A stretch of DNA of 64,000 nucleotides from positions 124,001 through 188,000 of the forward strand of contig LJHR01000026.1 in assembly GCA_001296005.1 (NCBI GenBank). Reading direction: 5' to 3'. The notes under the pieces are model-generated. The model did no database searches and had not been told where the DNA came from. It worked only from the letters and a program-made list of their open reading frames with translations. The DNA comes from an alpha proteobacterium AAP38. Lineage in GTDB: Bacteria; Pseudomonadota; Alphaproteobacteria; Azospirillales; Azospirillaceae. The position numbers and the translations under genes are program-made. Shown here in pieces: positions 1 through 64,000 of the stretch; positions within the stretch are counted from its first letter, which is position 1; each line of letters starts with the position of its first letter.

Positions 1-1167
1 ATCGGGCGGCCCGGCGTGGGCGTGAACCCGCTGCGCGGGCAGAACAATGTCCAGGGCTCCTGCGACATGGGTTCGTTCCCGCATGAATTCTCCGGCTACC
101 GCCATGTGTCGGACGATGCGACCCGGCAGATGTTTGAGGAGCTGTGGGGCGTGCCCCTGTCGGGCGAACCGGGCCTGCGCATCCCCAACATGCTGGACGC
201 CGCCGTCGATGGCACGTTCAAGGGCCTGTATGTGCAGGGCGAGGATATCCTGCAATCCGATCCCAATACCCACCATGTCGCCGCCGGCCTGGCCGCCATG
301 GAATGCGTCATCGTGCAGGACCTGTTCTTGAACGAGACGGCCAATTACGCCCATGTCTTCCTGCCCGGCTGCACTTTTTTGGAAAAGGACGGCACCTTCA
401 CCAACGCTGAACGCCGCATCCAGCGGGTGCGCCGCGTGATGGCGCCCAAGAATGGCTACGCTGATTGGGAAGTGACCATGCTGCTGGCCCGTGCCATGGG
501 CTTCACGATGGATTACGCCCATCCCAGCCAGATCATGGACGAGATTGCCAAGGTCACGCCCAGCTTCAAGGGCGTGTCCTATCAACGCCTTGAAGAAATG
601 GGCTCCATCCAATGGCCCTGCAACGACAAGGCGCCCTTAGGCACGCCCGTCATGCATATAGACGGGTTCGTGCGTGGCAAGGGCAAGTTCGTGATCACCG
701 AGTATATTCCGACGGAGGAACGCACCGGCGCCCGCTTCCCCCTGCTGCTGACCACGGGCCGCATCCTGTCGCAGTATAATGTCGGCGCCCAGACCCGCCG
801 CACCGCCAATGTCGTCTGGCATGAGGAGGACCGGCTGGAAATCCACCCGCATGACGCGGAAAACCGAGGTATCCGGGATGGCGACTGGGTGAAGCTGCAA
901 AGCCGGGCGGGGGAGACCAGCCTGCGTGCCCTGATCACCGACCGGGTAGCCCCCGGCGTGGTCTACACCACCTTCCACCACCCCGACACGCAGGCTAACG
1001 TCATCACCACCGACTATTCGGATTGGGCCACCAACTGTCCGGAATATAAGGTGACCGCCGTCCAGGTCGGCCATTCCAATGGCCCCACCCAGTGGCAGCA
1101 GGAGTATGAGGCCCAGGCCAAGCAATCCCGCCGGATTGAGGGCCACGCGGTCGAGGCCGCCGAATGA
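1..1167 (+). CDS. fdsA: Formate dehydrogenase alpha subunit, C-terminal part (gene enters from the left edge)
   Basis: The reading frame is open from base 1, so only the last ~388 residues of a protein normally over 900 residues are visible. It is the molybdopterin (bis-MGD) catalytic subunit of a soluble NAD-dependent formate dehydrogenase, oxidising formate to CO2 in the cytoplasm. The visible start (GRPGVGVNPLRGQNN) is the conserved stretch typical of FdsA/FdhF proteins. From about visible residue 240 the MopB C-terminal cofactor-binding domain begins (FPLLLTTGRILSQYN). The end carries the conserved TTDYSDWATNCPEYK segment. It overlaps fdhD by four bases (ATGA), so the two are translationally coupled. 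The FdsD gene follows, which supports the fds-type rather than the membrane fdn/fdo type. Confidence 0.93.
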   Translation: MGRPGVGVNPLRGQNNVQGSCDMGSFPHEFSGYRHVSDDATRQMFEELWGVPLSGEPGLRIPNMLDAAVDGTFKGLYVQGEDILQSDPNTHHVAAGLAAMECVIVQDLFLNETANYAHVFLPGCTFLEKDGTFTNAERRIQRVRRVMAPKNGYADWEVTMLLARAMGFTMDYAHPSQIMDEIAKVTPSFKGVSYQRLEEMGSIQWPCNDKAPLGTPVMHIDGFVRGKGKFVITEYIPTEERTGARFPLLLTTGRILSQYNVGAQTRRTANVVWHEEDRLEIHPHDAENRGIRDGDWVKLQSRAGETSLRALITDRVAPGVVYTTFHHPDTQANVITTDYSDWATNCPEYKVTAVQVGHSNGPTQWQQEYEAQAKQSRRIEGHAVEAAE

Positions 1168-1982
1168 ACCAGCCCGCGAAACCCCTTCGGCGGCTGGCAT
1201 GGCACGACAGCGCTCTGCAGGATGGCACCCGCATGGTGGCGGACGAGGTGCCCGTGGCCATCGTGCATGACGGCGCCACCTATGCCGTGATGATGGCCAG
1301 CCCCGCCGATCTAACGGATTTCGCCATCGGGTTCAGCCTGACCGAGGGCATCATCGACACCCCCGACGAGGTGGACGATCTGGAACTGGTCGAGACCGAC
1401 CTGGGCTGGGTCGTGCGTCTCTGGCTCTCCAAACGCCCCCGCGCCGCCCTGACCACCCGCCGCCGCCGCCTGACCGGTCCCGCCGGCTGCGGCCTGTGCG
1501 GGGTGGAAAGCCTGGGGGAGGCGGTGAAGCCGGCGCGTCCCGTGGGTGCTGGCCGCCCCCTGACACCGCTTGCACTGGCAACCGCGTTCGATGCGATGTC
1601 GCAACAGCAGGCATTGGGCCGCCTGACCCGCGCCGCCCACGCCGCTGCCTTCCTGGCGCCTGATGGCAGCATGACGGTGCGCGAAGATGTGGGCCGCCAC
1701 AATGCGCTGGACAAGCTGATCGGCGCCCTGGCCCGCACCGGCATCGACGCGACACAGGGCGCCATCCTGATGACCAGCCGCGTGTCGGTGGAACTGGTGC
1801 AGAAGGCGGCGATGGCCTGTGCGCCCATCCTGGCCGCCGTCTCCGCCCCCTCCACGCTGGCCGTGAAACTGGCCGATGATGCTGGCATGACACTGGTGGC
1901 CGTGGCCCGCGCCGACGGGTTTGAGATTTTCAGCCACCCCCACCGCATCCACACCGAGCAGGAGCAGACCCGTGTCGCCTGA
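1164..1982 (+). CDS. fdhD: FdhD sulfurtransferase for formate dehydrogenase maturation
   Basis: 272 residues, the usual length for FdhD. In the family it carries sulfur from the cysteine desulfurase IscS to the molybdenum cofactor, which formate dehydrogenase needs for activity. The CxxC motif is seen as CGLCG around residues 110-114. The conserved DVGRHNALDKL segment that binds the cofactor follows near residue 175. It starts inside the fdsA stop (ATGA overlap). Its last codons overlap the start of fdsD, giving a tightly packed fdsA-fdhD-fdsD order as in known fds operons. Confidence 0.95.
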   Translation: MNQPAKPLRRLAWHDSALQDGTRMVADEVPVAIVHDGATYAVMMASPADLTDFAIGFSLTEGIIDTPDEVDDLELVETDLGWVVRLWLSKRPRAALTTRRRRLTGPAGCGLCGVESLGEAVKPARPVGAGRPLTPLALATAFDAMSQQQALGRLTRAAHAAAFLAPDGSMTVREDVGRHNALDKLIGALARTGIDATQGAILMTSRVSVELVQKAAMACAPILAAVSAPSTLAVKLADDAGMTLVAVARADGFEIFSHPHRIHTEQEQTRVA

Positions 1983-2181
1983 CAAGCTGGTCATGATGGC
2001 CAACCAGATCGGCGCCTTCTTCGCCAGCCAGGGGCCGGGCGGGGTAAAGGGTGTGGCCGACCATATCAAAAGCTTCTGGGACCCGCGTATGCGGGCCGGA
2101 ATCATCGACCATCTCGACAAGGGTGGCGAGGGGTTGAACCCCATCGTCATCCAGGCGTTGGAGAGTTTGCGCAAAGCATAA
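1972..2181 (+). CDS. fdsD: Formate dehydrogenase delta subunit
   Basis: A 69-residue protein starting at GTG 1972, preceded by GGAG at 1961-1964. The first codons overlap the end of fdhD in another frame. The sequence (KLVMMANQIGAFF, then HIKSFWDPRMR) is characteristic of the small FdsD subunit found in soluble NAD-linked formate dehydrogenases. An upstream in-frame ATG exists, but it lies deep in fdhD and would add a tail foreign to the family, so the GTG is preferred. FdsD is thought to help assembly or stability of the complex; it has no catalytic motif. Confidence 0.9.
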   Translation: MSPDKLVMMANQIGAFFASQGPGGVKGVADHIKSFWDPRMRAGIIDHLDKGGEGLNPIVIQALESLRKA

Positions 2182-2279
2182 TGCGCATCCATGAAGGGCC
2201 ACCAAGAAGCCCCGGCACATAACACGCGTCCACCCACATTCCGCCTTACAGGGGCGAACGAACAGGAGGAAACAAGGGT

Positions 2280-3932
2280 ATGGTAGCGGCAGATCAAACC
2301 CAGGGGCAGGGCTTTGGACAGCCCGGCCTTCTTGACCGAGAACGCATCATCGCCCATGCGGGCTTCAACCGCTGGCTGGTGCCGCCGGCGGCCCTGGCCA
2401 TCCATCTCTGCATCGGCATGGCCTATGGTTTCAGCGTGTTCTGGCTGCCGCTCAGCCAGTCGATCGGCATTACCGCACCGGTGGCTTGCCCCGCCGATGC
2501 GGGGCTGATGAACGCCCTGTTCACCACCGCGTGCGACTGGAAGGTCGCCGATCTGGGCTGGATGTACACCCTGTTCTTCGTCCTGCTGGGGTCCAGTGCA
2601 GCCATCTGGGGTGGCTGGCTGGAACGGGAAGGCCCGCGCAAGGCCGGGTTTGTCGCCGCATGCTGCTGGTGCGGTGGCCTGCTGATCTCGGCGGTGGGCA
2701 TCTATACCCACCAGCTCTGGCTGATGTGGTTGGGGTCCGGTGTCATTGGCGGTATCGGCCTGGGCCTGGGCTATATCTCGCCCGTCTCCACCCTGGTGAA
2801 ATGGTTCCCCGACCGGCGCGGCATGGCGACCGGCATGGCCATCATGGGCTTTGGCGGTGGAGCCATGATCGGCTCGCCACTGGCCAACATGCTAATGAAC
2901 GGGTTCAAGACGGAAACGTCGGTGGGTGTCTGGGAAACCTTCGTGGTACTGGCCGTGATCTATTTCGTGTTCATGATGGCCGGTGCCTTCGGCTACCGCA
3001 TCCCGCCGCAGGGTTGGGCCCCCGCCGGCTGGATCCCGCCCGCGGCCAGCGCCAAGCCGATGATCGCGCAGGGCAATGTCCATGTGAAGGATGCACACAA
3101 GACCAAGCAGTTCTGGCTGATCTGGGCCGTCCTCTGCCTCAACGTCTCCGCCGGCATCGGCGTGCTGGGCATGGCGTCGCCCATGTTGCAGGAGATTTTC
3201 GGTGGTGCCCTGTTCGGGCAACCTGAACTGGGCTTCTCCGACCTGAACCCCGACCAGAAGAAGATGATCGCGGGTGTGGCCGCCGGCTTCACGGGCCTTC
3301 TGTCGCTGTTCAACATCGTGGGCCGGTTCTTCTGGGCTTCGCTGTCGGACAAGATGGGCCGGAAGATGACCTATTTCACCTTCTTCGCCCTGGGTATCGT
3401 GCTCTATGCCTCGGCCCCGTCGCTGGCCCATATGGGGTCGAAGATCGGCTTCGTGGTGGCCTTCGGCATCATCCTGTCCATGTATGGCGGCGGCTTCGCC
3501 ACCGTTCCGGCCTATCTGGCCGACATGTTCGGGACGAAGTTCGTGGGCGCCATCCATGGTCGTCTGCTGACTGCCTGGTCCACCGCCGGCATCCTGGGTC
3601 CCGTCGTCGTGAATTATATCCGCGAGGCGCAGATCGCGGCGGGCGTGCCGCGTGCCCAGGTCTATGACTATACCATGTATATCCTGGCTGGTTTCCTGGT
3701 GTTGGGCTTCATCGCCAATGCCCTGATCACGCCTGTGGACCGCAAGTGGTTCATGAAGGATGAGGATGCGGCCGCCCCGGTGGTGAGTGCGGGCAACGGT
3801 CATGTCGGCAGTGCCGGCGTGGGCAGCGGCGGCCTGGACGCCAAGGTTCTGCTGGCCTGGCTGGCCGTCGGCATCCCCATCGCGTTTGGCGTCTATCAGA
3901 CGCTGCAAAGCGTGGTGAAGCTGTTCGGTTGA
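2280..3932 (+). CDS. OFA-family MFS transporter (oxalate/formate antiporter type)
   Basis: 550-residue inner-membrane protein with about 12 hydrophobic segments and a Gly-rich linker followed by an extra helix at the end. The first segment (NRWLVPPAALAIHLCIGMAYG) and the later VKWFPDRRG and WASLSDKMGR loops match the OFA branch of the major facilitator superfamily. AGGAGG at 2264-2269 fits the ATG at 2280. Its position right after fdsA-fdhD-fdsD suggests that it moves formate or a related small carboxylate, but substrate cannot be read from the sequence, since many OFA members are uncharacterised. It is longer than typical (~410-430 residues) because of inserted loops between helices and the C-terminal extension. 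Confidence 0.85.
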   Translation: MVAADQTQGQGFGQPGLLDRERIIAHAGFNRWLVPPAALAIHLCIGMAYGFSVFWLPLSQSIGITAPVACPADAGLMNALFTTACDWKVADLGWMYTLFFVLLGSSAAIWGGWLEREGPRKAGFVAACCWCGGLLISAVGIYTHQLWLMWLGSGVIGGIGLGLGYISPVSTLVKWFPDRRGMATGMAIMGFGGGAMIGSPLANMLMNGFKTETSVGVWETFVVLAVIYFVFMMAGAFGYRIPPQGWAPAGWIPPAASAKPMIAQGNVHVKDAHKTKQFWLIWAVLCLNVSAGIGVLGMASPMLQEIFGGALFGQPELGFSDLNPDQKKMIAGVAAGFTGLLSLFNIVGRFFWASLSDKMGRKMTYFTFFALGIVLYASAPSLAHMGSKIGFVVAFGIILSMYGGGFATVPAYLADMFGTKFVGAIHGRLLTAWSTAGILGPVVVNYIREAQIAAGVPRAQVYDYTMYILAGFLVLGFIANALITPVDRKWFMKDEDAAAPVVSAGNGHVGSAGVGSGGLDAKVLLAWLAVGIPIAFGVYQTLQSVVKLFG

Positions 3933-4063
3933 AACAATTGCACGCTTATGGCCAAATCCGTATGGGTTGGGACCTTTTGGCAGCTTGACCAACAGCTTCC
4001 ACACCGTATGTCTTGTGGTCAGCGCCAATTTTCCGGCGTCAAAGCCCCCGAGGGAGTATCACG

Positions 4064-4483
4064 ATGAAGTCCCTGTTTGCCGCTTTTGCCCTGACGGGCG
4101 TCGCCATGCTATCCGCCGGCACCGCCATGGCGCAGGACGCCGCCAAGGGCGAGGCCGTATTTAAGAAGTGCATGGCCTGCCATCGCGTGGGCCCCGATGC
4201 CAAGAATTTGGTCGGCCCCATCCTGAACGGCGTTGTGGGCCGTACCGCCGGCAAGGTGGAGGGCTACAAGTACTCCGATATCAACCACAATGCCGGTGAG
4301 GCCGGTCTGACCTGGACCGAAGACAATATCGTGAAGTATCTGGCCGACCCGCAGGGCTTCCTGAAGGCGTTCCTCACCGAAAAGGGCAAGGCCGACAAGG
4401 CTGTGGGCGCCACCAAGATGGCCTTCAAGCTGCCGAACGAGCAGGAGCGTAAGGACGTCGTCGCCTTCCTGAAGACCAAGTAA
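4064..4483 (+). CDS. Periplasmic class I cytochrome c
   Basis: 139 residues. A Sec signal peptide (residues 1-23, cleavage after ...GTAMA) is followed by one heme c motif CMACH at residues 36-40. The sixth ligand is probably Met119 in ATKMAFKL. Size and layout match small soluble c2/c550-type electron carriers. The ATG at 4064 is preferred over upstream in-frame codons because it gives a clean signal peptide and has AGGGAG just ahead. A perfect 13-bp hairpin follows the stop, so the gene is probably a single unit. It may carry electrons between periplasmic oxidoreductases and terminal oxidase, but no specific partner is visible. Confidence 0.92.
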   Translation: MKSLFAAFALTGVAMLSAGTAMAQDAAKGEAVFKKCMACHRVGPDAKNLVGPILNGVVGRTAGKVEGYKYSDINHNAGEAGLTWTEDNIVKYLADPQGFLKAFLTEKGKADKAVGATKMAFKLPNEQERKDVVAFLKTK

Positions 4484-4493
4484 TCGTTGGTGA

Positions 4494-4524
4494 CCACCGG
4501 ATCGGGCAGGTCCCGATCCGGTGG
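4494..4524 (+). terminator. Strong hairpin after the cytochrome c gene
   Basis: Perfect 13-bp inverted repeat (CCACCGGATCGGG, 5-base loop, then its complement), ten bases after the cytochrome c stop. No clear T-run follows, so this may be a terminator of reduced strength or an mRNA-end stabiliser. Confidence 0.7.
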
Positions 4525-4566
4525 CCCATTGACGGGCGCCACGGCGCACCGTAAGCCTTGGGCATC

Positions 4567-5196
4567 ATGACAGATGCCAACACCCCCCTGATCGAAACCC
4601 TGTTCGCAACCCGCCTCTACCGCGCCGAACTGGACGGGATGGAGACGCTGAACGATGAACTGGCTGCCTGCTGCCGGTCGGCGGCAGAGGATGATATAGC
4701 CGGCCAGAAATGGTCCGCCAAGAATGGCTATACGGGCTATACCTCCTATTCATCCCTGGATGATTTGCCCTGGCGTTTCCCGGCGGTGAAGGTTCTGAAA
4801 TCGCATCTGGATCGGCATGCCAAGGCCTTTGCCAAGGTGCAGGAATGGCAGCTGGGCGACAAGAAGCTGGAACTGGACAGCCTCTGGATCAATGTCCTGG
4901 ATCCCGGTGGCTTCCACGGCTCCCACATCCATCCCAACAGCGTGATCAGCGGTACCTACTACGTCGACATCCCCGACGGTGCCTCCTCCATCCGGTTTGA
5001 AGATCCGCGTCTGGCCCTGATGATGGCCACCCCGCCGCGCAAGCCGAAGGCGGCGCGCGACCTGCTGCCCAGCATTCCCGTAGCGCCCAAGGCGGGCACC
5101 CTGTTGATGTGGGAAAGCTGGCTGCGGCATGAGGTGGTGCTGAACCAGGCGGAGAGCGAGCGGATATCGATCAGCTTCAACTACGCCTGGCGCTGA
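4567..5196 (+). CDS. Putative 2OG-Fe(II) oxygenase (TIGR02466-like)
   Basis: 209 residues from ATG 4567. It contains the cupin-like signature of the small 2OG-Fe(II) oxygenase family (Pfam 2OG-FeII_Oxy_5). The proximal motif is HGSHIHPNSVISGTYYV. The distal His (LRHEV) and the Arg/Ser motif (ERISISFNY) near the C terminus would bind iron and 2-oxoglutarate. Substrate is unknown for the family. The gene converges with the giant FlmG-like gene; the two overlap by 20 bases at their 3' ends. No strong ribosome site is visible. The in-frame TTG at 4558 is a less likely start. Confidence 0.8.
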   Translation: MTDANTPLIETLFATRLYRAELDGMETLNDELAACCRSAAEDDIAGQKWSAKNGYTGYTSYSSLDDLPWRFPAVKVLKSHLDRHAKAFAKVQEWQLGDKKLELDSLWINVLDPGGFHGSHIHPNSVISGTYYVDIPDGASSIRFEDPRLALMMATPPRKPKAARDLLPSIPVAPKAGTLLMWESWLRHEVVLNQAESERISISFNYAWR

Positions 5197-8100
5197 TCAG
5201 CAGGCGCGCGGCCTCGGTCAGGGCCGCCGCCATGCCCGACCGGCTGTCCAGCCGCCGCATGCTGGGAAACCATGGGCGCACCACCGTGCCCAGCCCGGTC
5301 CAATCCGCCCGCCCCAGGCGCCAGACAGGCACGCCCAGCGCACCCGCCAGTTCCCCCACCGCCGTCGGTACCGTGATGACAAGGTCAAGCGCGGTGATCA
5401 ACGCTGCCTGACCTTCCAGATCATCATTGAGGTCCAGATCGTCAAAGCGGGTGATGGGCACACCGCCCCGTTCCACCTCCCCCGGTTCCAGGCCGCGTTG
5501 CAACCCGATCAGGGTCACACCGGGAATGGCGGCCAGCGGGGCAAAGTCGGACAGGCTGGCATAGGAACGGCGCCGCTCCGTCGTCATCATGCTGGACCGC
5601 CAGCAGATGCCGATCTTCAATTCCGGCCCCAGCGTGGCCAGCCGGTCACGCCACACCGCCACCAGATCGGGCCGGGCCGTCAGATAGGCATGGGGTGACA
5701 GATCACTCAGATGGGACCAGAGATGGCCCGCCACATCCCCCGCCGCAACCGCAAGATCGGCATCGCGCGGGTCGGGCGTTGCGGGCCGGATAGTGGCCTG
5801 GGGGAAGGCACGAGCCAACAGACCCGTCAGCCGCCGGTCCCCCTCGATAACCAGATGGCCGCAACGGGCGGCCAAGGCCGGGTACAGTGCCGCGAACATC
5901 AACTGATCGCCCAGACCCTGTTCGCCCCAGACCAGCAGCCGGCGGTCCGCGATGTCGGACCCGTCCCAAATGGGCAGCGAGACATGGCGGCCACGGATGG
6001 TCTGCGTCCCCCGGAACCGCATGGCATAGCCCTTCCACCCGGCCTCCAGCGCTCCCTCGGTCAGGTCCAGAAGGCCACGGTTATAAAGCGCGGTGGGCAA
6101 CCCCGGCATTGCGGCCAGGGCCTGGTCATAGTCATGACGGGCGGCGGCGGGATCGCCCGCCATCTCCGCCACCCGGCCCAGATTGTTCCAAGCCTCGCCA
6201 TTACCGGGGTCAAGGCGCAGCGCCTCCTGCAACGCCGCGCGGGCCGGAACCAGTTGCCCCCGCTGGCGCAGAACATCCCCTAATCCTGCATGCAGATGCG
6301 TGTCCGCCCCGCCCAACGACAGGGCCATTCGATACTCGCCCTCCGCCGCGTCCAGCCGGTCCAGGTCCTTCAGCACCGCCGCCAGATTGCCATGGGCAAT
6401 GGCGGACCCCTTGTCCATGCCGATGGCGCGGCCATGCGCCTTGACCGCATCCTCCAGCCGGCCCAGCGCGCGCAGGGCATTACCCAGATTGGTCCAGGTG
6501 CCGGGATCAAGGGGACGCAGGGCAAGCGCCTTGCGATATGCCCCTTCCGCTTCGGCGGGTTGATCCAGGGTCTGGTAAAGGTTGCCCAGATTGACCCAGG
6601 CCGCCGTGTAATCCGGCGCTGCTGCCACGGCGCGCATCATGAAGGGCAAACCATCAGCAGGCAGACCTGTCTGCTGTAGGGCCAGACCCAGCAGGTGCAG
6701 GGCCACCGGCACTTCCCCGTCCCGTGCGATGACGCCACGGTAGAATGGCATGGCACCGGCGGGATCACCCGCCTTCTGCCGTTCGATACCGCGCTCTAAC
6801 CAGGTGGACGGATCACCATCGGGACCATCCGGTGGCAACAAGGCCGTCAGGGCCGCAATCACCGCCGGCACCTGCGATGCCATAGGGGCCATGGGTGCGG
6901 GTGTGAAAACCCGCATACTGGCGAACCAGGGCCGCACAGCGGTACCCAGCCTTGTCCAATCCAGCGGCCCCGAAAGGCGCCAGACCGGCACGCCCACGGC
7001 ACCCGCCATTTCCCCCACCGCCGTGGCCACCGTGATAACCAGATCCAGCTGTGCCGTCAGGGCCAGGGCCGTTTCCAGATCATCACGCAGATCGACCCCG
7101 TCCCAGTGGTGGATATGCACGCCATGGGCTGCCTCCACCGCTGAAATCTCCTCCGCTGCCCCGTCATATTGCAGGGAGACGACCTGGATACCGCTCATCC
7201 GCAGCAGGGGCAGCCAGTCGGACAAGTCCGTATAGGCCGCCTCCCGCGCGGCTGTGCGCAACTGGCTGCGCCAGCACAGGCCGATGCGCAGTCCTGGCGG
7301 CAGGGCCGCCAGCCTGTCGCGCCACAGCAGGGTCAGGTTGGGGCGCGGCGACAGAAACGCTGCCCCACCCCAACCCGCGATATCAGGGGCCAGAAGCAGG
7401 GGCAGGCTGCCCGCCGGCACCTGGCAATCCACCGCCACCGCCGTTCCTTCAGCCATCACCGTGGCAAACGGAAAGGCCCGCGCCAGGATCGGCACCAGCC
7501 GTGGATCGGTCCAGAGGGTGACAGAGCCACCCAGCCCCGACAGAGGTCCGTAATGGGCCGCCATCATCACCTGATCGCCCAGCCCCTGTTCCCCCCAGAC
7601 CAGCAGACGCCGGCCCGACAGGGGCGTTCCGTCCCAGCGGGGAACGGATGGTGGGCCGCCCCAGGCCACCTCCCCACTGTCAAACCGCGCCTCATGCCGG
7701 GTCCAACCGGCCTTCAGGTCTCCCTGCCCCAGGGCCAGCAGCGCGTCGTTATAGAGCGCGCGGGCAAAGCCGGGCCGGATGGCGAGGGCACGGGACAGAG
7801 CCGTACGGGCACCCGGCACATCGCCCCGACCCACCATGTCCATCGACAGGTTGACCGCCGCCTCGGCATAGGTCGGGTCGATGGACAGGGCCTTTTCCTG
7901 CGCCTGCCGCCCCCCCGCCGCATCCCCCAGCGCCGTCCGGCACAGGCCCAGTTCGCCCCACGCGTCCGGCATGTCCGGGGCACGGGACAAGGCCTTCTCC
8001 TGGCATTCCGCTGCCTCCCGCCACCGCCCCAGATGGCGTAGCGCCACGCCCAGATTGACCAGGGCGCGGGGATAGTCTGGCCGTTGCGCGAGCGCACGGC

Positions 8101-11100
8101 GGCTGGCCTTCTCCGCATCGGCATAACGGCGCAGTTCGACCAGCGTCGCGCCCAGATTGGACCAGGCTTCTGCATGGTCGGCACGGCGGGACAGGGTCTG
8201 CCGGAACGCCTTCTCCGCCTCCGCGAACCGGCCCAGCGCCTTCAGAAGGCTGCCACGTGTGTTGTGGGCATTGGCATAATCCGGGTCCAGGGCCAGGGCA
8301 CGGTCGACCAGGGGCAGCGCGTCCGCCGCACGACCACCCTGCAACAGCACCTGCGACAGCAGATGCAGGGCATCCACCTCATCGGGCTGTGCCCGCAGGA
8401 CGGCGCGGTATCCCTGTTCCGCCGCCACCAGATCACCCTGGCGGTGCAGCTCTAACACAGCTTCCGTTGTTGGCGGCGCCAGCGGCAGGGTCGGGGCTTG
8501 CAACAGCCGGGTCAATTCCCGCAGCATGGCGGGCACGGCCTGACCCACCGGATGTGCCATGAACAGCCGCATCGCGGGGTACCAGGGCCGCACCGCCGTG
8601 CCCAGCGCCGACCAGTCGGGCCTGTTCTGGAACCGCCAGACCGGCAAGCCCAGCGCTGCCGCCATTTCCCCGACCGCCGTGGGTGCGCAGATCACCAGAT
8701 CAAGCCCGGCCATCAGGGCCGCCGCCCCCTCCAGATCATCCTTCAGGTCGATATCGGGGCATTGATGGACCGTGACATCCCTTGCATCGCGCAATGCCGC
8801 GATCTCCGTCCCTGCCCCGTCATATTGCAGGCTGACCGGCACGATGCCGGGCAGGGTCAGCAGCGGCAGCAGGTCGGCCAGGGACAGATAGGCCTGTTTA
8901 CGATCCCCATCCTGCCGCTGCGAGCGCCAGCAGAAACCGACACGCAGGCCGGGCGGCAGACTGTCCAGCCAGGACGCCTGATGCTGCACACGCGCAGGGT
9001 CGGGCTTCATCCAGCCCGTTGCCTGTCTCCCGAAACCGCGCAGATCGGGGCGCAGAATGGCGGGCAGATCACCCAGCGGACAATGGAAATCCGCATCGCG
9101 CGGATCGGGTGTTTCGGCCCGTGCCACGACCCCCGGAAAGGACCGGGACAGAAGGCCCGTCAGGCGCCTGTCACACTCGACAATCACCTGAATGCCGGCG
9201 GCGCGCAGGTCGGCGATTAGGCCCGCCCACAGGATTTCATCCCCCAGCCCCTGTTCGCGCCAGACCAACAGGCACTTGCCGGTGATATCCTGGCCCCGCC
9301 ATTCCGGCATCGCCAGCCGGCGCACCGGACTGGCCTGACCGGCGGCGAAACGGGCGCGGTAATCGGCCCATCCGTCCGCCAAATCCCCCCGCGACAGCCG
9401 CAGATGCGAACGGTTCCAGCGGGCCAGCGCATCGCCTGGATGCTGCACCAGCAACCGGTCCAGCAGGGCCAGCGCCTCCCCCTCACGCCCCTGGATCTCC
9501 CGGATACGGGACAGGTCAGTGATGGCGGGCGGGTAGTCAGGCACCAGGGCCAGCGCCTTGTCCAGTGCCGCCTCCGCCCCTCTCGCATCACCGTTACGGA
9601 ACAGGGCATAGGCAAGACCCGTCCAGGCCTCCACCTGATCAGGCGACAGATCCAGCGCAGTGCGGAAGGCCGCCGCTGCCTCGGCAAAGCGATAGCCGGC
9701 GCGCAGGGCTCCACCCAGGTTGATCCAGCCGGAAACCAGAGCCGGGTCTGCCGTCACCGCGTCGCGATGGGCGGCGGCGGCGGCGTCATATTGTTCGCGC
9801 GCCTGCCGGATCAGGCCCAGCGTGTCATGGGCATGCGGGGAGGGGCCGGGGCCGGACAGCAGCGGTGCCAGTTCGGCCTCCGCCGCGTCCAGCTGACCCA
9901 AATCCAGCAGGCAGCGCGCGATATTGACGATGGTGACCGCATGGCCGGGCCGAAGCGCCAACGACTGCCGATACCGGTCGCACGCCGCCGCCGCTTGGTC
10001 CCCCGCCCGCAACGCACCGCCCAAGCGGGCCAGCAGCAGGGCATCGCCGGGCCGCAACCGCGCCGCCCGCTCCAGCAGCGGCACCGCCTCCCCGGCCTTT
10101 CCCTGCTGCATCAGGGCATGGCCCCGACGATGCAGATCTTCCGCATCCTCCGTTCCCGCACCCTGATGCATAAGGGCGGTCAGGTCGCGGGCGATATCGG
10201 ACAGCAGCGACGCAAAACCCGCCCCGGCCTGCCTTGTGTAGCAGCGCATGGTGGCATACCAGGGCCGGACAGCAGTGCCCAGCCGCGTCCATTCATCCTC
10301 GCCACCGATGCGCCAGACTGGCACGCCTAGCGCGCCCGACAATTCCGACACCGCCGTCCCCGCGCTGATGACAAGGTCCAGCGCGGCGGTCAGTGCGGCC
10401 ACCCCGTCCAGGTCATCACGCAGATCGATATCAGGGCGGAACAGGTTGATCCCATCCGGCAGGGCGGCCTTCATTTCCACCAATGTCGCCGGGTCATCCA
10501 GATCATATTGCAGCGGCACCCAGCGGATACCCGGCAGCGCGAACAAGGGCGCGAAGTCGCTCACGCTTGGATAAAGCCCCGCCCGCTCCCCCGATTTCAA
10601 ACCACTGCGCCAGCAGAAGCCGACATTCAGCGCCGGGCCTTGGGCGTCCAATACACGGCGCCAGTGGTCGGTCCCGGCCCCGTCAGACAGCAGCCAGGGC
10701 TGCCCCGGAAACCGGGCCAGCACCGGTCGCGCCATGCGCGGCAGGCTGCCGGCGGCAATCTGCAAATCCGCGCTGGGGGTCGCCCCCGTCGCCGCCACCG
10801 ACAGATGCGCAAAGGACCGGGCGAACAGGGGCACCAGCCGCACATCGCATTCCACGGTCACCGGACCGTCAAGCCCCTTCAGGTCCGGGAAGATGCTGGA
10901 AAACAGGATCTCATCCCCCAGCCCCTGTTCCGGCCAGATCAGCAGATGCTTGCCCGCCAGCATGTCGCCCTGCCAGAACGGGATATCCAGTTCCCGCCGG
11001 GGCTGACGCAGGCGGGCACGGAACCGTTCCTCATAATCGGCCCAGCCCGGTTCCAGCCGCCCGTGAACCAGATGGTCCAGCGCCAGATTGAACCGCGCCA

Positions 11101-11749
11101 CCGGCTGATCGCGGTCCAACTCCAACGCCCGCTGGAAACAGGGCACCGCCGCGTCGGTCATCCCCTTGCGGCGCAGAAGCGTGCCCAGATTGGCATGGGC
11201 CACGGCCAGATCGGGGTTCAGCGACAGGGCCTTGCGCTGACACTGCTCCGCCTCCCCAAACCGGCCCAGCTCCAGCAGGGCAACACCCCGGTTGGACCAG
11301 GCATCGGCCCGCGTCGGCGCCATGGCCAGCGCCTGCCGCGCCGCCTTCTCCGCCTCCGCCGGCTGATTCAGGTCCAGCAACACGGCGGCAAGGTTGGATT
11401 GTGCATCCACAAGGTCTGGCTTGGCGGCCAGCGCCGCGCGAAACGCCCGCTCGGCGGCACGGAATTGCCGCACCGCCATCAGCATGCCGCCCAGATTATT
11501 CTGGATCGCGGGCGATTTGGGCGCCGCCTCCGCCGCCGCCATCACGCGGTGCAAGCCCTCCTCTGCCTCGCCCGCCTGCCACAGGGCTAGACCCAGCAGG
11601 TGCCCGGCATCGACATTGCGCGGCCATCTTGTCAGAATTTGCCGGTACAGGGCCATGGCCCCGGCCAGATCACCCTGCTGATGGCGGGCAATGGCAGCAT
11701 CCAGCAGACGGTCGGGCGAGTCGGTCGGGGGCGGTGGCTTGCGGTCCAT
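5177..11749 (-). CDS. Giant FlmG-like protein with four tandem TPR + glycosyltransferase modules
   Basis: 2190 residues, ~556-residue period repeated four times. Each module has a run of 34-residue TPR repeats, then a W-x-G-x-x-L...LLIWPEQGLGDE segment, then a Rossmann-like C-terminal lobe ending in TAVGELAGALGVPVWR and a TRLGTAVRPWY tail. The EQGLGD motifs fall near residues 274, 832, 1388 and 1943. TPR plus this GT-B-like domain is the architecture of Caulobacter FlmG, the soluble transferase that binds flagellin through TPRs and transfers pseudaminic acid. FlmG has one such module; this protein has four. It is cytoplasmic (no signal peptide) and is divergent from pseB, separated by a 165-bp shared promoter region. 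By context it would glycosylate flagellin or other flagellar proteins; the acceptor is inferred. Confidence 0.8.
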   Translation of the reverse strand: MDRKPPPPTDSPDRLLDAAIARHQQGDLAGAMALYRQILTRWPRNVDAGHLLGLALWQAGEAEEGLHRVMAAAEAAPKSPAIQNNLGGMLMAVRQFRAAERAFRAALAAKPDLVDAQSNLAAVLLDLNQPAEAEKAARQALAMAPTRADAWSNRGVALLELGRFGEAEQCQRKALSLNPDLAVAHANLGTLLRRKGMTDAAVPCFQRALELDRDQPVARFNLALDHLVHGRLEPGWADYEERFRARLRQPRRELDIPFWQGDMLAGKHLLIWPEQGLGDEILFSSIFPDLKGLDGPVTVECDVRLVPLFARSFAHLSVAATGATPSADLQIAAGSLPRMARPVLARFPGQPWLLSDGAGTDHWRRVLDAQGPALNVGFCWRSGLKSGERAGLYPSVSDFAPLFALPGIRWVPLQYDLDDPATLVEMKAALPDGINLFRPDIDLRDDLDGVAALTAALDLVISAGTAVSELSGALGVPVWRIGGEDEWTRLGTAVRPWYATMRCYTRQAGAGFASLLSDIARDLTALMHQGAGTEDAEDLHRRGHALMQQGKAGEAVPLLERAARLRPGDALLLARLGGALRAGDQAAAACDRYRQSLALRPGHAVTIVNIARCLLDLGQLDAAEAELAPLLSGPGPSPHAHDTLGLIRQAREQYDAAAAAHRDAVTADPALVSGWINLGGALRAGYRFAEAAAAFRTALDLSPDQVEAWTGLAYALFRNGDARGAEAALDKALALVPDYPPAITDLSRIREIQGREGEALALLDRLLVQHPGDALARWNRSHLRLSRGDLADGWADYRARFAAGQASPVRRLAMPEWRGQDITGKCLLVWREQGLGDEILWAGLIADLRAAGIQVIVECDRRLTGLLSRSFPGVVARAETPDPRDADFHCPLGDLPAILRPDLRGFGRQATGWMKPDPARVQHQASWLDSLPPGLRVGFCWRSQRQDGDRKQAYLSLADLLPLLTLPGIVPVSLQYDGAGTEIAALRDARDVTVHQCPDIDLKDDLEGAAALMAGLDLVICAPTAVGEMAAALGLPVWRFQNRPDWSALGTAVRPWYPAMRLFMAHPVGQAVPAMLRELTRLLQAPTLPLAPPTTEAVLELHRQGDLVAAEQGYRAVLRAQPDEVDALHLLSQVLLQGGRAADALPLVDRALALDPDYANAHNTRGSLLKALGRFAEAEKAFRQTLSRRADHAEAWSNLGATLVELRRYADAEKASRRALAQRPDYPRALVNLGVALRHLGRWREAAECQEKALSRAPDMPDAWGELGLCRTALGDAAGGRQAQEKALSIDPTYAEAAVNLSMDMVGRGDVPGARTALSRALAIRPGFARALYNDALLALGQGDLKAGWTRHEARFDSGEVAWGGPPSVPRWDGTPLSGRRLLVWGEQGLGDQVMMAAHYGPLSGLGGSVTLWTDPRLVPILARAFPFATVMAEGTAVAVDCQVPAGSLPLLLAPDIAGWGGAAFLSPRPNLTLLWRDRLAALPPGLRIGLCWRSQLRTAAREAAYTDLSDWLPLLRMSGIQVVSLQYDGAAEEISAVEAAHGVHIHHWDGVDLRDDLETALALTAQLDLVITVATAVGEMAGAVGVPVWRLSGPLDWTRLGTAVRPWFASMRVFTPAPMAPMASQVPAVIAALTALLPPDGPDGDPSTWLERGIERQKAGDPAGAMPFYRGVIARDGEVPVALHLLGLALQQTGLPADGLPFMMRAVAAAPDYTAAWVNLGNLYQTLDQPAEAEGAYRKALALRPLDPGTWTNLGNALRALGRLEDAVKAHGRAIGMDKGSAIAHGNLAAVLKDLDRLDAAEGEYRMALSLGGADTHLHAGLGDVLRQRGQLVPARAALQEALRLDPGNGEAWNNLGRVAEMAGDPAAARHDYDQALAAMPGLPTALYNRGLLDLTEGALEAGWKGYAMRFRGTQTIRGRHVSLPIWDGSDIADRRLLVWGEQGLGDQLMFAALYPALAARCGHLVIEGDRRLTGLLARAFPQATIRPATPDPRDADLAVAAGDVAGHLWSHLSDLSPHAYLTARPDLVAVWRDRLATLGPELKIGICWRSSMMTTERRRSYASLSDFAPLAAIPGVTLIGLQRGLEPGEVERGGVPITRFDDLDLNDDLEGQAALITALDLVITVPTAVGELAGALGVPVWRLGRADWTGLGTVVRPWFPSMRRLDSRSGMAAALTEAARLLISARRS

Positions 11750-11914
11750 TTCCGGTCCGTCTGGGGCGGGATGCGGCTACCTTAGCCCAAGCACATCGCC
11801 GCATCCAACAAGCTTGGGATGAGGTGAAAGCCTCAATCTGCGGAAATACTTAACCCTGCCCGCCAAACTGGCTAGCATGTATGTCCCGCCCGCCCGTCAG
11901 CGAACCGGATTGAG

Positions 11915-12940
11915 ATGAGCACAGAGCCCACCCGCGCCCCCGCCCTGTTCAAGGGCGCGTCCGTCCTGATCACTGGCGGCACCGGTTCCTTTGGCCGGCA
12001 ATTCACGCGTTTCCTGCTGAAACACGGCAAGCCGCGCCGGCTGGTCATCTTCTCGCGCGATGAATTCAAGCAGTATGAGATGCAGCAGCAATTCGCGGAC
12101 ATGGATAACCGCGACGTCCTGCGCTTCTTCATCGGCGATGTCCGCGATCAGCAGCGCCTGTCCATGGCGATGCGGGAAATTGATTTTTGCATCCACGCCG
12201 CCGCCCTGAAGCATGTGCCCACCGCCGAATACAATCCCATCGAATGTATCCGCACCAATGTGAACGGTGCGGAGAACGTGGTGCAGGCGGCGCTGGCCAA
12301 CAAGGTGAAGAAGGTGGTGGCGCTGTCCACCGACAAGGCGGCCAGCCCTGTAAACCTTTATGGTGCGTCCAAGCTGGCGTCCGACAAGATTTTCGTGGCG
12401 GCCAACAACCTGTCCGGCTCCGTCGGCACCCGCTTTGCCGCCGTGCGCTATGGCAATGTCGTGGGCTCGCGCGGGTCGGTGGTGCCCTTCTTCCGCAAGC
12501 TGATTGAGGATGGGGCGAAGGAACTGCCCATCACCGACGACCGCATGACCCGGTTCTGGATCACTTTGAACAAGGGCGTGGATTTCGTCGCCACCTCCTT
12601 TGCCATGATGCAGGGGGGCGAGATTTTCGTGCCCAAGATCCCCTCCATGCGCATCGTCGATCTGGCCCACACCATGGCCCCGACCCTGCCCCACCGCATT
12701 GTCGGCATCCGGCCCGGTGAAAAGCTGCACGAGATCATGATCACCGAGGATGACGCGCGGCAGACGGTGGAACTACCCGACCGCTACATCATCGAACCCG
12801 CCTTCAAATGGTGGGATCGCGGCCCTTATGCCAAGCAGGGGGCGACGCCTGTCCCCGATGGTTTCAGCTATCGCAGCGACACCAATCCCGAATGGCTGTC
12901 AGAGGATGCGATGCGCGCCCTGCTGGAGCGGTCTTCGTGA
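11915..12940 (+). CDS. pseB: PseB: UDP-GlcNAc 4,6-dehydratase (5-inverting)
   Basis: 341 residues, first enzyme of pseudaminic acid synthesis (FlmA in Caulobacter). It is an extended SDR with the NAD(P)-binding GGTGSFG near residue 20. The catalytic segment is STDKAASPVNLYGASKLASD, with the Asp-Lys pair and the YxxxK typical of inverting dehydratases such as PseB. AALKHVPTAEYNP, also a family hallmark, lies between. It is the first gene of the long plus-strand run. Its stop overlaps the GTG start of pseC. The retaining dehydratases of bacillosamine/legionaminic pathways are longer membrane proteins, so this points to a Pse-type sugar. Confidence 0.93.
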   Translation: MSTEPTRAPALFKGASVLITGGTGSFGRQFTRFLLKHGKPRRLVIFSRDEFKQYEMQQQFADMDNRDVLRFFIGDVRDQQRLSMAMREIDFCIHAAALKHVPTAEYNPIECIRTNVNGAENVVQAALANKVKKVVALSTDKAASPVNLYGASKLASDKIFVAANNLSGSVGTRFAAVRYGNVVGSRGSVVPFFRKLIEDGAKELPITDDRMTRFWITLNKGVDFVATSFAMMQGGEIFVPKIPSMRIVDLAHTMAPTLPHRIVGIRPGEKLHEIMITEDDARQTVELPDRYIIEPAFKWWDRGPYAKQGATPVPDGFSYRSDTNPEWLSEDAMRALLERSS

Positions 12941-14154
12941 GCAAGGGTCCCTTTCTGCCCTATGGGCGGCAATGGATTGACGAGGCCGACATCGCCGCCG
13001 TGGAACAGGTGCTTCGCGGCGACTGGCTGACCCAAGGGCCCAGCATCGGCTGGTTTGAGCGGTCCTTTGCGGAGAAGGTGGGGGCACGCCATGCCATCGC
13101 CTGCGCCAATGCCACAGCCGCCCTGCATATCTGCATGCTGGCGCTCGACCTGGAACCGGGCGACGCCGTCCTGGTGCCCAGCGTCACCTTCCTGGCCACC
13201 GCCAATGCCGTACGCTATGTCGGCGCGCAGGTGGCCTTCACCGATGTCGATCCCGATACCGGCCTGATGCGCCGCCAGGACGCGGAGGACGCGATCGCAC
13301 GGGCGGAGGCCAGGGGCTGGCGCGTGCGGGCCATCGCGCCCGTGCATCTGGCCGGACAGACAGCGGATATGGAAGGCCTATCGGCGCTCGCCACCGAACG
13401 CGGCCTGACCATGGTGGAGGATGCGGCCCATGCCGTCGGCACCCGCCTGACCGGGGCCGATGGGGGCATGGTCGCGGTGGGTGCCTGCGACCGCTCAAGC
13501 CTGGCCTGCTTCTCCTTCCACCCCGTCAAGACCATGGCGACGGGTGAAGGCGGCATGGTCACCACCAATGATGACGCGCTGGCAAAGCGCGTCCGCGCTG
13601 GCGTGTCCCACGGCATGGCGCGCGACCCGGACGGGTTCACTAACCCAACCGCCGCCCTGGCCGCCGATGGCAAGCCCAATCCCTGGTATTATGAGATGCC
13701 GGAACCCGGCTTCAATTACCGGATGACTGATATCCAGGCGGCTTTGGGCATCAGCCAGTTGGCAAAGCTGGATGCCTTTGTGCGCACCCGCGCCAAACTG
13801 GTCGCGACCTATGACACGGCGCTCTCCCCGCTGGCCCCGATCCTGACGCCATCGGCCCGCATGCCGGGCGTGGCAGCGGGCTGGCATCTCTATGTCGCAC
13901 TGATCGATTTCGCAGCGCTCGGCATGGACCGGGCCGCCTTCATGGCCGCCCTTCGCCAGGATGGCGTGGGCAGTCAGGTCCATTACATCCCCGTCCATAC
14001 CCAGCCCTATTACCGGCGTCTTTATGGTGATCTGCATCTGCCGGGGGCTGCGGGCTGGTATGATCGCTGCCTGTCCCTGCCGCTTTATCCCGCCATGTCC
14101 ATGGCCGATCAGGATCGGGTCGTGGACGCTCTGACGCGTATCATCAAGGGGTAA
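12937..14154 (+). CDS. pseC: PseC: UDP-4-amino-4,6-dideoxy-L-AltNAc transaminase
   Basis: 405-residue PLP aminotransferase of the DegT/DnrJ/EryC1 family, the second pseudaminate enzyme (FlmB). The start is GTG 12937, which overlaps the pseB stop (GTGA) and gives the typical PFLPYGRQWIDEADI start. GDWLTQGPSIGWFE and the PLP lysine in SFHPVKTMATGEGG (about residue 198) are as expected. The N terminus from an upstream ATG would be encoded antiparallel to family logic inside pseB, so it is rejected. Confidence 0.93.
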   Translation: MSKGPFLPYGRQWIDEADIAAVEQVLRGDWLTQGPSIGWFERSFAEKVGARHAIACANATAALHICMLALDLEPGDAVLVPSVTFLATANAVRYVGAQVAFTDVDPDTGLMRRQDAEDAIARAEARGWRVRAIAPVHLAGQTADMEGLSALATERGLTMVEDAAHAVGTRLTGADGGMVAVGACDRSSLACFSFHPVKTMATGEGGMVTTNDDALAKRVRAGVSHGMARDPDGFTNPTAALAADGKPNPWYYEMPEPGFNYRMTDIQAALGISQLAKLDAFVRTRAKLVATYDTALSPLAPILTPSARMPGVAAGWHLYVALIDFAALGMDRAAFMAALRQDGVGSQVHYIPVHTQPYYRRLYGDLHLPGAAGWYDRCLSLPLYPAMSMADQDRVVDALTRIIKG

Positions 14155-14158
14155 TCCC

Positions 14159-14923
14159 ATGCCCGCCATCATCAATCCCATGGACCTGTCGGACCGCCAT
14201 ATCCTGGTCACGGGTGCCTCTGCCGGTATCGGTCGCGCCACGGCCATCCTGGCGGCAAAGCTGGGGGCGCGCGTCACCATTACGGGCCGCGATCAGGGCC
14301 GGCTGGCCGCCACCCTGGCCGAACTGCCCGGCGACGGGCACCGCGCCGACAGTTTCGACCTGTCCGCCATCGACGCCATCCCCGCCTGGATGAAGGCGGC
14401 GGCACAGGCCAATGGCCCCTTCGACGGTCTGGCCCATTGCGCCGGTATCCAGACCTTGCGCCCCATCCGCATCTTCCAGGCTGATTTCTTTGACGTTGTG
14501 ATGCGGACCAACCTGGGCGCCTCGCTGGCGCTGGCTAAGGGTTTGCGGCAAAAGGGAGTGAAGGCGGACAAAGCCAGCCTTGTCTATATCTCCTCCACCG
14601 CCGCCACCGCGTCGTCGCCTGCCAATGTCGTCTATGCGGCGGCCAAGGGCGGCATCATCGCCGCCACCAAGGGCCTGTCGGCGGAACTGCTGCCCGATGC
14701 CATCCGTGTCAATTGCGTGGTGCCCAGCATCGTAATGACCGAACTGATCGAACGCGGCTTTGAAAAGCTGAATGCCGATCAGATCGCGCATCTGGAAAGG
14801 TTGCAGCCGCTGGGTTTCGGCCATCCCGACGATGTCGCCAACGCCATCTGTTTTTTGATCTCGGATGCGGGCCGCTGGATCACCGGCACCTCCATGGTGG
14901 TGGATGGGGGCCGCACGGCATGA
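14159..14923 (+). CDS. SDR-family oxidoreductase in the nonulosonate operon
   Basis: 254-residue classical short-chain dehydrogenase. It has the TGASAGIG cofactor loop near residue 20, an AHCAGI motif, the catalytic Ser in VYISST, the YAAAK catalytic pair and a C-terminal TGTSMVVDGG. It starts four bases after pseC and overlaps the next gene by four bases. PseB, PseC, PseH, PseG and PseI need no SDR, so this is an extra step, perhaps reducing or oxidising the sugar or an acyl group. Substrate unknown. Confidence 0.85.
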   Translation: MPAIINPMDLSDRHILVTGASAGIGRATAILAAKLGARVTITGRDQGRLAATLAELPGDGHRADSFDLSAIDAIPAWMKAAAQANGPFDGLAHCAGIQTLRPIRIFQADFFDVVMRTNLGASLALAKGLRQKGVKADKASLVYISSTAATASSPANVVYAAAKGGIIAATKGLSAELLPDAIRVNCVVPSIVMTELIERGFEKLNADQIAHLERLQPLGFGHPDDVANAICFLISDAGRWITGTSMVVDGGRTA

Positions 14924-15405
14924 GCGGGTGGGTGCTGCTGGCCCATGGTGATGATCTGGCGGCGCATGGCTGCTGGGCCACGGGCTGGATCGGCGCCATT
15001 CCGGTGCTGGTGCGCAATTTCAACGGCACCCTGCGCGGCTTCCGCAATGTCTGTTCACACCGCTTCGCCCTGATGCTGACGGAACCCACCGGCAAGGGTC
15101 CGCTCCGCTGCCCCTATCACGCCTGGGTCTATGATCAGGATGGGGTGCCAAAGGCCATTCCCTTCAATGACAGCGATTTTCACCTGGACGATGCCGCGCG
15201 CCGCGCCCTGGCCCTGCCCGCTATCGGCGTAGCCATGGCCGGCGGTCTGGTCTTCGCGCATCTGGACCCGAATGCGGACAGTGCTGTCCCCGCCGACTGG
15301 ACGGCGGACAATGGCACGGAACGCACCCTGCCTGACGGTTCCGTGATCGGTCCTGGCTCCGCCATCCTGTACCGGTCCTCTGCCCGGCGGGAGGGGGCAT
15401 GCTGA
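14920..15405 (+). CDS. Rieske-domain half of a split Rieske oxygenase
   Basis: 161 residues containing a complete Rieske [2Fe-2S] domain: CSHRF (Cys45, His47) and CPYHAW (Cys64, His67). The order is that of ring-hydroxylating oxygenase alpha subunits, but the protein ends before the catalytic iron domain. The next gene, overlapping by seven bases, supplies that domain. Together they look like one oxygenase divided into two polypeptides. Alternatives are a stand-alone Rieske ferredoxin or a decayed fused gene. Both frames are clean and coupled, which argues against simple decay. Confidence 0.8.
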   Translation: MSGWVLLAHGDDLAAHGCWATGWIGAIPVLVRNFNGTLRGFRNVCSHRFALMLTEPTGKGPLRCPYHAWVYDQDGVPKAIPFNDSDFHLDDAARRALALPAIGVAMAGGLVFAHLDPNADSAVPADWTADNGTERTLPDGSVIGPGSAILYRSSARREGAC

Positions 15406-16277
15406 ACTACGATAATCCCCCACCCCGCCGGCGGTTGCTGGCCTCCCGCTGGTTCCACGATCCTTCGGCCTTCGCCACCGAACAGACGGCCCTGTCCACC
15501 CGCCTGCCCTGGCGCTTTGCCGGGCTGGCCCATGAAGGGGGTACGGGCGACGCCGCCTGTGGTGGCTTCCTGTTCCGCCGCCAGACGCACGATGTCCCAC
15601 CGCTGACCGACTGGCTTGGCCCCCTGGCCGACCGTCTGTCGCTGCTCTCCACCGCACTCGACAGTCCGGTGGCCAGCGACAGCACTGAATTTGCCGCCAA
15701 CTGGAAAATCCTGGTGGAAAACACCCTGGATGATTTCCACGGCTCCACCGTCCATCCGCAGACCATTCACCCCGCCGTCGATGCCGATTGGCGCCGCCAT
15801 CTGCATACCGACCGTTTCGGCCCGCACAGCCGCTCGCAATGGAAACTGTCGGACCCGACGGCGGCTTGGTGGGACAAGCTGGTCACGCGCGGGCACCTGC
15901 GTCGTTTCGCGACACAAGACCTTTACGACCATTGCTTCATCTTCCCCGATCTTTATGTCGCCAGCTTCCATGGCACCATGGTCATCGTCCACCGTGTCGT
16001 GCCGCTGGCCGTGGACCGGACCCGCCTGGAATGGCGGACTTTCCTGCCCGCCGCGTCCGATGATGCCAAGGCCGCCAGCTTCCGGCGCGGCCTTGTCTCC
16101 ATGCTGGCGGCGTCGGCCCGGCAGGTGATCGATGAGGACCGCCCCTTGTGCGAACAGGTGCAGCAGGCGCGCATCGCCGCCACCGGCCCCGGCATCCTGG
16201 GCTGGCGTGAACAACGCATCGGCTATGTGCATGCGGCGCTGTCCGCCCTGCTGCCGACAGACGGGACCGCCCCATGA
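15399..16277 (+). CDS. Catalytic-domain half of a split Rieske oxygenase
   Basis: 292 residues with the catalytic fold of Rieske non-heme iron oxygenases. The ligand motif is NWKILVENTLDDFHGSTVHP, starting at Asn101 and giving Asp111/112, His114 and His119 as bridging and iron-binding residues. A DEDRPLCEQVQ stretch near residue 250 is the usual late conserved region. The first ~35 residues (WFHDPSAFATEQ) resemble the N terminus of full-length family members, yet no Rieske Cys-His motif follows. The [2Fe-2S] centre must come from the preceding protein or the third Rieske gene. Stop overlaps the GNAT start (ATGA). Confidence 0.8.
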   Translation: MLNYDNPPPRRRLLASRWFHDPSAFATEQTALSTRLPWRFAGLAHEGGTGDAACGGFLFRRQTHDVPPLTDWLGPLADRLSLLSTALDSPVASDSTEFAANWKILVENTLDDFHGSTVHPQTIHPAVDADWRRHLHTDRFGPHSRSQWKLSDPTAAWWDKLVTRGHLRRFATQDLYDHCFIFPDLYVASFHGTMVIVHRVVPLAVDRTRLEWRTFLPAASDDAKAASFRRGLVSMLAASARQVIDEDRPLCEQVQQARIAATGPGILGWREQRIGYVHAALSALLPTDGTAP

Positions 16278-16840
16278 CCAGCGCCCTGACCTTCCGCCTG
16301 CCCACGCCCGATGACGCCGAATTGCTGCTGACCTGGCGGCGCCTGCCCGAAATCGCCGAACAATCCTTCAGCGAGGTCCCCGACGATATCGACCGGCAGC
16401 GCGCCTGGATCGACCGCTCCAACGCCCGCACCGACTATGTCCACCGCATCATTCAGGTCGATGGCATCGATGTCGGCTATGGCAGCGTCACCATCACCCA
16501 CGCCGATTGGAAGATCGGCACCATCGGCGTCTATATGGGGGATCGGCGGGGCCGCACCGGCATCGGTGCGCTCAACTTCGCGCCCATGCTGAACCATTGC
16601 TTCCACACGCTGGGCCTGCGCAAGCTGGTCAATCAGGTGTTTTCCAGCAATGAACGTGTGCTGAAGGGGCAAACCATGCTGGGCTACCGCCATGTCGGTG
16701 TCCTGCGCGACCACGCCCTGAAAAACGGCGAACCACGCGACGTCCATCTGTTCGAAATGCGGGCCGCCGACTGGGCCGCCGTGCGCCACCGCTTCGGCCT
16801 GTTTCAGGACATGGACGGGCAGGTCGTGGGAGAGGTGTAA
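16274..16840 (+). CDS. pseH: GNAT N-acyltransferase, PseH-like
   Basis: 188 residues with the RimJ/RimL-type GNAT layout: LTWRRLPEIAEQSF start, then IGVYMGDRRGRTGIG, the acetyl-CoA-binding beta4-alpha3 region, then LRKLVNQVFSSNERVLK and MLGYRHVGVLRDH. This matches PseH, which acylates the 4-amino group of the PseC product. In this operon it would be the enzyme that attaches an acyl group, acetyl or the product of the downstream ACP cassette. Which donor it uses cannot be told from sequence. A 257-bp gap follows. Confidence 0.82.
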   Translation: MTSALTFRLPTPDDAELLLTWRRLPEIAEQSFSEVPDDIDRQRAWIDRSNARTDYVHRIIQVDGIDVGYGSVTITHADWKIGTIGVYMGDRRGRTGIGALNFAPMLNHCFHTLGLRKLVNQVFSSNERVLKGQTMLGYRHVGVLRDHALKNGEPRDVHLFEMRAADWAAVRHRFGLFQDMDGQVVGEV

Positions 16841-16906
16841 ATTGCCCCAAAGCCTTCTTTCTGATATGCTCCTTCCCATCGACGCCCGATTTGCGCCCAC
16901 CCCAAA

Positions 16907-16925
16907 CCAAAGCCATCGGCTTTGG
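16907..16925 (+). terminator. Hairpin in the gap between pseH-like and the third Rieske gene
   Basis: CCAAAGCC, three-base loop, GGCTTTGG: an 8-bp perfect stem 66 bases after the GNAT stop. No T-run. The surrounding gap (16841-17097) is less GC-rich than its flanks and contains no gene I can support. The hairpin may be an attenuator separating two parts of the operon; a new promoter may lie in the rest of the gap. Confidence 0.4.
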
Positions 16926-17097
16926 GTATGGGAAAGCCGTAAGCGGTGAAACACCCCCTTATTTTCTGTTTCAACCCGTTGCACGAACCGCCAGATTTCG
17001 GAGAAATCCGCAATCGGAGCCGATAAGATCCAAACTCCGAAACAGCAAATTTTCCCCGTTGCGCAACGCCCCCCAAACCTGACCGCAGGCTTCCCCG

Positions 17098-18204
17098 ATG
17101 CTGGCCCACGCCGCCGCCCTGACCGCCGCCGAATACCGTGACGCGGATCGATACCGGGCCGAACAGCAGTCCCTGTTCGCCAATGCCTGGCAGTTCGTGG
17201 GCTTCACGGATGAGGTGGCGGAACCCGGTTCCTGGCTGGTGCGGCAGATCGCGGGCCAGTCGGTCCTTATCCAGGATTTCGACGGCGAGGTGCGGGCCTT
17301 GCGCAATGTCTGTTCCCACCGCTTCGCACAGTTGCGGGCGGGAGAGGCTGGCACGGCCAGTGGCCCGCTCCGCTGCCCCTATCATGGCTGGACCTATGAC
17401 CGCGACGGGGTACCCGTCGGCATCCCCGGCAATGCCGATTGTTTCGGTCTGGACAGGGCGGACAAGCAGGCCCTGGCCCTGCCCCGCTATGAACTGGACC
17501 GCATCGGCCGTTTCTTGTTCGTGCGGCTGCTCCCCGGCGGGCCGTCCCTGCTGGACAGCGTGGGTCCGCATACCGACCTATTGATGGCTCTCTCGGATGG
17601 CATGTCCGCTCCCTTCGCGCAGGCGGCACAGCCCTGGGACGCCAACTGGAAGGTCGGGATCGAAAATGTGCTGGAGGTTTATCACGTCGATGCCGTCCAT
17701 GCTGAAAGCTTCCGCGCCGTCGTGGACGGTTCCTGGCGCGTGGTGCCGTCTGGTCCTCACTCCATCGGCTATGCCGGCATCCGGGCAGAGGCGCAGCGCT
17801 GGTGGGAAGGCGCTGGCAAACGCCTGGGCCTGATCCCCGTCGATGCTGTGGCCGGGGTGGAGGGCTATGTCCACCTGCTGCTGTTCCCCAACCTCGCCAT
17901 CGGCATCACGGCGGGACGGATGATGAGCGTGCAGACGCTGGAGCCAACGGGACCGGAAAGCTTCACCCTGCGCTATCGCCTGTGTCTGGCCAAGGCCAGG
18001 GACGGGGCCAGCAAGGCGGCCCTGGCCGCCGTCACCACCCATCTGGCGGCCTTGAATGAAAAGCTGCTGTCGGAGGATAGGGCCGTCTGCGCCGCGGTGG
18101 GTGCCGGCCTGCGCCATGTCGAAGGGGCAGCCCTGCTGGGCGCGAACGAGGACCGCATCCGTCATTTCCATGCCACGATCCAGACCCTATCTAAGGCGGA
18201 TTGA
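17098..18204 (+). CDS. Complete Rieske non-heme iron oxygenase
   Basis: 368 residues with both domains: Rieske CSHRF and CPYHGW in the first third, then NWKVGIENVLEVYHVDAVH with the iron ligands, and a late DRAVCAAVGAG region. Family members hydroxylate or demethylate using electrons from a separate reductase; no reductase or ferredoxin gene is nearby. Vertebrate CMP-Neu5Ac hydroxylase is also a Rieske protein, so a role in hydroxylating a nonulosonic acid acyl group is an attractive inference but not a family assignment. It is homologous to the split pair just upstream. Confidence 0.85.
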   Translation: MLAHAAALTAAEYRDADRYRAEQQSLFANAWQFVGFTDEVAEPGSWLVRQIAGQSVLIQDFDGEVRALRNVCSHRFAQLRAGEAGTASGPLRCPYHGWTYDRDGVPVGIPGNADCFGLDRADKQALALPRYELDRIGRFLFVRLLPGGPSLLDSVGPHTDLLMALSDGMSAPFAQAAQPWDANWKVGIENVLEVYHVDAVHAESFRAVVDGSWRVVPSGPHSIGYAGIRAEAQRWWEGAGKRLGLIPVDAVAGVEGYVHLLLFPNLAIGITAGRMMSVQTLEPTGPESFTLRYRLCLAKARDGASKAALAAVTTHLAALNEKLLSEDRAVCAAVGAGLRHVEGAALLGANEDRIRHFHATIQTLSKAD

Positions 18205-18223
18205 ACGCCATTCGGACTTTGAG

Positions 18224-19222
18224 ATGACCCATCGTGACGACCCGGCCCTGATGGCCGCCGCCGACCTTCTGCGGATTGAGGCCAAGGCCGTGCTGGCCCA
18301 GTTGGACAGCCTGGACGCCGATTTCCTGGCGACCGTCAGCCATATTGCCAGCGGGGCCGGCAATACGCTGGTGGCGGGCGTAGGCAAATCCGGCCTGATC
18401 GCGCGGCTGCTCTCGTCCAAACTGGCGTCGGTGGGGGCGCAGGCCTTCTATTATTCGGCGCTGGACGCCCTGCACGGCGAACTGGGCGCGCTGCGCGAAG
18501 GCGACCTGGTCATCCTGCTGTCCAACAGCGGCCAGACCCAGGAACTGATCGACCTGGGCAAGGTGGCGGTCCGGCGCGGGGTGAAGGTGGCGGCCGTGGT
18601 ATCGCGCGTGCCGTCGGGCCTGTCGCGGATCGCGGACTGGACCCTGCGCTGCCATGTGGAACGGGAAGCGACGGAAACCAAGCTGCCGACCGCCAGCACC
18701 ACCGCCATGCTGGCCCTGGCCGATGCGCTGGTCGTGGCCGTCGCCAGCCGGCGCGGCTTCACCATCGCCGACTATGGCGACAACCATCCCGGTGGCACGC
18801 TGGGCATCGTGCTGGCCGGGAAGGTCCGTGACCTGATGGTGACGGCGCCCGAACAGGTGGCCCTGGTCACGGGCGAACAGCCGATCTTCGAAACGCTGCT
18901 GGCCATGACCCGCTTCCCCAACGGTGCCGCCCTGGTGGTGGATGGGGCGGGCCGGCTGACCGGCATCGTGACCGAAGGCGACATCCGCCGTGGCCTTGCC
19001 GCCCATGGCAAAACCTTCCTGGAACGGGATACGGGTGCCTGCATGACCTCGCCCGTGCGCCGCACCTGCGGCCCCGATGCCACGGCGCTGGAGGCACTCG
19101 AAATCATGGAAACACCGCACCAGATCAATGTCTTGCCGGTGGTGGACGGTGACGGTTCCCCGCTTGGTCTGCTGCGTTTGCACGATATTGCGGGGCTGGA
19201 GGTTGAAAAATCGCTGGGTTGA
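18224..19222 (+). CDS. kpsF: KpsF/GutQ-family sugar-phosphate isomerase (SIS + two CBS)
   Basis: 332 residues from ATG 18224 (GAG just ahead). The SIS domain (VAGVGKSGLIARLLSSKLAS at about residue 44, LLSNSGQTQEL) is followed by two CBS domains near residues 205-330 (TEGDIRRGLAAHG). The layout equals D-arabinose-5-phosphate isomerases, which feed Kdo synthesis. Here it sits inside a nonulosonate operon, so it may supply or isomerise a sugar phosphate for the surface glycan. It may also be a biosynthetic duplicate of the housekeeping KdsD. Upstream in-frame codons lie within the Rieske gene. Confidence 0.85.
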   Translation: MTHRDDPALMAAADLLRIEAKAVLAQLDSLDADFLATVSHIASGAGNTLVAGVGKSGLIARLLSSKLASVGAQAFYYSALDALHGELGALREGDLVILLSNSGQTQELIDLGKVAVRRGVKVAAVVSRVPSGLSRIADWTLRCHVEREATETKLPTASTTAMLALADALVVAVASRRGFTIADYGDNHPGGTLGIVLAGKVRDLMVTAPEQVALVTGEQPIFETLLAMTRFPNGAALVVDGAGRLTGIVTEGDIRRGLAAHGKTFLERDTGACMTSPVRRTCGPDATALEALEIMETPHQINVLPVVDGDGSPLGLLRLHDIAGLEVEKSLG

Positions 19223-19283
19223 CCGGCGGATTTCTGCCTAATGTCGTACAAGGATATGTTGTGGAAACAAGAAGGGCAGTCCG

Positions 19284-19640
19284 GTGAAGGAGATGCGCAC
19301 CCTGGGCTTCACGGAACGTGAGGCGACCCAGGCCATCATCGATCTGATGCGCAAGCAACGGCTGGAACTGCCGGTCGGCCAGGTTGTGGGCCTGGAGCTG
19401 CATGAGGACCCGGTCGCGGCTGAATTGATCATCGAGGACGATGACGGTAAGCGCACGATGGTACCCCGCAACGCCGCAGAACTAGCGGCGTCTTTGGTCA
19501 ATTACTGTATCAATCGGAAGATTCGCCTGCCCTCCATGTCGAACAAGTTTGTGGAGGTCATTGCCGGCTCGCTGAACCTCATCATCTATCTGGATAACGT
19601 GGACAGTCCGGCGACAAAGAAAATGACGCGGCGGGCCTGA
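19284..19640 (+). CDS. Conserved-looking hypothetical protein
   Basis: 118 residues starting at GTG 19284. I do not recognise a family. An N-terminal helix-rich part (FTEREATQAIIDLMRKQ) and an acidic middle (IIEDDDGKRT) are visible; there are no cysteines or membrane segments fit for a known function. It lies between kpsF and pseI in the same direction, 61 bases after kpsF. Codon use looks like its neighbours, so it is probably real and cotranscribed. An in-frame ATG at 19293 is an equally possible start. Confidence 0.65.
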   Translation: MKEMRTLGFTEREATQAIIDLMRKQRLELPVGQVVGLELHEDPVAAELIIEDDDGKRTMVPRNAAELAASLVNYCINRKIRLPSMSNKFVEVIAGSLNLIIYLDNVDSPATKKMTRRA

Positions 19641-19682
19641 TCTCACCGGCCCGCTTCCTCTCTGACCTTCCACGATGCTACC

Positions 19683-20762
19683 ATGGGACCTTCGCTTTCC
19701 CATCCGGCATCAGGCATGACCCGTTTTCCCGACCGATTCCAGCCCGGCCAGCGGCCTTTCCTGATTGCGGAAATGTCGGGCAACCATAATGGCGATATCA
19801 ACCGCGCCCGCCGCCTGATCGACGCGGCGCGCGATGCCGGTGCCGATGCCGTCAAGATCCAGACCTACACCGCCGACACCATCACCATGGATGTCGACCG
19901 CCCGGAATTCCGGCTGGAAGGCGGATTGTGGGCCGGCAAGACATTGTATGAGCTGTATCAGGAGGCGCACACCCCCTGGGAATGGCACGCGGCCCTGTTC
20001 GACCATGCGCGGGACACCGGCATCGCCCTGTTCAGCAGTCCGTTCGATCCCACGGCCATCGACCTTCTGGAAAGCCTGAATACACCCGCCTACAAGATCG
20101 CCAGCTTTGAACTCATCGACCTGCCTTTGATCCGAAAGGCCGCCGCCACGGGCAAGCCGCTGATCATGTCGACAGGAATGGCCTCCTTGGGGGAAATTGC
20201 GGAGGCTGTGGCGGCAGCGCGGGAGGCCGGCAACGACAATATCGCCCTTCTCCACTGCGTCTCGGGCTATCCGACGCCGGTGGAGGATTGCGACTTGGCG
20301 ACCATCCCGCATATGGCCCAGGCCTTTGGTTTGCCCGTCGGCCTGTCGGATCACACGATGGGTGTGGCGGTTCCGGTCGCGGCAGTGGCTTTGGGCGCGG
20401 TCATCATCGAAAAGCATTTCACCCTGGCCCGCGCCGATGGCGGCCCGGACTGCGCCTTTTCCCTGGAACCGGCGGAGTTCAAGGCCATGGCAGAGGCCTG
20501 CCGCGTGGCCCATGCCGCCCTGGGCAACATCTCCTATGCCCTGAAACCATCCGAAGCGGGCGGGCGGACCTTCCGCCGCTCCCTCTATGTCAGCCGCGAC
20601 GTGCCGGCGGGAACGGTGTTGACGGATGCCGATGTCCGCTCCATCCGCCCCGGCCTGGGTCTGGCGCCCAAGCACCTTCCCGACGTCCTGGGCCGGACTG
20701 CCGCCCGCGACCTGACGCGGGGGGAACCGGTGGATTGGACCATGCTGGGCAAGGCCCCCTGA
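19683..20762 (+). CDS. pseI: PseI: pseudaminic acid synthase (NeuB family)
   Basis: 359 residues (348 if ATG 19716 is used; neither has a strong ribosome site). It condenses the free 2,4-diacylamido sugar with phosphoenolpyruvate to give the nine-carbon acid. The FLIAEMSGNHNGD motif, KIQTYTADTITMD, the metal-binding HCVSGYP and GLSDHTMG segments and a C-terminal SAF (antifreeze-like) domain from about residue 290 identify a NeuB/PseI enzyme. MSGNHN rather than IGINHNG favours PseI over NeuB/LegI. Stop and next start share bases (TGATG). Confidence 0.92.
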   Translation: MGPSLSHPASGMTRFPDRFQPGQRPFLIAEMSGNHNGDINRARRLIDAARDAGADAVKIQTYTADTITMDVDRPEFRLEGGLWAGKTLYELYQEAHTPWEWHAALFDHARDTGIALFSSPFDPTAIDLLESLNTPAYKIASFELIDLPLIRKAAATGKPLIMSTGMASLGEIAEAVAAAREAGNDNIALLHCVSGYPTPVEDCDLATIPHMAQAFGLPVGLSDHTMGVAVPVAAVALGAVIIEKHFTLARADGGPDCAFSLEPAEFKAMAEACRVAHAALGNISYALKPSEAGGRTFRRSLYVSRDVPAGTVLTDADVRSIRPGLGLAPKHLPDVLGRTAARDLTRGEPVDWTMLGKAP

Positions 20763-21505
20763 TGGCCCCCCGGATCATCGGCATCATCCAGGCCCGTATG
20801 GGCTCCACCCGCCTGCCCGGCAAGGTGATGATGGCGGTGGCCGGCAGAAGCCTGATTGCCCACCAGATCGACCGCCTGCGCCGTTCCCGCCTTCTTTCTG
20901 GCCTGTGCGTGGCGACCAGCGATCTGCCGGGTGACGACCCGCTGGCCGCCCATGTGGAAGCGCTGGGGGTGCCGGTCTTCCGGGGCAGCGAAAGTGACGT
21001 GCTGGATCGTTTCTACCGGGCAGCCCTTGCCCAGCAGGCCGATATCACCGTGCGCTTTACCGGCGACTGCCCGCTGATCGACCCGGCTCTGGTCGACGAC
21101 CTGATCACACTCTACTGCACTGCTGACCCACCACTGTCCTATGCCGCCATCGATGTTGCCCGCTACCCGCGCGGGCTGGATGCGGAAATCGTTGGGATGG
21201 CGGATCTACGCGCCGCCTGGGAAGAGGCAACGGAGCCGTTCGAGCGGGAACATGTGATGCCCTTCCTATGGCGCCGGCCCGACCGGTTCCGGCTGAACTG
21301 GCTGTCCGGTCCCTCGCTGGAGGCACCCTGGCGTTGGTGCGTCGATACGGAACAGGATCTGATCCTGGTACGGCACTTGCTGGAAACGCTTTTGCCCGTT
21401 AAGCCAGCGTTCGGCTGGCGCGACGCGGATGCGGCCATGCGCGCCCATCAGCAATGGGCGCTGATCAACCGGGATGTGGTCCAGAAGACCCTTCCCCCGA
21501 CCTGA
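20762..21505 (+). CDS. spsF: SpsF-like cytidylyltransferase
   Basis: 247 residues from ATG 20762, coupled to pseI. The IIQARMGSTRLPGKV start, GDCPLIDPALVDDLI and the later EREHVMPFLWRRPDRF segments match the SpsF branch of the CTP-transferase family (PF02348). CMP activation of the nonulosonic acid is the step expected after PseI, and no other PseF/NeuA-like gene is in the window, so this is the best candidate for making the CMP-sugar. SpsF proteins in other bacteria are poorly characterised, so the assignment to PseF function is inferred from context. Confidence 0.75.
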   Translation: MAPRIIGIIQARMGSTRLPGKVMMAVAGRSLIAHQIDRLRRSRLLSGLCVATSDLPGDDPLAAHVEALGVPVFRGSESDVLDRFYRAALAQQADITVRFTGDCPLIDPALVDDLITLYCTADPPLSYAAIDVARYPRGLDAEIVGMADLRAAWEEATEPFEREHVMPFLWRRPDRFRLNWLSGPSLEAPWRWCVDTEQDLILVRHLLETLLPVKPAFGWRDADAAMRAHQQWALINRDVVQKTLPPT

Positions 21506-21520
21506 CGTGAGGAGTGTGTC

Positions 21521-21751
21521 ATGACGCGCGCTGAATTCCTGGCCGCCCTGGAAGAGATGCTGGAAACCGATGCCGGCAGCCTGTCGCCCGACACTGCCCT
21601 GGACAGCCTGGATAGCTGGGACAGTCTGGCCGTCATCAGCTTCATTGCCCTGGTCGATGAACATTTCGACCATGTCGTGGCCGGTGAGGATCTGGCCAAG
21701 GCCAAGACCATTGGTGACCTGCTGGCCCTGACCGGCGCCAACTTCGCCTGA
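21521..21751 (+). CDS. Acyl carrier protein 1 of the acyl cassette
   Basis: 76 residues with good GAGGAG ribosome site just before ATG 21521. A four-helix ACP fold is suggested; the phosphopantetheine serine is Ser35 in DSWDSLAVISF. Acidic composition fits an ACP. Presence of a dedicated ACP in a nonulosonate operon implies that an acyl group is built or activated on it instead of being taken directly from acetyl-CoA. Confidence 0.85.
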   Translation: MTRAEFLAALEEMLETDAGSLSPDTALDSLDSWDSLAVISFIALVDEHFDHVVAGEDLAKAKTIGDLLALTGANFA

Positions 21752-21755
21752 CCCC

Positions 21756-22586
21756 ATGTCGGCCCTGCCCCGCCCCGCCATTCCCATCGGCCGCATCAAA
21801 CGGCAAGTGATCGACCTTGCCGGCCGTCCGGCTGCCTGGATCAACGGCGGGCGGCTGGGTATCGGGGAAGGAACGCTGCGGCCCCTGGTGCTGCTGCATG
21901 GTCTGGCCGGCGATGCCCTGACCTGGCAGTTCAACCTGGCAGCGCTCGGCACCGACCGGGCTGTGCTGGCCCCCGACCTGCCGGGTCATGGGTCCAGCAC
22001 GCTGGAGGTCGGGCACGGCCATGTCGATGATCTGGCCCTCTGGGTCGGCGACCTGATCGATGCCTGGGGTCTGTCCCAGGTCGATCTGGTGGGCCATTCG
22101 CTGGGCGCCCGCATCGCCCTGTCGCTGGCCCATCAGCAGCCAGCCAAGGTCGTGCGTGCCACCCTGATCGCCTGCGCCGGGCTGGGCAGTGATCTGGACC
22201 ATCAGTTCCTGGACCGTCTGGCTGATGCATCGAACCTGGAACAGTCGCGGCTGGCCGCGGCCAAGCTGTTCGCAGAACCCGGCCCGTTGGTGGAGCCGAT
22301 GGCCCGCGCCCTGACGCTGCGCCAATCGGTGCCGGCCAACCGGGCCGCCATCAAGGCACTGCTGGATGCCAACCGTGCCGATCTTTCCGAGCGGCTGGTA
22401 ACACGCGATTGGGCGCCAAAGGTACCGGTGCAACTGATCTGGGGGGCGCAGGACAGTATCGTTCCACCGCCTTCTCCTCAGTCGATCCCGACTGGTATTC
22501 CCTTCCATCTTCTGCCCGGCGCCGGCCACATGCCGCATGTGGAGGCGGCGAGCCGCGTCAACGCCCTGATCGGGAGCTTCCATTGA
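21756..22586 (+). CDS. Alpha/beta hydrolase
   Basis: 276 residues. Oxyanion region VLLHGLAGDALTW, nucleophile elbow GHSLG with Ser115, an Asp in IWGAQDSIVP and the catalytic His in GAGHMPHVE form the usual triad. It lies between two ACP genes, which fits an editing thioesterase that frees wrongly loaded ACPs or releases the acyl chain. It could instead act as a small-molecule esterase. No lid or signal peptide is evident. Confidence 0.82.
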   Translation: MSALPRPAIPIGRIKRQVIDLAGRPAAWINGGRLGIGEGTLRPLVLLHGLAGDALTWQFNLAALGTDRAVLAPDLPGHGSSTLEVGHGHVDDLALWVGDLIDAWGLSQVDLVGHSLGARIALSLAHQQPAKVVRATLIACAGLGSDLDHQFLDRLADASNLEQSRLAAAKLFAEPGPLVEPMARALTLRQSVPANRAAIKALLDANRADLSERLVTRDWAPKVPVQLIWGAQDSIVPPPSPQSIPTGIPFHLLPGAGHMPHVEAASRVNALIGSFH

Positions 22587-22837
22587 CCGACACCCAGAGC
22601 ATGCTGGACCTGATCGCCCGCGAAACCGCCCGTATCCTGGCCGAAAAGGGCGAAACCGCGGCGGCCTCCGTGACGACGGACACCGCGTTCCTTGACGGCC
22701 CCCTGCCCTTCGACAGCCTGGACCTTGCCACCCTGATCGTGGCGTTAGAGGGGGTGACGGGCAAGGACCCGTTCCGTCAGGGCTTCCGGCAGTTCAACAC
22801 GGCTGGCGAACTGGCCGCCCTTTACGCCGCCGCGTGA
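22583..22837 (+). CDS. Acyl carrier protein 2 of the acyl cassette
   Basis: 84 residues if started at TTG 22583, which overlaps the hydrolase stop (TTGA); ATG 22601 would give 78. The carrier serine is Ser45 in PFDSLDLATLIVALE. The second ACP diverges strongly from the first, so the pair are not recent copies and probably meet different partners (ligase-loading versus ketosynthase-extending). Confidence 0.8.
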   Translation: MTDTQSMLDLIARETARILAEKGETAAASVTTDTAFLDGPLPFDSLDLATLIVALEGVTGKDPFRQGFRQFNTAGELAALYAAA

Positions 22838-23022
22838 TGGCCATGCCCGGTATCTGGGGATGGATCGGCATTGGCGTCCTGCTCTACCTGCTGCTGCTGG
22901 CCCGCAGCGCCTGGAAACAGGGGGAGTTCAAGCAGTTCCTCTGGGGCATGGTGATCGTCGCGGGCCTCATCGGCTTCGTCGGCGGGGTCATCTGGGCCTG
23001 GATTACCATCGCCAGCGGCTGA
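22837..23022 (+). CDS. Small two-helix membrane protein
   Basis: 61 residues beginning at ATG 22837, sharing bases with the ACP2 stop (TGATG). Two hydrophobic helices (about residues 7-21 and 36-57) with a short charged loop WKQGEFKQF between. No family recognised. Its place inside the acyl cassette suggests membrane tethering of the cassette enzymes or a part of an export step, but nothing in the sequence proves this. Confidence 0.65.
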   Translation: MAMPGIWGWIGIGVLLYLLLLARSAWKQGEFKQFLWGMVIVAGLIGFVGGVIWAWITIASG

Positions 23023-23063
23023 AACCCTTGGAATGCTGCCCCACCCTGCCGCATGATGGCGCC

Positions 23064-24218
23064 ATGCAAGACGCCGCCACCCCATCCTGGGTCAATCCCG
23101 CATTCCTCCTGATCACCGGTGGCCGGACCTGGACATGGCCCGACCTGTCGGCCATGGCGCGAAGCCTGCCCGATGGGCCGCTATCGGCAGATGGCAAGGA
23201 CCTGCCCCGGCTGATCGCCAGCCTGCTGGCGGCCTGGAACCGGCAGGTACCACTTGCCCTGCTGCGCGGCGGCCTGCCGGCACCCGACGTTGTTGAGGCA
23301 ACGGGCCAGACGCTTTTGCTGGAAACATCGGGCACCACGGGCACGCCAAAGCGTATTGCCCGGTCATTTGACGATGTTCTGCGCGGAATCACGGGCACAC
23401 GCGGCGGGGATGGTTGCAATTGGCTGCTGACCTATGATGCCTGCGGCTTCGCAGGGCTGCAGGTGCTGCTGACGGTCATGGCCGGGGGCGGGCGGTTGTT
23501 AGCCGATCCGATGGCGGACGCCGCAAGTCTGGCGCGGCTGGCCGTAACCGGCGGTGCCAGCCATATCAGCGCCACACCCAGCTTCTGGCGTGTGCTGCTG
23601 CTGTCAGGTGCTGCACCGCCATTGGCCCGCATCACGCTGGGCGGAGAGGCGGTGGACCAACCGCTGCTGGACGCCCTTACCAGACGCTTTCCCGGTGTGC
23701 CCATCCGCTGCATCTACGCCTCGACTGAGCTGGGGCGCCTGTTCACGGTGGCCGACGGTCGGGAAGGATTTCCCGTCGCATGGCTATCGCAGCCACCGGA
23801 CAAAATATCATTCCGTATTCAGAATGATTTACTGGAAGCCAGGGTCGATTCTGTCTGGCATGACACTGGAGATCTGGTTGAGATTGACCGTGACCGGGTA
23901 TTATTCCGTGGCCGAAATGATCTTGTCGTCAATGTCGGCGGCGCCAAGGTAAACCCCGTCCTGGCCGAACGGCGGCTGTTGGCCCTGCCGGGAGTCACCG
24001 ATGCTGTGGTCTATGGCGTGCCTAACCCCATTACCGGCGCCATCCTGGCCGCCGACATCATCGCACCAGACTGGCAAATGGATGAGGGGTGGCGGATGCT
24101 GGCAACACAGGCCGTTGCCGACCTGCCGCCCCCTGCCCGCCCCCGCCGTCTGCGCCTTGTCGAGGCGCTCCCCCTATCAGCCGCCGGCAAGAAGCGCCGC
24201 ATCGCGGAGGAAGCATGA
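23064..24218 (+). CDS. ANL-superfamily AMP-dependent acyl ligase
   Basis: 384 residues from ATG 23064, shorter than ordinary acyl-CoA synthetases (~500). It has the adenylate-forming motifs: P-loop LLETSGTTGTPKRI, YASTELG, HDTGDLVEID, the hinge GRNDLVVNVGGAKVNP, and the C-terminal catalytic lysine in LSAAGKKRR. It would activate a free carboxylic acid and load one of the two ACPs. The shortened N-terminal half is as in stand-alone loading ligases for ACPs. It precedes and overlaps the FabG-like gene (ATGA). Confidence 0.82.
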   Translation: MQDAATPSWVNPAFLLITGGRTWTWPDLSAMARSLPDGPLSADGKDLPRLIASLLAAWNRQVPLALLRGGLPAPDVVEATGQTLLLETSGTTGTPKRIARSFDDVLRGITGTRGGDGCNWLLTYDACGFAGLQVLLTVMAGGGRLLADPMADAASLARLAVTGGASHISATPSFWRVLLLSGAAPPLARITLGGEAVDQPLLDALTRRFPGVPIRCIYASTELGRLFTVADGREGFPVAWLSQPPDKISFRIQNDLLEARVDSVWHDTGDLVEIDRDRVLFRGRNDLVVNVGGAKVNPVLAERRLLALPGVTDAVVYGVPNPITGAILAADIIAPDWQMDEGWRMLATQAVADLPPPARPRRLRLVEALPLSAAGKKRRIAEEA

Positions 24219-24943
24219 CCCGTACCGTGATCGTGACCGGTGGCAGCCGGGGCCTGGGCCTTGCCCTGACCCGCACCCTGCTGGATGCCGGCTACAATGT
24301 GGCGACCTGCAGCCGCAGCCTGGGCGATGCCCTGCCGGCCCTGCTGGACGCCTATCCCGACCGTCTGCTCTGGCAGCAGGCAGAGATCGGGGAGCCTGCC
24401 TCGACCCAATCCTTCATCGACGCCACGGTGCAGCGTTTCGGGGCGCCCTGGGGCCTGATCAACAATGCCGGCATCGCGCGGGAGGGTATTCTGGCGACCC
24501 TGCCGCTGGTGGAGGTGGACAGCCTGATCCAGACCAACCTGACAGGGGCCATCCAGGTGGCACGCGCCGTCCTGCGTCACATGCTGTCACGCCCCGGCGG
24601 GGGGCGGATCATCAATATCTCCTCCATCATCGGGCAGCGCGGCTATACCGGCCTTAGCGCCTATGCGGCGACCAAGGCAGGGCTGGACGGGCTGACCCGT
24701 GCCCTGGCGCGGGAGGTGGGGCGGCGGCAGATCACGGTCAACAGTGTGGCCCCCGGTTATCTGGACACGGAAATGTCCGGCACCCTGTCGGCAGGGCAGC
24801 GCGACCAGATCGTGCGGCGCACACCCATGGGACGTCTGGGCACAGCCGATGATGTGGCGCCTGCCATTCTGTTCCTGCTGGGCGATGGTGCGCGCTATAT
24901 TACCGGGCAGACGCTGACCATCGACGGCGGCATCACCTGCTGA
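24215..24943 (+). CDS. FabG-like 3-oxoacyl-ACP reductase
   Basis: 242-residue SDR closely patterned on FabG: TGGSRGLG, NNAGIAREG, the Ser in INISSIIGQRG, YAATKAGLDG, then VNSVAPGYLDTEM and GQTLTIDGG. In the cassette it would reduce a 3-oxoacyl-ACP to a 3-hydroxyacyl-ACP. Start overlaps the ligase stop. It is clearly different from the SDR at 14159, so two separate reductases operate in this locus. Confidence 0.85.
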   Translation: MTRTVIVTGGSRGLGLALTRTLLDAGYNVATCSRSLGDALPALLDAYPDRLLWQQAEIGEPASTQSFIDATVQRFGAPWGLINNAGIAREGILATLPLVEVDSLIQTNLTGAIQVARAVLRHMLSRPGGGRIINISSIIGQRGYTGLSAYAATKAGLDGLTRALAREVGRRQITVNSVAPGYLDTEMSGTLSAGQRDQIVRRTPMGRLGTADDVAPAILFLLGDGARYITGQTLTIDGGITC

Positions 24944-24959
24944 GCGGAAGGTAAGGCGC

Positions 24960-25997
24960 ATGGCCCAGGCCCGCATCAACGGCATCGCCCTTCGCGGCAT
25001 TGTCTCCGCCCTGCCGGTCAGGGTGGAAGATGTAGCGCATCTGGCGGCCCGGTTCGGCGGCGATCAGGCAGAGCGGATTGCCACCGCCACCGGCATCCGC
25101 CGCCGCCACATCGCGGCCCCCGGCCAATGCATGTCGGATCTGGCCCTACCGGCGGCACGCGACCTGCTGGACGGGCTGGGTTGGGGTGACGACTCGGTCG
25201 ACCTGCTGATCTGCGTCACGCAGACACCGGACCATCCGCTGCCGGCCACTGCCTGCCTGCTGCAGCACCGTCTGGGTTTGGGCAAGCAATGCGCCGCCTT
25301 CGATGTCGGTCTTGGCTGTTCCGGCTATGTCTATGGCCTGTGGCTGGCGGCATCGCTGCTGGCCGGGATGGGGCGGGGCCGGGCGCTGCTGGTGGCAGGC
25401 GATACGACCAGCCGGACCATGGCCCCCGACGACCGCTCTGTCGCACCCCTATTTGGGGATGCTGCCACCGTCACGGCCCTGGAATGGGACGCGGAAGGCG
25501 GCTGCCTGACGGTGGACACGGGCACTGATGGGGCCGGCGCGCCGTATCTGATCCAGCCCGGTGGCGGTACCCGGCAGCCCGATGGCCCCCTGCTATTCAT
25601 GGATGGCACCCAGGTTTTCGCCTTCACCCTGCGGGAGGTGCCGAAAACCATCGCGGCCACCCTGGCCCTTGCCGGCACCGACATCAACGGCATCGACCAT
25701 GTCGTGCTGCATCAGGCGAATGAGATGATGCTGCGACGGCTGGGTGCAAAGATCAGCGCGCGTGAGGATCAATTGGTCCTGGCGCTGGCAGATCGGGGCA
25801 ATACCAGTTCCGCCACCATCCCGCTGGCCATAACCGACGCGCTATCCGGTCAGCTGATGTCGGGTAAACGGACCCTGCTGCTGTGCGGCTTCGGGGTCGG
25901 TTGGTCCTGGGGAACTGCCGTTTGGACCACGGGTCCGGCACGGATATGCCGGACCATATTGGTGAATCAGACGGGCACCGTCATTCCGGCTGGTTGA
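24960..25997 (+). CDS. FabH-like beta-ketoacyl-ACP synthase III
   Basis: 345 residues with a complete KAS III triad: Cys120 in DVGLGCSGYVYG, His251 in LHQANEMM, Asn281 in RGNTSSATIP. Such enzymes condense a CoA-bound starter with malonyl-ACP. It closes the cassette; together with FabG and two ACPs it could build a short 3-hydroxyacyl chain such as 3-hydroxybutyryl. Its last 17 bases overlap flbT tail to tail. Start ATG 24960 has GGAAGG ahead. Confidence 0.88.
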   Translation: MAQARINGIALRGIVSALPVRVEDVAHLAARFGGDQAERIATATGIRRRHIAAPGQCMSDLALPAARDLLDGLGWGDDSVDLLICVTQTPDHPLPATACLLQHRLGLGKQCAAFDVGLGCSGYVYGLWLAASLLAGMGRGRALLVAGDTTSRTMAPDDRSVAPLFGDAATVTALEWDAEGGCLTVDTGTDGAGAPYLIQPGGGTRQPDGPLLFMDGTQVFAFTLREVPKTIAATLALAGTDINGIDHVVLHQANEMMLRRLGAKISAREDQLVLALADRGNTSSATIPLAITDALSGQLMSGKRTLLLCGFGVGWSWGTAVWTTGPARICRTILVNQTGTVIPAG

Positions 25998-26442
25998 TCG
26001 CCGGGCGACGGCGAACCTTGGTCACGACCACCGGCGCCTTGGCCTGCTTGTCCGCAGCGTCACCAGCACCCGACCCCGTCTCAGCCGGGAACAGCTTCCG
26101 GCAGATTTTCAAAGCGCGATAGTAGTTGCCGGACTGCACCAGCGTCTGAACCTCGTCAAACAGGGCCGACTCGGCAGGATGCGCCAGCCGCGCCTCTTCC
26201 AGGATGATGCCGAACTTGATCAGGTTCAGTTCAGCATCCTCGGGGAAGATGTAGATCAGCTGGATGATGAAATAGAGCTTCTTCTCGATCGTGTCGCAGT
26301 TCTCTTCCTTCAGGATTTCCCGGCCCCGCAGGAAATTGACCTTGTTGTAGAAGAACAGCGAAACCGGATGATCGCCGACGCCCAGAACGGCACCGTTCAC
26401 GATCAGCTTCTCACCCGGACGCAGAACAAGTTTCAAAGGCAC
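25981..26442 (-). CDS. flbT: FlbT, flagellin expression regulator
   Basis: 153 residues; the first ~125 (MPLKLVLRPGEKLIVNGAV, LYFIIQLIYIFPE) match FlbT. In Caulobacter FlbT associates with the flagellin mRNA leader and lowers its translation until hook assembly is finished. The basic C-terminal tail (VVVTKVRRRPAINQ) is an extension. It is downstream of flagellin in the same direction, separated by a terminator, so it may have its own promoter. FlaF, normally next door, is 16 kb away here. Confidence 0.92.
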   Translation of the reverse strand: MPLKLVLRPGEKLIVNGAVLGVGDHPVSLFFYNKVNFLRGREILKEENCDTIEKKLYFIIQLIYIFPEDAELNLIKFGIILEEARLAHPAESALFDEVQTLVQSGNYYRALKICRKLFPAETGSGAGDAADKQAKAPVVVTKVRRRPAINQPE

Positions 26443-26607
26443 GGCAGCATTTCCCGTTCAAGGACGCACGAGCCCGCTCGGCGGCGTCCATACTGCACAA
26501 GGAAGTAAGCCAGCCACCCCCCGGCGGTCACGAAAAAACGCACCAGCACACCCGAACATTTTGCCCCAGGGGGGCTGGCATGGGGAGGTGAATACCGACC
26601 AGAATCA

Positions 26608-26636
26608 GGAAAGGCGGGCTTTTGGCCCGCCTTTCC
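26608..26636 (-). terminator. Terminator of the flagellin gene
   Basis: Perfect 12-bp stem (GGAAAGGCGGGC, 5-base loop, complement) 23 bases past the flagellin stop. T residues are only partly present after the stem on the minus strand, but stem strength and place fit a flagellin terminator. Confidence 0.8.
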
Positions 26637-26658
26637 CTTTGCCTTACGGCCCTGTGGC

Positions 26659-28563
26659 TTAGAACAGCCGCAGGATCGACTGCTGAGCCTGATTGGCCAG
26701 CGAGAGGGAGATGGTGCCCAGCTGCTGACGGGTCTGCAACAGCAGCAGGTTCGCGCCTTCCTCGTTCTGGTCGGCCTGGACCAGCTTGTTCGCACCTTCA
26801 ACCAGAACGTTGGAGAACTCGTTGGTGAAGCTCTCGCGGGTCTGGATGACGTTCAGGTTGGTTGACAGAGCCTGAGAGGCGCTGCGCAGCGTGGAGGTTG
26901 CGAAGTCCAGGCTGGCAACGGCCTTGTCGATATCGGCACGGTCCAGGAAGTTGTTCTGGGCATAGTCGATACGCAGGCCCTGGCCGTCCGACGTGACGTT
27001 CCGGCTCACCACCTGGATGTTGGAGGTGTTGTCGGCGTTGAACTGAACAGCCAGATCATTCTCGGTGTTGGCATCCGTACGCTGAACCGTCGTCAGGTTA
27101 GCCGACTTCGCAGCCGAGGCCGCCGCCTTGACGGTAGAGGCATCAACGGTCACACGAACGGTGCCGCTATCGAAGGTCAGCGAGTTCTCGCCTTCGCTCA
27201 GCTTGGAATTGCCGCGGGCATTCAGGCCCGAACGTTCCACCGTCACACCGTTGAGGTTCGTGGCCGACAGAGTGATGTCGACATTCTTCTCAATGGTCGA
27301 GACGCCGTTGGCGGCAGTGCCCTTCGCCTCAAGCAGAGTACGATCCACCGTGAACGAGACAGTCGTACCGGAGGAGAATGTCAGCGAAATTGCCTTCGTC
27401 GAGGCATTGGAGGAGGTTGCACCGATCGTGAAGCTGGTGCCGGTGCCGGTCGTCAGATCCGAGCTGACTTCAAAATAGTCATTGCCGGCATTGTAGACCA
27501 CATTGAAACGCTCGCCCGTGCCGTCCGCCGTGGCGCTGGTGCCAACAGCGGAGAAGTCCGAGCCGGCAGCCACTGCATCGGCAAGCTTGCTGGCAATCTG
27601 TTCGCGGAGTTCATCCGGCGTACGAGCAACGCCAGCGTTTTCCAGATCGCCCGCCTCAACCGTATATGAGAAGGACTGACCATTCACCGTCGCAGTGAAG
27701 GTATCACCCTCTTCGATAGAGCCGCTGATGGTGACGCGGGACGTCTGAGGCGTGCCCGAAGCACCAGCAGTCGTCGTGCTGGCGACCGCCGACTGCGTGT
27801 TGTCGAAGAACTTGAATGTACGCGACTCGCCGTTTTCCGTCACAATGGCCGTACGCTCACGACCGCTGTTACCGCGAATCTCGACGCTGATGTCGGAGAA
27901 GTTACCGGACGTCGCAGAGATGGTGCCGGCGACCTTCAAAGAGGCCAAGCCGCGGCTGTCCTCCGCCTTCGCGATATCTTCCAGATCGGCGCTGATGGCA
28001 CCGGTGCCGCTGACCTTAACGGAGTAGGTGTCGGCGCTGACGACGTTCGTCACTCGGCTATTCGACAGGCCGGAGATGCTGTTGACACCCTTGCGGCTGT
28101 CGGCGGTGCTGTCCAAGGTCAGACCATTGCCCTTCAGCAGGTTCTTACCCTGATAACCGCTGTCGCCGGCGATCTTGTCGATCTGATCCTTGAGGCGATT
28201 GAACTGCTCCGCCAGCGACTTGCGCGCAGCGATGGAGGAAGCGTCATTGCCCAGATTGGAGTAAGCGGTCGTGGTCAGACCACGGGCCTGTGCAACCAGA
28301 TCCTCAATGGCGGTGATACCCTTGTCACCGGCCTGGATCGTGCTGATGGCCTGGCCCATCGCTTCCTTGAGGCTCGACAAATCGCCTGCACGGGTGTTTA
28401 AGCCCTTCGCAGCGAAGAACGAGTTGGGGCCATCAAGGGCAGAATTGACCTTGTTACCGGTCGCCAGACGCGACTGGATGGACTCGACCTGCTTGTTGGT
28501 CTTCTGCAGGAGCAGAAGGTTATTACGCATACCAGCGGTCAAGCTGACGTCATTACCAGACAT
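26659..28563 (-). CDS. fliC: Flagellin
   Basis: 634 residues from the ATG at 28563, which has AGGAGAG eight bases ahead. The conserved N-terminal D0/D1 (VSLTAGMRNNLLLLQKTNKQ, then SIQSRLATGNKVNSALDGP) and the C-terminal D1/D0 (ANLLLLQTRQQLGTISLSLA, ending SILRLF) flank a ~360-residue variable surface region. The variable region is rich in Thr/Ser and contains a module like those in the hook protein (GDTFTATVNGQSFSYTVEAGD). Many Ser/Thr are available for O-glycosylation by the adjacent FlmG-like enzymes. An upstream in-frame ATG would add 20 untypical residues. It is longer than typical alphaproteobacterial flagellins (~270-400). Confidence 0.95.
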   Translation of the reverse strand: MSGNDVSLTAGMRNNLLLLQKTNKQVESIQSRLATGNKVNSALDGPNSFFAAKGLNTRAGDLSSLKEAMGQAISTIQAGDKGITAIEDLVAQARGLTTTAYSNLGNDASSIAARKSLAEQFNRLKDQIDKIAGDSGYQGKNLLKGNGLTLDSTADSRKGVNSISGLSNSRVTNVVSADTYSVKVSGTGAISADLEDIAKAEDSRGLASLKVAGTISATSGNFSDISVEIRGNSGRERTAIVTENGESRTFKFFDNTQSAVASTTTAGASGTPQTSRVTISGSIEEGDTFTATVNGQSFSYTVEAGDLENAGVARTPDELREQIASKLADAVAAGSDFSAVGTSATADGTGERFNVVYNAGNDYFEVSSDLTTGTGTSFTIGATSSNASTKAISLTFSSGTTVSFTVDRTLLEAKGTAANGVSTIEKNVDITLSATNLNGVTVERSGLNARGNSKLSEGENSLTFDSGTVRVTVDASTVKAAASAAKSANLTTVQRTDANTENDLAVQFNADNTSNIQVVSRNVTSDGQGLRIDYAQNNFLDRADIDKAVASLDFATSTLRSASQALSTNLNVIQTRESFTNEFSNVLVEGANKLVQADQNEEGANLLLLQTRQQLGTISLSLANQAQQSILRLF

Positions 28564-28570
28564 AGTGTCT

Positions 28571-28607
28571 CTCCTTTGGAGGTATGATTTACCCGAATTT
28601 TTCGGGT
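28571..28607 (-). promoter_or_regulatory. Flagellin mRNA leader hairpins, one covering the ribosome site
   Basis: In the minus-strand RNA, ACCCGAA-AAA-TTCGGGT (28591-28607) forms a 7-bp hairpin. Eight bases before the start region, CTCC-AAA-GGAG (28571-28581) pairs the Shine-Dalgarno GGAG with CTCC just upstream. FlbT is known in Caulobacter to act on a flagellin leader, so these are candidate FlbT targets; that link is inferred. Confidence 0.55.
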
Positions 28608-28648
28608 TAAGTGCAGGGAACACCTATTTCGGGGAGGAGTCAAGCCGT

Positions 28649-30124
28649 TTAACGACGGACGCCAGCACCTATACGCATGGACAGATCGCGCGCCAGTTCG
28701 GCAAGTGGCACGGACCAGTCACCGGGCCTTTCCTGGCGGAACAGACGGACAGAAGGATACCATGCAGTATCCGCCCGTCCCAGACCCCAGCGCCAGTCGG
28801 GAACCGCCGTGATTAGGATATTCGTGGCAATGCCGATGGCCCCCGCCAGATGGGCCGGCATTGTGCAGCAACTGACCAGAACATCCAGTCGGGAGAGAAT
28901 GGCAGCCGTGTCGGCGATGTCGGCAATCTTTGCGCCCAGATCGATGGTGCCTGGTGGCAATGAATACCGCGCCAGTTGCTGCCGTCCGCCCCCCACCTGC
29001 ACCACGACCGGGCTGATCCCCGGAATGGACATCAGTGGCAGCAACTGATCCAGGCTGAGGGAGCGTTCAAGATCGCGGGCATTGTCGGGATTGCCGGCCC
29101 ATACAAAGCCAACCCGTAATCGACGCGCCTCTGAGAGACGGGATTCCCAACGGGCGGCAAGCACCGGGTCGGGATGCAGATAGGGCACCCTGCCCGGAAC
29201 GTGCCCGGCATCCCTAACAAAGAGGCCCGGCAGTGACATGCATGGCAGAATGCCATCCACGGGCGGAACCGGCATCCCCTCATCGAGGAATGCTTCCACA
29301 CCTGGAAAATCGGCCAGCAGCCGGCGCATGGGGGCCGGGCGCTGCATGATGATACGCACCCCTTCCGCCGCCAGCAGAGGCAGGAACCGCAATATCATGA
29401 GGATATCGCCCAGCCCCTGCTCCACCGTCACCAGCACCCGCATCCCGAATACCGGCCGTTGCGTCAGAAAGCGTAAGCCGAACGGTGCCGCTCTGGCGCC
29501 CGCCGGCCCATCACGACGAAATTCGTGCAGCATCCAGCCGCGCGCCATGTCCCCTGTGAGAAGGCGCAGCAGCGACTCGTTCCAGCGCGCTCTGTTTCCC
29601 TCCGACGTGCCGACGGCCCCGCGGCGGCCAGCCTCGGTGAAGGCGCAAAGGGCTGCATCCACCGCCCCGGTCGCATGCAGCGCTGCCCCCAGCGAGTTCC
29701 AGTTTGCTGCGGAATCCGGTTCCAGCGCACAGGCGTGGCGCAACGTTACCGACGCCTCCGCAGCCCTGTTGCTCCCCAGCTGTGCCAGACCAAGATTGCG
29801 CCATGCACCAGCCATGTCGGGCGCAAGCGCGACGGTCCGCGCATAGGCAGGGACGGCGCGCGCATTGTCGCCAGACGCCCGATAGGCGTTGCCCAACAGC
29901 AGGTGTAGAGCAGGCATATCGGGAGCACCGATGAGGGCAGCCTGAAAAGCCTCAATGGCCTCCTGCGGCCTATGTAGTCGCAGGAGAGCCTGCCCCAACT
30001 GGGCCTGGGCATAGGAATCCTTGGGATCAAGCAAGACGGCCTTCGCGGCGGTAAGCTGTGCACCCGCCGGGTCGCCATCGGCCAGCAACTGCTCCGCCTG
30101 CCGGGCGAAAAATCCCGCTTCCAT
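28649..30124 (-). CDS. FlmG-like TPR glycosyltransferase, second copy
   Basis: 491 residues: TPRs in the first ~180, then a GT domain with VEQGLGDILMILRFLPLL near residue 233. It is 85 bases upstream of flagellin and on the same strand, the best placed of the four paralogues to act on it. The C-terminal nucleotide-sugar segment is unusual: DVLVSCCTMPAHLAGAIG replaces the DLVI-TAVGELAGALG of the giant protein, with Cys-Cys in place of the usual residues before the Thr. Either it uses a different donor or it is catalytically altered. Confidence 0.78.
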   Translation of the reverse strand: MEAGFFARQAEQLLADGDPAGAQLTAAKAVLLDPKDSYAQAQLGQALLRLHRPQEAIEAFQAALIGAPDMPALHLLLGNAYRASGDNARAVPAYARTVALAPDMAGAWRNLGLAQLGSNRAAEASVTLRHACALEPDSAANWNSLGAALHATGAVDAALCAFTEAGRRGAVGTSEGNRARWNESLLRLLTGDMARGWMLHEFRRDGPAGARAAPFGLRFLTQRPVFGMRVLVTVEQGLGDILMILRFLPLLAAEGVRIIMQRPAPMRRLLADFPGVEAFLDEGMPVPPVDGILPCMSLPGLFVRDAGHVPGRVPYLHPDPVLAARWESRLSEARRLRVGFVWAGNPDNARDLERSLSLDQLLPLMSIPGISPVVVQVGGGRQQLARYSLPPGTIDLGAKIADIADTAAILSRLDVLVSCCTMPAHLAGAIGIATNILITAVPDWRWGLGRADTAWYPSVRLFRQERPGDWSVPLAELARDLSMRIGAGVRR

Positions 30125-30226
30125 GTTTTCCGCCCCACCATGGCCCTGCCTGACGGCACCATGTCACAGAGGCGTTAAATAAATCCAGACGGCAAGCCAG
30201 AACAATTCGATCCAGAATTAAATAAA

Positions 30227-30256
30227 ATGCCGGAGACCTGACGGGTGCTCCGGCAT
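30227..30256 (-). terminator. Rho-independent terminator after the FlaG-like gene
   Basis: ATGCCGGAG / CTCCGGCAT 9-bp stem with a 12-base loop, followed on the minus strand by TTTTATTTAATT. A textbook intrinsic terminator 29 bases past the stop at 30285. Confidence 0.9.
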
Positions 30257-30284
30257 ATCAAGATAAAACGGTCGAGAACTGAAA

Positions 30285-30761
30285 TCAGGCGACGAAATTG
30301 ACCGTGCCCACCACGTTGCCGCCTCCAGCGATCACCACGGTCGGTGACGCTGCCACGGTCGGCGAAACGGTGGTCGCACCGGCACCGGCAAAGCCTGCAG
30401 GGGCAGAGCCGCTGATTGCGCTGATCCCGCCGCGCGCCAGGGCTAGAAGCTGATTCCCACCGGAACGCTCACCCGTGTTGGAAGATGCTTCCGAAACACC
30501 TGCCTCCCGACCACGCAGCTGATACTCGCGAACAACGCGCTTCGACGGGTATTGCGTCTCGACGTCACCGCTGCCGCCATCGCGGAACAACAGAACAGCA
30601 ACCGCAGCATCGCTGTCATATTGCAGGACGGGACTGACATAGGGCAGGTTGGATGAACGGGCCGGAGGGGCTTCAGTCAAACGCTCCTCAGCCGCGGCGC
30701 TGCTTTGCGTCACCGCAGACACATAAGGCGTTGATACGCTCCTGATCCCCTCAATCTGCAT
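30285..30761 (-). CDS. FlaG-like flagellar protein
   Basis: 158 residues from ATG 30761. Residues ~48-80 (AVAVLLFRDGGSGDVETQYP, then SKRVVREYQ) resemble the short conserved C-terminal core of FlaG proteins, which modulate filament length. After it comes an Ala/Gly/Ser/Thr-rich tail that looks unstructured. It lies between two FlmG-like genes near flagellin. FlaG homology is by motif eye-match only, so it could also be a different filament-associated protein. A longer start (30818) is possible but adds a basic stretch not found in FlaG. Confidence 0.5.
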   Translation of the reverse strand: MQIEGIRSVSTPYVSAVTQSSAAAEERLTEAPPARSSNLPYVSPVLQYDSDAAVAVLLFRDGGSGDVETQYPSKRVVREYQLRGREAGVSEASSNTGERSGGNQLLALARGGISAISGSAPAGFAGAGATTVSPTVAASPTVVIAGGGNVVGTVNFVA

Positions 30762-30955
30762 GGCCGTAAGCCTTCTCGTAGACCGGTGAACATTAGCGCA
30801 GCTCAACGGAACACGCAAACGGAATCTTTGAAACCGCTAAATATGCAGAATCATTGAGGAGTCACGAACCCCATCCCCACTATACGGATGATACCATTTT
30901 CATTTGGCCAACAGAGATATGGCAAAAAGATAAGCTTGAAATCCAACAGTTTGAC

Positions 30956-32878
30956 TTATCCAGATCTTTTGGGTGGTGACAGCGCCAGCGCGTTAACCAA
31001 TTCGGCGATTGCGAGGCGCCAATCAGCCCATTGTCTCTGCCTGAAAAGACGCAACTCCGGATACCAGGGGTTGTCTGCCCGATGGCGCAGCCACCGCCAG
31101 CAGCCATCAAAGCGCGACAGCACCCAGGTCGGCCTGGCCAGCGCCGCCGAAAGATGGATGACAGCCGTATCCACACCGATCACCAAATCCAGTTCACTGA
31201 CCAGTGCCGCGGTATCGGCGAAATCCGTCAGTTCATCTGTCCAATCATGCAATGGGAAAGGCGCCTGCGCTGCCTCAGCTGCCTTGGGTCCCTTCTGGAG
31301 GCTGACATACGTAATGCCGGGGAGCGTGCCCAAGATCGCCAATTGCGACAGGGACAGGCTGCGTCTTTTGTCCGTTGCCGCCGCCCGCGGATCACCCTCC
31401 CGCGAATCCCCGGCCCAGACCAACCCCACCCTCAATCCCGGCAGATCGCGCAGCCGTTGACGCCACAGATCATGACGATCCGACGGGGCCGAGAGATATG
31501 GTACCTGCGCTGGAATGTCTGTCAGATTGCAGGTACCAAGGCGCAACGGAAGGCCCAGCAAGGGACAACGGCATGATACCGTCTCTGGCACCGGCGCTCC
31601 CAGCCGTTCAACCGCGATATCCGACGGCAGGCTTTCACGGAACAGCCTGACCAGGGCCGGCTGCACCTGCAACAGCACATTCAGGCCCCGCGCCCTCAGC
31701 AACGGCAGATAACGCACAAACTGCAAACTGTCGCCATGCCCCTGCTCCGCATGGACCAACAGGATGGCGCCTGACGGCAAGCTGCTGCCGTCCCAGACGG
31801 GGAGGGCACGCAAGACGGGGGAAAGGCTGAAGCCCGGTATGTCCCACCGCCATTCATATTCCCGCCAGCCTTCAACAAAATCCCCGGCTATCAAGCGGGC
31901 CTGCGCGCGTTGCCAATGCACCACGGGCATTGACGGGGCGAGTTGCAGCGACCGCTGATAACAGCGCTCCGCCCCCTCATCATCACCCAGATCACGCAGA
32001 AGCGTACCGAGATTGAGATGGGCGGGCAGATTATCCGGATCAATCACAATGGCGGCATCGAACGCCTGACGGGCGTCTTCCAGAAAGCCCTGGCCATGCA
32101 GGGCAACACCCAGCGCCACGAGGGGCCCAGGCCGGCCAGACGACCCGACCGCAGCCTGGCGCGCTGCGGCGGCAGCCTCCTCGAAACGCCCCAGGATGGA
32201 AAGCACATCCGACCGCGCCAGCAGGGCGGCGCCATTATCCGGCTCCCGCGACAGCACGGCATCGAACAGGGCCAGCGCCTCCTGATGTCGTTCCGCCCGC
32301 AGCAACGCAATGCCCAGGCGATTGGCGATGACGGTATTGGCCGGCGACAGGCGATGCGCTTCTGTCAGCAATGACACAGCCTCGGGCCGGTTCAGAAACT
32401 CTCCATCAGTACAACGGTTGAAAAGCACCGCCGCCAGATTGCCGGCTGCGGACGGCAAACCGGGTACCAGCACCAGGGCCCGGCGCAACAGCACCTCCGC
32501 CTCCTGCGGGTCCGTGCCGGCAAGCAGGGCACCCTGCTCCGCCAGGGCCTCCGCCTGCTGGGCGGGGTTTGCATCCAGTTGGGTAATGGCCGTGGCAAAG
32601 GCCTGCCGGGCCGCCGCCGGGTCACCGGACTGCCGCAGGGCGATACCCAGATTGTGCCACCAATCCCCGCGGCCATCCTTCATCCGCAGGGCCGTGCGCA
32701 ATGCCTTCACGGCAGCGCTTGCCTTGCCCTGGGAAAGGCATGACATGCCCAGCAGGTAATGTATTTCCGCCAGCGCGGGTGCCGCGACCAGGATATCCCG
32801 ATAGGCAGCCTCCGCCCCGGCCCAATCGCCCGCCTGATGGCGTGCGATGGCCTGATCGATCGCTGAATTGACATCCAT
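30956..32878 (-). CDS. FlmG-like TPR glycosyltransferase, third copy
   Basis: 640 residues from ATG 32878 (DVNSAIDQAIARHQAGDWAG). About ten TPRs fill the first ~350 residues, then the GT part has HAEQGHGDSLQFVRYLPLL near residue 376, and a C-terminal GVDTAVIHLSAALARPTWVL, which is closer to heptosyltransferase-type (GT9-like) nucleotide-sugar sites than the version in the giant protein. It ends in NPWYPELRLFRQ. The open frame extends further upstream, but that part lies over the Pro-rich lipoprotein and has no family match. Confidence 0.8.
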   Translation of the reverse strand: MDVNSAIDQAIARHQAGDWAGAEAAYRDILVAAPALAEIHYLLGMSCLSQGKASAAVKALRTALRMKDGRGDWWHNLGIALRQSGDPAAARQAFATAITQLDANPAQQAEALAEQGALLAGTDPQEAEVLLRRALVLVPGLPSAAGNLAAVLFNRCTDGEFLNRPEAVSLLTEAHRLSPANTVIANRLGIALLRAERHQEALALFDAVLSREPDNGAALLARSDVLSILGRFEEAAAAARQAAVGSSGRPGPLVALGVALHGQGFLEDARQAFDAAIVIDPDNLPAHLNLGTLLRDLGDDEGAERCYQRSLQLAPSMPVVHWQRAQARLIAGDFVEGWREYEWRWDIPGFSLSPVLRALPVWDGSSLPSGAILLVHAEQGHGDSLQFVRYLPLLRARGLNVLLQVQPALVRLFRESLPSDIAVERLGAPVPETVSCRCPLLGLPLRLGTCNLTDIPAQVPYLSAPSDRHDLWRQRLRDLPGLRVGLVWAGDSREGDPRAAATDKRRSLSLSQLAILGTLPGITYVSLQKGPKAAEAAQAPFPLHDWTDELTDFADTAALVSELDLVIGVDTAVIHLSAALARPTWVLSRFDGCWRWLRHRADNPWYPELRLFRQRQWADWRLAIAELVNALALSPPKRSG

Positions 32879-32879
32879 G

Positions 32880-33155
32880 TCAGGTGCCCGCCTTTGGCGC
32901 GGGGGGGGTGGGGGCAGGCTTGGCGGGCGGGGGTGGCTTTGCCGCGGGTGCCGGTGTCGTTGGTACCGGTGCCGGGGCGGGCGATGTTGCCGGGGGCGGG
33001 GCGGGAGCCGCAACAGGGGCCGGAGCCGCAGGGGCCGCTACCGTGGCTGGAGCCGGGGCCGGCGGGCGGGTCGGAACATACATGTAATTGTCGTTCACCT
33101 GGCTTTCATGGCTGGCGCAGGCCGATAGGGCCAGACCCAGCACTAGGATCACCAT
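32880..33155 (-). CDS. Small Pro/Ala-rich lipoprotein
   Basis: 91 residues. A short hydrophobic signal ends in the lipobox LSAC (Cys13 would be lipidated). The mature part is a long Ala/Pro repeat tail of low complexity, suited to span a wall or periplasm gap. The stop is one base before the third FlmG-like start region, so the two are likely coupled. A GTG at 33218 could start a version with 21 more N-terminal residues. Confidence 0.6.
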   Translation of the reverse strand: MVILVLGLALSACASHESQVNDNYMYVPTRPPAPAPATVAAPAAPAPVAAPAPPPATSPAPAPVPTTPAPAAKPPPPAKPAPTPPAPKAGT

Positions 33156-33223
33156 ATTCCGAGCGTCAGATGCCTTCTTCACGCCACGCCACCAGCTTGC
33201 CGATTCCCGCCGATACACTACGC

Positions 33224-33919
33224 CTAGCGCGAGACCTGATCTAGGAAGCTTTCATCATGCACAATGATGTAGCCGTTACGGTAGGAAATGGCCCCTGCTG
33301 TCTGGAACTGCTTCAACGTCTTGTTCACGCTTTCCCGCGACACGCCCAGCATATTGGCCAGATCTTCCTGGCTGACGAAGGTGGTGATGCGTGTACCGGC
33401 ATCGGTGGCGCGGCCATAGGCCTGGGACAGCATGAGGATGCGCTTTGCCAGTCGGCGCGGTACGTTGAGGAAAACCGTGTCCTCGATGATCGCGCTTGTC
33501 CAGCGCACCCGTTCGCACAGAACCGTCATGAGGCGAACGCAGAGATCAGGACGCTGCAACAGAAACGGCATGAAATCGCGGCGGTCGATCCGCAGAAGTT
33601 CCGTGGCCTCCTGCGCCACCACCGTTGCCGTCCGCTCGCCACCATCAAGCATGGCGATCTCCCCGAACAGGGAGCCCGTATCAAGGATGTTCAGCAGCAT
33701 GACCTTCGCCTCATCCGACTCGGTCTGTACCGCCACCCGTCCACGCAGAATGACATAGAGGCTGTCGCCAGGGTCACCCTTGGCGAAGATACGCTCCTCC
33801 GCTGCGGCCCGCCGAACCTTGGCGAACTCCAGCATCGCTTCCATTTCAGTGTCGTCTAATACCGCGAAAAGACTGTTGCGGCGCAGAAGCGCGGTATCTA
33901 AGGCAGGTGCCACTGACAT
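33224..33919 (-). CDS. Crp/Fnr-family transcription regulator
   Basis: 231 residues: a cyclic-nucleotide-binding domain (FGEIAMLDGGERTATV at about residue 90, with the Glu and Arg-Thr that contact cAMP in Crp) and a C-terminal winged helix (SQEDLANMLGVSRESVNKTL). No N-terminal Cys set for an Fe-S cluster, so Fnr function is unlikely. It lies just downstream of tfuA. A perfect TGTGA-N6-TCACA site is present 2.5 kb away in front of the putative RiPP precursor gene. Together with the cyclase gene at 36925 it could make a local cAMP circuit. Confidence 0.85.
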   Translation of the reverse strand: MSVAPALDTALLRRNSLFAVLDDTEMEAMLEFAKVRRAAAEERIFAKGDPGDSLYVILRGRVAVQTESDEAKVMLLNILDTGSLFGEIAMLDGGERTATVVAQEATELLRIDRRDFMPFLLQRPDLCVRLMTVLCERVRWTSAIIEDTVFLNVPRRLAKRILMLSQAYGRATDAGTRITTFVSQEDLANMLGVSRESVNKTLKQFQTAGAISYRNGYIIVHDESFLDQVSR

Positions 33920-33934
33920 CCCCCTGTCATCTCC

Positions 33935-33959
33935 GGGGGAACGGTAACCACGTTCCCCC
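33935..33959 (-). terminator. Hairpin between tfuA and the crp-like gene
   Basis: GGGGGAACG, 7-base loop, CGTTCCCCC: a perfect 9-bp stem without a T-run on either strand. It could partly end the ycaO-tfuA message or act as an operator for a dimeric repressor. Confidence 0.5.
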
Positions 33960-33998
33960 TACATTGCCAGGATTGATGCCGCGGCAGGAAAATGCAAG

Positions 33999-34748
33999 TC
34001 AGACGGGCATTGCCGATGCCGGACGGGCCACCCGCTCCCACATGGCCGTATGCTCGAAAGCGTAGATCGGTCGGACGCTGAGGGTGCCACTGGCCAGCGT
34101 ATCGCGCACATGGGTCAGCAGGGACACGGCATCCTCGCGCTTCTGATCGGCCCGCCCGATGGTCAGCCAGTCACGGAAAGCGGACAACTCGAAAGGATCG
34201 GCCTCGCCTTCCTCCTCCGCCTCGCGCAGGACTCGACCATAATTACGGTCGCGGTAACAGAGATCCTTGGCAATCTCCTCCAGGCGCCGCCGTCCCTCTA
34301 CCGAGAGGATGGCAGCGGCATGCGCGTCGGACAGGGTGCGGCGGATATTGACCATGGCTTCGGACAGCGAAGGATAGCCAAGCTCCGCCGGTCCATGGGT
34401 GACTGCCACCTCGTCATCATCTTCCAGCCGACCATCGGCGAAGGCCTGGAACACGGCCCCATGGCCTTCCATCCCGAACGTATGCAGTTCGGCTGCCCGC
34501 AGGGCCCCCATGCTGGCCGCCCCAAACACCGGGATACCGCGCGCCATGGCAAAAAGGATTTCCTTGTGCCAGACGGCAGGGACATTCCCGAAATAGCCAT
34601 CAATGATGATGATGGCCGCCGGATTATCCTGAACTGCGCGCAGCACGTCGCCCTGTGCGACAGGCGGTCGGAAATCAGCGTTCAACACCTTGCGCGCGGC
34701 GGATACAGGCAGGGTGGGGCCCAGGAAGACGATCACAGGATTGCTCAT
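33999..34748 (-). CDS. tfuA: TfuA-like protein (thioamidation partner of YcaO)
   Basis: 249 residues. The TfuA core is clear: LGPTLPVSAARKVL at the start, IIIDGYFGNVPAVWHKEILFAMARG and FGAASMGALRAAEL in the middle. In thioviridamide-type RiPP pathways and in methanogen McrA modification, TfuA works with YcaO to convert a backbone amide to a thioamide, probably by delivering sulfur. It follows ycaO by 18 bases, a fixed pair in those systems. Confidence 0.92.
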   Translation of the reverse strand: MSNPVIVFLGPTLPVSAARKVLNADFRPPVAQGDVLRAVQDNPAAIIIIDGYFGNVPAVWHKEILFAMARGIPVFGAASMGALRAAELHTFGMEGHGAVFQAFADGRLEDDDEVAVTHGPAELGYPSLSEAMVNIRRTLSDAHAAAILSVEGRRRLEEIAKDLCYRDRNYGRVLREAEEEGEADPFELSAFRDWLTIGRADQKREDAVSLLTHVRDTLASGTLSVRPIYAFEHTAMWERVARPASAMPV

Positions 34749-34766
34749 GGTCTATCCCTCCAGGGG

Positions 34767-36005
34767 TCAGGCAAGCCCGGCGGCGCGGCGCCCGCGCGCA
34801 CCCAGGCTATATTGCGACGTCGCATCCACACCTTCGAGGCCCGGCACCACAACCCGGACAACGGGGATGCCGATCTCGGCACGGGTCAGGTCTACAACGA
34901 CGACATCTTCGATACCGACATTGGTAAGGCGCTGCCGCAACTCGCCCAGGTCACCGCGCAGGGATTGACCGCGCCATCCCTTGATCTCGTTGAAGTCACG
35001 TACTGTAGCGCCCAGACGGATGCGGTTCAGCCACAGCATCTGCTGCTCTTCCGCCAGGAAATGATCATATTCCTCGCGGCGCATGTCATCGCGCGCACCG
35101 GAGATGAAGGTCAGCCGGCTTTGCGCAGCCTCGGTCAGGGCGCGGGACAGCGCGATTTCCGGCACCAGATTCGTGCCATAGCCGGCGGCCGGGCGCACCG
35201 TCGTCCCCAGGCCGGCATCGGCCTGAACAATGCGGGCCAGGAAGGTGGGGACCCCGATATCGGACGTCAGGTCCCACACCCCAACGGCAACACCGGCATG
35301 GGCGAAGCGTGCCAACAGCGCACGGCAAGCCGGATCGGCGATGGTTTCCAGGTCAACGCGGGTATCTTCCTGCGCCTCTTCGGGCAGCAGATTCCACAAG
35401 GTGCGGGCATCCCGCTCAATCACTTCGGAAAGACCGTGGATCACCGCCTCGATCCAGTGATTGCCCGACGCCAGACCGTTCGACGTGGCCTGAAAACAGC
35501 CATGACCCGTTGGCAGCGGCAGGGTATAGTTGCTGTGAACCATCTCATACGGGATCCACAGGCTGTTGCCATCCCGGAGATTGGTGCCCTCCGCCCACAG
35601 CAACTGATGGTGCGGGGTGTAGACACTGTCCATGTTGCAGGGAAGCAGATCGGGGTCCACCACGGGCAGCGAGTAGCGCAGATCCTCATAGGAACCGATA
35701 CGCAGCGACAGGTGCGAGGCCCGTTCCGCATGCCAGCTTTCAATGCTTTCCATCACCGCAGACGCCTTGGCCGCAGCCAAGGTGACGCCTTTACCCTGCG
35801 AAACGGCCAAACCGCGAGAATTGGGGCGGTTGACCATGACGACGGGAATACCGATCGTGTCCAGGCCGGTAACATTGGCCACGCGGGTGATGCCGAATAA
35901 CGGGAACAGCGGTTTAACACGGGCCAGCGTCTCTTCCGCCGAGACTAACCGGCGCCATTGCGGGGCTTCCAGATTGTCCCAGTCGGTCAAGCGAACCTGA
36001 TCCAT
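34767..36005 (-). CDS. ycaO: YcaO-domain protein, thioamide-forming type
   Basis: 412 residues; N-terminal region, then the YcaO ATP-binding fold with Glu-rich motifs AAKASAVMESIESWHAER and AVIHGLSEVIERDA. YcaO enzymes phosphorylate a peptide backbone amide using ATP. The C terminus (SLGARGRRAAGLA) lacks the Pro-rich PxPxP end of azoline-forming cyclodehydratases, and no E1-like/ThiF partner is present, which fits thioamidation with TfuA. It is 86 bases downstream of the small precursor gene on the same strand. Confidence 0.92.
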   Translation of the reverse strand: MDQVRLTDWDNLEAPQWRRLVSAEETLARVKPLFPLFGITRVANVTGLDTIGIPVVMVNRPNSRGLAVSQGKGVTLAAAKASAVMESIESWHAERASHLSLRIGSYEDLRYSLPVVDPDLLPCNMDSVYTPHHQLLWAEGTNLRDGNSLWIPYEMVHSNYTLPLPTGHGCFQATSNGLASGNHWIEAVIHGLSEVIERDARTLWNLLPEEAQEDTRVDLETIADPACRALLARFAHAGVAVGVWDLTSDIGVPTFLARIVQADAGLGTTVRPAAGYGTNLVPEIALSRALTEAAQSRLTFISGARDDMRREEYDHFLAEEQQMLWLNRIRLGATVRDFNEIKGWRGQSLRGDLGELRQRLTNVGIEDVVVVDLTRAEIGIPVVRVVVPGLEGVDATSQYSLGARGRRAAGLA

Positions 36006-36053
36006 TGCCGTTCCCTTTCACATTCAATCAGATACGCAACAACACCGGTTGGG

Positions 36054-36079
36054 GCTGCCCCGGAATCCTCCAGGGCAGC
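36054..36079 (-). promoter_or_regulatory. Stem-loop between the precursor gene and ycaO
   Basis: In the minus-strand RNA a 10-bp stem (one G-U pair) with a 6-base loop lies 12 bases after the precursor stop. No T-run follows. Such a hairpin between precursor and enzyme genes commonly gives more precursor than enzyme message by stalling or protecting the 3' end. Confidence 0.6.
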
Positions 36080-36091
36080 ACCCACCAGTCG

Positions 36092-36268
36092 TTACATCTT
36101 GGCCATATGCAGATCGGCACTCGCGAAGTGCAGGTCGGCGGAAGCGCCATTATCCATCGCGCGCTGCGCCGGAACGCGGCCGCGGGACAGGTTCTGCTCC
36201 TCGGTCACAACCACGGCCCCGTTCGGGCCAATACGGTACAGGCGGCCATCGGCACCACGCGTCAGCAT
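36092..36268 (-). CDS. Candidate RiPP precursor peptide with duplicated ASADLH core
   Basis: 58 residues from ATG 36268, with AAGGAGA eight bases ahead, the best ribosome site in the region. The leader-like first part is MLTRGADGRLYRIGP, with NGAVVVTEEQNLSRGRV following. The end is ASADLH-F-ASADLH-MAKM, a tandem repeat typical of multi-core RiPP precursors. It lies directly before ycaO-tfuA. The two ASADLH units use different codons. No signal peptide or membrane helix. No protease or exporter gene is adjacent, so how a product would leave the cell is unknown. It could be an unrelated small protein, but the placement and repeat make a RiPP substrate the best reading. Confidence 0.75.
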   Translation of the reverse strand: MLTRGADGRLYRIGPNGAVVVTEEQNLSRGRVPAQRAMDNGASADLHFASADLHMAKM

Positions 36269-36380
36269 ATGTGTTCTCCTTGGATTACAGCTTAGAGTTT
36301 GTTCGAGTGACAACCTGACAACGCAGAGCGCATGTGTCTGGCCTCGCCAATGACCGTAATCCGGCACGTCCGTTTTGCTG

Positions 36381-36396
36381 TGTGAAGTGGTTCACA
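36381..36396. promoter_or_regulatory. Perfect CRP-class binding palindrome
   Basis: TGTGA-AGTGGT-TCACA, matching the CRP consensus in all ten defined positions, inside the 229-bp divergent region between the precursor gene and the ribbon-helix-helix gene. It is ~120 bases from the precursor start and ~100 from the other start, so it could serve either. A pair of TGACAAC repeats at 36308-36322 lies between it and the precursor gene. Confidence 0.75.
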
Positions 36397-36497
36397 GCAT
36401 CGTATGCAGAAGGAACGCTATGGTGTGTTCACAAAGCGCGGCCGATCGCATCAAAGGGCGATAGGCATCCACTTGATCCAGAAAGGCGAGGTCGCCG

Positions 36498-36836
36498 ATG
36501 AACGCTCCGCATTCCCGTAACGATATTACGGTCTATGAGCCCCACGATCTGGAGATCGATGGGCAGCTGATCAGCCACAATGTCTGGGTTGACGGACATC
36601 GGACCAGTGTTCGCCTGGAAGCCGTGATGTGGCAGGCACTGCATGAAATCGCTGAACGCGAAGGGTTCAGCATCCATCAGGTGATCACGATCGTGTCGCG
36701 CCGCCAGCACCAGAACGCGTCGCTGACCGCCACGATCCGGGCCTTCCTGGTGGCATATTATCGCGCCGTGTCCAAGGGCGTGTCGACCATGCTGCTGCGT
36801 GATCTGTCCGACCTGCCGGCCGATCTCAAATTCTAG
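36498..36836 (+). CDS. Ribbon-helix-helix domain protein
   Basis: 112 residues; the central part HRTSVRLEAVMWQALHEIAE with the following REGFSIHQVITIVSRR matches the RHH_4 family of small DNA-binding proteins, often annotated next to replication or flagellar genes in alphaproteobacteria. It diverges from the precursor gene and may autoregulate the shared region. A strong terminator follows. Confidence 0.8.
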   Translation: MNAPHSRNDITVYEPHDLEIDGQLISHNVWVDGHRTSVRLEAVMWQALHEIAEREGFSIHQVITIVSRRQHQNASLTATIRAFLVAYYRAVSKGVSTMLLRDLSDLPADLKF

Positions 36837-36871
36837 ACCCGACCGGATCTATCCGGCCTTGCCAGTAAAAC

Positions 36872-36908
36872 AGGAGCGGCCGCAAAGCGGTACCGCTCCT
36901 TTTATTTG
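36872..36908 (+). terminator. Bidirectional intrinsic terminator
   Basis: AGGAGCGG / CCGCTCCT 8-bp stem, 13-base loop, followed by TTTTATTT on the plus strand and GTTTTACT on the minus strand. It ends the RHH gene and can also end the cyclase gene on the opposite strand. Confidence 0.88.
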
Positions 36909-36924
36909 CGCAAGCCGTTATGGC

Positions 36925-39873
36925 TCAGTGAAGCAAGGCGGATCGCCCGGCCACACCAAGACTGTTGGTGGGCAAGTGATGGGCCATCGCCTTAAGATCG
37001 CTCTCTTCAGGCATGGACCGGCGAAGCAGGCCATAACCCCGCTCCTGTACGGTGCGGGCCAATTCCTGCCGCTCCTTCAACGCCTCTTCCATCCGTCCTG
37101 CCAGGGCAAGGACGAGCATGCGGGCGTGACGTGCCCATGCCCCATGCAGGGCCGCTCCCCTGCTCTGTGCAAGCCGCAGCCCGCGCTCAATATCCGCAAG
37201 CCCGCCACTAACCCGGCCAAGATAGGCCAATGCCAAACCGCGCCGGGCCAGATTGATGGCGTCCAATAGAGTCGATCCGGTTGCACGCGAGATGTTGAGC
37301 GCCTCGGAGCTGAAAGCCAGGACATCGCCAAAACGGCGCTGCCGCATCCGGACATCGGCAAGGTCAAGGCGGGCATAAATACGGTTGAACGGATAGCTGC
37401 TGGCCTGCGCGCCCTGCAGCGCCTTCTGAACAAATATCTCCGCCTCTGCGTCCCGTCCAAGCTGGGACAGGCAGCAGGCCCGCTTTCCGGCTATCACCAT
37501 CCCGGCATCCAGGGTCAGGTAAAGCCCGCGTTCGTGATTGATCCAGGCTTCCGTCCGTTCCGCCAGATCCAGCAATGTCAGGGCCTGTTCTGCGGACCCA
37601 TCATCCAGAAGGCAGGCAGCGGCGATGATCAGCAATTCCGGATGGGCACGGGTCATCCCGCCGCTATAGGCGATAACCGTCTCCGTCAAGGCGACAGCCT
37701 GGTCCAGACGGCCATAAACCCGTTCGTAATTTATCTGCTGCACCATGCCGGCCAGGGCACGCGACTCGTCGCCAGCCGCGCGCGCAAGAACGACCGCACG
37801 GTCCAATGCCAACAGCGCGCGCCCCCCGTCACCCGCGGGCATGGCCGCCCGGGCCAGGGCCAGACGCAGGTCGATGCCATCCAGCATAACCTCATGCGTG
37901 TCTTCCAGCTTTTCATTCGCTTCCACAGCGATGGACAGAAGGGAAACAGCCTCCACCGCCAGGGATCGGCTCAACGCATCCTGTGCGGCGGCACGGCCCG
38001 CCTGCACGGCGGTATCCCAGAGGCAGCCACTGGACGCATGGCGCGCCTGGGCTGCCAACCGGCCTGGCAGCTGCACGAATTCTTTATCCCCCAGCAGCAG
38101 GGCCAGGGCGGCGTGCTGGTGTTGGCGGTCACGCCGCGTGATGCCAGTATAAACAGCCTCATGCAGCAAGGCATGATGGAAGCTGCACTCCTGCCGGGGC
38201 AGCAGTCGGGTTTCATCAATGAAACCCAAACGGATCAGGTCCTGAAGACGATCCCCTATGGTGGCGCTGCGGAAATGCGCGGCCAGCACCGCGATATCGA
38301 ATGTCGGCCCGACCACGGACGCCGCCCGCAGCAACTGGCGGGCTTCCTCGTCCAGCATGTCCAGGCGCGCCGCAAGCAATGACTGCACGGTATCCGGTAG
38401 CGGGATTTTTGGTACGGGACCGGGCAGCATAGCCCCGACATCGCCAAGCAGCGCCCCGTTCATCATGAGGACGCGAATGCATTCGACCATGAAAAACGGA
38501 TTGCCCCTGGCGCGGCGGGACAAGTCAGCCTTGATCGCTTCCAGCGCCGGCGACTGCCCCATCCACATATCCAGAAGACTGTTCACCTCGGACGCGGCAA
38601 GCGGGGACAGCGGATATTTTCGCAGGACCGTCTGGCTGGCGATGCTGGCCGCCAAGCCTTCCTCTCGGCTGGACAGGACCAGAACCATCCGTGTATCGGC
38701 AGGGGTCTGCTGAAGCAGGGCGGACAGGGTGGCCTGCACCGCCGTGTCCGCCCAATGCGCATCCTCCACCAGCAGGACAAGGGGGTGACGGGTGGCGGCA
38801 GACCGGGCCAGGGCGACAACGGCACTGACCGCCAGCGCCAGAATGGCCGACGCTCCACCCCGGCTTTCATCATTGCTGGGCAGAAGCACACCGACCAAGG
38901 CATCCGCCTCTTCCGGGGAGGCGCCTGCGGCACGCAGCATGGCCGCAATACCACCCCCCGTCCGGGGCAGGGGGCAATCCAGAAGCTCCACAACCAGCTG
39001 GTGCAACGGGCTGGGGGCGCCCACAGGCTCCACCGCGGGCACCTGCCATTCAATCACTCGCAAGCCCCGCGAACGGGCCATGTCGGACAGGGCACGGATC
39101 AGGCGCGTTTTGCCCAGGCCGGCTGCACCCTGCACCAAATGCGCGGAAAATGGCGTCGAATGGTCACCATCCAGGGCGTCCATGGCCAGGCCAAGCTGCT
39201 TGCGGATCGATTCACGCCCCACAAGCGGCAGGCAATCATCATACTGGCGGCGCCGGGTGCGCAGACCCAGAAACTCATGGCTCTGCGTCGGCTCATCTCC
39301 GCCCAGCGCCAGCAGCATCGAAGGGCGCGTTTCCACCCAATCAGAGATCAGCCGCGCTGTGCAATCCGCCAACCGGGCGCCATTGGGCGGGGCAGATTGC
39401 TGCATCTTTGCCGCGATGTGGATGGCGGGACCCGTCGCGGGATTGGCCGACTGCCGGCCAACCGCCATATGGTCCCACAACACTTCGCCTGAACAGATAC
39501 CGATACGAACAGCCCGACCGCCGCGCGCAACCTCACGAAGAATGGCATCGGCAGCGTAGCAAGCCCGGATCGCGTGATTTTCCTGGGAAACAGGAGCACC
39601 GAAAACAGCGTAGATACCATCGCCAAGGGTCTGGCAAACAGTGCCGCCGAAGGCCAGCACATGGCGGCGCATGATATCGATGATGCCCGACAACTGGTCA
39701 TAGGCGTCTTCCGGATCCTGCGGGATCACCAGCTTGGATGATTCAACAATATCGCAGAAGAAGGCCGTCACCATGCGGCGGTCGGCCCGCGTCAGCGCCG
39801 GGCGCGCGGAACCCACCGATGCAATCATGCCATCGTGTGTGTCTACAACGCTCTCGACACCCGCCACCGACAT
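36925..39873 (-). CDS. Class III adenylate/guanylate cyclase fused to an AAA-type ATPase and TPR-like region
   Basis: 982 residues. An N-terminal cyclase domain (FFCDIVESSKL and LGDGIYAVFG hold the two metal-binding Asp residues, about residues 40 and 85) is followed by an AAA-type NTPase with Walker A GAAGLGKTR (~residue 250) and Walker B-like LVLLVEDAHWAD (~residue 369). The last ~400 residues are helical repeats like those of MalT/LuxR-type STAND proteins, but no DNA-binding helix is present. It likely makes cAMP or cGMP in response to an unknown signal. The gene is close to a Crp-family regulator and a CRP site, so a local circuit is plausible. Confidence 0.87.
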   Translation of the reverse strand: MSVAGVESVVDTHDGMIASVGSARPALTRADRRMVTAFFCDIVESSKLVIPQDPEDAYDQLSGIIDIMRRHVLAFGGTVCQTLGDGIYAVFGAPVSQENHAIRACYAADAILREVARGGRAVRIGICSGEVLWDHMAVGRQSANPATGPAIHIAAKMQQSAPPNGARLADCTARLISDWVETRPSMLLALGGDEPTQSHEFLGLRTRRRQYDDCLPLVGRESIRKQLGLAMDALDGDHSTPFSAHLVQGAAGLGKTRLIRALSDMARSRGLRVIEWQVPAVEPVGAPSPLHQLVVELLDCPLPRTGGGIAAMLRAAGASPEEADALVGVLLPSNDESRGGASAILALAVSAVVALARSAATRHPLVLLVEDAHWADTAVQATLSALLQQTPADTRMVLVLSSREEGLAASIASQTVLRKYPLSPLAASEVNSLLDMWMGQSPALEAIKADLSRRARGNPFFMVECIRVLMMNGALLGDVGAMLPGPVPKIPLPDTVQSLLAARLDMLDEEARQLLRAASVVGPTFDIAVLAAHFRSATIGDRLQDLIRLGFIDETRLLPRQECSFHHALLHEAVYTGITRRDRQHQHAALALLLGDKEFVQLPGRLAAQARHASSGCLWDTAVQAGRAAAQDALSRSLAVEAVSLLSIAVEANEKLEDTHEVMLDGIDLRLALARAAMPAGDGGRALLALDRAVVLARAAGDESRALAGMVQQINYERVYGRLDQAVALTETVIAYSGGMTRAHPELLIIAAACLLDDGSAEQALTLLDLAERTEAWINHERGLYLTLDAGMVIAGKRACCLSQLGRDAEAEIFVQKALQGAQASSYPFNRIYARLDLADVRMRQRRFGDVLAFSSEALNISRATGSTLLDAINLARRGLALAYLGRVSGGLADIERGLRLAQSRGAALHGAWARHARMLVLALAGRMEEALKERQELARTVQERGYGLLRRSMPEESDLKAMAHHLPTNSLGVAGRSALLH

Positions 39874-40011
39874 TCTGTTTGCCCGCCAACCAATGGTAAC
39901 GGAATTTAAATCAGATACCGACGCCGCAAGCCCACCAAGTCTTATCGGATCGGCAATGGCGCATACGATAGCATCCCATTTCCCCGCTGAAAACTGGTCA
40001 CAGATAAAATA

Positions 40012-42003
40012 TCAGCCATGCGGGGGCAAATTTTGCTTAAGAAATCGTATAATTTCTGCAAGCCCGGCTTCAACGCCTGATGAATGTAAGAATAGGCGCA
40101 TGGACGAGAACCATGGACGGGTACCCGCACCAAGAGTTGACCAGTCGCGATCTCTAACAATTCTCCAGACGGGTGTGCCCACCGCTCCTGCCAGTTCCCC
40201 TACGGCGGTCGGTGCCGTAATCACCAGATCCAGATTGGCGACCAAGGCGGCAAGTCCCTCAAGATCATTGGTAAGGTCCAGATCCGGCATGGTGTGCAGT
40301 ACTCGCCCTTCCCTTCCGAGGGCCGCAACCTCCTCCTCCCGGGCCGAATATTGCAGGTTGACCACCTGAATATCCGGTATGGCAAGCAAGGGCGCCCAGG
40401 CGTCCACATCCACATAATTGTGCCGGCGACGCGTGGTTATCAGGCGGGAGCGCCAGCAGATACCAACCCGCAGACCGGCAGGCAGCGCCGCCAACCACTG
40501 ACGGGCCGTTTCCGACCGCTTCCGGTCGACCACCAGATAAGGCGCGCCTGTATAGCCAGACAACGACGGGGCGATAAGGCCGGGCAGATCACCGGCCGGG
40601 ACATGCAGGTCGGCATCCGGGCGTTCGGGCGCATCCGACCCGTCAGGCGGCAAGCGCTGCGCCCGGATGGATGCCGACGGGAAACTGCGGGTGAAAAGCC
40701 CGACCAGACGGGGATCACACTCGATCACCGTCTGTTCGGCACGGCTGATCGCAGCTGCATATAGGCCTGCGAACATCAGCTCATCACCCAACCCCTGTTC
40801 CCGCCAGATCAACAGCCGCTTGTCGGACGCCGCTTCACCGCGCCACTGAGGTACTGTGAAACGTCGGTCGGGCAATGCTTCTCTTGCGGCGAAACGCCAG
40901 GAATAGTCCGACCAGCCCTCGGGAAGCTGGCCATCCTCCAAACGAAGCAGCGCACGGGCAACACGGACACGGGGCAAATCGGGGTCAAGCTCCAGCGCCC
41001 TGTCGATTGCCGCGCAACCGCGCGCGCGGTCCCCTTGCGCCAGCCGGCAGAGACCGAGATTGCCCCATACCTCCCCGGAGCCGGGCGCAATGGTCAAGGC
41101 CCGGGACAAGACGGCTTCCGCTTCCACCAACTGGCCGGTCAGTTCCAGGGCAGCGCCCAGGTTGGTCAGACCCTGAACATTATCCTGTTCCAGACACAGA
41201 CCCAGGCGATAGGCATCAATGGCGGCATCCATCTGATCCAGTTCCTGCAGCGCCACGCCCAGGAAAATAAAGGCCTCTGCACTTTCCGGTGCCGCGTCCA
41301 CCGCTGCCCGGTGAAAAGCCAGCGCTTCGCCCAGCTTGCCACGCTCGACCAGGATATTGCCCAGGTTCGACAAGGTTTCCGCATGACCGGGCCGCAGGGT
41401 CAGCGCCTGGCGATAGGCCTGTTCGGCACCCGCCAGCTCCCCCCGAAGGGCCAGGACAGCGCCAAGATTGTTCCAGGCCTGCGCATGTGACGGGTTCGCG
41501 GACAGCAGCAGCCGGTAGGAAGCCACTGCGGCATCCAGCTCGCCGATGGCCCGCTGGCTGTTGGCCAGATTAAACAGGGCCCCCGCATGTCCTGGCCGCC
41601 CGTCCAGGGATCGGCGATAGGCATCAATGGCCTGCCGGTGGGCACCCATGGCGGCATAGGCGTTTCCCAGATTGAACAGATAGGGGGAATGATCGGGGCG
41701 CTGCTGGAGCGCCTTGCGATGTGCCTCCACAGCGGGCGCTGGATGACCGGCAGCCCGCAGGGCGCTGCCCAGATTGTCCTGAATATCCGCGGCCTGCGGC
41801 TGGCGTTTGGCCGCGTCCTTCAGCAGGCGCACGGCTTCTGTCGGATCACCCATCTGCAATAGGGCAACCCCCAGCAGATTAAGCAGCTGCGCATTGCGCG
41901 GATCCCGTGTCAGCAAGGCCCGGTAGGCACGCGCTGCCCCCGCCACGTCTCCACTCTGGTGCATACGCACCGCCTGTTCGGCTGTAACCGGCATGCCCGT
42001 CAT
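40012..42003 (-). CDS. FlmG-like TPR glycosyltransferase, fourth copy
   Basis: 663 residues: about ten TPR repeats up to residue ~370, then REQGLGDELMFAGLY near residue 401 and a C-terminal DLVITAPTAVGELAGAVGTPVWR. This is the closest of the three smaller paralogues to the modules of the giant protein at 5177, including a TLGAGTRPWFSSMR tail. Located upstream of flaF but on the opposite strand, in a region otherwise devoted to flagella. Confidence 0.82.
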   Translation of the reverse strand: MTGMPVTAEQAVRMHQSGDVAGAARAYRALLTRDPRNAQLLNLLGVALLQMGDPTEAVRLLKDAAKRQPQAADIQDNLGSALRAAGHPAPAVEAHRKALQQRPDHSPYLFNLGNAYAAMGAHRQAIDAYRRSLDGRPGHAGALFNLANSQRAIGELDAAVASYRLLLSANPSHAQAWNNLGAVLALRGELAGAEQAYRQALTLRPGHAETLSNLGNILVERGKLGEALAFHRAAVDAAPESAEAFIFLGVALQELDQMDAAIDAYRLGLCLEQDNVQGLTNLGAALELTGQLVEAEAVLSRALTIAPGSGEVWGNLGLCRLAQGDRARGCAAIDRALELDPDLPRVRVARALLRLEDGQLPEGWSDYSWRFAAREALPDRRFTVPQWRGEAASDKRLLIWREQGLGDELMFAGLYAAAISRAEQTVIECDPRLVGLFTRSFPSASIRAQRLPPDGSDAPERPDADLHVPAGDLPGLIAPSLSGYTGAPYLVVDRKRSETARQWLAALPAGLRVGICWRSRLITTRRRHNYVDVDAWAPLLAIPDIQVVNLQYSAREEEVAALGREGRVLHTMPDLDLTNDLEGLAALVANLDLVITAPTAVGELAGAVGTPVWRIVRDRDWSTLGAGTRPWFSSMRLFLHSSGVEAGLAEIIRFLKQNLPPHG

Positions 42004-42149
42004 CTATTCCCCACCGCCCCACTATACCGATGCACAGCCCGCCGGCTTTCAAACGGCGACCCACTGTAGGGCATTATCCTTGTCGGGCGTACCCCGATGT
42101 GGAATAATGCCTCTCATGGATTTACCGTTCAAAGGGCACGGCGAACGTT

Positions 42150-42623
42150 ATGAAGCCTGCGACGGGGTACAACAATCGTCCCACTTCCGATGATCCCCGC
42201 GATGTCGAGGCTTGGGGCCTGACGGAAGCGGCACGCCGCCTGATCCATGCCCGGCAAGCGCCGGAAAATCCGGATCTGTTGCGGCAGGCCCTCTCCCTCA
42301 ATCAGCGGCTATGGACGATATTCCAGACCTCCATGGTCGATCCGGAATGTCCGCTGCCAAAGGATATCCGCGACAATGTGCTGGCTCTGTCCATCATTGT
42401 CGACCGGCAGACCTTTGACCGGCTCATTGATCTGGATGTCAACAAGCTGGATCGGCTGATCGATATCAACCGGGCCGTGGCTACCGGTCTTTCTCAGCGC
42501 CCGACGGCGTCTGCGGCATCACCAACTGCTCCGTCCGCGTCGGCTGCGCCGCAGACGGCACCGATGCCCAAGCCGCAGGCACCGCCTCCCGGCGCCCCTG
42601 GCAAGCTCAGCATTTCGATCTGA
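42150..42623 (+). CDS. flaF: FlaF, flagellin synthesis regulator
   Basis: 157 residues. Family core LLRQALSLNQRLWTIFQT, CPLPKDIRDNVLALS, VDRQTF and LIDINRAVATGL is seen, matching FlaF of alphaproteobacteria, needed for flagellin translation or secretion and opposite in effect to FlbT. The C-terminal ~45 residues are an Ala/Pro-rich extension unusual for FlaF. It lies 16 kb from flbT and flagellin. Confidence 0.88.
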   Translation: MKPATGYNNRPTSDDPRDVEAWGLTEAARRLIHARQAPENPDLLRQALSLNQRLWTIFQTSMVDPECPLPKDIRDNVLALSIIVDRQTFDRLIDLDVNKLDRLIDINRAVATGLSQRPTASAASPTAPSASAAPQTAPMPKPQAPPPGAPGKLSISI

Positions 42624-42778
42624 TATCAGCATCCCGGTTCGGTTTCTTTGGGAATCGCCAGAGAAACCGAACGGAACAGATTGCATTTTATCTAATCGCC
42701 CTATAGATTGGTGCGATAGAGGGGGCTTTTTACGACTACCCGCATTGCTGGGTGTCATAAGGTGAAGGGAGACTTGCC

Positions 42779-43585
42779 ATGGTCTCGTCCGTCAGCGGGT
42801 CGAGTTCGGTTCTGACCACCAGCAGTTCATCTCTGGTGAGCACTAGCCCTACGCCCAGCCTCACTGGCACTGCTGCCGCCTCCACTGTTATTGCCGACAC
42901 CACCAAGAAGCTCTCCAACATTGAGCAGCAATTGGCGGATTTCGCGGCTTCGACTGCCAAGGCCAATAAGAAGGCCGAGGCACAGTCCAAGATCCAGGTA
43001 CAGACCTTCGAGAAGCAGGTGCGCAAGTCGCCCTACTCCACGAACGGTGCCGCCACCGACATCGGCACGCTGGTCAAGGACAGCACCCGCCTGAACGTCT
43101 ATTCGAATATCAAGAAGGACGACAAGGGCGACGTCTTCAAGGTCCGCGTACAGACCGCAGGTGAGGCCCAGATCGGTGTTCTGGGTGATCCCGGTCTGCG
43201 CGTGCAGGTCATGTCCCGCTATGGCGCCGTTGTGGCTGACAGCAAAGAGGGGCTGGGATCGACCAGCGACAATTACAAGGCCCTGCAGAAGGGCGATTAC
43301 AAGTTGCCGGCGGGGGACTACTTCATCAAGGTCACCAATGACGGGAACGGCCCCGTGAAGGACAGCAAGGGCAACGTCCTGACGTCCAAGAATTATGCGA
43401 TCCAGATGTCCATGGGTGTCTACCGCAAGGATTATGACACGGTGGCCCAGCAGCCCAAGGCTGGCGACGGCGTGCCGCAGCAGTCTGTGGGACAGCTGGA
43501 GTTGCAGAACATGCTGACCGCCGCGCAGAATTTCGATACCGGCCTGTCCGGTACGGCCAAGCTGAACAACGCGCTGTTCGGCTGA
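42779..43585 (+). CDS. Hypothetical protein with a PPC-like beta domain
   Basis: 268 residues. Ser/Thr-rich start, a coiled region (~residues 40-80, QQLADFAASTAKANKKAEAQ), and a beta-rich part with KVRVQTAGEAQIGVLGDPG and KGDYKLPAGDYFIKVTNDGN, the pattern of bacterial pre-peptidase C-terminal (PPC) domains. No signal peptide is seen, so it may be exported by the flagellar apparatus or remain inside. It follows flaF and has a good RBS (AAGGGAG). Function unknown; the flagellar neighbourhood suggests a structural or surface role. Confidence 0.65.
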   Translation: MVSSVSGSSSVLTTSSSSLVSTSPTPSLTGTAAASTVIADTTKKLSNIEQQLADFAASTAKANKKAEAQSKIQVQTFEKQVRKSPYSTNGAATDIGTLVKDSTRLNVYSNIKKDDKGDVFKVRVQTAGEAQIGVLGDPGLRVQVMSRYGAVVADSKEGLGSTSDNYKALQKGDYKLPAGDYFIKVTNDGNGPVKDSKGNVLTSKNYAIQMSMGVYRKDYDTVAQQPKAGDGVPQQSVGQLELQNMLTAAQNFDTGLSGTAKLNNALFG

Positions 43586-43595
43586 TCCTCGTTCT

Positions 43596-44198
43596 CTACG
43601 CTGAAATTGCTACATTGAAGGCGGGTTGCGTCACGGACGCAGCCCGTTGGTAGCTGCTTGTCGCCTGCCGGGCATTGGCCTGCCGCAATCCCCCGCCCTG
43701 GGCATTGCCATCCTGATCATCGCCTGACCGCGATTGCCGCAGCTCCGTCTGCGCCTGGGCCTTTGTGGCATCGGCCTGCGAAGCCACGGCCCGGTCCTGG
43801 GGGGAAGGGTTCTGGGGTGCCAGCGCCGCCCGTTTCACCACCTCCATTTTGGTGATTGTAGCTTCGGGGTTCCCCCTTACCGGAGCGACATCGATCGGTA
43901 CCTCACCGGCAGTCGCATAGCGGCGGCCATCGGGCCCGGTCGTGTACTCAAGCTGGATACCGCCCGCATAGGGGCCGCCCGCCGTTTTGTGCGCCTGCTC
44001 ATGGGTCCGCACCTCGGCATCGGTCTTTTTCAGCTCCCGCAGCTGTGACTGCTGGTCGCTGGTCAGGTTCTTTTCAGCTGCTGGCGTACCCGGTGGGGCT
44101 GTCTCCGCCGCCTGGCCCGTGCCAGCCGCACCCTGCCCCCGCCGTCCCTGGCCGGCGGGGGGTGTGAACAGCACAGAGGAGATGCCGGAGATGGACAT
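43596..44198 (-). CDS. SprA-related putative metalloprotease
   Basis: 200 residues. The core [20 protein letters not shown] (HExxH-like HEQAH at about residue 66) and [11 protein letters not shown] match the SprA-related catalytic domain family, which is predicted to be a zinc peptidase. Low-complexity Gly/Ala and Gln regions surround it. It lies downstream of the hook gene beyond a terminator, and converges with the PPC-like gene. No signal peptide; export through the flagellum is possible but unproven. Confidence 0.75.
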
Positions 44199-44276
44199 GG
44201 CACAGGCGGCAGCAGATTATGGTCACCCGAATTGTACTGCTGCGACCGGCCTGGCCAAACCCCAAAAATGCGAAAT

Positions 44277-44301
44277 CCCGGCCCCACGGGAGGGGGCCGG
44301 G
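44277..44301 (-). terminator. Terminator after flgE
   Basis: CCCGGCCCC / GGGGCCGGG 9-bp stem with a 7-base loop, then on the minus strand ATTTCGCATTTTT. Lies 50 bases past the flgE stop. Confidence 0.82.
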
Positions 44302-44350
44302 ATCGACACGCCATGCAGCTAGGGGTAAGGGGCCGCTGCCGCCCGTCAGG

Positions 44351-47300
44351 TTACCGCTTCAGGTTGATCGTCTCCGTCAGCATTTCGTCGGTGGTCGTGA
44401 TCACGCGGGTATTGGCCGTGTAGGACCGCTGCGCCACGATCAGCTTGGTGAATTCCTGCGCGATATCGACGTTCGATCCTTCGATGGAGCTTGCGGCGAT
44501 CACGCCGGCACCGTTGACGCCGGTGGAGGTGAAGCGGGCGCGACCGCTATCCGCCGTTTCGGTGAAGGTGCCGCCCGTTTCACGGCCCAGCGCGTTCGCA
44601 TTGTTGAACAGCACCAGAGGCACCTGTGCGATCACACGGCGGCGACCATTGTCATAATTGGCGACAACGTCACCGTTTTCGCGGATTTCCACGTCCCGGA
44701 AGGTACCCTGCGGGCTGCCATCCTGAAGCAGGGAGGTCACGTTGATGGCGTTGCCCTCATACTCCGTAAGGCCCGTTGCTTCACCGAACGTCCCGAGATC
44801 CAGCGTGATGCGCTGCGGGCCGTTGCCATAATCGACGGTGAAGCTGACCTGGGCGGGCTGGCCGCCTTCGGTCACGGCGCTCACCGTGGCATTGCCGGTG
44901 CCGACATTCGCGGAAGACAAGCTGGACAGCGTACCGGCCTTGGCGGCTTCACCATTCGGCAGCGTACCACCGAAGTTCAGCGTGATGTGCGGCGGCGTGG
45001 TGCCGATGTTGGAGCTGGGCTCACCCAGGAAGGGAATGCCATCCTGGTTGCTGGTCATGGTGATGACGCCGCCGACCGAGGTGGCCTGCACCGGAATGCC
45101 GCTTTCCTGGTTCACCTTCAGGGCCAGATTGGCGGCGATCTCATCCAGCGACACTTCATTGCCGGTCGTCGTGTAGGTGATGGTGCGGTTGAAGTTCGGG
45201 GCCACTTCCTGGGTGCCGTTCAGCTGGATGCTGGCATCCTTGGCCGTCAGCAGAATGCCGTTGGTGACACCGTCATCCTTGATGGCCGATGCCGTGAACG
45301 GCGCGCCGAAATCATTGCCCACCTTTGTGACAAGGGCATCCAGCACGCTGGCCGGTGTCGGGAAATCACCGATATTCTGTTCCGTGATCTGCACCGCGTA
45401 GGTGGTGCCATTCATGGTGACGGCATAGCGGTTGCCAACAGCCGGCGTAGCGGTTGTCGTGGAGAAGTCAAAGAACTGCGACGACGGATCGGTAGCCAGA
45501 TCATCCGTACCGGTGACACGGAACGGCGTGTCGACGGCATTGCCAGTCAGCACCAGCTTGTTGCCACTGACCGTTGGCGTCACGTCGGCAGAAGTGATCT
45601 GCGGCAGGAACAAGTTAGTCAGGGCCTCCGTCGTCGTCGGCGGCTGCGTCGGCAGACCGTCCAGGTCAGCCTGAGTCAGGGGGCCGTAATTATAAGCAGT
45701 CCCATTGATGGTGACGCTGTAGACGTCGCCGACCTTCGGCGCTGTGCTGGGATAGGAAACTTCAGTCACCTGAGAGGCGGAAGCCGAAGGCTGAGTCGTC
45801 GTCGTGCCTTCCAGGGAGATGGGATCGACCTGGTTGGTCGACGGGCTGCGCAACGTCACAGAGTAAGTGGCGCCGACATCACCCGGCACACCGGTGATGG
45901 AGATGCGCTGCGTCTGACGCGAACCGGTGATATTGCCCTGGACCGAGCTGACGAAGGTCGTGTTGTCCGCCGGCGGCGCATTGTTGACATTGGCCTGCAT
46001 GAGGCGGTCACGACCGCTGACGGTGAAGGCTGTGTTAACATTGTCAGCCGTCAGGACCAAGCGGGTGCCCGACACGGACGCCGTCACACCCAGGGCTTGG
46101 GCGTTGATATCGGCGGCGAAGGTGGCCAGTTCGGTCGCCATGTCGTTACCCGAGACGGGCGCGTAGGTGATAGTGGTCCCGTTGATGGTCACCGACATGT
46201 CGTTTTCGTCGTCGGTAATGTCACGGTTCGGGTAGCTCATCTCCGTGACCTGGGCTGCCGACGACGAAGCCGCCGTCGTGGTCGTGCCGGCCTGCTCACC
46301 GACATTGAAGCTGTCGCCAACCGTCGTGCCACGCAGGGTCAGCGTGTTGCCCGTCACCGAGGCGATGACCTTCTCCGTGGAGGAGTTGGCATTCACTTGC
46401 GCGGCCAGCGCCGTCACGACACCGTTCAGGTCTTTCAGCTGACCAATATTGGCCGCCGTCACCTTGACCGTATAGGTCTGGGTGCTGTTGTTGTCGACAT
46501 TCAGCGTGAATTCGTCGCCGATATCGACCGAGCTGCCGGCAAAGGTGATCACGGACTGCTGCTGCTGCGTGCTGGTCGCCGGGGTCGTCACCGGGGCATT
46601 GGCCGTGTTGACGGTCGGCGTCGCATTGTTGACGTTGGTCGTCAGGGTGAAATCATCGCCCGCCGTGGTGGCAGAGATGCGCAGACGGCCATTGGAAACA
46701 TTGGCGGTCACACCGACCGGCGGCACGGCGCCGTTGATCTTGTCGGCCAGGGACTGGGCGACGCCGGTCAGATTGGACAGCTGCGAGGAGTTGGTGGTGG
46801 TCACCGTCTCGGTGAACTCCACGCCATTGATCGCAACGCGATAGGTATCGCCGATCTTGAAGGCGCCGTCGCCATTGGGCGACGTGAACTGCACTTCCTC
46901 GATCTGCTTGCGCGGCGTGATGCCCTGGGTCAGCGAGGTGGACTGGGCGGAGACCGGGAAGCCATCCAGGTTGCCGGACAGGGGCAGGTTGCCGACAGCG
47001 CCCGGCGTATCGACGGACAGGCGCCAGGCACCATCCACCTGGCCCGGACGCCAGCCCAGGGTGATGTCGCGCGGCTTACCCGTGCTGTCAAAGATCTGGA
47101 TCGTGGTCGGCTGGATCGGCTGGCCCGGCGTCGGATCGGTCGGCAAGTTCGCACGCAGCTCGATCGACTTGGTCGGAACCGGGCTGTCAATGTCGGCCGT
47201 GACCTGGATGGGTGTGGCGGAGGTCGAGAAAGAGTTCGTCGCCTCGCTGTAGATATAGCCGTTCAGCGCAAAGCCGGAGCGGTTGACCAGGATGCGCTCG

Positions 47301-47662
47301 TCGTTCAGTTCGAAGGAACCGTCACGGGTATAATAGCGCTCGCCGGTCGGCACCGAGGTGCCGTTGACTTCCGTCAGGCGGCTGACATTGAAGAAGCCCT
47401 GGCCACGGATGGCAAGGTTCGTCGTGCGGTCGACCGTTTCGATATTGCCGGCCACGCTGTTGGCATAGCTGGGGCGTGCCACCACACCACCGGGATTGTG
47501 CACACGAGCATTGGATTGCAGCACCAGGTTCGTGAAAGCGGTGTCGACGCGCTTGTAACCCGTGGTGCGGGCGTTGGCGATATTGTCCGAGATGTGACCA
47601 AGGGCGGCGGCCTGGGCCTGAAGGCCAGAAATGCCGGTGGTCAAGGATCCGAAGATGCTCAT
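44351..47662 (-). CDS. flgE: Flagellar hook protein FlgE, greatly enlarged
   Basis: 1103 residues, versus ~400 in most bacteria. The N terminus (FGSLTTGISGLQAQAAALGH and SDNIANARTTGYKR) and C terminus (SNVDIAQEFTKLIVAQRSYT, ending ETINLKR) are standard hook rod-forming ends. Between about residues 270 and 880 lies an insert of six to seven ~95-residue beta-rich units, each with a GDxYxVTINGTxYxY pattern followed by a LaxxiNa helix and a vsGnxLvLT strand. The insert likely decorates the hook surface. A sigma-54-type promoter precedes it at 47706. A frame of 1177 codons exists on the opposite strand but is a GC-bias shadow. Confidence 0.93.
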   Translation of the reverse strand: MSIFGSLTTGISGLQAQAAALGHISDNIANARTTGYKRVDTAFTNLVLQSNARVHNPGGVVARPSYANSVAGNIETVDRTTNLAIRGQGFFNVSRLTEVNGTSVPTGERYYTRDGSFELNDERILVNRSGFALNGYIYSEATNSFSTSATPIQVTADIDSPVPTKSIELRANLPTDPTPGQPIQPTTIQIFDSTGKPRDITLGWRPGQVDGAWRLSVDTPGAVGNLPLSGNLDGFPVSAQSTSLTQGITPRKQIEEVQFTSPNGDGAFKIGDTYRVAINGVEFTETVTTTNSSQLSNLTGVAQSLADKINGAVPPVGVTANVSNGRLRISATTAGDDFTLTTNVNNATPTVNTANAPVTTPATSTQQQQSVITFAGSSVDIGDEFTLNVDNNSTQTYTVKVTAANIGQLKDLNGVVTALAAQVNANSSTEKVIASVTGNTLTLRGTTVGDSFNVGEQAGTTTTAASSSAAQVTEMSYPNRDITDDENDMSVTINGTTITYAPVSGNDMATELATFAADINAQALGVTASVSGTRLVLTADNVNTAFTVSGRDRLMQANVNNAPPADNTTFVSSVQGNITGSRQTQRISITGVPGDVGATYSVTLRSPSTNQVDPISLEGTTTTQPSASASQVTEVSYPSTAPKVGDVYSVTINGTAYNYGPLTQADLDGLPTQPPTTTEALTNLFLPQITSADVTPTVSGNKLVLTGNAVDTPFRVTGTDDLATDPSSQFFDFSTTTATPAVGNRYAVTMNGTTYAVQITEQNIGDFPTPASVLDALVTKVGNDFGAPFTASAIKDDGVTNGILLTAKDASIQLNGTQEVAPNFNRTITYTTTGNEVSLDEIAANLALKVNQESGIPVQATSVGGVITMTSNQDGIPFLGEPSSNIGTTPPHITLNFGGTLPNGEAAKAGTLSSLSSANVGTGNATVSAVTEGGQPAQVSFTVDYGNGPQRITLDLGTFGEATGLTEYEGNAINVTSLLQDGSPQGTFRDVEIRENGDVVANYDNGRRRVIAQVPLVLFNNANALGRETGGTFTETADSGRARFTSTGVNGAGVIAASSIEGSNVDIAQEFTKLIVAQRSYTANTRVITTTDEMLTETINLKR

Positions 47663-47705
47663 GGAAGGGCTCCCGTTGGAGTGATGGCGTGTCGTGGCCT
47701 ATTGA

Positions 47706-47720
47706 GCAAGTTCGATGCCA
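47706..47720 (-). promoter_or_regulatory. Sigma-54-type promoter for flgE
   Basis: On the minus strand TGGCAT-CGAAC-TTGC, one mismatch from TGGCAC-N5-TTGC, with correct GG/GC spacing, about 44 bases before the flgE start. Middle/late flagellar genes in alphaproteobacteria are often sigma-54/FlbD controlled. Confidence 0.75.
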
Positions 47721-47870
47721 ACTCCCGAAAAATCTTTAAATCACTGATTTAATTGGATTAACGAAATCCACATGATCGGCATTCCCTGCCCCTTTCCGAG
47801 GTAGAAGATGCTACTGGGCGGATTTTGCCGGGGTAGCGGTGTCTTTTGCCGGGGCCATGCGGACAGAGAA

Positions 47871-47902
47871 GGGGCCGATCCATCGGCGGATGGATCGGCC
47901 CC
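47871..47902 (-). terminator. Terminator of the flgK-flgL-small gene operon
   Basis: GGGGCCGATCC / GGATCGGCCCC perfect 11-bp stem with a 10-base loop, then TTCTCT on the minus strand. It lies ~50 bases past the stop of the small gene at 47954. Confidence 0.82.
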
Positions 47903-47953
47903 TTGGGCACTCGCAACCATGAAGTGACGTGACAGCAGCGCCGTCACAGCCGA

Positions 47954-48241
47954 TCAGTTCGGACGCGGCGGGACAGCGAACATGCCCGTGCGCACGTCAT
48001 TGGCCATCCCTTCCAGGAATTCAGCCGTCGTGCCCACGCCATGTTTGGCCAGAAGACCATAGACGGCAGCCGTCACGGACATGGTGCCGATCATGTCATA
48101 GGGCACGCCTTCACGGGTGGCATTCACCCAGAAGGCATTGAACTGATCGAACAGGCGGGTACGGATCGCCTCGTCGCCGCTGGGGGCGCTGGCCGGTGCG
48201 GGGGCGGCGGTAAAGCCATTGGGGGGTGCGAAGGCATTCAT
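47954..48241 (-). CDS. Small hypothetical protein in the flagellar operon
   Basis: 95 residues. An Ala/Pro-rich start is followed by a helical part with LFDQFNAFWVNATREGVPYD and VTAAVYGLLAKHG. No family recognised. It follows flgL by 29 bases in the same direction and is likely cotranscribed, so it may be a chaperone or regulator for the hook-filament junction; that is inferred from place only. Confidence 0.6.
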   Translation of the reverse strand: MNAFAPPNGFTAAPAPASAPSGDEAIRTRLFDQFNAFWVNATREGVPYDMIGTMSVTAAVYGLLAKHGVGTTAEFLEGMANDVRTGMFAVPPRPN

Positions 48242-48270
48242 TTCTCGGTTCTCCTTCTGATGGATCGGGT

Positions 48271-50361
48271 TCAGGCAAGAAAGTTGATGAGGGACAGGGA
48301 TTGCATGCGACCGGTGATGGTGTAGCTGGCCTGCTGAGTGGACATTGCGGACTGCAGGCGGACGGCCACCTCGTTCTGGTCGATGCCTTCGATGTTGGCC
48401 AATTCGCCCTGGGCCTTGGCGATGGCGTCCTGGTGACGGCTCTGCGTGTTGTCCATGGTGGCCGCCGCATTGACGACGCGGGAATGGACGCCGCGCAGCT
48501 GGTTCTGCGCATCGGTCAGCAGATTGCGGCCTTCCTCCATCAGCTTGCCATAGTCGCCGGGGCGGTTGATGGCGGCGGTCAGGCGGCGCAGGCCGCTGAC
48601 AAGCTTCTGGATGGCGGGATCATTGCTGCTGACACCGTAATTGACGCTGAGCCCGTCATCGACCTGCAGCTTCGCAATGTCATAGGCCGCCGAAACCTCG
48701 CGCGACTTCGCAAAATCGGTATCGTAGAAGGGCAATCCCGGCGGATTGACGATGCCTTCAAACGTATCCTGCTCTGCCAGGGGCGGCAGGTCGTTGGTGA
48801 TCAGCCGCGTCTGGTTGCCGGCATTGTTGATATCGGCTGTCGTCTGAAACTGGCTGTTCACATCCTTGGCGGTGAAGATCAGCTTGGTGTCGTCTGCGGG
48901 ATCAATGCTGGCCACCACCGAGGCGGCAGGATCGGCATTGATCTGCACCGCCATCCGCTGCGCCACCCAGTTCGACATGGAGGTGGGGGCGGTGTAGGAC
49001 GGCACCTGCCCGGGCGCATCGGTCGGCAGCGGTGCGTTGCCCCGCAGGATGTCGGTGTCACTAGGGCTGATGGCATAGGAATATTTCGTCGGCCCGGCGA
49101 TGATCACCTGCGGCGGCGCATTTTCGTTCTGCACGATGGTGCGGGAACCGATGGAGATGTTGAACACATCGCCCACATCGGCTTCCGTGCCATGGAACTT
49201 CACATTGTCGATCTGCCGCTGCGTCTCGCTGGCTTCCTGCACCGTGTAGGGCGCCTGGGAAGCATCGACGGCGTCCGGCGCGGTCAGCACCACATTCTCA
49301 TGCGTGCCATTGTCATAGACACGGCTGGTCAGCGTGAACTTTTCCTTCACGTCATTGGCCGTGGCTGTGACAATCCCGTTGGAGACCGACAGGGTCACAT
49401 TGAAGGGCGGGTCGCTGAACTGACGTATCTGGTCAACCAGGCCGGTGCCGGTATCGTTGGAAAACACCTCGTCCAGCGACTTCTCATTCCCCGTCGTGAC
49501 ATAGGTGAAACGCTTGCCATTCAGGATCATCTCGTAGGTTTCGCCAGCGTCCCCACGCTCGCCCACCAGGGTGGTGCGGGTAATCTGCTTGGCCGCAACG
49601 ATATCGTCCACCGGCTTGGTATTGTAGCGGGAGCCCGAGAACAGGTAGCGGTCGCCGACCCGTTCATTCAGCAGGGATTCCAGTTCCACGGTCATGCCGC
49701 GGATCACTTCGCGCGTCGAGGCCATGTCGGGCCAGGAGACATCGAAGGACGAAATGCCCGACCCTTCCAGGCTCTCGATATTCAGCTTGATGACGGCGCC
49801 ATCGCCGGGGCCACCGGAAATGGTGAAGCGGTCAGCGTCCACCTGCGGCGGCACCTGCTTCATGTTGACGGTATTGACGGCGCGGCCGCCCAGCCCGTCG
49901 GTGACGGTGATATCGAAGCTGCCCTTCGGCCCGGTCTGGCTGGGCACTGCGGAGATGGTGTAGGTGGCCTCGGCCTTGAACTTGCTGTTGATATCGTCCA
50001 CCGACACCTTCATGGCGCCTGCGGACTGGTTGGTGACGCTGCTGATGCGCGTGGCGCCCGGTCCCTGCGGTAGGCGTGTAGTGCTGGACAATTCCGACGC
50101 CATGTCGGCCATACGGTCCATCAGCGTGTCGTATGACTTCACGCGGGTCATCGTCTGGTCGATGGTCTGGGAATAGGCCTGACGGCGCACCAGTTCGGAT
50201 TTCAGGTCCAGAAGGCGCTGTGACTGCGTGCCGAAGAAGGCCACATCCTGCGACTTCTTGCCCGTGTTGAGCTGGGTCGAGAGATCGTCGATCGCCGACT
50301 GCCCGCCCGTGAGCGTGCGGATGGTGTTGATATAGCTGCCATAGCTGCTGATGCGGGTCAT
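48271..50361 (-). CDS. flgL: Flagellar hook-associated protein FlgL (HAP3), enlarged
   Basis: 696 residues, more than twice the usual ~300. The N terminus (SSYGSYINTIRTLTGGQSAI) and C terminus (LINFLA after TGRMQSLS) with heptad-like helices match flagellin-related FlgL. The middle carries at least two beta modules like those in FlgE (AGETYEMILNGKRFTYVTTG; VGDVFNISIGSRT). Its ATG shares bases with the flgK stop (ATGA). It joins hook to filament. Confidence 0.9.
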   Translation of the reverse strand: MTRISSYGSYINTIRTLTGGQSAIDDLSTQLNTGKKSQDVAFFGTQSQRLLDLKSELVRRQAYSQTIDQTMTRVKSYDTLMDRMADMASELSSTTRLPQGPGATRISSVTNQSAGAMKVSVDDINSKFKAEATYTISAVPSQTGPKGSFDITVTDGLGGRAVNTVNMKQVPPQVDADRFTISGGPGDGAVIKLNIESLEGSGISSFDVSWPDMASTREVIRGMTVELESLLNERVGDRYLFSGSRYNTKPVDDIVAAKQITRTTLVGERGDAGETYEMILNGKRFTYVTTGNEKSLDEVFSNDTGTGLVDQIRQFSDPPFNVTLSVSNGIVTATANDVKEKFTLTSRVYDNGTHENVVLTAPDAVDASQAPYTVQEASETQRQIDNVKFHGTEADVGDVFNISIGSRTIVQNENAPPQVIIAGPTKYSYAISPSDTDILRGNAPLPTDAPGQVPSYTAPTSMSNWVAQRMAVQINADPAASVVASIDPADDTKLIFTAKDVNSQFQTTADINNAGNQTRLITNDLPPLAEQDTFEGIVNPPGLPFYDTDFAKSREVSAAYDIAKLQVDDGLSVNYGVSSNDPAIQKLVSGLRRLTAAINRPGDYGKLMEEGRNLLTDAQNQLRGVHSRVVNAAATMDNTQSRHQDAIAKAQGELANIEGIDQNEVAVRLQSAMSTQQASYTITGRMQSLSLINFLA

Positions 50362-51764
50362 CTGACGATCCCCTCGATGGCATCCAACATATTGTTGACC
50401 GTCTGCATCACGCGGGCGGCGGCGGAATAGTTGCGCTGGAGCACCTGCAACATGGCGATCTCTTCATCCATGTTAACGCCGGTATTGTTCTTGTACCGGC
50501 CTTCCAGCTGCGCCTTGAAATCGGTGGCGATGGTGGCCTGCTCGCTGGCAACCTTCTGGTTGCTGCTCCACTGCGCGATGACGGTGGAAACCATGGAGCC
50601 ATAGGACAGGCCAGTGGCCCGCAGCCCGTCGGCATTGATGGTGCGGCCAGCGGCGTTCATCGCATCAGCCACACCCGCTGCGGCACTGGCCTTCACGGTA
50701 TAGTCACCCGAAAGAAGGCCGGGATTGATCTCGATATTGCCGGCGCCGGTCCCGATGAAGAACCGGTTCGGCAACTCGCCATCGCCAACGGGATTGGCGC
50801 TGTTATAGGCGTCGGCGAAGCTGGTCGGCTCGCCCGGCTTGGTCGATCCCAGGAAAGCTTCGGCAATGGCCTGGGTCTGAGAGCGCAGCTTGCGCAGGAT
50901 TTCGGCGCCGGGCAGGTTGGATGCGGGCTGCGGCGGGTCCTGTACCGACCCGTCGGTACGCAGTTCCAGCAGGGCGCCCAGCTTGCCGTCACGCACCATG
51001 CCCGTCAGGTCACGGTCGGATGCCGAGGAACGCAGCTGGCCATTGTCATAGGTGAACTTCACCGGGGCCGCATCCAGCAGGGACACGCCCGACGTCGTGA
51101 AGATCGACAGCTTGCCATCCGCCCGCTCCACGGTGCGGATGCTCATCATCCCGGCCACTTCGCGCACCAGGGCGTCGCGGCGATCCTCCATCTCCATGGT
51201 CGGATCACCAGCGCCACGCGTCACCAGGATGTTGGTGTTCAACTGATCGATGGAGGACAGGGCCGAATTCAGCTGATCCACCGACTGGTTGATGTCGGTA
51301 TCCAGCTGCTTCTCGATGCTGTTGATACCCTCATTCAGGCGGCGCAGCTCGCGCGCCAGATCTTCGCCATGGACGACGATCTGGCCCTGGGCAACGGTGC
51401 TTTCCGGGGTGGCGGCCAGTTCTTTCCAGGCTGTTTCAAACTTGTCCAGCGCGTCGGTTACAGGCGGCTTGCCCGCCGTCGTGCCCAACAGGTCGGTCGC
51501 TTTGCGCATGTAATCAGCCGTGGTCGTCGCACCGGATTCCTCCGAAATGGTCTGTTCCAGCTGCACACGCAGCGCCACATCGACCTGGCGCTTGTACTGG
51601 GCGATGCCGGTGCCGCCCTGATTGTCAGAGGTCTGCTCCAGCGAATGCCGGGACCGGTTGGGATCATCCGCCTTGGCCACATTCTCAGCAACCAGCCCCA
51701 GCTGCCCTTGGATCAGGCGCAGGCCGTTGCTTGAGTTGTTGAGGACGCCAAACAGGCTGGTCAT
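50358..51764 (-). CDS. flgK: Flagellar hook-associated protein FlgK (HAP1)
   Basis: 468 residues from ATG 51764, preceded by AAGGGA. The N terminus (TSLFGVLNNSSNGLRLIQGQ, then LGLVAENVAKADD) and the C terminus (NMDEEIAMLQVLQRNYSAAA) are FlgK hallmarks. Unlike FlgE and FlgL here it has no large insert. An in-frame ATG at 51809 would add 15 untypical residues. First gene of the flgK-flgL-small gene operon; a sigma-54-like promoter lies 67 bases ahead. Confidence 0.93.
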   Translation of the reverse strand: MTSLFGVLNNSSNGLRLIQGQLGLVAENVAKADDPNRSRHSLEQTSDNQGGTGIAQYKRQVDVALRVQLEQTISEESGATTTADYMRKATDLLGTTAGKPPVTDALDKFETAWKELAATPESTVAQGQIVVHGEDLARELRRLNEGINSIEKQLDTDINQSVDQLNSALSSIDQLNTNILVTRGAGDPTMEMEDRRDALVREVAGMMSIRTVERADGKLSIFTTSGVSLLDAAPVKFTYDNGQLRSSASDRDLTGMVRDGKLGALLELRTDGSVQDPPQPASNLPGAEILRKLRSQTQAIAEAFLGSTKPGEPTSFADAYNSANPVGDGELPNRFFIGTGAGNIEINPGLLSGDYTVKASAAAGVADAMNAAGRTINADGLRATGLSYGSMVSTVIAQWSSNQKVASEQATIATDFKAQLEGRYKNNTGVNMDEEIAMLQVLQRNYSAAARVMQTVNNMLDAIEGIVR

Positions 51765-51830
51765 CGGACGGGTCCCTTGTACCGGCGAAATGCCAGGACC
51801 GATCCCCATGACCGGCCCGCCCTGTCATCT

Positions 51831-51845
51831 GCAACAGGCGGGCCA
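51831..51845 (-). promoter_or_regulatory. Sigma-54-like promoter for flgK
   Basis: On the minus strand TGGCCC-GCCTG-TTGC, one mismatch from TGGCAC-N5-TTGC, correctly spaced, 67 bases before flgK. Consistent with the site before flgE. Confidence 0.6.
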
Positions 51846-52019
51846 ACTTTGACGTTGTGAGGATTTACAAGGGTTTGCGCAGATTTCAGGGCGGTCGATA
51901 TGACCCCTGGGCAGAATCTGCCGGATGGAAAAATCCGGAAACGGCAAGGATGGCCGGGTACCGAAACAAAAAGCCCCCGCCGGTGGGCAGGGGCTTCATG
52001 ATCGGCTGGAAGGTCAGGG

Positions 52020-52325
52020 TCAGGCGGAATGAACCGCCGCCGACAGCAGTGACAGACGGCTGCGCACGATCTGTTCGGCCAGCAGCCAATGTTCGACATC
52101 ACGGCCCGGCGGCTGCCCTTCCGACAGCCATAGTAGATAGGCTTCTTCGGCCACCTGATCGGTGGTCGGCTCTACCGCGATGGCCACCGAGGCCACGGGG
52201 GCCGGATCGACCTTCTTGGCACGGGGCTTGGCCGGGGCCTTGGCCTTCTTCACCGGCGGCGGGGCGGGAACGGTTTCGGTCTCGGGAACGGAAAGGGCTT
52301 CGGACTTGGCGGATTTGCGCGGCAT
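52020..52325 (-). CDS. DUF2934-domain protein
   Basis: 101 residues from ATG 52325 (GGAGA ahead). Basic/Pro-rich first half (KKAKAPAKPRAKKV), then AYLLWLSEGQPPGRDVEHWL, the signature of DUF2934. Function unknown. It lies between the flgK promoter and a methyltransferase gene on the same strand. Confidence 0.75.
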   Translation of the reverse strand: MPRKSAKSEALSVPETETVPAPPPVKKAKAPAKPRAKKVDPAPVASVAIAVEPTTDQVAEEAYLLWLSEGQPPGRDVEHWLLAEQIVRSRLSLLSAAVHSA

Positions 52326-52451
52326 GGGGCTATCTCTCCATCGCAGGGAACCAAGCGGACTGGGCGCAGGAAGATGGTGCACTGCAACCGCAGAAATTTC
52401 CACTCCCTTCCTTTGGATTGCCTCGAAATTTCCGCAAGTCCGCCCTTCTTA

Positions 52452-53942
52452 TTACGGCACTGCACCCAAAGCGTGCAGCACCGGCAGCCGACGCCGGGCA
52501 AAGGATTCCCACCGCTCGGCCAGTTCGGCCTTGTGCCGCTCCGCATTCGTGATCGGCTTGCCATCACGCAGCACCCGCTGACCCAGAGCTTCCAGCGTCG
52601 TGAAGGCATGCATCACCGGCTCCTTTCCCTGCTGCATCGCCGCCAGGAACAGCTTGCCCAGCCTGTCGACCGCTACGCCGCCACCCGTCACGGGGCTGGC
52701 CAAGGCCGGCATGCGGTCTGCCGATGCGGCATCCGTAAGCAGCATTGCGTTCAGCCGCGCGCACGCGTCCCGGCGCTGATCATCGCCATCAGGCGGCAGG
52801 GCCGGTGCGATCAGGTCCAGCGCCTTCAGGGCGGCCAACGCCGCCGGCCCCTCCCCCCCAACCTGCGCCAACAGGGCAACCTCATCCATCGGCCCCGCCT
52901 GCAACGCCGTCAGTATGGCGTGCGCCGCGTCAAAAGGTACCTCCAGGGGTCGCGTGGCCGGCGTCGCCCGGCGGGGCAGGTCACGCGGATGGCCCAGCGC
53001 CGCCCAGCGCCTGTGCACTGCCGGACACGCCGATCCGCCATCCCGGATGAACAGGTCGCGGCGGAAGGGCCGGTTGGTGACATAGTCGCGCAGCAACTCC
53101 CTGAAATCGGGATCATCGGCTGCCTCCCTCCCCCCAACGGTAAGGATGGCATCCGCCAGCCCCTCCTCCTCCCACCGGTCTGCCGCCCGCACCTGCGCGG
53201 CCAGCCGCAGACCGGCGGGGGCCAGGGCCTGTGCCAGATCCGTGAAATAGGTCGGGTGCCAGCTCTCATTGAAATATTCATGCGCCAGATAATCGACGGG
53301 CCGTTCCAGCAGAGCATCCAGGCGGGTCGTCGCCGTCGGGTTCACCCGGAAGTACCCGGCCTCCTGTGCCCGCAGCCGCTCCGCCAGGGCCAGGGAACCG
53401 GTGATACGCTCCGCCAAACTCCCCTGCCCCCGCCGCGCCGATGCCAGCATCAATTCCCGTAGCGGCAGATACTGCGCCCAACCGGGCAGGACATTATAGC
53501 CGAGATAGACGACCCCGCCGGGCTTCAGATGCCGGTCCAGAAAGACCACGATCTCCGCCCGCTGATGCGGCCCCACCCAGGACCAGACGCCATGCAGGGC
53601 CACGACATCAAAGGCGGGAAGGTCGCTGTCGGCATAATCGGCAAAGCCCAGCGGGCTGACCGTCAGGTTCGACAGGCCCGCCCCATCGGCCAGCCATCGC
53701 GCATGGGCCACATGGTCCGGGTTGATATCATTGCCCCAGAACCGCGCCTGCGGGTTGGCGGCGGCCAGCAGGGCCAGGCTGAACCCCTGACCAAAGCCCA
53801 GCTCACAATAATCAAACGCTTGCCCCGGCCGGATCGGCGACCGACAGCCCAGCGCCTCGGCCATGGGCCAGGGCTGCAACTCCGCATGGAAGCTGTAGGT
53901 ATAGCCGATTTCCGTGACGTACCCGTCCGTCCAGCCCCGCAT
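52452..53942 (-). CDS. SAM-dependent methyltransferase with regulatory domain
   Basis: 496 residues. Class I SAM site YCELGFGQGFSLALLAAANP, with the acidic GNDINPDHV after it, and VALHGVWSWVG as the post-motif. The remaining ~280 residues match the methyltransferase regulatory domain of PF10119-type proteins. Substrate unknown; a role on glycans or flagellar proteins is possible from context. It contains an iteron-like sequence at 53130. Confidence 0.8.
   Translation of the reverse strand: MRGWTDGYVTEIGYTYSFHAELQPWPMAEALGCRSPIRPGQAFDYCELGFGQGFSLALLAAANPQARFWGNDINPDHVAHARWLADGAGLSNLTVSPLGFADYADSDLPAFDVVALHGVWSWVGPHQRAEIVVFLDRHLKPGGVVYLGYNVLPGWAQYLPLRELMLASARRGQGSLAERITGSLALAERLRAQEAGYFRVNPTATTRLDALLERPVDYLAHEYFNESWHPTYFTDLAQALAPAGLRLAAQVRAADRWEEEGLADAILTVGGREAADDPDFRELLRDYVTNRPFRRDLFIRDGGSACPAVHRRWAALGHPRDLPRRATPATRPLEVPFDAAHAILTALQAGPMDEVALLAQVGGEGPAALAALKALDLIAPALPPDGDDQRRDACARLNAMLLTDAASADRMPALASPVTGGGVAVDRLGKLFLAAMQQGKEPVMHAFTTLEALGQRVLRDGKPITNAERHKAELAERWESFARRRLPVLHALGAVP
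53130..53145 (-). repeat. Outlying iteron (exact) inside the methyltransferase gene
   Basis: Reads CCTTAC-CGTTG-GGGGG on the minus strand, an exact match to the origin iteron, 9 kb from the array. Confidence 0.6.
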
Positions 53943-54167
53943 GATCCCTTCCCTGCGCTATCCATGCCTGTCCACAGGCATGGCCTTCCTGTTCCCTCAA
54001 TCGCCGGGCGCCGCCGTACGGCGGCTTGGCTCACGGCACCATGGGGTGCCGCGGCGGCAGTCACCGCCGGGGCAATCCCGATACCGGGACTGCCCTACCC
54101 CTGTTTTCATGGCATGAAGCCGTGAACTCGGCTATGGAAAGCCCCGGCCCATCGACAGGAAACAGGC

Positions 54168-54752
54168 ATGCGCTACGGAAAGCTGGAAGTCATCTGCGGA
54201 CCCATGTTCTCGGGCAAGTCCACGGAGATCCTGAAGCGCGCCATCTGGTACACGCACGGCACCGGTTCCCACATCATGCTGCTGAAGCCGGCTTTTGATG
54301 TGCGTTATGCAGAGAACCGGGTGGTCAATCATGACGGCATCGGCTTCGATGCCATGCCCATCACCCGCATGCCGGCCATCGCCGACAGTATCAAAGCAGT
54401 CTTCATCGACGAGGTGCAGTTCTGCGTCGATCCGCATTACCATGGCGACGTGGTGGAGGATGTACGCAGCCTGCTGCACCGGGGCATTGATGTTGCCGTA
54501 TCTGGCCTGGACATGGATTGGCGCGGTCGGGCCTTCCCCGTAACGGCCACCCTGGCCGCCATGGCCGACGGCCTGTGGAAACTGAAATCCCGCTGCGCCG
54601 TGTGCGGGCATGAAGCGCACAAGACCTTCAAGAAGCACCGCAACGACCGTACCGTCGAACTGGGCCAAGCGGACCTGTACGAACCCCGCTGCAACGCCCA
54701 CTGGCACGATCACAGCGAGGCGTCGGGCCGGGAACTGTCATTGGATTTGTAA
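54168..54752 (+). CDS. tdk: Thymidine kinase
   Basis: 194 residues. P-loop CGPMFSGKST near residue 10, FIDEVQFC with the catalytic Glu, and the zinc finger with CAVCG and a later Cys/His pair. Makes dTMP from thymidine in pyrimidine salvage. ATG 54168 has CAGGAAA ahead. Confidence 0.95.
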   Translation: MRYGKLEVICGPMFSGKSTEILKRAIWYTHGTGSHIMLLKPAFDVRYAENRVVNHDGIGFDAMPITRMPAIADSIKAVFIDEVQFCVDPHYHGDVVEDVRSLLHRGIDVAVSGLDMDWRGRAFPVTATLAAMADGLWKLKSRCAVCGHEAHKTFKKHRNDRTVELGQADLYEPRCNAHWHDHSEASGRELSLDL

Positions 54753-54827
54753 TAAGCGCACTGGTGAAGGTCACGATGATGCGCTATCCCGCCCTTCAGC
54801 AAACGTCTTTCAGGAACGAGTGAGAAA

Positions 54828-55304
54828 ATGAGCAAGTGCCCCTGCGACAGCGGTCGTGAATTTGATGCCTGCTGCGGCCCCTATCTGGCCCGCACCACAC
54901 CGGCCCCGACGCCCGAAGCGCTGATGCGTTCGCGCTATACGGCGTTCGCCAAGCAGGACATCAAGTATCTGGGCGAAACCCTGCTGCCGGGCACGCAGGA
55001 TGATTTCGACGCTGAACAGGTCACCGAGTGGGCGTCCAAGAGCATCTGGACGGGCCTGGAGGTGCGTTCCACCGCCGATGGTCAGACCGCTGACGAAGCG
55101 TTTGTGGAGTTCGTGGCCAAGTTCACGATGGATGGCAAGGACCTGATCCACCACGAAACCGGCCGCTTCAAGAACCAAGATGGCCGCTGGTGGTATGTGG
55201 ACGGCGTCATGGGCCAGCGCCCGCGCACCGTGCAGAAGGTGGGGCGCAACGATCCCTGTACCTGCGGATCGGGCAAGAAGTACAAGAAGTGCTGCGGCGC
55301 CTGA
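54828..55304 (+). CDS. ychJ: YchJ-family protein with N- and C-terminal SEC-C motifs
   Basis: 158 residues. [16 protein letters not shown] at the start and [18 protein letters not shown] at the end are zinc-binding SEC-C motifs. The middle ([20 protein letters not shown]) matches the YchJ/UPF0225 family of unknown function. An inverted repeat overlaps its stop. Confidence 0.9.
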
Positions 55305-55320
55305 TAGGCACTACCTATCA
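55302..55320. promoter_or_regulatory. Inverted repeat at the ychJ stop
   Basis: TGATAGG-cacta-CCTATCA, perfect 7-bp arms. Small for a terminator; could be an operator for the docking-peptide gene ahead. Confidence 0.4.
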
Positions 55321-55395
55321 TCACAATCTGATCAATCGATTTCCCTGTTGCGATCCTTTCTGCCATCCTGAAACACACAGGATGGAGGAAGGATC

Positions 55396-55566
55396 ATGGC
55401 AACCAAGTCCCTGGAAAAACTGATACAGTCACTGCGTCAGCATGGGGCGGGACTGTCTTCGGAAAATGGCCGTTTGGTCATTGAAGGTTCGGCGCCAGCG
55501 GATATCTTGATGCAAGCGCACCGTCACCGTAAAGCACTGGCGGCGATTGTGCGCGCCCGTTCCTGA
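55396..55566 (+). CDS. Orphan TubC-like docking peptide
   Basis: 56 residues, ATG 55396 with GGAGGA eight bases ahead. The sequence LIQSLRQHGAGLSSENGRL with a C-terminal LMQAHRHRKALAAIVRA follows the pattern of TubC N-terminal docking domains, which in NRPS/PKS lines pair modules. No megasynthase is nearby, so this is an orphan copy, possibly a trans-acting docking protein or a leftover. Its stop lies just ahead of hemH. Confidence 0.6.
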   Translation: MATKSLEKLIQSLRQHGAGLSSENGRLVIEGSAPADILMQAHRHRKALAAIVRARS

Positions 55567-55606
55567 CCAGGGCGGGCTCCCCTTCCCTGTCAGAGTATGT
55601 CCCGAA

Positions 55607-56653
55607 TTGACCCAGAACAGCCCCTCGCCCGCCCTGCCCGCCGGCCATCCGCCCGTCAAGGCGCCCAAGATTGGCGTGCTGCTGATCAATCTGGGAACAC
55701 CGGAAGCCACCGATTATTGGTCGATGCGCCGGTATCTGTCGGAATTCCTGTCCGACCGGCGCGTGGTGGAGGTGCCGCAGGCCATCTGGCAGCCAATCCT
55801 GCAGGGTATCATCCTGACCTTCCGGCCCCGGAAAAGCGGCCATGCCTATGCCGGCATCTGGAATCAGGAACGCAATGAAAGCCCGCTGAAGACCTTCACG
55901 CGCGCCCAGGCCGATGGGCTGCGTACCGCGCTGAAGGGCACGCATGATGACCGGATCATCGTGGAATGGGGCATGCGCTATGGCCACCCCTCCACCGCCA
56001 AGGGCATCAACAACCTGATCGAACAGGGCTGCGAGCGTATTCTGCTGTTCCCGCTCTATCCGCAATATAGCGCCACGACGACGGCAACGGCCTGTGACCA
56101 GGCCTTCCGCCATTTGATGACGCTGCGCCGGCAGCCGGCCATACGCACGGTGCCCACCTATCACGATGATCCGGCCTATATCGAGGCGCTGGCCGCCGGC
56201 GTCTCCCGGCATCTGGACAGCCTGTACTGGAAGCCGGAGCGTATCATTGCTTCCTTCCATGGCTTGCCGAAGATGTATTTGGAAAAGGGCGACCCCTATC
56301 ACTGCTACTGCCTGAAGACTGCCCGCCTGCTGCGGGAGAAGCTGGGCATGGATGCGGGGATGCTGACACATGCCTTCCAGTCCCGCTTCGGGCGGACGGA
56401 ATGGCTGCAGCCCTATCTGGAACCCATGGTCAAGGCCCTGCCGGAACAGGGTGTGAAGAAGCTGGCGATCCTGGCCCCCGCCTTTGTCAGCGACTGTGTG
56501 GAGACGCTGGAGGAAGTGAACCAGGGTATTCGGGAGACTTTCCTTACCGCTGGGGGGACTGACTTCACCTACATCCCCTGCCTGAATGATCACCCTGATC
56601 ATATCGGCCTGCTGCGCGGGATTGTGGAGCGGGAGTTGGCGGGCTGGCTCTGA
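55607..56653 (+). CDS. hemH: Ferrochelatase
   Basis: 348 residues from TTG 55607; another TTG at 55547 is possible and no ATG fits, so the start is uncertain. GVLLINLGTPE, LFPLYPQYSATTTATACDQA and the iron-site region SFHGLPKMYLEKGDPYHCYC are ferrochelatase hallmarks. Inserts Fe2+ into protoporphyrin IX. The reading frame contains an exact iteron at 56542, where it encodes LTAGG. Confidence 0.9.
   Translation: MTQNSPSPALPAGHPPVKAPKIGVLLINLGTPEATDYWSMRRYLSEFLSDRRVVEVPQAIWQPILQGIILTFRPRKSGHAYAGIWNQERNESPLKTFTRAQADGLRTALKGTHDDRIIVEWGMRYGHPSTAKGINNLIEQGCERILLFPLYPQYSATTTATACDQAFRHLMTLRRQPAIRTVPTYHDDPAYIEALAAGVSRHLDSLYWKPERIIASFHGLPKMYLEKGDPYHCYCLKTARLLREKLGMDAGMLTHAFQSRFGRTEWLQPYLEPMVKALPEQGVKKLAILAPAFVSDCVETLEEVNQGIRETFLTAGGTDFTYIPCLNDHPDHIGLLRGIVERELAGWL
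56542..56557 (+). repeat. Outlying iteron inside hemH
   Basis: CCTTAC-CGCTG-GGGGG, exact match to the origin iteron, encoding LTAGG in hemH. Confidence 0.7.
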
Positions 56654-56657
56654 CCAT

Positions 56658-56673
56658 CCTTACCGCCTGGGGG
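56658..56673 (+). repeat. Outlying iteron just after hemH
   Basis: CCTTAC-CGCCT-GGGGG, exact match, five bases after the hemH stop, in a non-coding spacer. Confidence 0.75.
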
Positions 56674-56702
56674 CATAGAATTCTCTAACCTTCGATTGAC
56701 CA

Positions 56703-56726
56703 CAGACTATGGTTAACCATAGTCTG
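56703..56726. promoter_or_regulatory. 24-bp perfect palindrome
   Basis: CAGACTATGGTT followed by its exact complement, centred on GTTAAC, 33 bases before the solute-binding protein gene. An operator for a dimeric regulator is likely. It is AT-richer than the surroundings. Confidence 0.75.
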
Positions 56727-56758
56727 ATCAGGGTGATGATGGTCTTCGGGGGCATCAG

Positions 56759-57508
56759 GTGCGGCGTTTGGCGATGGTCCTGCTGGTCTTGTCGCTGTCT
56801 CCCGTGCCGGCATTGGCCGAGACAGCACCGTTAAGGCTGGTTACCGGCACCGACTATGCCCCCTATGTGGATGACAGGCTGCCCGATGGCGGCCCTGTCA
56901 CGGCGCTGGTACGGCAGGCCTTCGCCAAATCCGGCCAGGACGTGACCTTGGCCGTAGAGCCCTGGCGTCGGGGCTATGAAGGCCTGTTGGCCCAACGGTT
57001 CGATGGGACCTTCCCCTATATCCGTACCGAACAGCGTATGCGGGAAGTGCTGTTCTCCGACCCGATCACAACAGTGCGCCAGCATCTGATCGTGGCCCTG
57101 GGCAAGGAACGGGCCGCCATGGCCAGCGGCTGGATGAAAGGCAAGCGGGTTTGCGCGGCCGTCGGCTATGGCCTGCCGCCCTGGATGGATTTCCTGATCC
57201 GGCAGGGCGATGTACAGCGGGTGACACCGACCCAGCAGCGCAGTTGCCTGTCCATGATCGTGGGTGGACGGGCCGACTTCATGGTGGAGGATGAACGCAT
57301 CGCCATCGCCCGCCGTGCAGAACAGACTGAGCGGGAAAAGCTGGCCACCGTACCCGGCCCCGCCGCCAGCGAGGCTACCCTGCATCTGATCGTGGCCCGC
57401 CACCACCCGAATGCCCAACAGATTCTCGATACGTTCAACCAAGGGCTGGCACAGCTGCGGGCGGAGGGGGCGATACCCGATCTGCTGGCATCGAAGCCAC
57501 CCTCCTGA
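56759..57508 (+). CDS. Periplasmic solute-binding protein (SBP_bac_3 type)
   Basis: 249 residues from GTG 56759. Signal peptide of ~20 residues ending ALA. The mature part begins LRLVTGTDYAPYVDD and has EPWRRGYEGLLAQRFDGTFP, as in family 3 amino-acid-binding proteins; several such single proteins act as sensors and not as part of an ABC system. No permease or ATPase is adjacent, so a sensing role is as likely as transport. The 24-bp palindrome upstream suggests dedicated control. Confidence 0.78.
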   Translation: MRRLAMVLLVLSLSPVPALAETAPLRLVTGTDYAPYVDDRLPDGGPVTALVRQAFAKSGQDVTLAVEPWRRGYEGLLAQRFDGTFPYIRTEQRMREVLFSDPITTVRQHLIVALGKERAAMASGWMKGKRVCAAVGYGLPPWMDFLIRQGDVQRVTPTQQRSCLSMIVGGRADFMVEDERIAIARRAEQTEREKLATVPGPAASEATLHLIVARHHPNAQQILDTFNQGLAQLRAEGAIPDLLASKPPS

Positions 57509-57569
57509 TCCCATTGCCCTGCCCCGCCGCCCGTCCTAATCTGGTGACCAAACCATTTTGGATCATGCC

Positions 57570-57764
57570 ATGGACACGATCATCGGCCCCGACGGCGGCA
57601 TTACACTGACACCGGAGATGCTGGACCATCTGGGCCTGAAGCCCGGTGACCGTCTGACTCTGCTGTTAACCGCGGATCACCGCGTCGAACTGGCAGCACC
57701 GGCCAGGGCGCCGGGGGAGAAACTGCTGAAAAGCATGTTGGGCCGAACGGGCAAAGGCTCATAA
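57570..57764 (+). CDS. AbrB/MazE-like swapped-hairpin protein, no toxin partner seen
   Basis: 64 residues from ATG 57570. The IIGPDGGITLTPEMLDHLGL and PGDRLTLLLT pattern is that of SpoVT/AbrB DNA-binding antitoxins. Usually a toxin gene follows; here a terminator follows at once. It may be a stand-alone regulator or an antitoxin whose toxin has been lost. Confidence 0.72.
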   Translation: MDTIIGPDGGITLTPEMLDHLGLKPGDRLTLLLTADHRVELAAPARAPGEKLLKSMLGRTGKGS

Positions 57765-57770
57765 AAAAAG

Positions 57771-57800
57771 AAAGCCCATGTGTTGGCGACCATGGGCTTT
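57771..57800. terminator. Bidirectional terminator between abrB-like and ybaN
   Basis: AAAGCCCATG / CATGGGCTTT 10-bp stem with a 10-base loop. Minus strand is followed by TTTCTTTTTTT, so it is a strong terminator for ybaN, and it also ends the plus-strand gene. Confidence 0.9.
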
Positions 57801-57836
57801 TAAAGTTTCCCTTGGGAAGCCACAGGCGGCTTCCAT

Positions 57837-58247
57837 CTAGTTCCTTACCGTTTGGGGGCGTGGTTCGGGCCGTGACACGACATAGAGGGCGGCCAGGGCC
57901 AGCAATCCGATCGCACCGCCGGCCAGCCAGGACTGCCCCTCGGCGGCTATGTACAGGATGCCCGCCCCCACACTCATCCCGGCCAGCGCCACCAGTTTGC
58001 CGCGCCGTGTCACCTGCCCCCGCTCCAGGAACAGCCGTAAAGGCGTACCAAAGCGCGGATGCAGCAACAGCCGATCCACACGCGGATCACCCAACCTGAT
58101 CAGGCACCATGCCGACAGCAGCAGAAATACCGTCGTCGGCATGACCGGCAGAACCATGCCGACCATGCCCAGCAGCAGGAACAGGCTGGCACCAAGCCGG
58201 TAAAGACCACGGGCGATGGGCCGAAGCACAGGGGAGGGTCGTTTCAT
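57837..58247 (-). CDS. ybaN: YbaN-like (DUF454) inner-membrane protein
   Basis: 136 residues from ATG 58247 with AGGAGAAG ahead. GMVLPVMPTTVFLLLSAWC is the DUF454 core, with further hydrophobic segments near residues 85-120 making about three to four helices. In some bacteria ybaN-like genes are linked to iron or heme use. Its last codons carry an exact iteron at 57843. Confidence 0.85.
   Translation of the reverse strand: MKRPSPVLRPIARGLYRLGASLFLLLGMVGMVLPVMPTTVFLLLSAWCLIRLGDPRVDRLLLHPRFGTPLRLFLERGQVTRRGKLVALAGMSVGAGILYIAAEGQSWLAGGAIGLLALAALYVVSRPEPRPQTVRN
57843..57858 (+). repeat. Outlying iteron at the 3' end of ybaN
   Basis: CCTTAC-CGTTT-GGGGG, exact match to the origin iteron, inside the end of the minus-strand ybaN. 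Confidence 0.75.
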
Positions 58248-58266
58248 AATCTCTTCTCCTGACCTG

Positions 58267-58286
58267 TGATTGCGACGTCGCAATCA
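58267..58286. promoter_or_regulatory. 20-bp perfect palindrome before ybaN
   Basis: TGATTGCGACGTCGCAATCA, 19 bases ahead of the ybaN start. Its core TGCGACGTCGCA occurs again at 61428 before the copper operon, so a shared regulator is likely. Confidence 0.7.
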
Positions 58287-58395
58287 GGCCAAACGACAAG
58301 CATCCTGCACGGTAGTCCCGTCATTTCAACTGGTACAATTGATTGTTCGAATGATAATGATCGGTAAAACCTATCATGAGTTCTGGGGTTAAAGG

Positions 58396-59289
58396 ATGAA
58401 TCTACGGGACCTGCGCTATGTCATCGCCGTGGCCGACCATCGCCATTTCGGGCGGGCGGCAGAGGCCTGCCATGTCAGCCAGCCCACCCTTTCCGGCCAG
58501 TTGCGAAAACTGGAGGAAATGCTGGGCATGACCCTGTTCGAGCGCACCAACAAGTCCGTCGTCCCGACACAGGCGGCGGAACAGATCCTGCCGCTGGCCC
58601 GCGCCGCTGTGGAGAATGCCGACGCCATTGCCGCCTTGGCCCAGGGCTGGCGCGATCCGCTGGCCGGTTCCTTACGTCTTGGGGTCATCCCGACCCTTGG
58701 ACCCTATCTGATGCCACGTGTGCTGGGCCCGCTGAAACAGCACTATCCAAATCTGGATCTGGTGCTGTGGGAAGATGTTACCGACAATCTTTTATCGCGT
58801 CTGCGACGTCATGAACTGGATGCCGCCCTTCTGGCGACCGATGTGATGGAAGATGGGATTGTGGACATCCCGCTGTTCGACGAGCCGTTCCTGCTGGTTA
58901 TGCCGGAAGCCCATCCGCTGTCCGCCATGGAGCAGATCGACGCGGCGCGGTTGGAAACGGTGGAGATGCTGGTGCTGGCCGATGGCCATTGCCTACGTGA
59001 TCAGGCGCTGGCGGCCTGTAAGCAGCCGGGCGGCGGACGCGCCGACCTTCGCGCGACAAGCCTGGAAATGCTGCTGAACATGGTGGCCGCCGGCTATGGC
59101 TGCACCCTGGCGCCCGCCGTGACGGTGGCGGGGCGCGCGTCCCCCGTGTCTGGCACGGTGACGCGGCCCCTGGCCCCCGGAACGGCGGGCCGCACGGTTC
59201 GTCTGGCCTTCCGCGAGACCTTTCCCCGCCGCACAGCCGTGGAGGCTGTAGCCGCGGCGATCCGAACCTTACATCCTGGGGGAACTTAA
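58396..59289 (+). CDS. oxyR: OxyR, peroxide-sensing LysR regulator
   Basis: 297 residues. N-terminal winged helix (FGRAAEACHVSQPTLSGQLR), then the redox segment DGHCLRDQALAACKQ holding the two cysteines that form the peroxide-induced disulfide in E. coli OxyR (equivalents of Cys199 and Cys208). RATSLEMLLNMVAAG follows as in OxyR. Two iteron-like sites lie inside the gene. The stop overlaps the sco gene tail to tail by four bases. Confidence 0.92.
   Translation: MNLRDLRYVIAVADHRHFGRAAEACHVSQPTLSGQLRKLEEMLGMTLFERTNKSVVPTQAAEQILPLARAAVENADAIAALAQGWRDPLAGSLRLGVIPTLGPYLMPRVLGPLKQHYPNLDLVLWEDVTDNLLSRLRRHELDAALLATDVMEDGIVDIPLFDEPFLLVMPEAHPLSAMEQIDAARLETVEMLVLADGHCLRDQALAACKQPGGGRADLRATSLEMLLNMVAAGYGCTLAPAVTVAGRASPVSGTVTRPLAPGTAGRTVRLAFRETFPRRTAVEAVAAAIRTLHPGGT
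58670..58685 (+). repeat. Near-match iteron inside oxyR
   Basis: CCTTAC-GTCTT-GGGGT: ten of eleven defined bases match the origin iteron. Confidence 0.45.
59267..59282 (+). repeat. Outlying iteron at the end of oxyR
   Basis: CCTTAC-ATCCT-GGGGG, exact match, encoding the last residues TLHPGG of OxyR. Confidence 0.7.
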
Positions 59290-59900
59290 CCCGCGCGGAC
59301 CTTACGGAACCATTCCAGCATTTCTGCCGGCTCCACCCCATGGCCGAAAACGCGGACGAAGGTCCCGTTGCGGTCCATGAGATAGATGAAGGCGGAATGG
59401 TCCATCAGATAGTCAGACGTTCCCGCCTCTTCCGCAGATACTTTCTTATAGTAGGCGCGGTAAGCCCTGGCGGCAGCGTCGATCTGTTCCGGGGTACCGG
59501 TCAGGCCCCGGATCTGCGGATGGAACAGGGGGACATACCCCGCCAGCTGCTGCGCGGTATCACGCTCCGGGTCGATGGTGATGAACAGGGCCTGGGCATC
59601 GGCGCGTTCTTCGTCCGTCATCTGATCCAGCGCCTGCCCGATCAGCTGCAGGTCGGTGGGGCAGATATCGGGACAGAAGCTGTAGCCGAAATAGACCAGC
59701 GAGATTTTGCCCTTGAGAATGTCCTGGGTGACCGGCTGCCCCGTATGGTCGGTTAAGGAGAAGGGGCCGCCGATGGCGGCGCGCCCCTGTCCTTGTTCCG
59801 ACTTCTGCGGTGACAATCGGTCAGCGACCAGAACGACGGTGCCTAGCAGTGCGGCAGTCGCCAACACGGCCAGGCCGGTCCAGAATGTCCGGCGCTTCAC
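59286..59900 (-). CDS. SCO1/SenC copper chaperone
   Basis: 204 residues. One N-terminal membrane anchor, then thioredoxin fold with the copper CxxxC motif FCPDICP and the distal His in MDHSAFIYLMD. Delivers copper to cytochrome oxidase in the periplasm. Last gene of the four-gene minus-strand run. Confidence 0.92.
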   Translation of the reverse strand: MKRRTFWTGLAVLATAALLGTVVLVADRLSPQKSEQGQGRAAIGGPFSLTDHTGQPVTQDILKGKISLVYFGYSFCPDICPTDLQLIGQALDQMTDEERADAQALFITIDPERDTAQQLAGYVPLFHPQIRGLTGTPEQIDAAARAYRAYYKKVSAEEAGTSDYLMDHSAFIYLMDRNGTFVRVFGHGVEPAEMLEWFRKVRAG

Positions 59901-59911
59901 GACGCGGACAA

Positions 59912-60406
59912 TCAGTGCTGATGGCCGGAATGCTCGCCATGACCGCCATGGTCATGCTCGGCCATCGGCGCCTTGGCACCCGGCCCCTGTACCGGCACAT
60001 TGACGGTCAAGGCTCCCGCCTTTTCAAAGTTAAGGGTCAGGGGGAAGCTTTCACCCTGCTTCAACGGGGCCTTCAGGCCCATCAGCATGATATGCAGGCC
60101 ACCGGGCTTCAACTCGGTCGGCGTGCCCGCCGTGACCGGAATGCCGCCCTCGACCGGACGCATCTTGGCGATGCCGTCCTGCATCAGGTGGGTATGCAGT
60201 TCCACCTTGTCCGCCACCGGGCTGCTGCCGCCCAGCAGCTTGTCGCTGCCGGCATCAATGTTGAGCGTCAGGAAGGCGGCGCCGGCCTTTGCCGTGGGGG
60301 CAGAGGCGCGGGAGAAGGGGCTGGTGACACTGATCTCCGCCTGGGCGGCACCGGCAAGCAGCAGGACAGCGGCGGAAAGAAACAGGCGTTGGGCGAACGT
60401 GCGCAT
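59912..60406 (-). CDS. PCuAC copper chaperone
   Basis: 164 residues from ATG 60406. Signal peptide ending AAQA. The copper site HTH plus HIMLMGL and the ELHTHLMQDGIAKM stretch match the PCuAC family. The C terminus is His-rich (HDHGGHGEHSGHQH), an added metal-binding tail. Acts with SCO to load Cu on oxidases. Confidence 0.92.
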   Translation of the reverse strand: MRTFAQRLFLSAAVLLLAGAAQAEISVTSPFSRASAPTAKAGAAFLTLNIDAGSDKLLGGSSPVADKVELHTHLMQDGIAKMRPVEGGIPVTAGTPTELKPGGLHIMLMGLKAPLKQGESFPLTLNFEKAGALTVNVPVQGPGAKAPMAEHDHGGHGEHSGHQH

Positions 60407-60457
60407 GGTGGAATTCCGTCTGTGAAACATCATGAAACAGGGTTGGGGCAGGTGAGG

Positions 60458-60841
60458 TCAATCCTCCGGCGGTCCCCGCGCACCCAATCCATGCGCCCAG
60501 ACAGTGACGTGCCGGATCATTCCCGGCAGCAGAAGCATCGGCGCCCGATCCCAACGCCGGGGCAGCGGAATACCGGCTTGTTCAACCGGCCCCAGTGGCG
60601 CCGGCAACAGGCCGAAGGGGCAGGCCAGCCCATGATCAACCGTCTGGGTGCCGGTTCCATCCGGCGTCACCTGCACCACACGGCACAATGTCAGCGTCAA
60701 CGCACCCCGCGCCAGTGCAGCCGTATCCGGCATATAGCCGCGCGGCAGCAGGGCGACGAGCATCAACACCGGCAACAGCATCCACGCTGTCCAGCCCCGC
60801 CAACCACCCTGCCGCATGATCATGGCGCCTGTCATATCCAT
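60458..60841 (-). CDS. DUF2946-like small membrane protein
   Basis: 127 residues from ATG 60841. A hydrophobic helix (WMLLPVLMLVALLPRGYMPD), then a Cys-containing loop with ACPFGLLP. This fits DUF2946, often found with copper genes. The upstream in-frame start adds 44 residues that do not match. Confidence 0.7.
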   Translation of the reverse strand: MDMTGAMIMRQGGWRGWTAWMLLPVLMLVALLPRGYMPDTAALARGALTLTLCRVVQVTPDGTGTQTVDHGLACPFGLLPAPLGPVEQAGIPLPRRWDRAPMLLLPGMIRHVTVWAHGLGARGPPED

Positions 60842-60899
60842 GCGATGCCATGCGGGCGGGGCGCTGTCCAATGTTCTGTTGTCGCAAGCCCGCCCAGGC

Positions 60900-61406
60900 T
60901 TAATGCAGACGGCTGCCCACCGGCGCCCGCTCCAGCACTGGCACCCGATCGGATGACAGGTCATAACCGGCATCCAGCATCAGCCGTGAATACCCCTCCA
61001 GCACGGCACCCGCCGTCTGCGCTGCCTCCGGTGGCAACCATGCCGTCATCATATGTTCCAAACCGACCCCATCCCCGCCCTGGGCACTGATCATCGCATT
61101 CAGTAATTCCGCCTCGTCATCGGTCAGCCGGGTGCAAGCGGGGCAGCCCAGGGCCGGCGGATGCCGGGCCGCGATCAGGAATATCCGCATCAGGCGGTCG
61201 ATATTGGCAGGGGCCAGAGGAACCCCCGCCGATGCATAGACATCCCGCAGCAGCAGGGAAGGGCACCGCCCCTGTCCCGTGCATGCCGCCCAGTAGCGCA
61301 GCCCCCACAAGGCCAGCCGCGCCGACGGGTACAGCGCCACAAAGGGCATGTTGCCGGCGATGGCGGGGCGATGGGGGCGGGCATGGCCGCGACGGTCGAT
61401 CTGCAT
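60900..61406 (-). CDS. Hypothetical protein leading the copper operon
   Basis: 168 residues, not recognised. It has several Cys (TGQGRCP, LGCPACTRL) that could bind metal or a cluster. First gene of the run that ends with PCuAC and SCO; a near-perfect Fur box lies 42 bases ahead of its start, so the run may be iron-controlled. Confidence 0.65.
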   Translation of the reverse strand: MQIDRRGHARPHRPAIAGNMPFVALYPSARLALWGLRYWAACTGQGRCPSLLLRDVYASAGVPLAPANIDRLMRIFLIAARHPPALGCPACTRLTDDEAELLNAMISAQGGDGVGLEHMMTAWLPPEAAQTAGAVLEGYSRLMLDAGYDLSSDRVPVLERAPVGSRLH

Positions 61407-61427
61407 GTTCCTTGATCCTTGTGGAGA

Positions 61428-61439
61428 TGCGACGTCGCA
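61428..61439. promoter_or_regulatory. 12-bp palindrome shared with the ybaN upstream region
   Basis: TGCGACGTCGCA, identical to the core of the palindrome at 58267, 22 bases ahead of the hypothetical copper operon gene. Confidence 0.6.
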
Positions 61440-61447
61440 ACAATAGA

Positions 61448-61466
61448 GATATTGATAATCATTCTC
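61448..61466. promoter_or_regulatory. Fur box
   Basis: GATATTGATAATCATTCTC matches GATAATGATAATCATTATC at 17 of 19 positions. It lies in the divergent space between the copper-operon leader and the PAS gene. Confidence 0.82.
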
Positions 61467-61533
61467 AATAACTCAATGCTTGTTGCCACCTCACGCCTGA
61501 CGGGCCATTGTGAAGGGACGAAAGGTTTCATCC

Positions 61534-62109
61534 ATGGGCATGCTGATCTTTTCCCGTCTGGCCGCGCCCTTTGGCATGTGGGAAACCCACGCGGGTGAGC
61601 CTTTGCAGGACACGCCGGACATGATGGTGGAACTGCGTGACCAATGGCGCGAATGCGCCGCCGGCCCCGCAATACCACGCGCCCTGGACTTCACTCCGGT
61701 TGCCCTGCGCAGCATCGCCAACAACCTGGCCCTGGTCGATCTGCGCCTGGGCGTGGAACAGGCGCGGTATCTGTGGGCGGGGCAGGGGCTGGTGAAACTG
61801 TTCGGCCCTCCCCTGACCGGCAAGCTGCTGTCACAATGCTATAGCGGCAAGACATTAGCCGAAGTGCGCGATGCCTACCGACGCATGCTGGAGCTGGGCG
61901 GCCCCGTTTTCTCCGACCGCTGTTTCCGCGTCTTCACGGAGAAGCTGGGCTATCATCGCCTGATGCTTCCTTTGCTTGACGATACGGGCGAAGTGGGATT
62001 CGCGATGCTGATGATTCTGCCCAAGGGGGGCCTCCGTTCAGCAAGCGATTGGCGCTGCCTGGAAATGGAGTTGGACCTTGTCGAGGCCCTGCGCAGCACG
62101 GAACGCTGA
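61534..62109 (+). CDS. PAS_5-domain protein
   Basis: 191 residues from ATG 61534 (GTG 61510 also possible). The region RALDFTPVALRSIANNLALV and the following ARYLWAGQGLVKLFG fit the PF07310 PAS family seen mainly in alphaproteobacteria. No output domain, so a sensory adaptor or unknown role. It reads toward the origin and ends at the first iteron. Confidence 0.75.
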   Translation: MGMLIFSRLAAPFGMWETHAGEPLQDTPDMMVELRDQWRECAAGPAIPRALDFTPVALRSIANNLALVDLRLGVEQARYLWAGQGLVKLFGPPLTGKLLSQCYSGKTLAEVRDAYRRMLELGGPVFSDRCFRVFTEKLGYHRLMLPLLDDTGEVGFAMLMILPKGGLRSASDWRCLEMELDLVEALRSTER

Positions 62110-62115
62110 GCCTTT

Positions 62116-62720
62116 CCTTACCGTCTGGGGGAGGGGGCCGCATCTCTGGGACTCGGCGCATCCTTACTCCCTGGGGGATGAGAGATACGCCCCAAATCCT
62201 TACGGGCCGGGGGATGGCTTCCTTACCGTTCGGGGGCCTGAAACCCTTTGTCTGCCTTACCAGCTTCCGAGTCCTCGGGACCATAGAGCAGAAGCAGAAT
62301 CCCGAGTCTCCTTACTGCATGGGGGAGGCTCCTCCTTACGCCGTGGGGGCGTGCCAAGCCGGCGATGACACCCCCCCGAACAGTAAGGATTCCCCCAAGG
62401 CGTAAGGAGTGAGCCGGCACATCACGTTCGGAGTCGCCAATCCCCCAAACAGTAAGGATAAGGCCTTACGAGTCGGAAATGATCGAACGCACCGGCAGTT
62501 CAGGTTAGTGCACACCCATCCCACTAAATCTCTCAATCAAACCCAAAATCCTGTCCTGTTTAGTGTTCCAAGATTCTAGTAAAGATTCTAGGAAGCGGAG
62601 AGGCGCGGAATTGCTGGGGTTTTTGGGCATCATCCTTACAGGGCGGGGGTGCCTTCCCCCACTTCTCGGGGGCATTTCACCCACGCCCCAGGGCGTAAGT
62701 GTTTCCCCCATCCGGTAAGG
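62116..62720. repeat. Iteron array, CCTTAC-N5-GGGGG
   Basis: Exact copies start at 62116, 62162, 62198, 62221, 62310, 62334 (plus strand), then 62373, 62392, 62442 (minus), 62634 (plus), 62705 (minus). A degenerate copy lies at 62685 (minus) and half sites at 62255 and 62464. Repeats are 16 bp with variable middles, some overlapping in pairs head to head. These are the expected binding sites of the Rep protein encoded to the right. Confidence 0.92.
62570..62591. repeat. AT-rich direct repeats in the origin
   Basis: AAGATTCTAG occurs twice, 12 bases apart, inside the only AT-rich part of the region. Position and period fit a DNA unwinding element. Confidence 0.6.
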
Positions 62721-62732
62721 CATGGAAATCCC

Positions 62733-62741
62733 TGTGGAAAA
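62733..62741 (-). promoter_or_regulatory. DnaA-box-like site
   Basis: Minus strand reads TTTTCCACA, one mismatch from TTATCCACA. Located between the last iteron and rep. Confidence 0.55.
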
Positions 62742-62746
62742 CACCT

Positions 62747-62773
62747 TTCCTTACTTGCACCGGCTGTAAGGAA
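62747..62773. promoter_or_regulatory. Iteron-derived inverted repeat before rep (probable autorepression operator)
   Basis: TTCCTTAC, 11-base spacer, GTAAGGAA: two iteron half-sites facing each other, ~37 bases before the rep start. In R6K, pPS10 and pSC101 a Rep dimer binds just such a repeat to repress its own gene. Confidence 0.72.
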
Positions 62774-62809
62774 GGGACTAACTTCCGTCCCAAGAGAGGG
62801 GACCCCGCC

Positions 62810-64000
62810 ATGCCACCCAGCCGCCGCAAGACCAGCAGTGCCGAACCGGCGCGGGATGAACCCTTGGCTGCCATCGTACCCTATGTCCCCTCTGCCGGCG
62901 ACAGTGGCGTGGTGATCGACCTGGAAGGCAGCCTGGTGGAAAGCAGTGGCGGGGGGGAGAACCTGCCCGCCCTGGACCGGATGGGCCAGACGGCGCGCGT
63001 GGCGGCCGCCACCTTTGAACGCGACGGCTACAAGCATCTGATCAAGGCGGCAGAGGCGGTTTATTCCTACCCCGCCAACGGCTCGCGCCTGTCCCTGCCG
63101 GCGCAGAAAATGCTGAATTTCATGATCCATCTGGCTGGCAGCCAGAATTTCGCCAACAAGCTCTACCGCCTGCCCAAGAAGGTGGTGCGTGGCAATCACA
63201 AGGGCAATGAGCGTATTTTCGACGCGGTGAAGGAGATTTACGAAAGCTCCCTGGTCGTCATCGGGCCGTTCCGGGGCCGGCGCAGCCGTGCGGAATTGCG
63301 CATTCTCTCCTCCTATGTTCGGCCAGAGGATGAGGTGGAGATCGACAGCACCGACATCCATTTCCAGTTCACCGACGCCTTCCTGGAACTCCAGCGCTCG
63401 TCCCAGCTCTGGGCCCGTCTGTCGGGGCCGGCCATGGTCAAGGTCACCAGCACCTATGCCCTTAAGCTCTATGAGATCGGGATGCAGCGCTATCAGATGG
63501 ACCACCCGTCCCTGACCCTGGACATCGAAACGCTGCGCAAGCTGTTGAACGTGCCGGAGGGGGCATACAAGGATTTCGGCATCCTGCGCACCCGCACCAT
63601 CGACCGCGCCATGGCGGAGGTGAACCAGCTCGCCCCCTTCCGCGTGGAGATGCCGGAAGAAAAGATGAAGCGGAAGGGCCGCAAGATCGAGGAAGTGACC
63701 CTGGATTTCCACGCCAAGGATGAGGACGAGGCCGCCGACACCTTCCTGGAACGTGAACGCAGCTCCACGGGGCGCAAGACAAGGCGCGAGGCGGGGGAGG
63801 GGACGAAGCCGGCCCTGGCCGCCGCCCCCCGTTCCCTGCCAGAACCCGCCCCGCCCTTGCCCGATGCCGACGATGCCGAGGCACTGTGGGCCGCCGCCCG
63901 CCATGCCCTTAGCCAAAAGCAGGTGCCCGGTCCTCTGCTGCGTGACCTCAGCGTGGTGGGGATCGAGGAAACGGCGCGCGGCACCCGCAAGCTGGTGCTG
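62810..64000 (+). CDS. rep: Rep_3-family replication initiator (runs off the right edge)
   Basis: At least 397 codons from ATG 62810, open to the end of the window; AGAGAGGGG is ahead of the start. The central region is clear: KKVVRGNHKGNERIFDAVKE with the following IYESSLVVIG, RGRRSRAELRILSSY and LSGPAMVKVTSTYALKLYEI, as in RepA/RepB winged-helix initiators. The first ~70 residues and the basic, acidic-patched tail from ~residue 285 are less conserved. It would bind the iterons as a monomer and start replication, and as a dimer repress itself. This gene shows that the replicon is not a DnaA/oriC chromosome arm. Confidence 0.9.
   Translation, partial: MPPSRRKTSSAEPARDEPLAAIVPYVPSAGDSGVVIDLEGSLVESSGGGENLPALDRMGQTARVAAATFERDGYKHLIKAAEAVYSYPANGSRLSLPAQKMLNFMIHLAGSQNFANKLYRLPKKVVRGNHKGNERIFDAVKEIYESSLVVIGPFRGRRSRAELRILSSYVRPEDEVEIDSTDIHFQFTDAFLELQRSSQLWARLSGPAMVKVTSTYALKLYEIGMQRYQMDHPSLTLDIETLRKLLNVPEGAYKDFGILRTRTIDRAMAEVNQLAPFRVEMPEEKMKRKGRKIEEVTLDFHAKDEDEAADTFLERERSSTGRKTRREAGEGTKPALAAAPRSLPEPAPPLPDADDAEALWAAARHALSQKQVPGPLLRDLSVVGIEETARGTRKLVL

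Follow-up and report, generated by a model that had tools for sequence, protein, structure and literature searches.

FlmG of Caulobacter crescentus, the closest described counterpart of the protein analysed here, is a chain of 596 aa with an N-terminal TPR part and a C-terminal GT-B part, from a bacterium without Maf according to the cited portion of its description (PMC7591256). The FlmG type is also defined by a TPR domain that binds flagellin and is required for flagellin modification; one module per chain is what has been described for FlmG and is not known to be essential to the type. In Azospirillum brasilense, the polar flagellin has been recognised as a glycoprotein since 1995, its 65 kDa chain running at 100 kDa, and the cited portions of the papers concerned name no transferase for it (PMC8100600, PMC12826043, PMC3958885). 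The flagellin glycan of strain Sp7 is given there as a rhamnose/fucose/galactose/GlcNAc repeat, not pseudaminic acid (PMC8100600, PMC3958885), and the Azospirillum flagellin glycan as a repeating tetrasaccharide (PMC3958885).

The protein described here is ordinary in its parts and unusual in its assembly. It is encoded in a window of 64,000 nucleotides that forms part of contig C19 of a 5.78 Mb genome. The open-access literature, covered mostly at the title and abstract level and with preprints and most subscription papers outside the search, yielded no description of a TPR flagellin glycosyltransferase with many modules.

A chain of four constrained modules

The gene starts with an ATG at 11749 and encodes a product of 2190 aa and 235 kDa. 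The original prediction had an open reading frame of 2190 residues at 5177-11749, which stood; the strand, absent from it, is now fixed as minus. Four tandem modules had also been proposed, each with a TPR run and a C-terminal donor motif, and this is the arrangement that we observe: TPRs come before each EQGLGD motif and a donor-like motif, TAVxE(L/M)xxALGxPVWR, after it. The EQGLGD motifs lie at residues 274, 832, 1387 and 1943 (spacing 558/555/556), the third having been put at 1388 before, and the TPRs are recognised by Pfam TPR_2 with an E-value of 1.4e-87. The gene and its parts are as follows:

5177-11749, minus strand: whole gene, four TPR + GT-B modules, 2190 aa (open reading frame, motifs, Pfam, orthologues, dN/dS)
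11099-11749, minus strand: module 1 TPR part, about residues 1-217 (Pfam TPR; omega 0.099)
10160-11098, minus strand: module 1 GT part, residues 218-530, EQGLGD at 10913-10930 (motif, conserved columns)
9425-10129, minus strand: module 2 TPR part, about residues 541-775 (Pfam TPR; dN/dS)
8474-9424, minus strand: module 2 GT part, residues 776-1092, EQGLGD at 9239-9256 (motif, trees; absent from three-module species)
7760-8455, minus strand: module 3 TPR part, about residues 1099-1330 (Pfam TPR; dN/dS; two-module model)
6830-7759, minus strand: module 3 GT part, residues 1331-1640, EQGLGD at 7574-7591 (motif; two-module model)
6092-6799, minus strand: module 4 TPR part, about residues 1651-1886, with modelled TPR-like helices to about 1912 (AlphaFold model)
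5186-6091, minus strand: module 4 GT part, residues 1887-2188, EQGLGD at 5906-5923 (motif; AlphaFold model)

A plus-strand reading of 5177-11749 is ruled out, as stops are present. Since BLAST of the protein against itself returned only the trivial full-length match, the modules were compared pairwise, one with another. Their GT parts are 43-48% identical (mean 46%) and their TPR parts 32-43% (mean 36%), so that the modules are not a chance repeat; the greater divergence of the TPR parts would leave room for different docking surfaces. The same four-module open reading frame recurs in the independent Niveispirillum assemblies G001, G006, G007 and G009 and is therefore not an assembly artefact; the G003 copy is interrupted by a contig end and that of G005 is spread over two contigs.

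At the 54 columns conserved in at least 93% of 257 modules, modules 1-4 of the window deviate at only 2, 3, 3 and 1 positions, none of them within the EQGLGD, E or W/R motifs. Across four module groups of 9, 7, 9 and 8 sequences, 41 of the 42 columns that are invariant inside each group are identical in all four. Whole-gene dN/dS is 0.16 against G006 (0.18 and 0.14 for the other pairs), and values of 0.04-0.25 per domain indicate purifying selection on all eight TPR and GT domains. Overall, the four modules are complete, conserved and constrained, and the idea that the gene might be silent, raised earlier as a point that could count against the prediction, is argued against mainly by dN/dS. 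A consensus scan of the region before the gene found no promoter, and a sigma-54-like pattern was no commoner than chance (40 against 35.2 expected). The sequence TTGG[AT]T-18-TAAGGT stands before the gene and occurs upstream only in five close species/genomes, being absent from L050, L053, L054, L112 and L126.

Structure prediction, suggested earlier as a check, gave an AlphaFold model of module 4 (pLDDT 94.5, pTM 0.89) in which 16 TPR-like helices (8 pairs) are followed by a GT-B-like domain. Foldseek against the PDB returned SPINDLY (E 3.7e-17) and O-GlcNAc transferase (OGT; E 5.9e-15) as the best matches, both TPR protein O-glycosyltransferases of class GT41, with modest TM-scores of 0.26-0.46 for the top OGT/SPINDLY rows. 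VIA-align gave a Z of 22.0 over 400 residues to 7ntf_B at an rmsd of 18; its list consists of TPR proteins and OGT and is by itself little informative on the GT part, and the absence of other GT-B families from it proves nothing. The model of modules 3 and 4 together (m3f2168c2518c; pLDDT 91, pTM 0.53) folds well, with an uncertain mutual arrangement of the heads. A profile of the GT part had no match among PDB sequences at E of 10 or less, and the stretches matched by phmmer cover the TPR parts. Pfam Glyco_transf_9 is marginal for the whole protein (22.7 bits against a cut-off of 22) and weak at module level, where 4 of 10 members match with a best E of 0.027, and PF01973 (Maf) is absent from the Pfam families found in the protein. 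Every module has the TPR plus GT-B architecture described for FlmG in the cited portion of its source (PMC7591256), which agrees with the FlmG-like label of the original prediction.

Flagellar and nonulosonic-acid surroundings

The gene context is flagellar and pseudaminic, in support of the FlmG-like proposal, and the neighbours that matter to the argument are:

11750-11914, no strand: intergenic region between the gene and the pseudaminic operon that diverges from it (TTGG[AT]T-18-TAAGGT ahead of the gene)
11915-21505, plus strand: nonulosonic (pseudaminic-type) operon, divergent from the gene (PseB, PseC and PseI score above their NCBIfam cut-offs)
26659-28623, minus strand: large flagellin of about 634 aa, proposed acceptor, centre 28% Ser/Thr
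28649-30124, minus strand: small TPR-GT of subtype A, directly upstream of the flagellin gene (motif table, subtype tree)
30956-33013, minus strand: small TPR-GT of subtype A with a DTAVIHL motif (motif table, subtype tree)
40012-42003, minus strand: single-module relative of the same GT subtype (B) as the giant protein, 663 aa (subtype tree)

The operon comprises genes for PseB, PseC, an SDR, a Rieske protein, a ring-hydroxylase, a GNAT, a Rieske oxygenase, a SIS-CBS protein, an unknown protein, PseI and a cytidylyltransferase, and no PseG was recognised in it. Its KdsD-like and KdsB-like genes (18056-21505, plus strand) score below their NCBIfam cut-offs which, together with the lack of a recognised PseG, raises the possibility of a sugar that differs from ordinary pseudaminic acid. 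Loci were counted for chains with at least three modules and at least 1600 aa, giving 21 in Azospirillum and 10 in Niveispirillum/Nitrospirillum, with L103 and L113 (1313-1318 aa) excluded as split two-module chains. By this count, the Pse operon (PseB) diverges from the giant gene in 9 of the 10 Niveispirillum/Nitrospirillum loci, the tenth lying at a contig end. Within the operon, 14920-18204 (plus strand) is the part that encodes the Rieske protein, the ring-hydroxylase and the Rieske oxygenase. A linked Rieske ring-hydroxylase gene is found in all four- and five-module genomes, is absent in G010 and lies elsewhere in G002; within Niveispirillum, it goes with the presence of module 2, a lead only, as it reflects one loss in two sister species.

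Two other features of the region are recorded here in their own right. A TfuA-YcaO pair adjoins a Crp-type regulator inside the flagellar region (33999-36005, minus strand), with TfuA and Crp homologues in the same region of G002 (L052). The hook protein FlgE (44351-47662, minus strand) is very large, with 1103 aa and 23% Ser/Thr, and is a possible glycosylation target.

The three small paralogues mentioned in the original prediction do exist, all on the minus strand, and only the third (40012-42003) shares the GT subtype of the giant protein. Subtype A is marked by DTxxxHLxxALxxP, LQKG and PDWRW, marks that the 2190-aa protein does not carry by motif table or tree, and its 16 rows all fall on one side of a branch with support 100/99. 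In subtype B, the donor-site D-T-x-x-x-H of subtype A reads x-T-A-V-x-E, with E in 256 of 257 modules, and D and H are missing throughout, also in flagellin-adjacent single modules. Such single subtype B modules lie next to flagellin genes in further families of the Alphaproteobacteria (L138, L141, L143, L146, L147). The genome holds many further TPR-GT genes, two of them near the flagellin gene. Three-module chains of subtype A are present at L134 (5825-10798), L135 (2920-7902) and L144 (3718-9717), with no recognised flagellin gene nearby in the stretches examined. Their membership in subtype A implies that module fusion happened more than once.

Module number, large flagellin and Maf across the family

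Named relatives of the modules are in Niveispirillum, Azospirillum and Nitrospirillum, those in Niveispirillum being the nearest, which makes the host a member of this genus of soil and water bacteria or a very close neighbour of it within Azospirillaceae. Of the 40 genomes searched as relatives, 16 match the protein at E of 1e-60 or less. Counted with an HMM, the chains have four modules in Niveispirillum G001, G006, G007 and G009, three in G002 and G010, and five in Nitrospirillum, where they measure 2829-2888 aa and one (L126) is on a complete chromosome; Azospirillum carries a three-module chain of about 2000 aa adjoining a convergent two-module gene of about 1200 aa. The contrast drawn earlier between many modules and the one of FlmG holds for this protein; however, it is a family trait with two to five heads and occurs separately in the other subtype as well.

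The tree of the modules, also suggested earlier, resolves them as positional orthologues. Module 1 groups with module 1 of the three-module species (support 100/99), module 3 with their second module (100/98) and module 4 with their third (100/99), so that module 2 is the one that three-module Niveispirillum are without. Ties to Nitrospirillum are weaker, joining module 1 to m2 (93/93) and module 2 to m3 (93/97). In the Azospirillum three-module chain, heads 1 and 2 are 60-78% identical in the GT part and in some cases pair within species in the trees; to judge by sequence, they look like recent duplicates and suggest repeated heads of like function.

In a class-wide sample, 67 of 190 genomes match at E of 1e-25 or less and, among the matches listed, those outside Azospirillaceae are for the most part single modules, about 500-760 aa long. 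An unfused counterpart of the many-headed chain is seen in G136, where five separate single-module TPR-GT genes stand in a row and are followed by a TPR-sulfotransferase (L133, 7779-16420). G184 has three consecutive separate module genes, and in G212 a two-module chain is flanked by PseI, PseC and PseB.

The flagellin gene lies about 15 kb from the giant gene in Niveispirillum and does not adjoin it. Of the 21 three-module loci of Azospirillum, 18 have a large flagellin, 53-63% identical to that of the window, immediately upstream and in the same orientation (in fragments at L086 and L094), and the remaining three are at contig ends. From its size of 627-660 aa, compared with the 65 kDa polar chain, this flagellin is probably the polar one. 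Across the 79 family genomes, the module clade is present in 60 and a large flagellin in 59, with agreement in 78 and G093 as the exception; clade presence was defined by a best E of 1e-100 or less, so that the 19 genomes counted as lacking it comprise 12 unmatched at 1e-50 and 7 with weaker matches of 1e-52 to 1e-61 (G014, G015, G016, G041, G045, G048, G052), and G020 was counted as positive on E-value, as a putative multi-module case. Full-length Maf, taken as an open reading frame of at least 645 aa, is found in 6 of the 19 clade-negative genomes and in none of the 60 clade-positive ones. Short, weak PF01973 matches over the Pfam cut-off (263-451 aa) occur in G003, G009, G044, G051 and G058, so that 5 of the 60 clade genomes have some PF01973 match when these are counted, and the window's own genome (G000) has none. 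Flagellins and Maf proteins were tallied by eye, and these patterns ignore kinship, Azospirillum (g12) alone supplying 42 of the 79 genomes.

In Niveispirillum, the giant protein is missing from two genomes, G004 and G008. Each of them encodes a Maf of 700-707 aa on the same contig as its best PseI match (C46 and C42, respectively), and the flagellins found in them have at most 544 aa. This suggests that in these genomes one flagellin glycosyltransferase was replaced by another.

Proposed function and comparison with known systems

With a probability of roughly 0.6, we favour reading the protein as an FlmG-like O-glycosyltransferase that acts in the cytoplasm on the large (polar-type) flagellin, with several heads working in parallel and using one kind of donor; the reaction, the identities of donor and acceptor and the parallel mode are what we infer. 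Each module would be one complete enzyme, whose TPR superhelix would hold the flagellin chain before export and whose GT-B domain would attach a nonulosonic (pseudaminic-type) sugar, supplied by the divergent operon, to Ser/Thr residues of the central flagellin region. A chain with four such heads and a separate docking surface on each could then decorate several sites of one bound flagellin fast and in parallel. Processive glycosylation and four acceptor specificities, both suggested in the original prediction, are conjectural. The fold of module 4, the gene context, the agreement between clade and flagellin, the exclusion of Maf, the single subtype B modules beside flagellin genes, the constraint, the shared core and the like heads 1 and 2 of Azospirillum speak for this reading; the GT part without a sequence relative among solved structures (E of 10 or less), its marginal GT9 match, the modest TM-scores, the co-occurrence counts that ignore kinship, the distance of about 15 kb to the flagellin gene and the other TPR-GT genes that could serve speak against it. 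In Azospirillum, the rhamnose/fucose/galactose/GlcNAc glycan argues against a purely pseudaminic modification.

Modules could also work in series, with different donors or acceptors, to build one oligosaccharide on flagellin, the heads then corresponding to added sugars. Such an assembly line would explain why ancient positional orthologues are kept apart at 43-48% identity, why the loss of module 2 in two three-module Niveispirillum accompanies a ring-hydroxylase that is absent (G010) or unlinked (G002), and why the Azospirillum glycan is a repeating tetrasaccharide (PMC3958885). We nevertheless consider it unlikely: parallel heads with one donor kind fit better than a four-step line because the core is the same in 41 of 42 columns and because the module number varies from three to five beside the same pathway. 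Heads 1 and 2 of Azospirillum also look like recent duplicates, and the module 2 link is a single loss in two sister species.

Somewhat less credible again is a chain in which one or two heads are catalytic and the others are glycan- or flagellin-binding pseudo-enzymes serving as scaffold or export chaperone. The replacement of D-T-x-x-x-H by x-T-A-V-x-E, with its nearly universal E, means that nucleotide-sugar binding is not to be assumed; but D and H are missing from the subtype as a whole, also from single modules that adjoin flagellin genes, and their loss is therefore not decay here, the deviations at conserved columns are few and spare the EQGLGD, E and W/R motifs, and dN/dS shows all modules constrained alike. 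A link to flagellin by location only, with the hook protein, another Ser/Thr-rich protein or a polysaccharide as the real target, strikes us as improbable. The hook protein is unusually large and Ser/Thr-rich, the genome has many TPR-GT genes, and some many-module TPR-GTs elsewhere are not near flagellin genes; these last (L134, L135, L144), however, are of subtype A, whereas subtype B is found next to flagellin or Pse genes repeatedly, in several families, and excludes Maf.

Beyond the favoured parallel-head reading, a wider proposal may be put forward tentatively, and we hold it to be doubtful: one flagellin chain would be held by successive TPR superhelices and decorated at sites of fixed number and order, with a head number (two to five) that is evolvable, that arose by repeated fusion of tandem single-module genes and that replaces Maf in Azospirillaceae. 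If true, the fused head number would be an evolvable setting of filament glycosylation. The multi-module family is a concrete candidate for the transferase that glycosylates the Azospirillum polar flagellin, as it sits right behind that flagellin-type gene, and the chains of two to five heads, the five-gene arrays in another family and the exclusion of Maf form a natural experiment on the counting of glycosylation sites under TPR guidance.

Compared with known systems, the protein has a weak Pfam match of marginal score to the GT9 heptosyltransferase fold (PF01075) and differs from it in its TPR arrays and many modules per chain. It shares a TPR superhelix followed by a GT-B domain with OGT and SPINDLY, which carry out protein O-glycosylation, and departs from their single catalytic domain per chain with several GT domains that are shorter and, as a profile against PDB sequences, match none at E of 10 or less. 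The proposed role, cytoplasmic flagellin O-glycosylation with nonulosonic acids, is that of Maf (PF01973), an unrelated family whose full-length members occur only where the module clade is missing. With FlmG, by its published description, it shares the order of TPR and GT-B in each module, a genome with PseB, PseC and PseI and no Maf, and a subtype found beside flagellin genes; it is set apart from the single module of about 600 aa in FlmG by four modules in 2190 aa, and by two to five in its relatives.

Follow-up and report, generated by a model that had tools for sequence, protein, structure and literature searches.

In R. centenum, a cGMP feed-forward loop is one trigger for the formation of dormant cysts. 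The corresponding locus, gcy-cgrA, comprises the gene RC1_3784 and the divergently oriented operon RC1_3785-gcyB-gcyC-cgrA, and is related to cGMP encystment (excerpts of PMC4681086). Its Crp protein CgrA is described as cGMP-activated and as required for encystment. CgrA was located by footprint and ChIP at a 16-mer, both flanks of which are expressed in a CgrA-dependent manner, and 295 CgrA ChIP sites are reported for R. centenum; gcyB and gcyC are described as non-catalytic guanylyl cyclase subunits, and the excerpts make no mention of gcyA (PMC4681086). A linked guanylyl cyclase and cGMP receptor, XC_0250/XC_0249, is known from Xanthomonas (excerpts of PMC3770947). Additionally, YcaO-TfuA clusters giving rise to thioamidated RiPPs (PMC8120280) and the TOMM system kinase/cyclase fusion proteins (TIGR03903) have to be considered.

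The locus described here is part of a 64-kb window, which is the whole stretch of DNA that was analysed. It shares with the published R. centenum locus (excerpts of PMC4681086) a four-gene operon ending in a CgrA-type Crp gene, a divergent small gene, the motif TGTGAA-N4-TTCACA between the divergent genes and, as in the genome G076, a cyclase gene located upstream. The operon has the order precursor-ycaO-tfuA-crp and is encoded on the minus strand. Its first gene (36092-36268), the counterpart of RC1_3785, is an ORF with AAGGAG before the ATG and specifies a precursor peptide of 58 residues. It is followed by the gcyB counterpart ycaO (34767-36005; PF02624, 5.2e-86), which matches the G076 gene at 68.2%, and by the gcyC counterpart tfuA (33999-34748; PF07812, 4.7e-46), with 62.6% to the respective G076 gene. 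The last gene (33224-33919) codes for a CgrA-like protein, whose matches to PF00027 (1.2e-22) and HTH_Crp_2 (2.5e-17) bear out the predicted Crp-family regulator; it is 72.8% identical to the product of gene four in the corresponding operon of G076. On the plus strand, the counterpart of RC1_3784 encodes a ribbon-helix-helix protein (RHH_4; 36498-36836; PF13467, 1.7e-20), and an RHH_4-family gene occupies the equivalent place in G076.

We take G076 to be R. centenum, an assignment that rests on a 16-mer, spacing, gene order and the form of the genome. The single strict site of G076, TGTGAAGCAGTTCACA, is identical to the 16-mer printed for RC1_3784, RC1_3785, gcyB and gcyC in PMC4681086; the distance between the two divergent starts is 232 bp in G076 and 43+188=231 in the paper, and the genes, according to Pfam RHH_4, YcaO, TfuA and Crp, have the published order and strands. 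The comparison suggests a new reading of the published genes: gcyB and gcyC, given there as cyclase subunits, would be YcaO and TfuA, i.e. peptide-modifying enzymes, while the product of RC1_3785 resembles the precursor of a RiPP. Among the literature matches listed, there was no earlier account linking YcaO/TfuA RiPPs to a Crp protein or a cyclase and none naming gcyB/gcyC together with YcaO; the original papers on cyst cGMP and the CgrA footprint might name the domains.

The adjacent genes for YcaO, TfuA and a small precursor correspond to the clusters of PMC8120280. The precursor has the conserved leader and the variable or repeated core by which YcaO-TfuA RiPPs are recognized: its leader is MLTRGADGRLY, and its core repeat is ASADLHF/ASADLHM. 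An RGADG-type leader occurs in 40 of 45 Crp-bearing relatives, with cores varying between genera; in the other five loci (L107, L111, L128, L132, L145) the search found no precursor. Unlike the clusters of PMC8120280, whose main text mentions neither Crp nor a cyclase, Azospirillum or Niveispirillum, the cluster of the window is coupled to a cyclic-nucleotide regulator. With TIGR03903 it has in common a cyclase-AAA protein beside a YcaO-type cluster. The window cyclase matches it over residues 28-862 but reaches only 187.7 bits, the cut-off being 705.75, and lacks the N-terminal kinase domain of this family; it was thus rejected as a member. The Xanthomonas system also links a class III cyclase, which has a TPR part, to a receptor for a cyclic nucleotide; there, however, the receptor is a GGDEF protein and not a transcription factor, and the excerpts of PMC3770947 do not mention RiPP genes for XC_0250/XC_0249.

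The putative operator TGTGAAGTGGTTCACA (36381-36396) is intergenic, 112 bp before the ATG of the precursor and 101 bp before that of the RHH_4 gene. The perfect TGTGA-N6-TCACA noticed in front of the precursor is indeed present, and a motif scan agrees with the original prediction, in which no other perfect copy was noticed by eye: the window contains no further perfect copy of TGTGANNNNNNTCACA. The only copy of the palindrome with one mismatch is located within ycaO (35534), and the bare motif is not enriched in the window (7 occurrences with at most two mismatches, 18.1 expected). In the whole genome (5.78 Mb), five perfect copies of TGTGAN6TCACA were found and none of a reversed control pattern; the stricter form TGTGAANNNNTTCACA occurs once.

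It is conservation, and not enrichment of the motif, that makes the site more than a chance occurrence. Ten of 11 genus genomes have the perfect site at the same place; the remaining one shows a single mismatch. Crp and YcaO are both encoded in 58 of 82 family genomes, and all 58 possess the site before ycaO: 47 perfectly, nine with one mismatch (the row of G004 being entered here) and two with two mismatches. In 57 of these genomes Crp adjoins the YcaO cluster, and in the last one the two are split by contig ends. The 82 genomes contain 77 strict sites, compared to one match of the reversed control. In a named collection of 80 loci, 45 have the cluster Crp; a perfect TGTGAN6TCACA is found in 39 of the 45, the strict form with at most two mismatches in all 45, and a perfect site in none of the 35 loci without cluster Crp. 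An alignment of 37 de-redundified loci showed that the arms of the palindrome are nearly invariant and the inner bases variable. A chance motif is ruled out by this conservation across genus and family.

The operator is flanked by two similar -10-like elements. TACGGT (36353-36358, minus strand) belongs to the presumed precursor promoter and lies 30.5-35.5 bp from the dyad centre; TATGGT (36419-36424, plus strand), assigned to the divergent RHH_4 promoter, has the same distance. Of 45 relatives, 27 have (T/A)AnnnT at this offset on the precursor side, and 30 have TA on the RHH_4 side; when the offset is shifted by up to six positions either way (-6 to +6), the counts do not exceed 4/45 and 9/45, respectively. 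A consensus scan detected no sigma-70 promoter at the operator, which is to be expected if the promoter is activator-dependent but equally lends no support; a terminator scan of the locus gave nothing useful.

Based on gene content, conservation, co-occurrence, promoter geometry and the match with the published layout, the following explanation, taken as a whole, has a high probability. The window would hold, for Niveispirillum, the equivalent of the gcy-cgrA locus of R. centenum. Once it has bound a cyclic nucleotide, probably cGMP, the Crp-type protein would attach to 36381-36396 and, from a class II-type site, activate both divergent promoters, i.e. those of precursor-ycaO-tfuA-crp and of RHH_4. 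As the operon includes crp itself, positive feedback would result. The precursor peptide would be the substrate of YcaO and TfuA, whose modification is probably a thioamidation, and the adjacent AAA-cyclase protein would be the likely maker or controller of the nucleotide, perhaps tuned by the peptide. With respect to the ligand, the activity of the cyclase, the thioamide product and any link from peptide to cyclase, this is what we infer. Points against this explanation are the altered active site of the cyclase, its absence beside ycaO in some genomes, and the pocket of the Crp: Val replaces Thr141 of the window protein in 29 of 46 Crps of a wider set, so that the ligand may differ within the group.

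The cyclase-homology protein encoded at 36925-39873 (minus strand) has 982 residues; we take its gene to correspond to the one called gcyA. A match to PF00211 (residues 34-175, 1.2e-7), which is accompanied by an AAA_16 domain, and the retained metal-binding aspartates support the predicted class III cyclase homologue: D40 and D84 are invariant in nine genus sequences. Of the 58 genomes, 52 have such a gene upstream of ycaO, at a distance of no more than 7 kb; it is absent beside ycaO in six, one of which (G009) is at a contig end. We assume the canonical specificity and transition-state roles for the compared positions. The transition-state residues Asn and Arg are then replaced by His and Lys, and the adenine-specifying Lys and Asp by Gln and Ala, so that its activity is no more than putative. 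A reading that is nearly as probable as not, and which is compatible with the Crp-operator part of the preferred explanation, is that this protein is a dead cyclase acting as an ATPase/TPR-type switch and that the nucleotide comes from other cyclases encoded in the genome. In four of these, Lys, Asn and Arg are retained. The alignment for Crp-bearing clusters has 54 rows (some genomes are represented twice, L120 is another cyclase, the alignment of L235 is poor and L231 contains a gap), of which 48 have Lys for Arg; in Crp-less clusters, the AAA protein has a Ser/Thr kinase instead of the cyclase part (L140, L147) or besides it (L166). The conserved aspartate pair speaks against a dead protein, as do the combination Asp-Gln-Asp in 52 of the 54 rows and the solved relative 1ybt, presumably an active cyclase, in which Lys and Asn are likewise replaced, by Asn and His, respectively.

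A private circuit, in which the adjacent cyclase makes cAMP and Crp serves exclusively the RiPP cluster, is improbable. It would agree with the cyclase adjoining the cluster, the one strict site in the genome and the pocket of Crp, whose residues we take to be cAMP-contact positions: G86, E87, R96, T97, T141 and S142 are invariant in 11 genus sequences, as are R195, E196, N199 and K200 of the helix. However, the cyclase has lost the adenine-specifying residues, and the matching CgrA is described as cGMP-activated and has 295 ChIP sites. As G076 likewise has a single strict site, the number of sites sets no bound on the regulon. Moreover, relatives have additional strict sites before genes for RHH_4-like (17), GNAT (4) or other proteins (5); these are 26 of 28 sites elsewhere, a count that omits G041:C946 and G050:C18:59045, and two strict sites of G077 and G081 are included in the totals without placement. 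From the original prediction, the unity of regulator, operator and cyclase is upheld by conservation, co-occurrence and the R. centenum layout; the nucleotide is more probably cGMP than cAMP, and given the ChIP sites in R. centenum, the circuit probably serves more than the RiPP locus. The original prediction would have been refuted by a site common in the genome and bound by a housekeeping Crp; this is not what was observed, the strict site being single in this genome. That a housekeeping Crp of the L021 type (recognition helix RETVAR, CRP-like; found in 78/82 family genomes) occupies the operator and the local Crp has another job is very improbable and was rejected, because strict sites follow the cluster Crp (54/59 genomes with, 2/23 without it) and not the more widespread L021 type, which is present in 20 of those 23 and has no match in G052, a genome with two strict sites, and because the 16-mer footprint in R. 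centenum belongs to the operon's own CgrA (excerpts of PMC4681086).

Returning to the Crp-operator circuit with its peptide-modifying enzymes, one might tentatively extend it to a relay: a peptide signal modified by YcaO and TfuA would switch on the AAA-type cyclase, the nucleotide would feed back via Crp on the production of the peptide during encystment, and older, Crp-less versions would exist in Myxococcota and other phyla. This combination is possible, though we consider it rather unlikely in its entirety. If the relay is true, the tie of gcyB and gcyC to cGMP production would be accounted for by a RiPP and not by a cyclase subunit. If gcyB and gcyC are YcaO and TfuA and RC1_3785 is the precursor, a modified peptide in the pathway would replace the idea of non-catalytic subunits. 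A likely role would then be at hand for a RiPP family that is kept in 58 of the 82 family genomes, among them plant-associated Azospirillum.

In the window, the genes for the precursor peptide (36092-36268), YcaO (34767-36005), TfuA (33999-34748) and a Crp-type regulator (33224-33919) are all encoded on the minus strand. Divergent from them is an RHH_4 gene (36498-36836), and beyond it, in convergent orientation to it, lies the cyclase-AAA gene (36925-39873). The palindrome TGTGAAGTGGTTCACA (36381-36396) is located 112 bp before the ATG of the precursor and 101 bp before that of the RHH_4 gene. Cyclase, regulator and site are positioned as the original prediction had it, and the window indeed contains no other perfect TGTGAN6TCACA; a scan of the whole genome, also suggested there, found five perfect copies including this one. 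The closest named relatives of the YcaO protein belong to Niveispirillum and related Azospirillaceae. The locus is flanked by flagellin and TPR/glycosyltransferase-like genes (26659-33013, 40012-42003), neighbours which recur in most genus genomes examined. The precursor core contains two short repeats, compared with about ten near-identical ones of the kind DYxAGRMAIEA in a Kiloniellales precursor of 159 residues (L099:7296-7775).

The tool's grouping places 11 genomes in the genus (the window's and ten relatives). YcaO, the block of RHH_4, precursor, ycaO, tfuA and crp, and the cyclase protein are present in all of them, the cyclase being encoded away from the ycaO locus in G006. Ten of the 11 carry the palindrome without a mismatch and G004 carries it with one; the surrounding bases vary. 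The regulator residues G86, E87, R96, T97, T141 and S142, as well as R195, E196, N199 and K200 of its helix, are kept in all 11 sequences. Its best matches among solved structures are 3d0s, 3mzh, 3h3u and 3i54, which we take to be the M. tuberculosis cAMP receptor.

Among 82 genomes of the family, this Crp occurs in 59, YcaO in 60 and both in 58; in 57 of the latter the two genes are same-strand neighbours, and in G041 contig ends intervene. Of these 58 genomes, 47 have a perfect TGTGAANNNNTTCACA no more than 1.5 kb upstream of ycaO, and the other 11 have a site at the same place with one (nine) or two (two) mismatches. Of the 59 genomes with the cluster Crp, 54 have the strict form TGTGAA-N4-TTCACA, versus 2 of the 23 without it; across all 82 genomes it was found 77 times, versus one match for the reversed pattern. 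G014, which retained Crp and lost ycaO and part of tfuA, has no strict site; in G011 and G081, which possess YcaO and a cyclase-like neighbour without the cluster Crp, no upstream match has fewer than five mismatches. In a named collection (80 loci retained from 111 relatives found; Crp threshold at least 40% identity), 45 loci contain Crp and 39 of these a perfect TGTGAN6TCACA, which occurs in none of the 35 loci without Crp; since these loci share ancestry, the counts do not represent independent events. Upstream of ycaO in L128 and L145, a perfect TGTGAN6TCACA is paired with a neighbouring mismatched one.

Away from ycaO there are 28 strict sites in 24 genomes. The 26 examined precede RHH_4-like genes (17; 13 from one related Azospirillum group, Pfam-checked on the representatives L200, L203 and L218), a GNAT gene (four) or other genes (five). 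In G021 and G039 the cyclase is gone from the ycaO locus and adjoins an RHH_4-like gene having its own site. The operator travels with RHH_4. In four genus genomes (L073, L074, L075, L077) a strict site precedes a GNAT acetyltransferase gene, joined in the last three by an AMP-binding gene of the acyl-CoA ligase type. G001 carries a tandem trio of perfect TGTGA-N6-TCACA (L085:2987-3046) whose inner bases differ from the strict form. The inner sequence also differs in TGTGATTGGGATCACA (L086:3047-3062, outside the window; also in G003 and G007), which by eye precedes an apparent efflux-pump gene pair and is perhaps the site of another regulator.

When 37 loci (less than 80% alike) are anchored on the site, its arms hardly change and the bases between them differ, and to either side weak signals appear 31-36 positions from the dyad. 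On the precursor side, (T/A)AnnnT stands 30.5-35.5 from the dyad in 27 of 45 loci (at most 4 for any other offset between -6 and +6); on the divergent side, TA occurs at that offset in 30 of 45 (at most 9 elsewhere in that range). By this offset, the -10-like elements in the window are TACGGT (36353-36358, minus strand) towards the precursor and TATGGT (36419-36424, plus strand) towards RHH_4, a geometry that fits a class II-type activator site in both directions.

A corresponding locus has been studied in R. centenum. According to PMC4681086, CgrA is a CRP homologue using cGMP and protects a TGTGA-N6-TCACA upstream of RC1_3785-gcyB-gcyC-cgrA; the small divergent gene RC1_3784 is likewise activated, TGTGAAGCAGTTCACA is printed for these genes at positions -43 and -188, and gcyB and gcyC are termed non-catalytic guanylyl cyclase subunits. 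The only strict site of genome G076 is this same 16-mer TGTGAAGCAGTTCACA, ahead of the orthologous operon; the genes at this locus encode RHH_4, a precursor (MLIRGADGRLYAIE...), YcaO (PF02624, 1.9e-89), TfuA (PF07812, 5.7e-47) and Crp, and the two divergent starts are 232 bp apart versus 231 in the paper. Because 16-mer, spacing and operon genes are shared, we conclude from the sequences that G076 is probably R. centenum or a very close relative, and that gcyB and gcyC would be YcaO and TfuA. The word YcaO is absent from PMC4681086 and from three other cyst papers.

The original prediction of a local cAMP circuit is partly supported: regulator, operator and cyclase are linked across genomes, and the nucleotide is more probably cGMP than cAMP. 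Nine genus sequences of the cyclase all have Asp40 and Asp84, and likewise Gln80 and Lys155, at whose positions CyaC (1wc0) has Lys and Arg; the specificity residues therefore do not indicate an adenylyl cyclase. Of the 54 rows aligned from clusters with Crp, 52 show Asp-Gln-Asp and 48 have Lys in place of Arg. The genome encodes six PF00211 domains, and of the five besides the window cyclase, the four aligned all have Lys, Asn and Arg. Of the 35 clusters without Crp, 20 have a similar protein within the sequence retrieved; all six scanned contain AAA_16, with a leading kinase in two, both kinase and cyclase in one and only a cyclase in three. Since it extends to Crp-less clusters, the linkage of YcaO-TfuA with an AAA-cyclase/kinase-type protein is wider than that with Crp, and may be older.

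Most likely, nucleotide-loaded Crp would activate the two divergent promoters as well as the crp gene itself, a feed-forward part demonstrated by others in R. centenum (PMC4681086). YcaO-TfuA would most likely modify the precursor peptide, and the AAA-cyclase would most likely make or control the nucleotide. We infer a link from peptide to cyclase because of the gene linkage and because gcyB and gcyC have been reported to be tied to cGMP production.

Follow-up and report, generated by a model that had tools for sequence, protein, structure and literature searches.

What is made by the small gene that stands directly before a ycaO–tfuA pair in a bacterium of the Azospirillaceae, and to which part of the life of the cell could its product belong? 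The question is raised by a stretch of 64,000 nucleotides of the alphaproteobacterium AAP38 (contig LJHR01000026.1, positions 124,001 to 188,000), here called the window, in which a preliminary description, made from the sequence alone, had placed a thioamide-type RiPP locus with a 58-residue precursor inside a flagellar island. The answer proposed here, with a probability of roughly 0.75, is that of a self-contained locus for a thioamidated peptide, controlled by a cyclic nucleotide and orthologous to the cyst locus of Rhodospirillum centenum. That the small protein is a real and conserved precursor of RiPP type is shown, by its family and by its pattern of leader and core; its thioamidation, the mature peptide and the role of that peptide are inferred.

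The features of the locus, in window positions, are the following:

33224..33919, minus strand: CRP/FNR-type regulator (cNMP_binding and HTH_Crp_2), orthologue of cgrA as judged from position and sequence
33999..34748, minus strand: tfuA (PF07812, 5e-46), probable orthologue of R. centenum gcyC by position and sequence
34767..36005, minus strand: ycaO (PF02624, 5e-86), in position and sequence a probable orthologue of R. centenum gcyB
36268-36092, minus strand: precursor gene, 58 aa, recognised by its conserved family, synteny and third-position substitutions
36107..36124, minus strand: second core ASADLH, residues 49-54
36128..36145, minus strand: first core ASADLH, residues 42-47
36236..36259, minus strand: leader motif RGADGRLY, residues 4-11, from the alignment
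36275..36281, minus strand: Shine-Dalgarno sequence AAGGAGA, 6 nt before the precursor ATG
36381..36396, no strand: CRP/CgrA-type box TGTGAAGTGGTTCACA, the sole match to TGTGAAN4TTCACA in the genome
36498..36836, plus strand: divergent RHH_4 gene (PF13467, 1.7e-20), orthologue of RC1_3784
36925..39873, minus strand: class III cyclase domain with AAA and a long C-terminal region (Guanylate_cyc, AAA_16), presumed orthologue of gcyA

The precursor gene

The product of the small gene is MLTRGADGRLYRIGPNGAVVVTEEQNLSRGRVPAQRAMDNGASADLHFASADLHMAKM (58 residues, then the stop), with a C-terminus that reads ASADLH-F-ASADLH-MAKM. What had been claimed for this gene held: the open reading frame is there, on the minus strand, behind its ribosome site, directly upstream of ycaO and tfuA, which lie on the same strand and match their families, and its core is duplicated. 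The duplication is not a product of chance, as an exact repeat of six residues at such spacing appeared in only 3 of 200,000 shuffles of the precursor residues. Moreover, the second copy of the core differs from the first at 6 of its 18 nucleotides, all of these changes being synonymous; the codons of the two copies thus differ, and the identity of the residues is not explained by a recent copying of the DNA.

Third codon positions hold most of the differences between species in this gene (for example, 23 of 27 between L004 and L005), and it is conserved beside ycaO across the Azospirillaceae, for which two reasons it is a true coding gene.

A constant leader before variable cores

By profile search, a strong match to the precursor is found in 57 of 82 Azospirillaceae genomes (Niveispirillum, 11 of 11; the Azospirillum-type genus, of which several members match named Azospirillum plasmids, 44 of 45; and two more), all of them with TfuA, and a divergent additional precursor is found in G054. 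TfuA is present in 61 of the 82, namely these 57, G054 and three others, and the precursor in none of the 21 genomes without TfuA, while the Azospirillum-type genome G004 has neither. A search with the single sequence also recovers homologues of the family, of which even the weak ones adjoin ycaO; in the A. brasilense Sp7 record the precursor is carried with no gene listed there, and in Azospirillum sp. B510 it is annotated 'hypothetical'. The organism of the window is a Niveispirillum or very near to one, its YcaO being 80–97% identical to that of named relatives. Homologous loci that kept ycaO–tfuA without any related small gene would have refuted the proposal, and these are limited to a few divergent loci (G001, G057 and G081), of a different architecture.

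Other ycaO–tfuA loci were also observed. A second TfuA is present in many Azospirillum-type genomes, and in one of that genus (G003) a second, different ycaO–tfuA locus (L115, 6612-7133) follows small genes, the N-termini of which resemble, by eye, RiPP leaders of the Nif11 type; in Legionella massiliensis (L037), two tfuA and two ycaO matches lie inside 5 kb.

The signature of the family is the leader, R[GA][AP]DGxLY, and not the core. RGADGRL is invariant among 18 aligned precursors, with the following Tyr replaced by Phe in some, and across the Azospirillaceae R[GA]ADGRL does not vary; variants of the leader are RAADG in G054 and RAPDG in G166. Between clades, the first 20 residues counted from the motif average 54% identity, as against 9% for the last 20. 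An AlphaFold prediction made from six sequences gives the same division: residues 1-22 are confident (pLDDT ~89), mainly strand-forming and predicted to fold as a beta-hairpin, whereas the remainder (pLDDT <60) is disordered.

The cores, for their part, vary in company. In Niveispirillum the two members of a pair change together (ADLH/ADLH, ADLY/ADLY, AEIF/AEIF, AEIY/AEIY; that is, H/H, Y/Y or F/F), the copies within each precursor being the same or nearly so although their codons differ, and three species have a single copy, AELH. The Azospirillum-type genus has one different core, near (A/D)DHEA(A/G)R..ITPG. The expectation that ASADLH would mark the family thus failed, with relatives carrying ADLY, AEIF, AEIY, the single AELH, or unrelated cores such as ADHEAGR..ITPG, ADAGRWAITP and DDSQRHAANFIGT.

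In a class-wide sample of 385 genomes, TfuA is present in 21, and two of these, from two other alphaproteobacterial families, contain the full locus (cyclase, CRP box, precursor, ycaO, tfuA and crp). In G158 (L162) the leader VRGPDGVLYEV precedes 20 copies of AGRWA(I/V)(T/S)P, and in G166 (L159) LTRAPDGHLYRI precedes five DDSQRHAANFIGT units and one variant, that is, six cores. In another phylum, Fodinibius roseus (Balneolota) has a 97-residue open reading frame with SLIRGADGALYFI directly upstream of ycaO. Behind one leader, then, the core is found in 1, 2, 6 or 20 copies according to species, numbers otherwise hard to explain, and the repeats are therefore likely to be the product.

As to further matches of the leader outside the family, the class-wide search led to a single true relative (the precursor with many cores in G158), and the rest lay mostly in long open reading frames, as did most of those of the phylum-wide search, the best of which (G716) is in an unrelated long frame on a contig other than that of its tfuA.

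The YcaO–TfuA pair and its probable chemistry

The chemistry of the pair is probably thioamidation, although this is inferred and no thioamide has been demonstrated in a product. The curated families nearest to the two enzymes are those of the methanogen pair that thioamidates a glycine of McrA (TIGR03266 and NF033432). Both stay under the respective cut-offs, YcaO with 245.4 bits against 365 and TfuA with 214.7 bits against 235.2; and whereas the methanogen pair acts on the McrA glycine, the substrate linked here is a dedicated small precursor. The nearest solved structures are MJ1094 (6pe3) for YcaO and 6xp8 for TfuA. The marks of an azoline-forming (TOMM) YcaO are lacking: firstly, the enzyme has no Pro-rich C-terminus, as had been stated from the outset (its tail reads GARGRRAAGLA), and secondly, no azoline partner gene, such as an E1-like/ocin-ThiF partner or an azoline dehydrogenase, is seen nearby, either in a scan of eight proteins of the window at this point or in the 24 kb annotated for Azospirillum sp. 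B510. Thioamide chemistry is thus probable because the nearest families thioamidate, the Pro-rich tail is missing and azoline partners are not found nearby.

Adjacent ycaO and tfuA, a linked precursor in which the leader is conserved and the core variable, and a varying number of core copies are all present. The reading as a YcaO–TfuA RiPP locus, in which a short precursor carries a repeated core, was supported by every available test (co-occurrence, synteny, the conserved leader with variable C-terminus, the co-varying cores and the multi-core homologues), with thioamidation itself unproven.

The regulatory neighbours and the cyst locus of Rhodospirillum centenum

The informative neighbours, absent from the preliminary description, are the cyclase, the RHH gene and the CRP-type regulator with its box. 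The order cyclase, divergent RHH gene, precursor, ycaO, tfuA, crp is kept throughout the family, with the exception of two split loci and a few in which the cyclase or RHH match is missing or displaced; among the conserved genes of the locus there is none for export and none for a peptidase. The split loci are Azospirillum-type (G029, L102/L103; G011, L104/L105), with cyclase, RHH gene and precursor apart from ycaO–tfuA–crp, which sits with other RHH genes, the halves in G011 being ~90 kb from each other. In Azospirillum loci (e.g. L157, 15223-15603) crp has a further RHH gene behind it, which was not seen at that place in Niveispirillum loci.

A perfect GTGA-N6-TCAC palindrome lies upstream of 58 of 58 precursors. 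The window contains TGTGA-N6-TCACA only once, at the box, with 0.07 occurrences expected, and the 5.78 Mb genome has a single TGTGAA-N4-TTCACA. The regulator retains the phosphate cassette for a cyclic nucleotide, with its Arg-Thr, and so do nearly all of the orthologues.

In R. centenum, cyst development is controlled by CgrA, a cGMP-binding CRP homologue that footprints TGTGA-N6-TCACA upstream of RC1_3785-gcyB-gcyC-cgrA (PMC4681086). The published site is TGTGAAGCAGTTCACA, the distances from the peak being 188 bp to RC1_3785 and 43 bp to the divergent RC1_3784 (PMC4681086, Table 1). In our data, locus L107 (G076) contains TGTGAAGCAGTTCACA once, the start codons of its RHH gene and precursor are 232 nt apart, compared with 43 + 188 = 231 in that paper, and the sole substantial genes matched between precursor and crp are YcaO and TfuA. 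The box and the gene spacing of L107 are those of the published CgrA site, and by these criteria L107 is identified as the R. centenum locus itself. Gene order, box and spacing being in agreement, RC1_3784 is therefore the RHH gene, RC1_3785 the precursor, gcyB YcaO, gcyC TfuA and cgrA crp; for gcyB, gcyC and RC1_3785 these identities are to be taken as likely, resting on position and sequence and not on an annotated record, and that of the cyclase-AAA gene with gcyA is only presumed, as the identity of gcyA was not read from the primary papers. The gene order and the box of the gcy–cgrA locus recur in the window: the divergent small gene, the small gene, ycaO, tfuA, crp, the linked cyclase, and TGTGA-N6-TCACA in the divergent promoter. 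The main reading thus includes the view that this is the Niveispirillum orthologue of the R. centenum cyst-development locus, cyst formation by Niveispirillum not being established.

The gcy genes are reported to have been named in Marden 2011 and Roychowdhury 2015. In PMC4681086, gcyB and gcyC figure as guanylyl cyclase subunits without catalytic function, RC1_3785 is left as a hypothetical gene, a feed-forward loop is described for the cGMP cyst locus, and the authors state that RC1_3784 and RC1_3785 were never disrupted. Deletion of cgrA gave log2 fold changes of -8.9 for RC1_3785, -6.4 for gcyB and -6.1 for gcyC, with the text of the same paper giving 12- and 18-fold for RC1_3784/RC1_3785, at odds with the log2 values of its table. 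This locus, to which ours is alike in gene order (gcyA/RC1_3784/RC1_3785-gcyB-gcyC-cgrA), CgrA box and spacing, is nowhere treated as a RiPP locus in the literature searched.

In class III cyclases a Lys specifies the purine, and Asn/Arg and metal-aspartate residues are the usual positions of the active site. The cyclase domain of the window keeps the metal-aspartate positions and has Gln for Lys and His/Lys for the usual Asn/Arg; these unusual residues (CQTLGDG; IHIAAK in place of N..R) are largely common to the orthologues, and the product of the enzyme is uncertain because of them. The cyclase-AAA protein resembles the TOMM system kinase/cyclase fusion (TIGR03903) as a protein of cyclase-AAA type linked to a YcaO-type system; it is not a member, its score (187.7 bits) being far under the cut-off of 705.75. 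The PADLOC model of the Pycsar cyclase PycC matches weakly, through the general cyclase domain only. Cyclase-AAA genes were also seen to adjoin ycaO–tfuA without an adjacent crp in L098, L101, L169, L172 and L177, and no precursor was recognised in these loci or in L158; they could perhaps represent a separate association of cyclase and thioamidation.

The flagellar surroundings

The flagellar setting first proposed held only in part. The neighbours are real (flagellin, 26659-28623; FlaF, 42150-42623; FlgE-like hook gene, 44351-47662), but they characterise the neighbourhood of a genus and have little functional meaning: flagellar genes lie near the locus essentially in Niveispirillum only, with a hook-like gene also near it in G054 and G055, and are absent from its vicinity in Azospirillum-type genomes and in R. 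centenum. A functional link is thus rejected, the neighbourhood being genus-specific and incidental. Between the flagellin and hook genes there are three TPR proteins (28649-30124, 30956-33013 and 40012-42003), one of which has a glycosyltransferase family 9 segment; that they are genes of flagellin glycosylation is no more than a possibility.

A proposed mechanism and its alternatives

The scheme that joins these elements would be as follows: (i) the cyclase would produce a cyclic nucleotide, which in R. centenum is cGMP according to the literature; (ii) the CRP-type regulator, bound to that nucleotide, would occupy TGTGA-N6-TCACA and activate the precursor-ycaO-tfuA-crp operon and the divergent RHH gene; (iii) YcaO and TfuA would recognise the folded leader, the putative beta-hairpin of R[GA][AP]DGxLY, and (iv) put one or more thioamides into the disordered C-terminal core, present in 1, 2, 6 or 20 copies; (v) housekeeping peptidases would release identical short peptides, as has been proposed for thiovarsolins; and (vi) the peptide would act in or on the programme of encystment. 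What the analysis demonstrates is the precursor family, the leader/core pattern, the co-variation of cores, the synteny, the box and its identity with the published CgrA site; the activation by CgrA and cGMP and the role in encystment come from the literature on R. centenum. There is no chemistry, no expression data for the species of the window and no evidence that Niveispirillum forms cysts. We favour, by inference, a thioamidated peptide of the cyst phase, possibly sensed by the cyclase, with neither thioamide, mature peptide nor precursor phenotype shown.

The main reading admits two versions, between which the evidence hardly decides, the function of the peptide not having been demonstrated: that of a cyclase ligand is attractive, and that of a cyst-stage product has claims of about the same weight. 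In the first, a feed-forward model that we hold to be less likely than not, the thioamidated peptide could activate the AAA-fused guanylyl cyclase, and peptide, cGMP and CRP regulator could be joined in a positive loop by which cells are committed to encystment, the peptide being an autoinducer if secreted. In its favour, the cyclase adjoins ycaO–tfuA even in the five loci without crp or recognisable precursor, and the link of cyclase with YcaO–TfuA is therefore wider than that with CRP; it also fits the published status of gcyB and gcyC as cyclase subunits and the feed-forward loop. Against it, there are no data on binding or secretion, and the cores differ strongly between genera, so that a receptor would have to co-evolve.

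In the second version, to which we lean slightly less than to its denial, the peptide would be a product of the cyst stage (a protectant, metal binder, pigment or antimicrobial) downstream of cGMP and CRP, without a role in the synthesis of cGMP. The activation by CgrA during encystment supports it, as do the same strong differences between the cores of genera, to be expected of a product rather than of a fixed cofactor; against it, the near-universal syntenic retention (55 of 56 genomes of the Azospirillum-type genus and Niveispirillum), together with the close link to the cyclase, points to a role in core physiology.

It is unlikely that the small protein remains uncleaved as a stable regulator, for example a cyclase subunit, with YcaO and TfuA modifying RGADG and not the C-terminus. 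RGADGRL is indeed the most conserved stretch and contains glycines, and the nearest YcaO and TfuA families thioamidate a glycine in McrA; however, C-terminal repeats that are tandem, co-varying and amplified up to 20-fold would be hard to account for, and Gly5 is not essential, as RAADG and RAPDG indicate. Finally, that the enzymes modify some other protein (e.g. a ribosomal or cyclase protein), the small frame being an unrelated neighbour, has the precedent of YcaO proteins that can modify uL16 (PMC13063428) or McrA (PMC5589413), but is made very improbable by the tight co-occurrence and joint absence of precursor and TfuA, and by the presence of the same leader just before ycaO in Fodinibius.

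Relation to known systems and significance

Returning to the favoured reading of a thioamidated peptide under cyclic-nucleotide control, abundant YcaO–TfuA peptide loci in Proteobacteria are already known, more than 1000 ycaO–tfuA clusters having been predicted by genome mining (PMC8120280), as are repeated cores in thiovarsolins. The thiovarsolin locus varA-varY-varT of Streptomyces varsoviensis (PMC6511847) has a precursor with C-terminal repeats of variable number, and precursor, YcaO and TfuA suffice there for the basic thioamidated product, without need of a dedicated protease. The repeat-bearing precursor with YcaO and TfuA is common to both systems; however, the thiovarsolin core, APR, is unlike any in the present family, and that actinobacterial cluster, of unknown function (PMC6511847), has varO, varL, varP and varS, where the locus of the window has a cyclase, a CRP regulator and an RHH gene. 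The main text of PMC8120280 names neither Azospirillum nor Niveispirillum and makes no link to a cyclase or Crp, and no paper was found, in the literature searched, that treats TfuA together with Azospirillum or with cGMP. The link between a thioamide-type RiPP system and the cGMP cyst locus thus appears to be unreported, with the reservation that the search excluded the primary papers of 2011 and 2015, which may mention the domain names.

Few cGMP pathways are known in bacteria, and the cyst locus of R. centenum is a leading example. From the match of the loci, the cGMP-controlled switch to the dormant cyst would seem to include a sulfur-modified peptide that has been overlooked. If gcyB and gcyC modify peptides, and the first gene encodes a precursor of RiPP type, a component has been missing from what is described of encystment in R. 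centenum and Azospirillum. It is possible, in a bolder reading, that GcyB and GcyC are the thioamidation pair and that the peptide from the repeat precursor activates the AAA-fused cyclase, closing a loop of peptide, cGMP and CRP toward dormancy. If the main reading is true, the YcaO–TfuA peptides of Proteobacteria would gain a regulated and conserved role, and the leader motif R[GA][AP]DGxLY would serve to find them.
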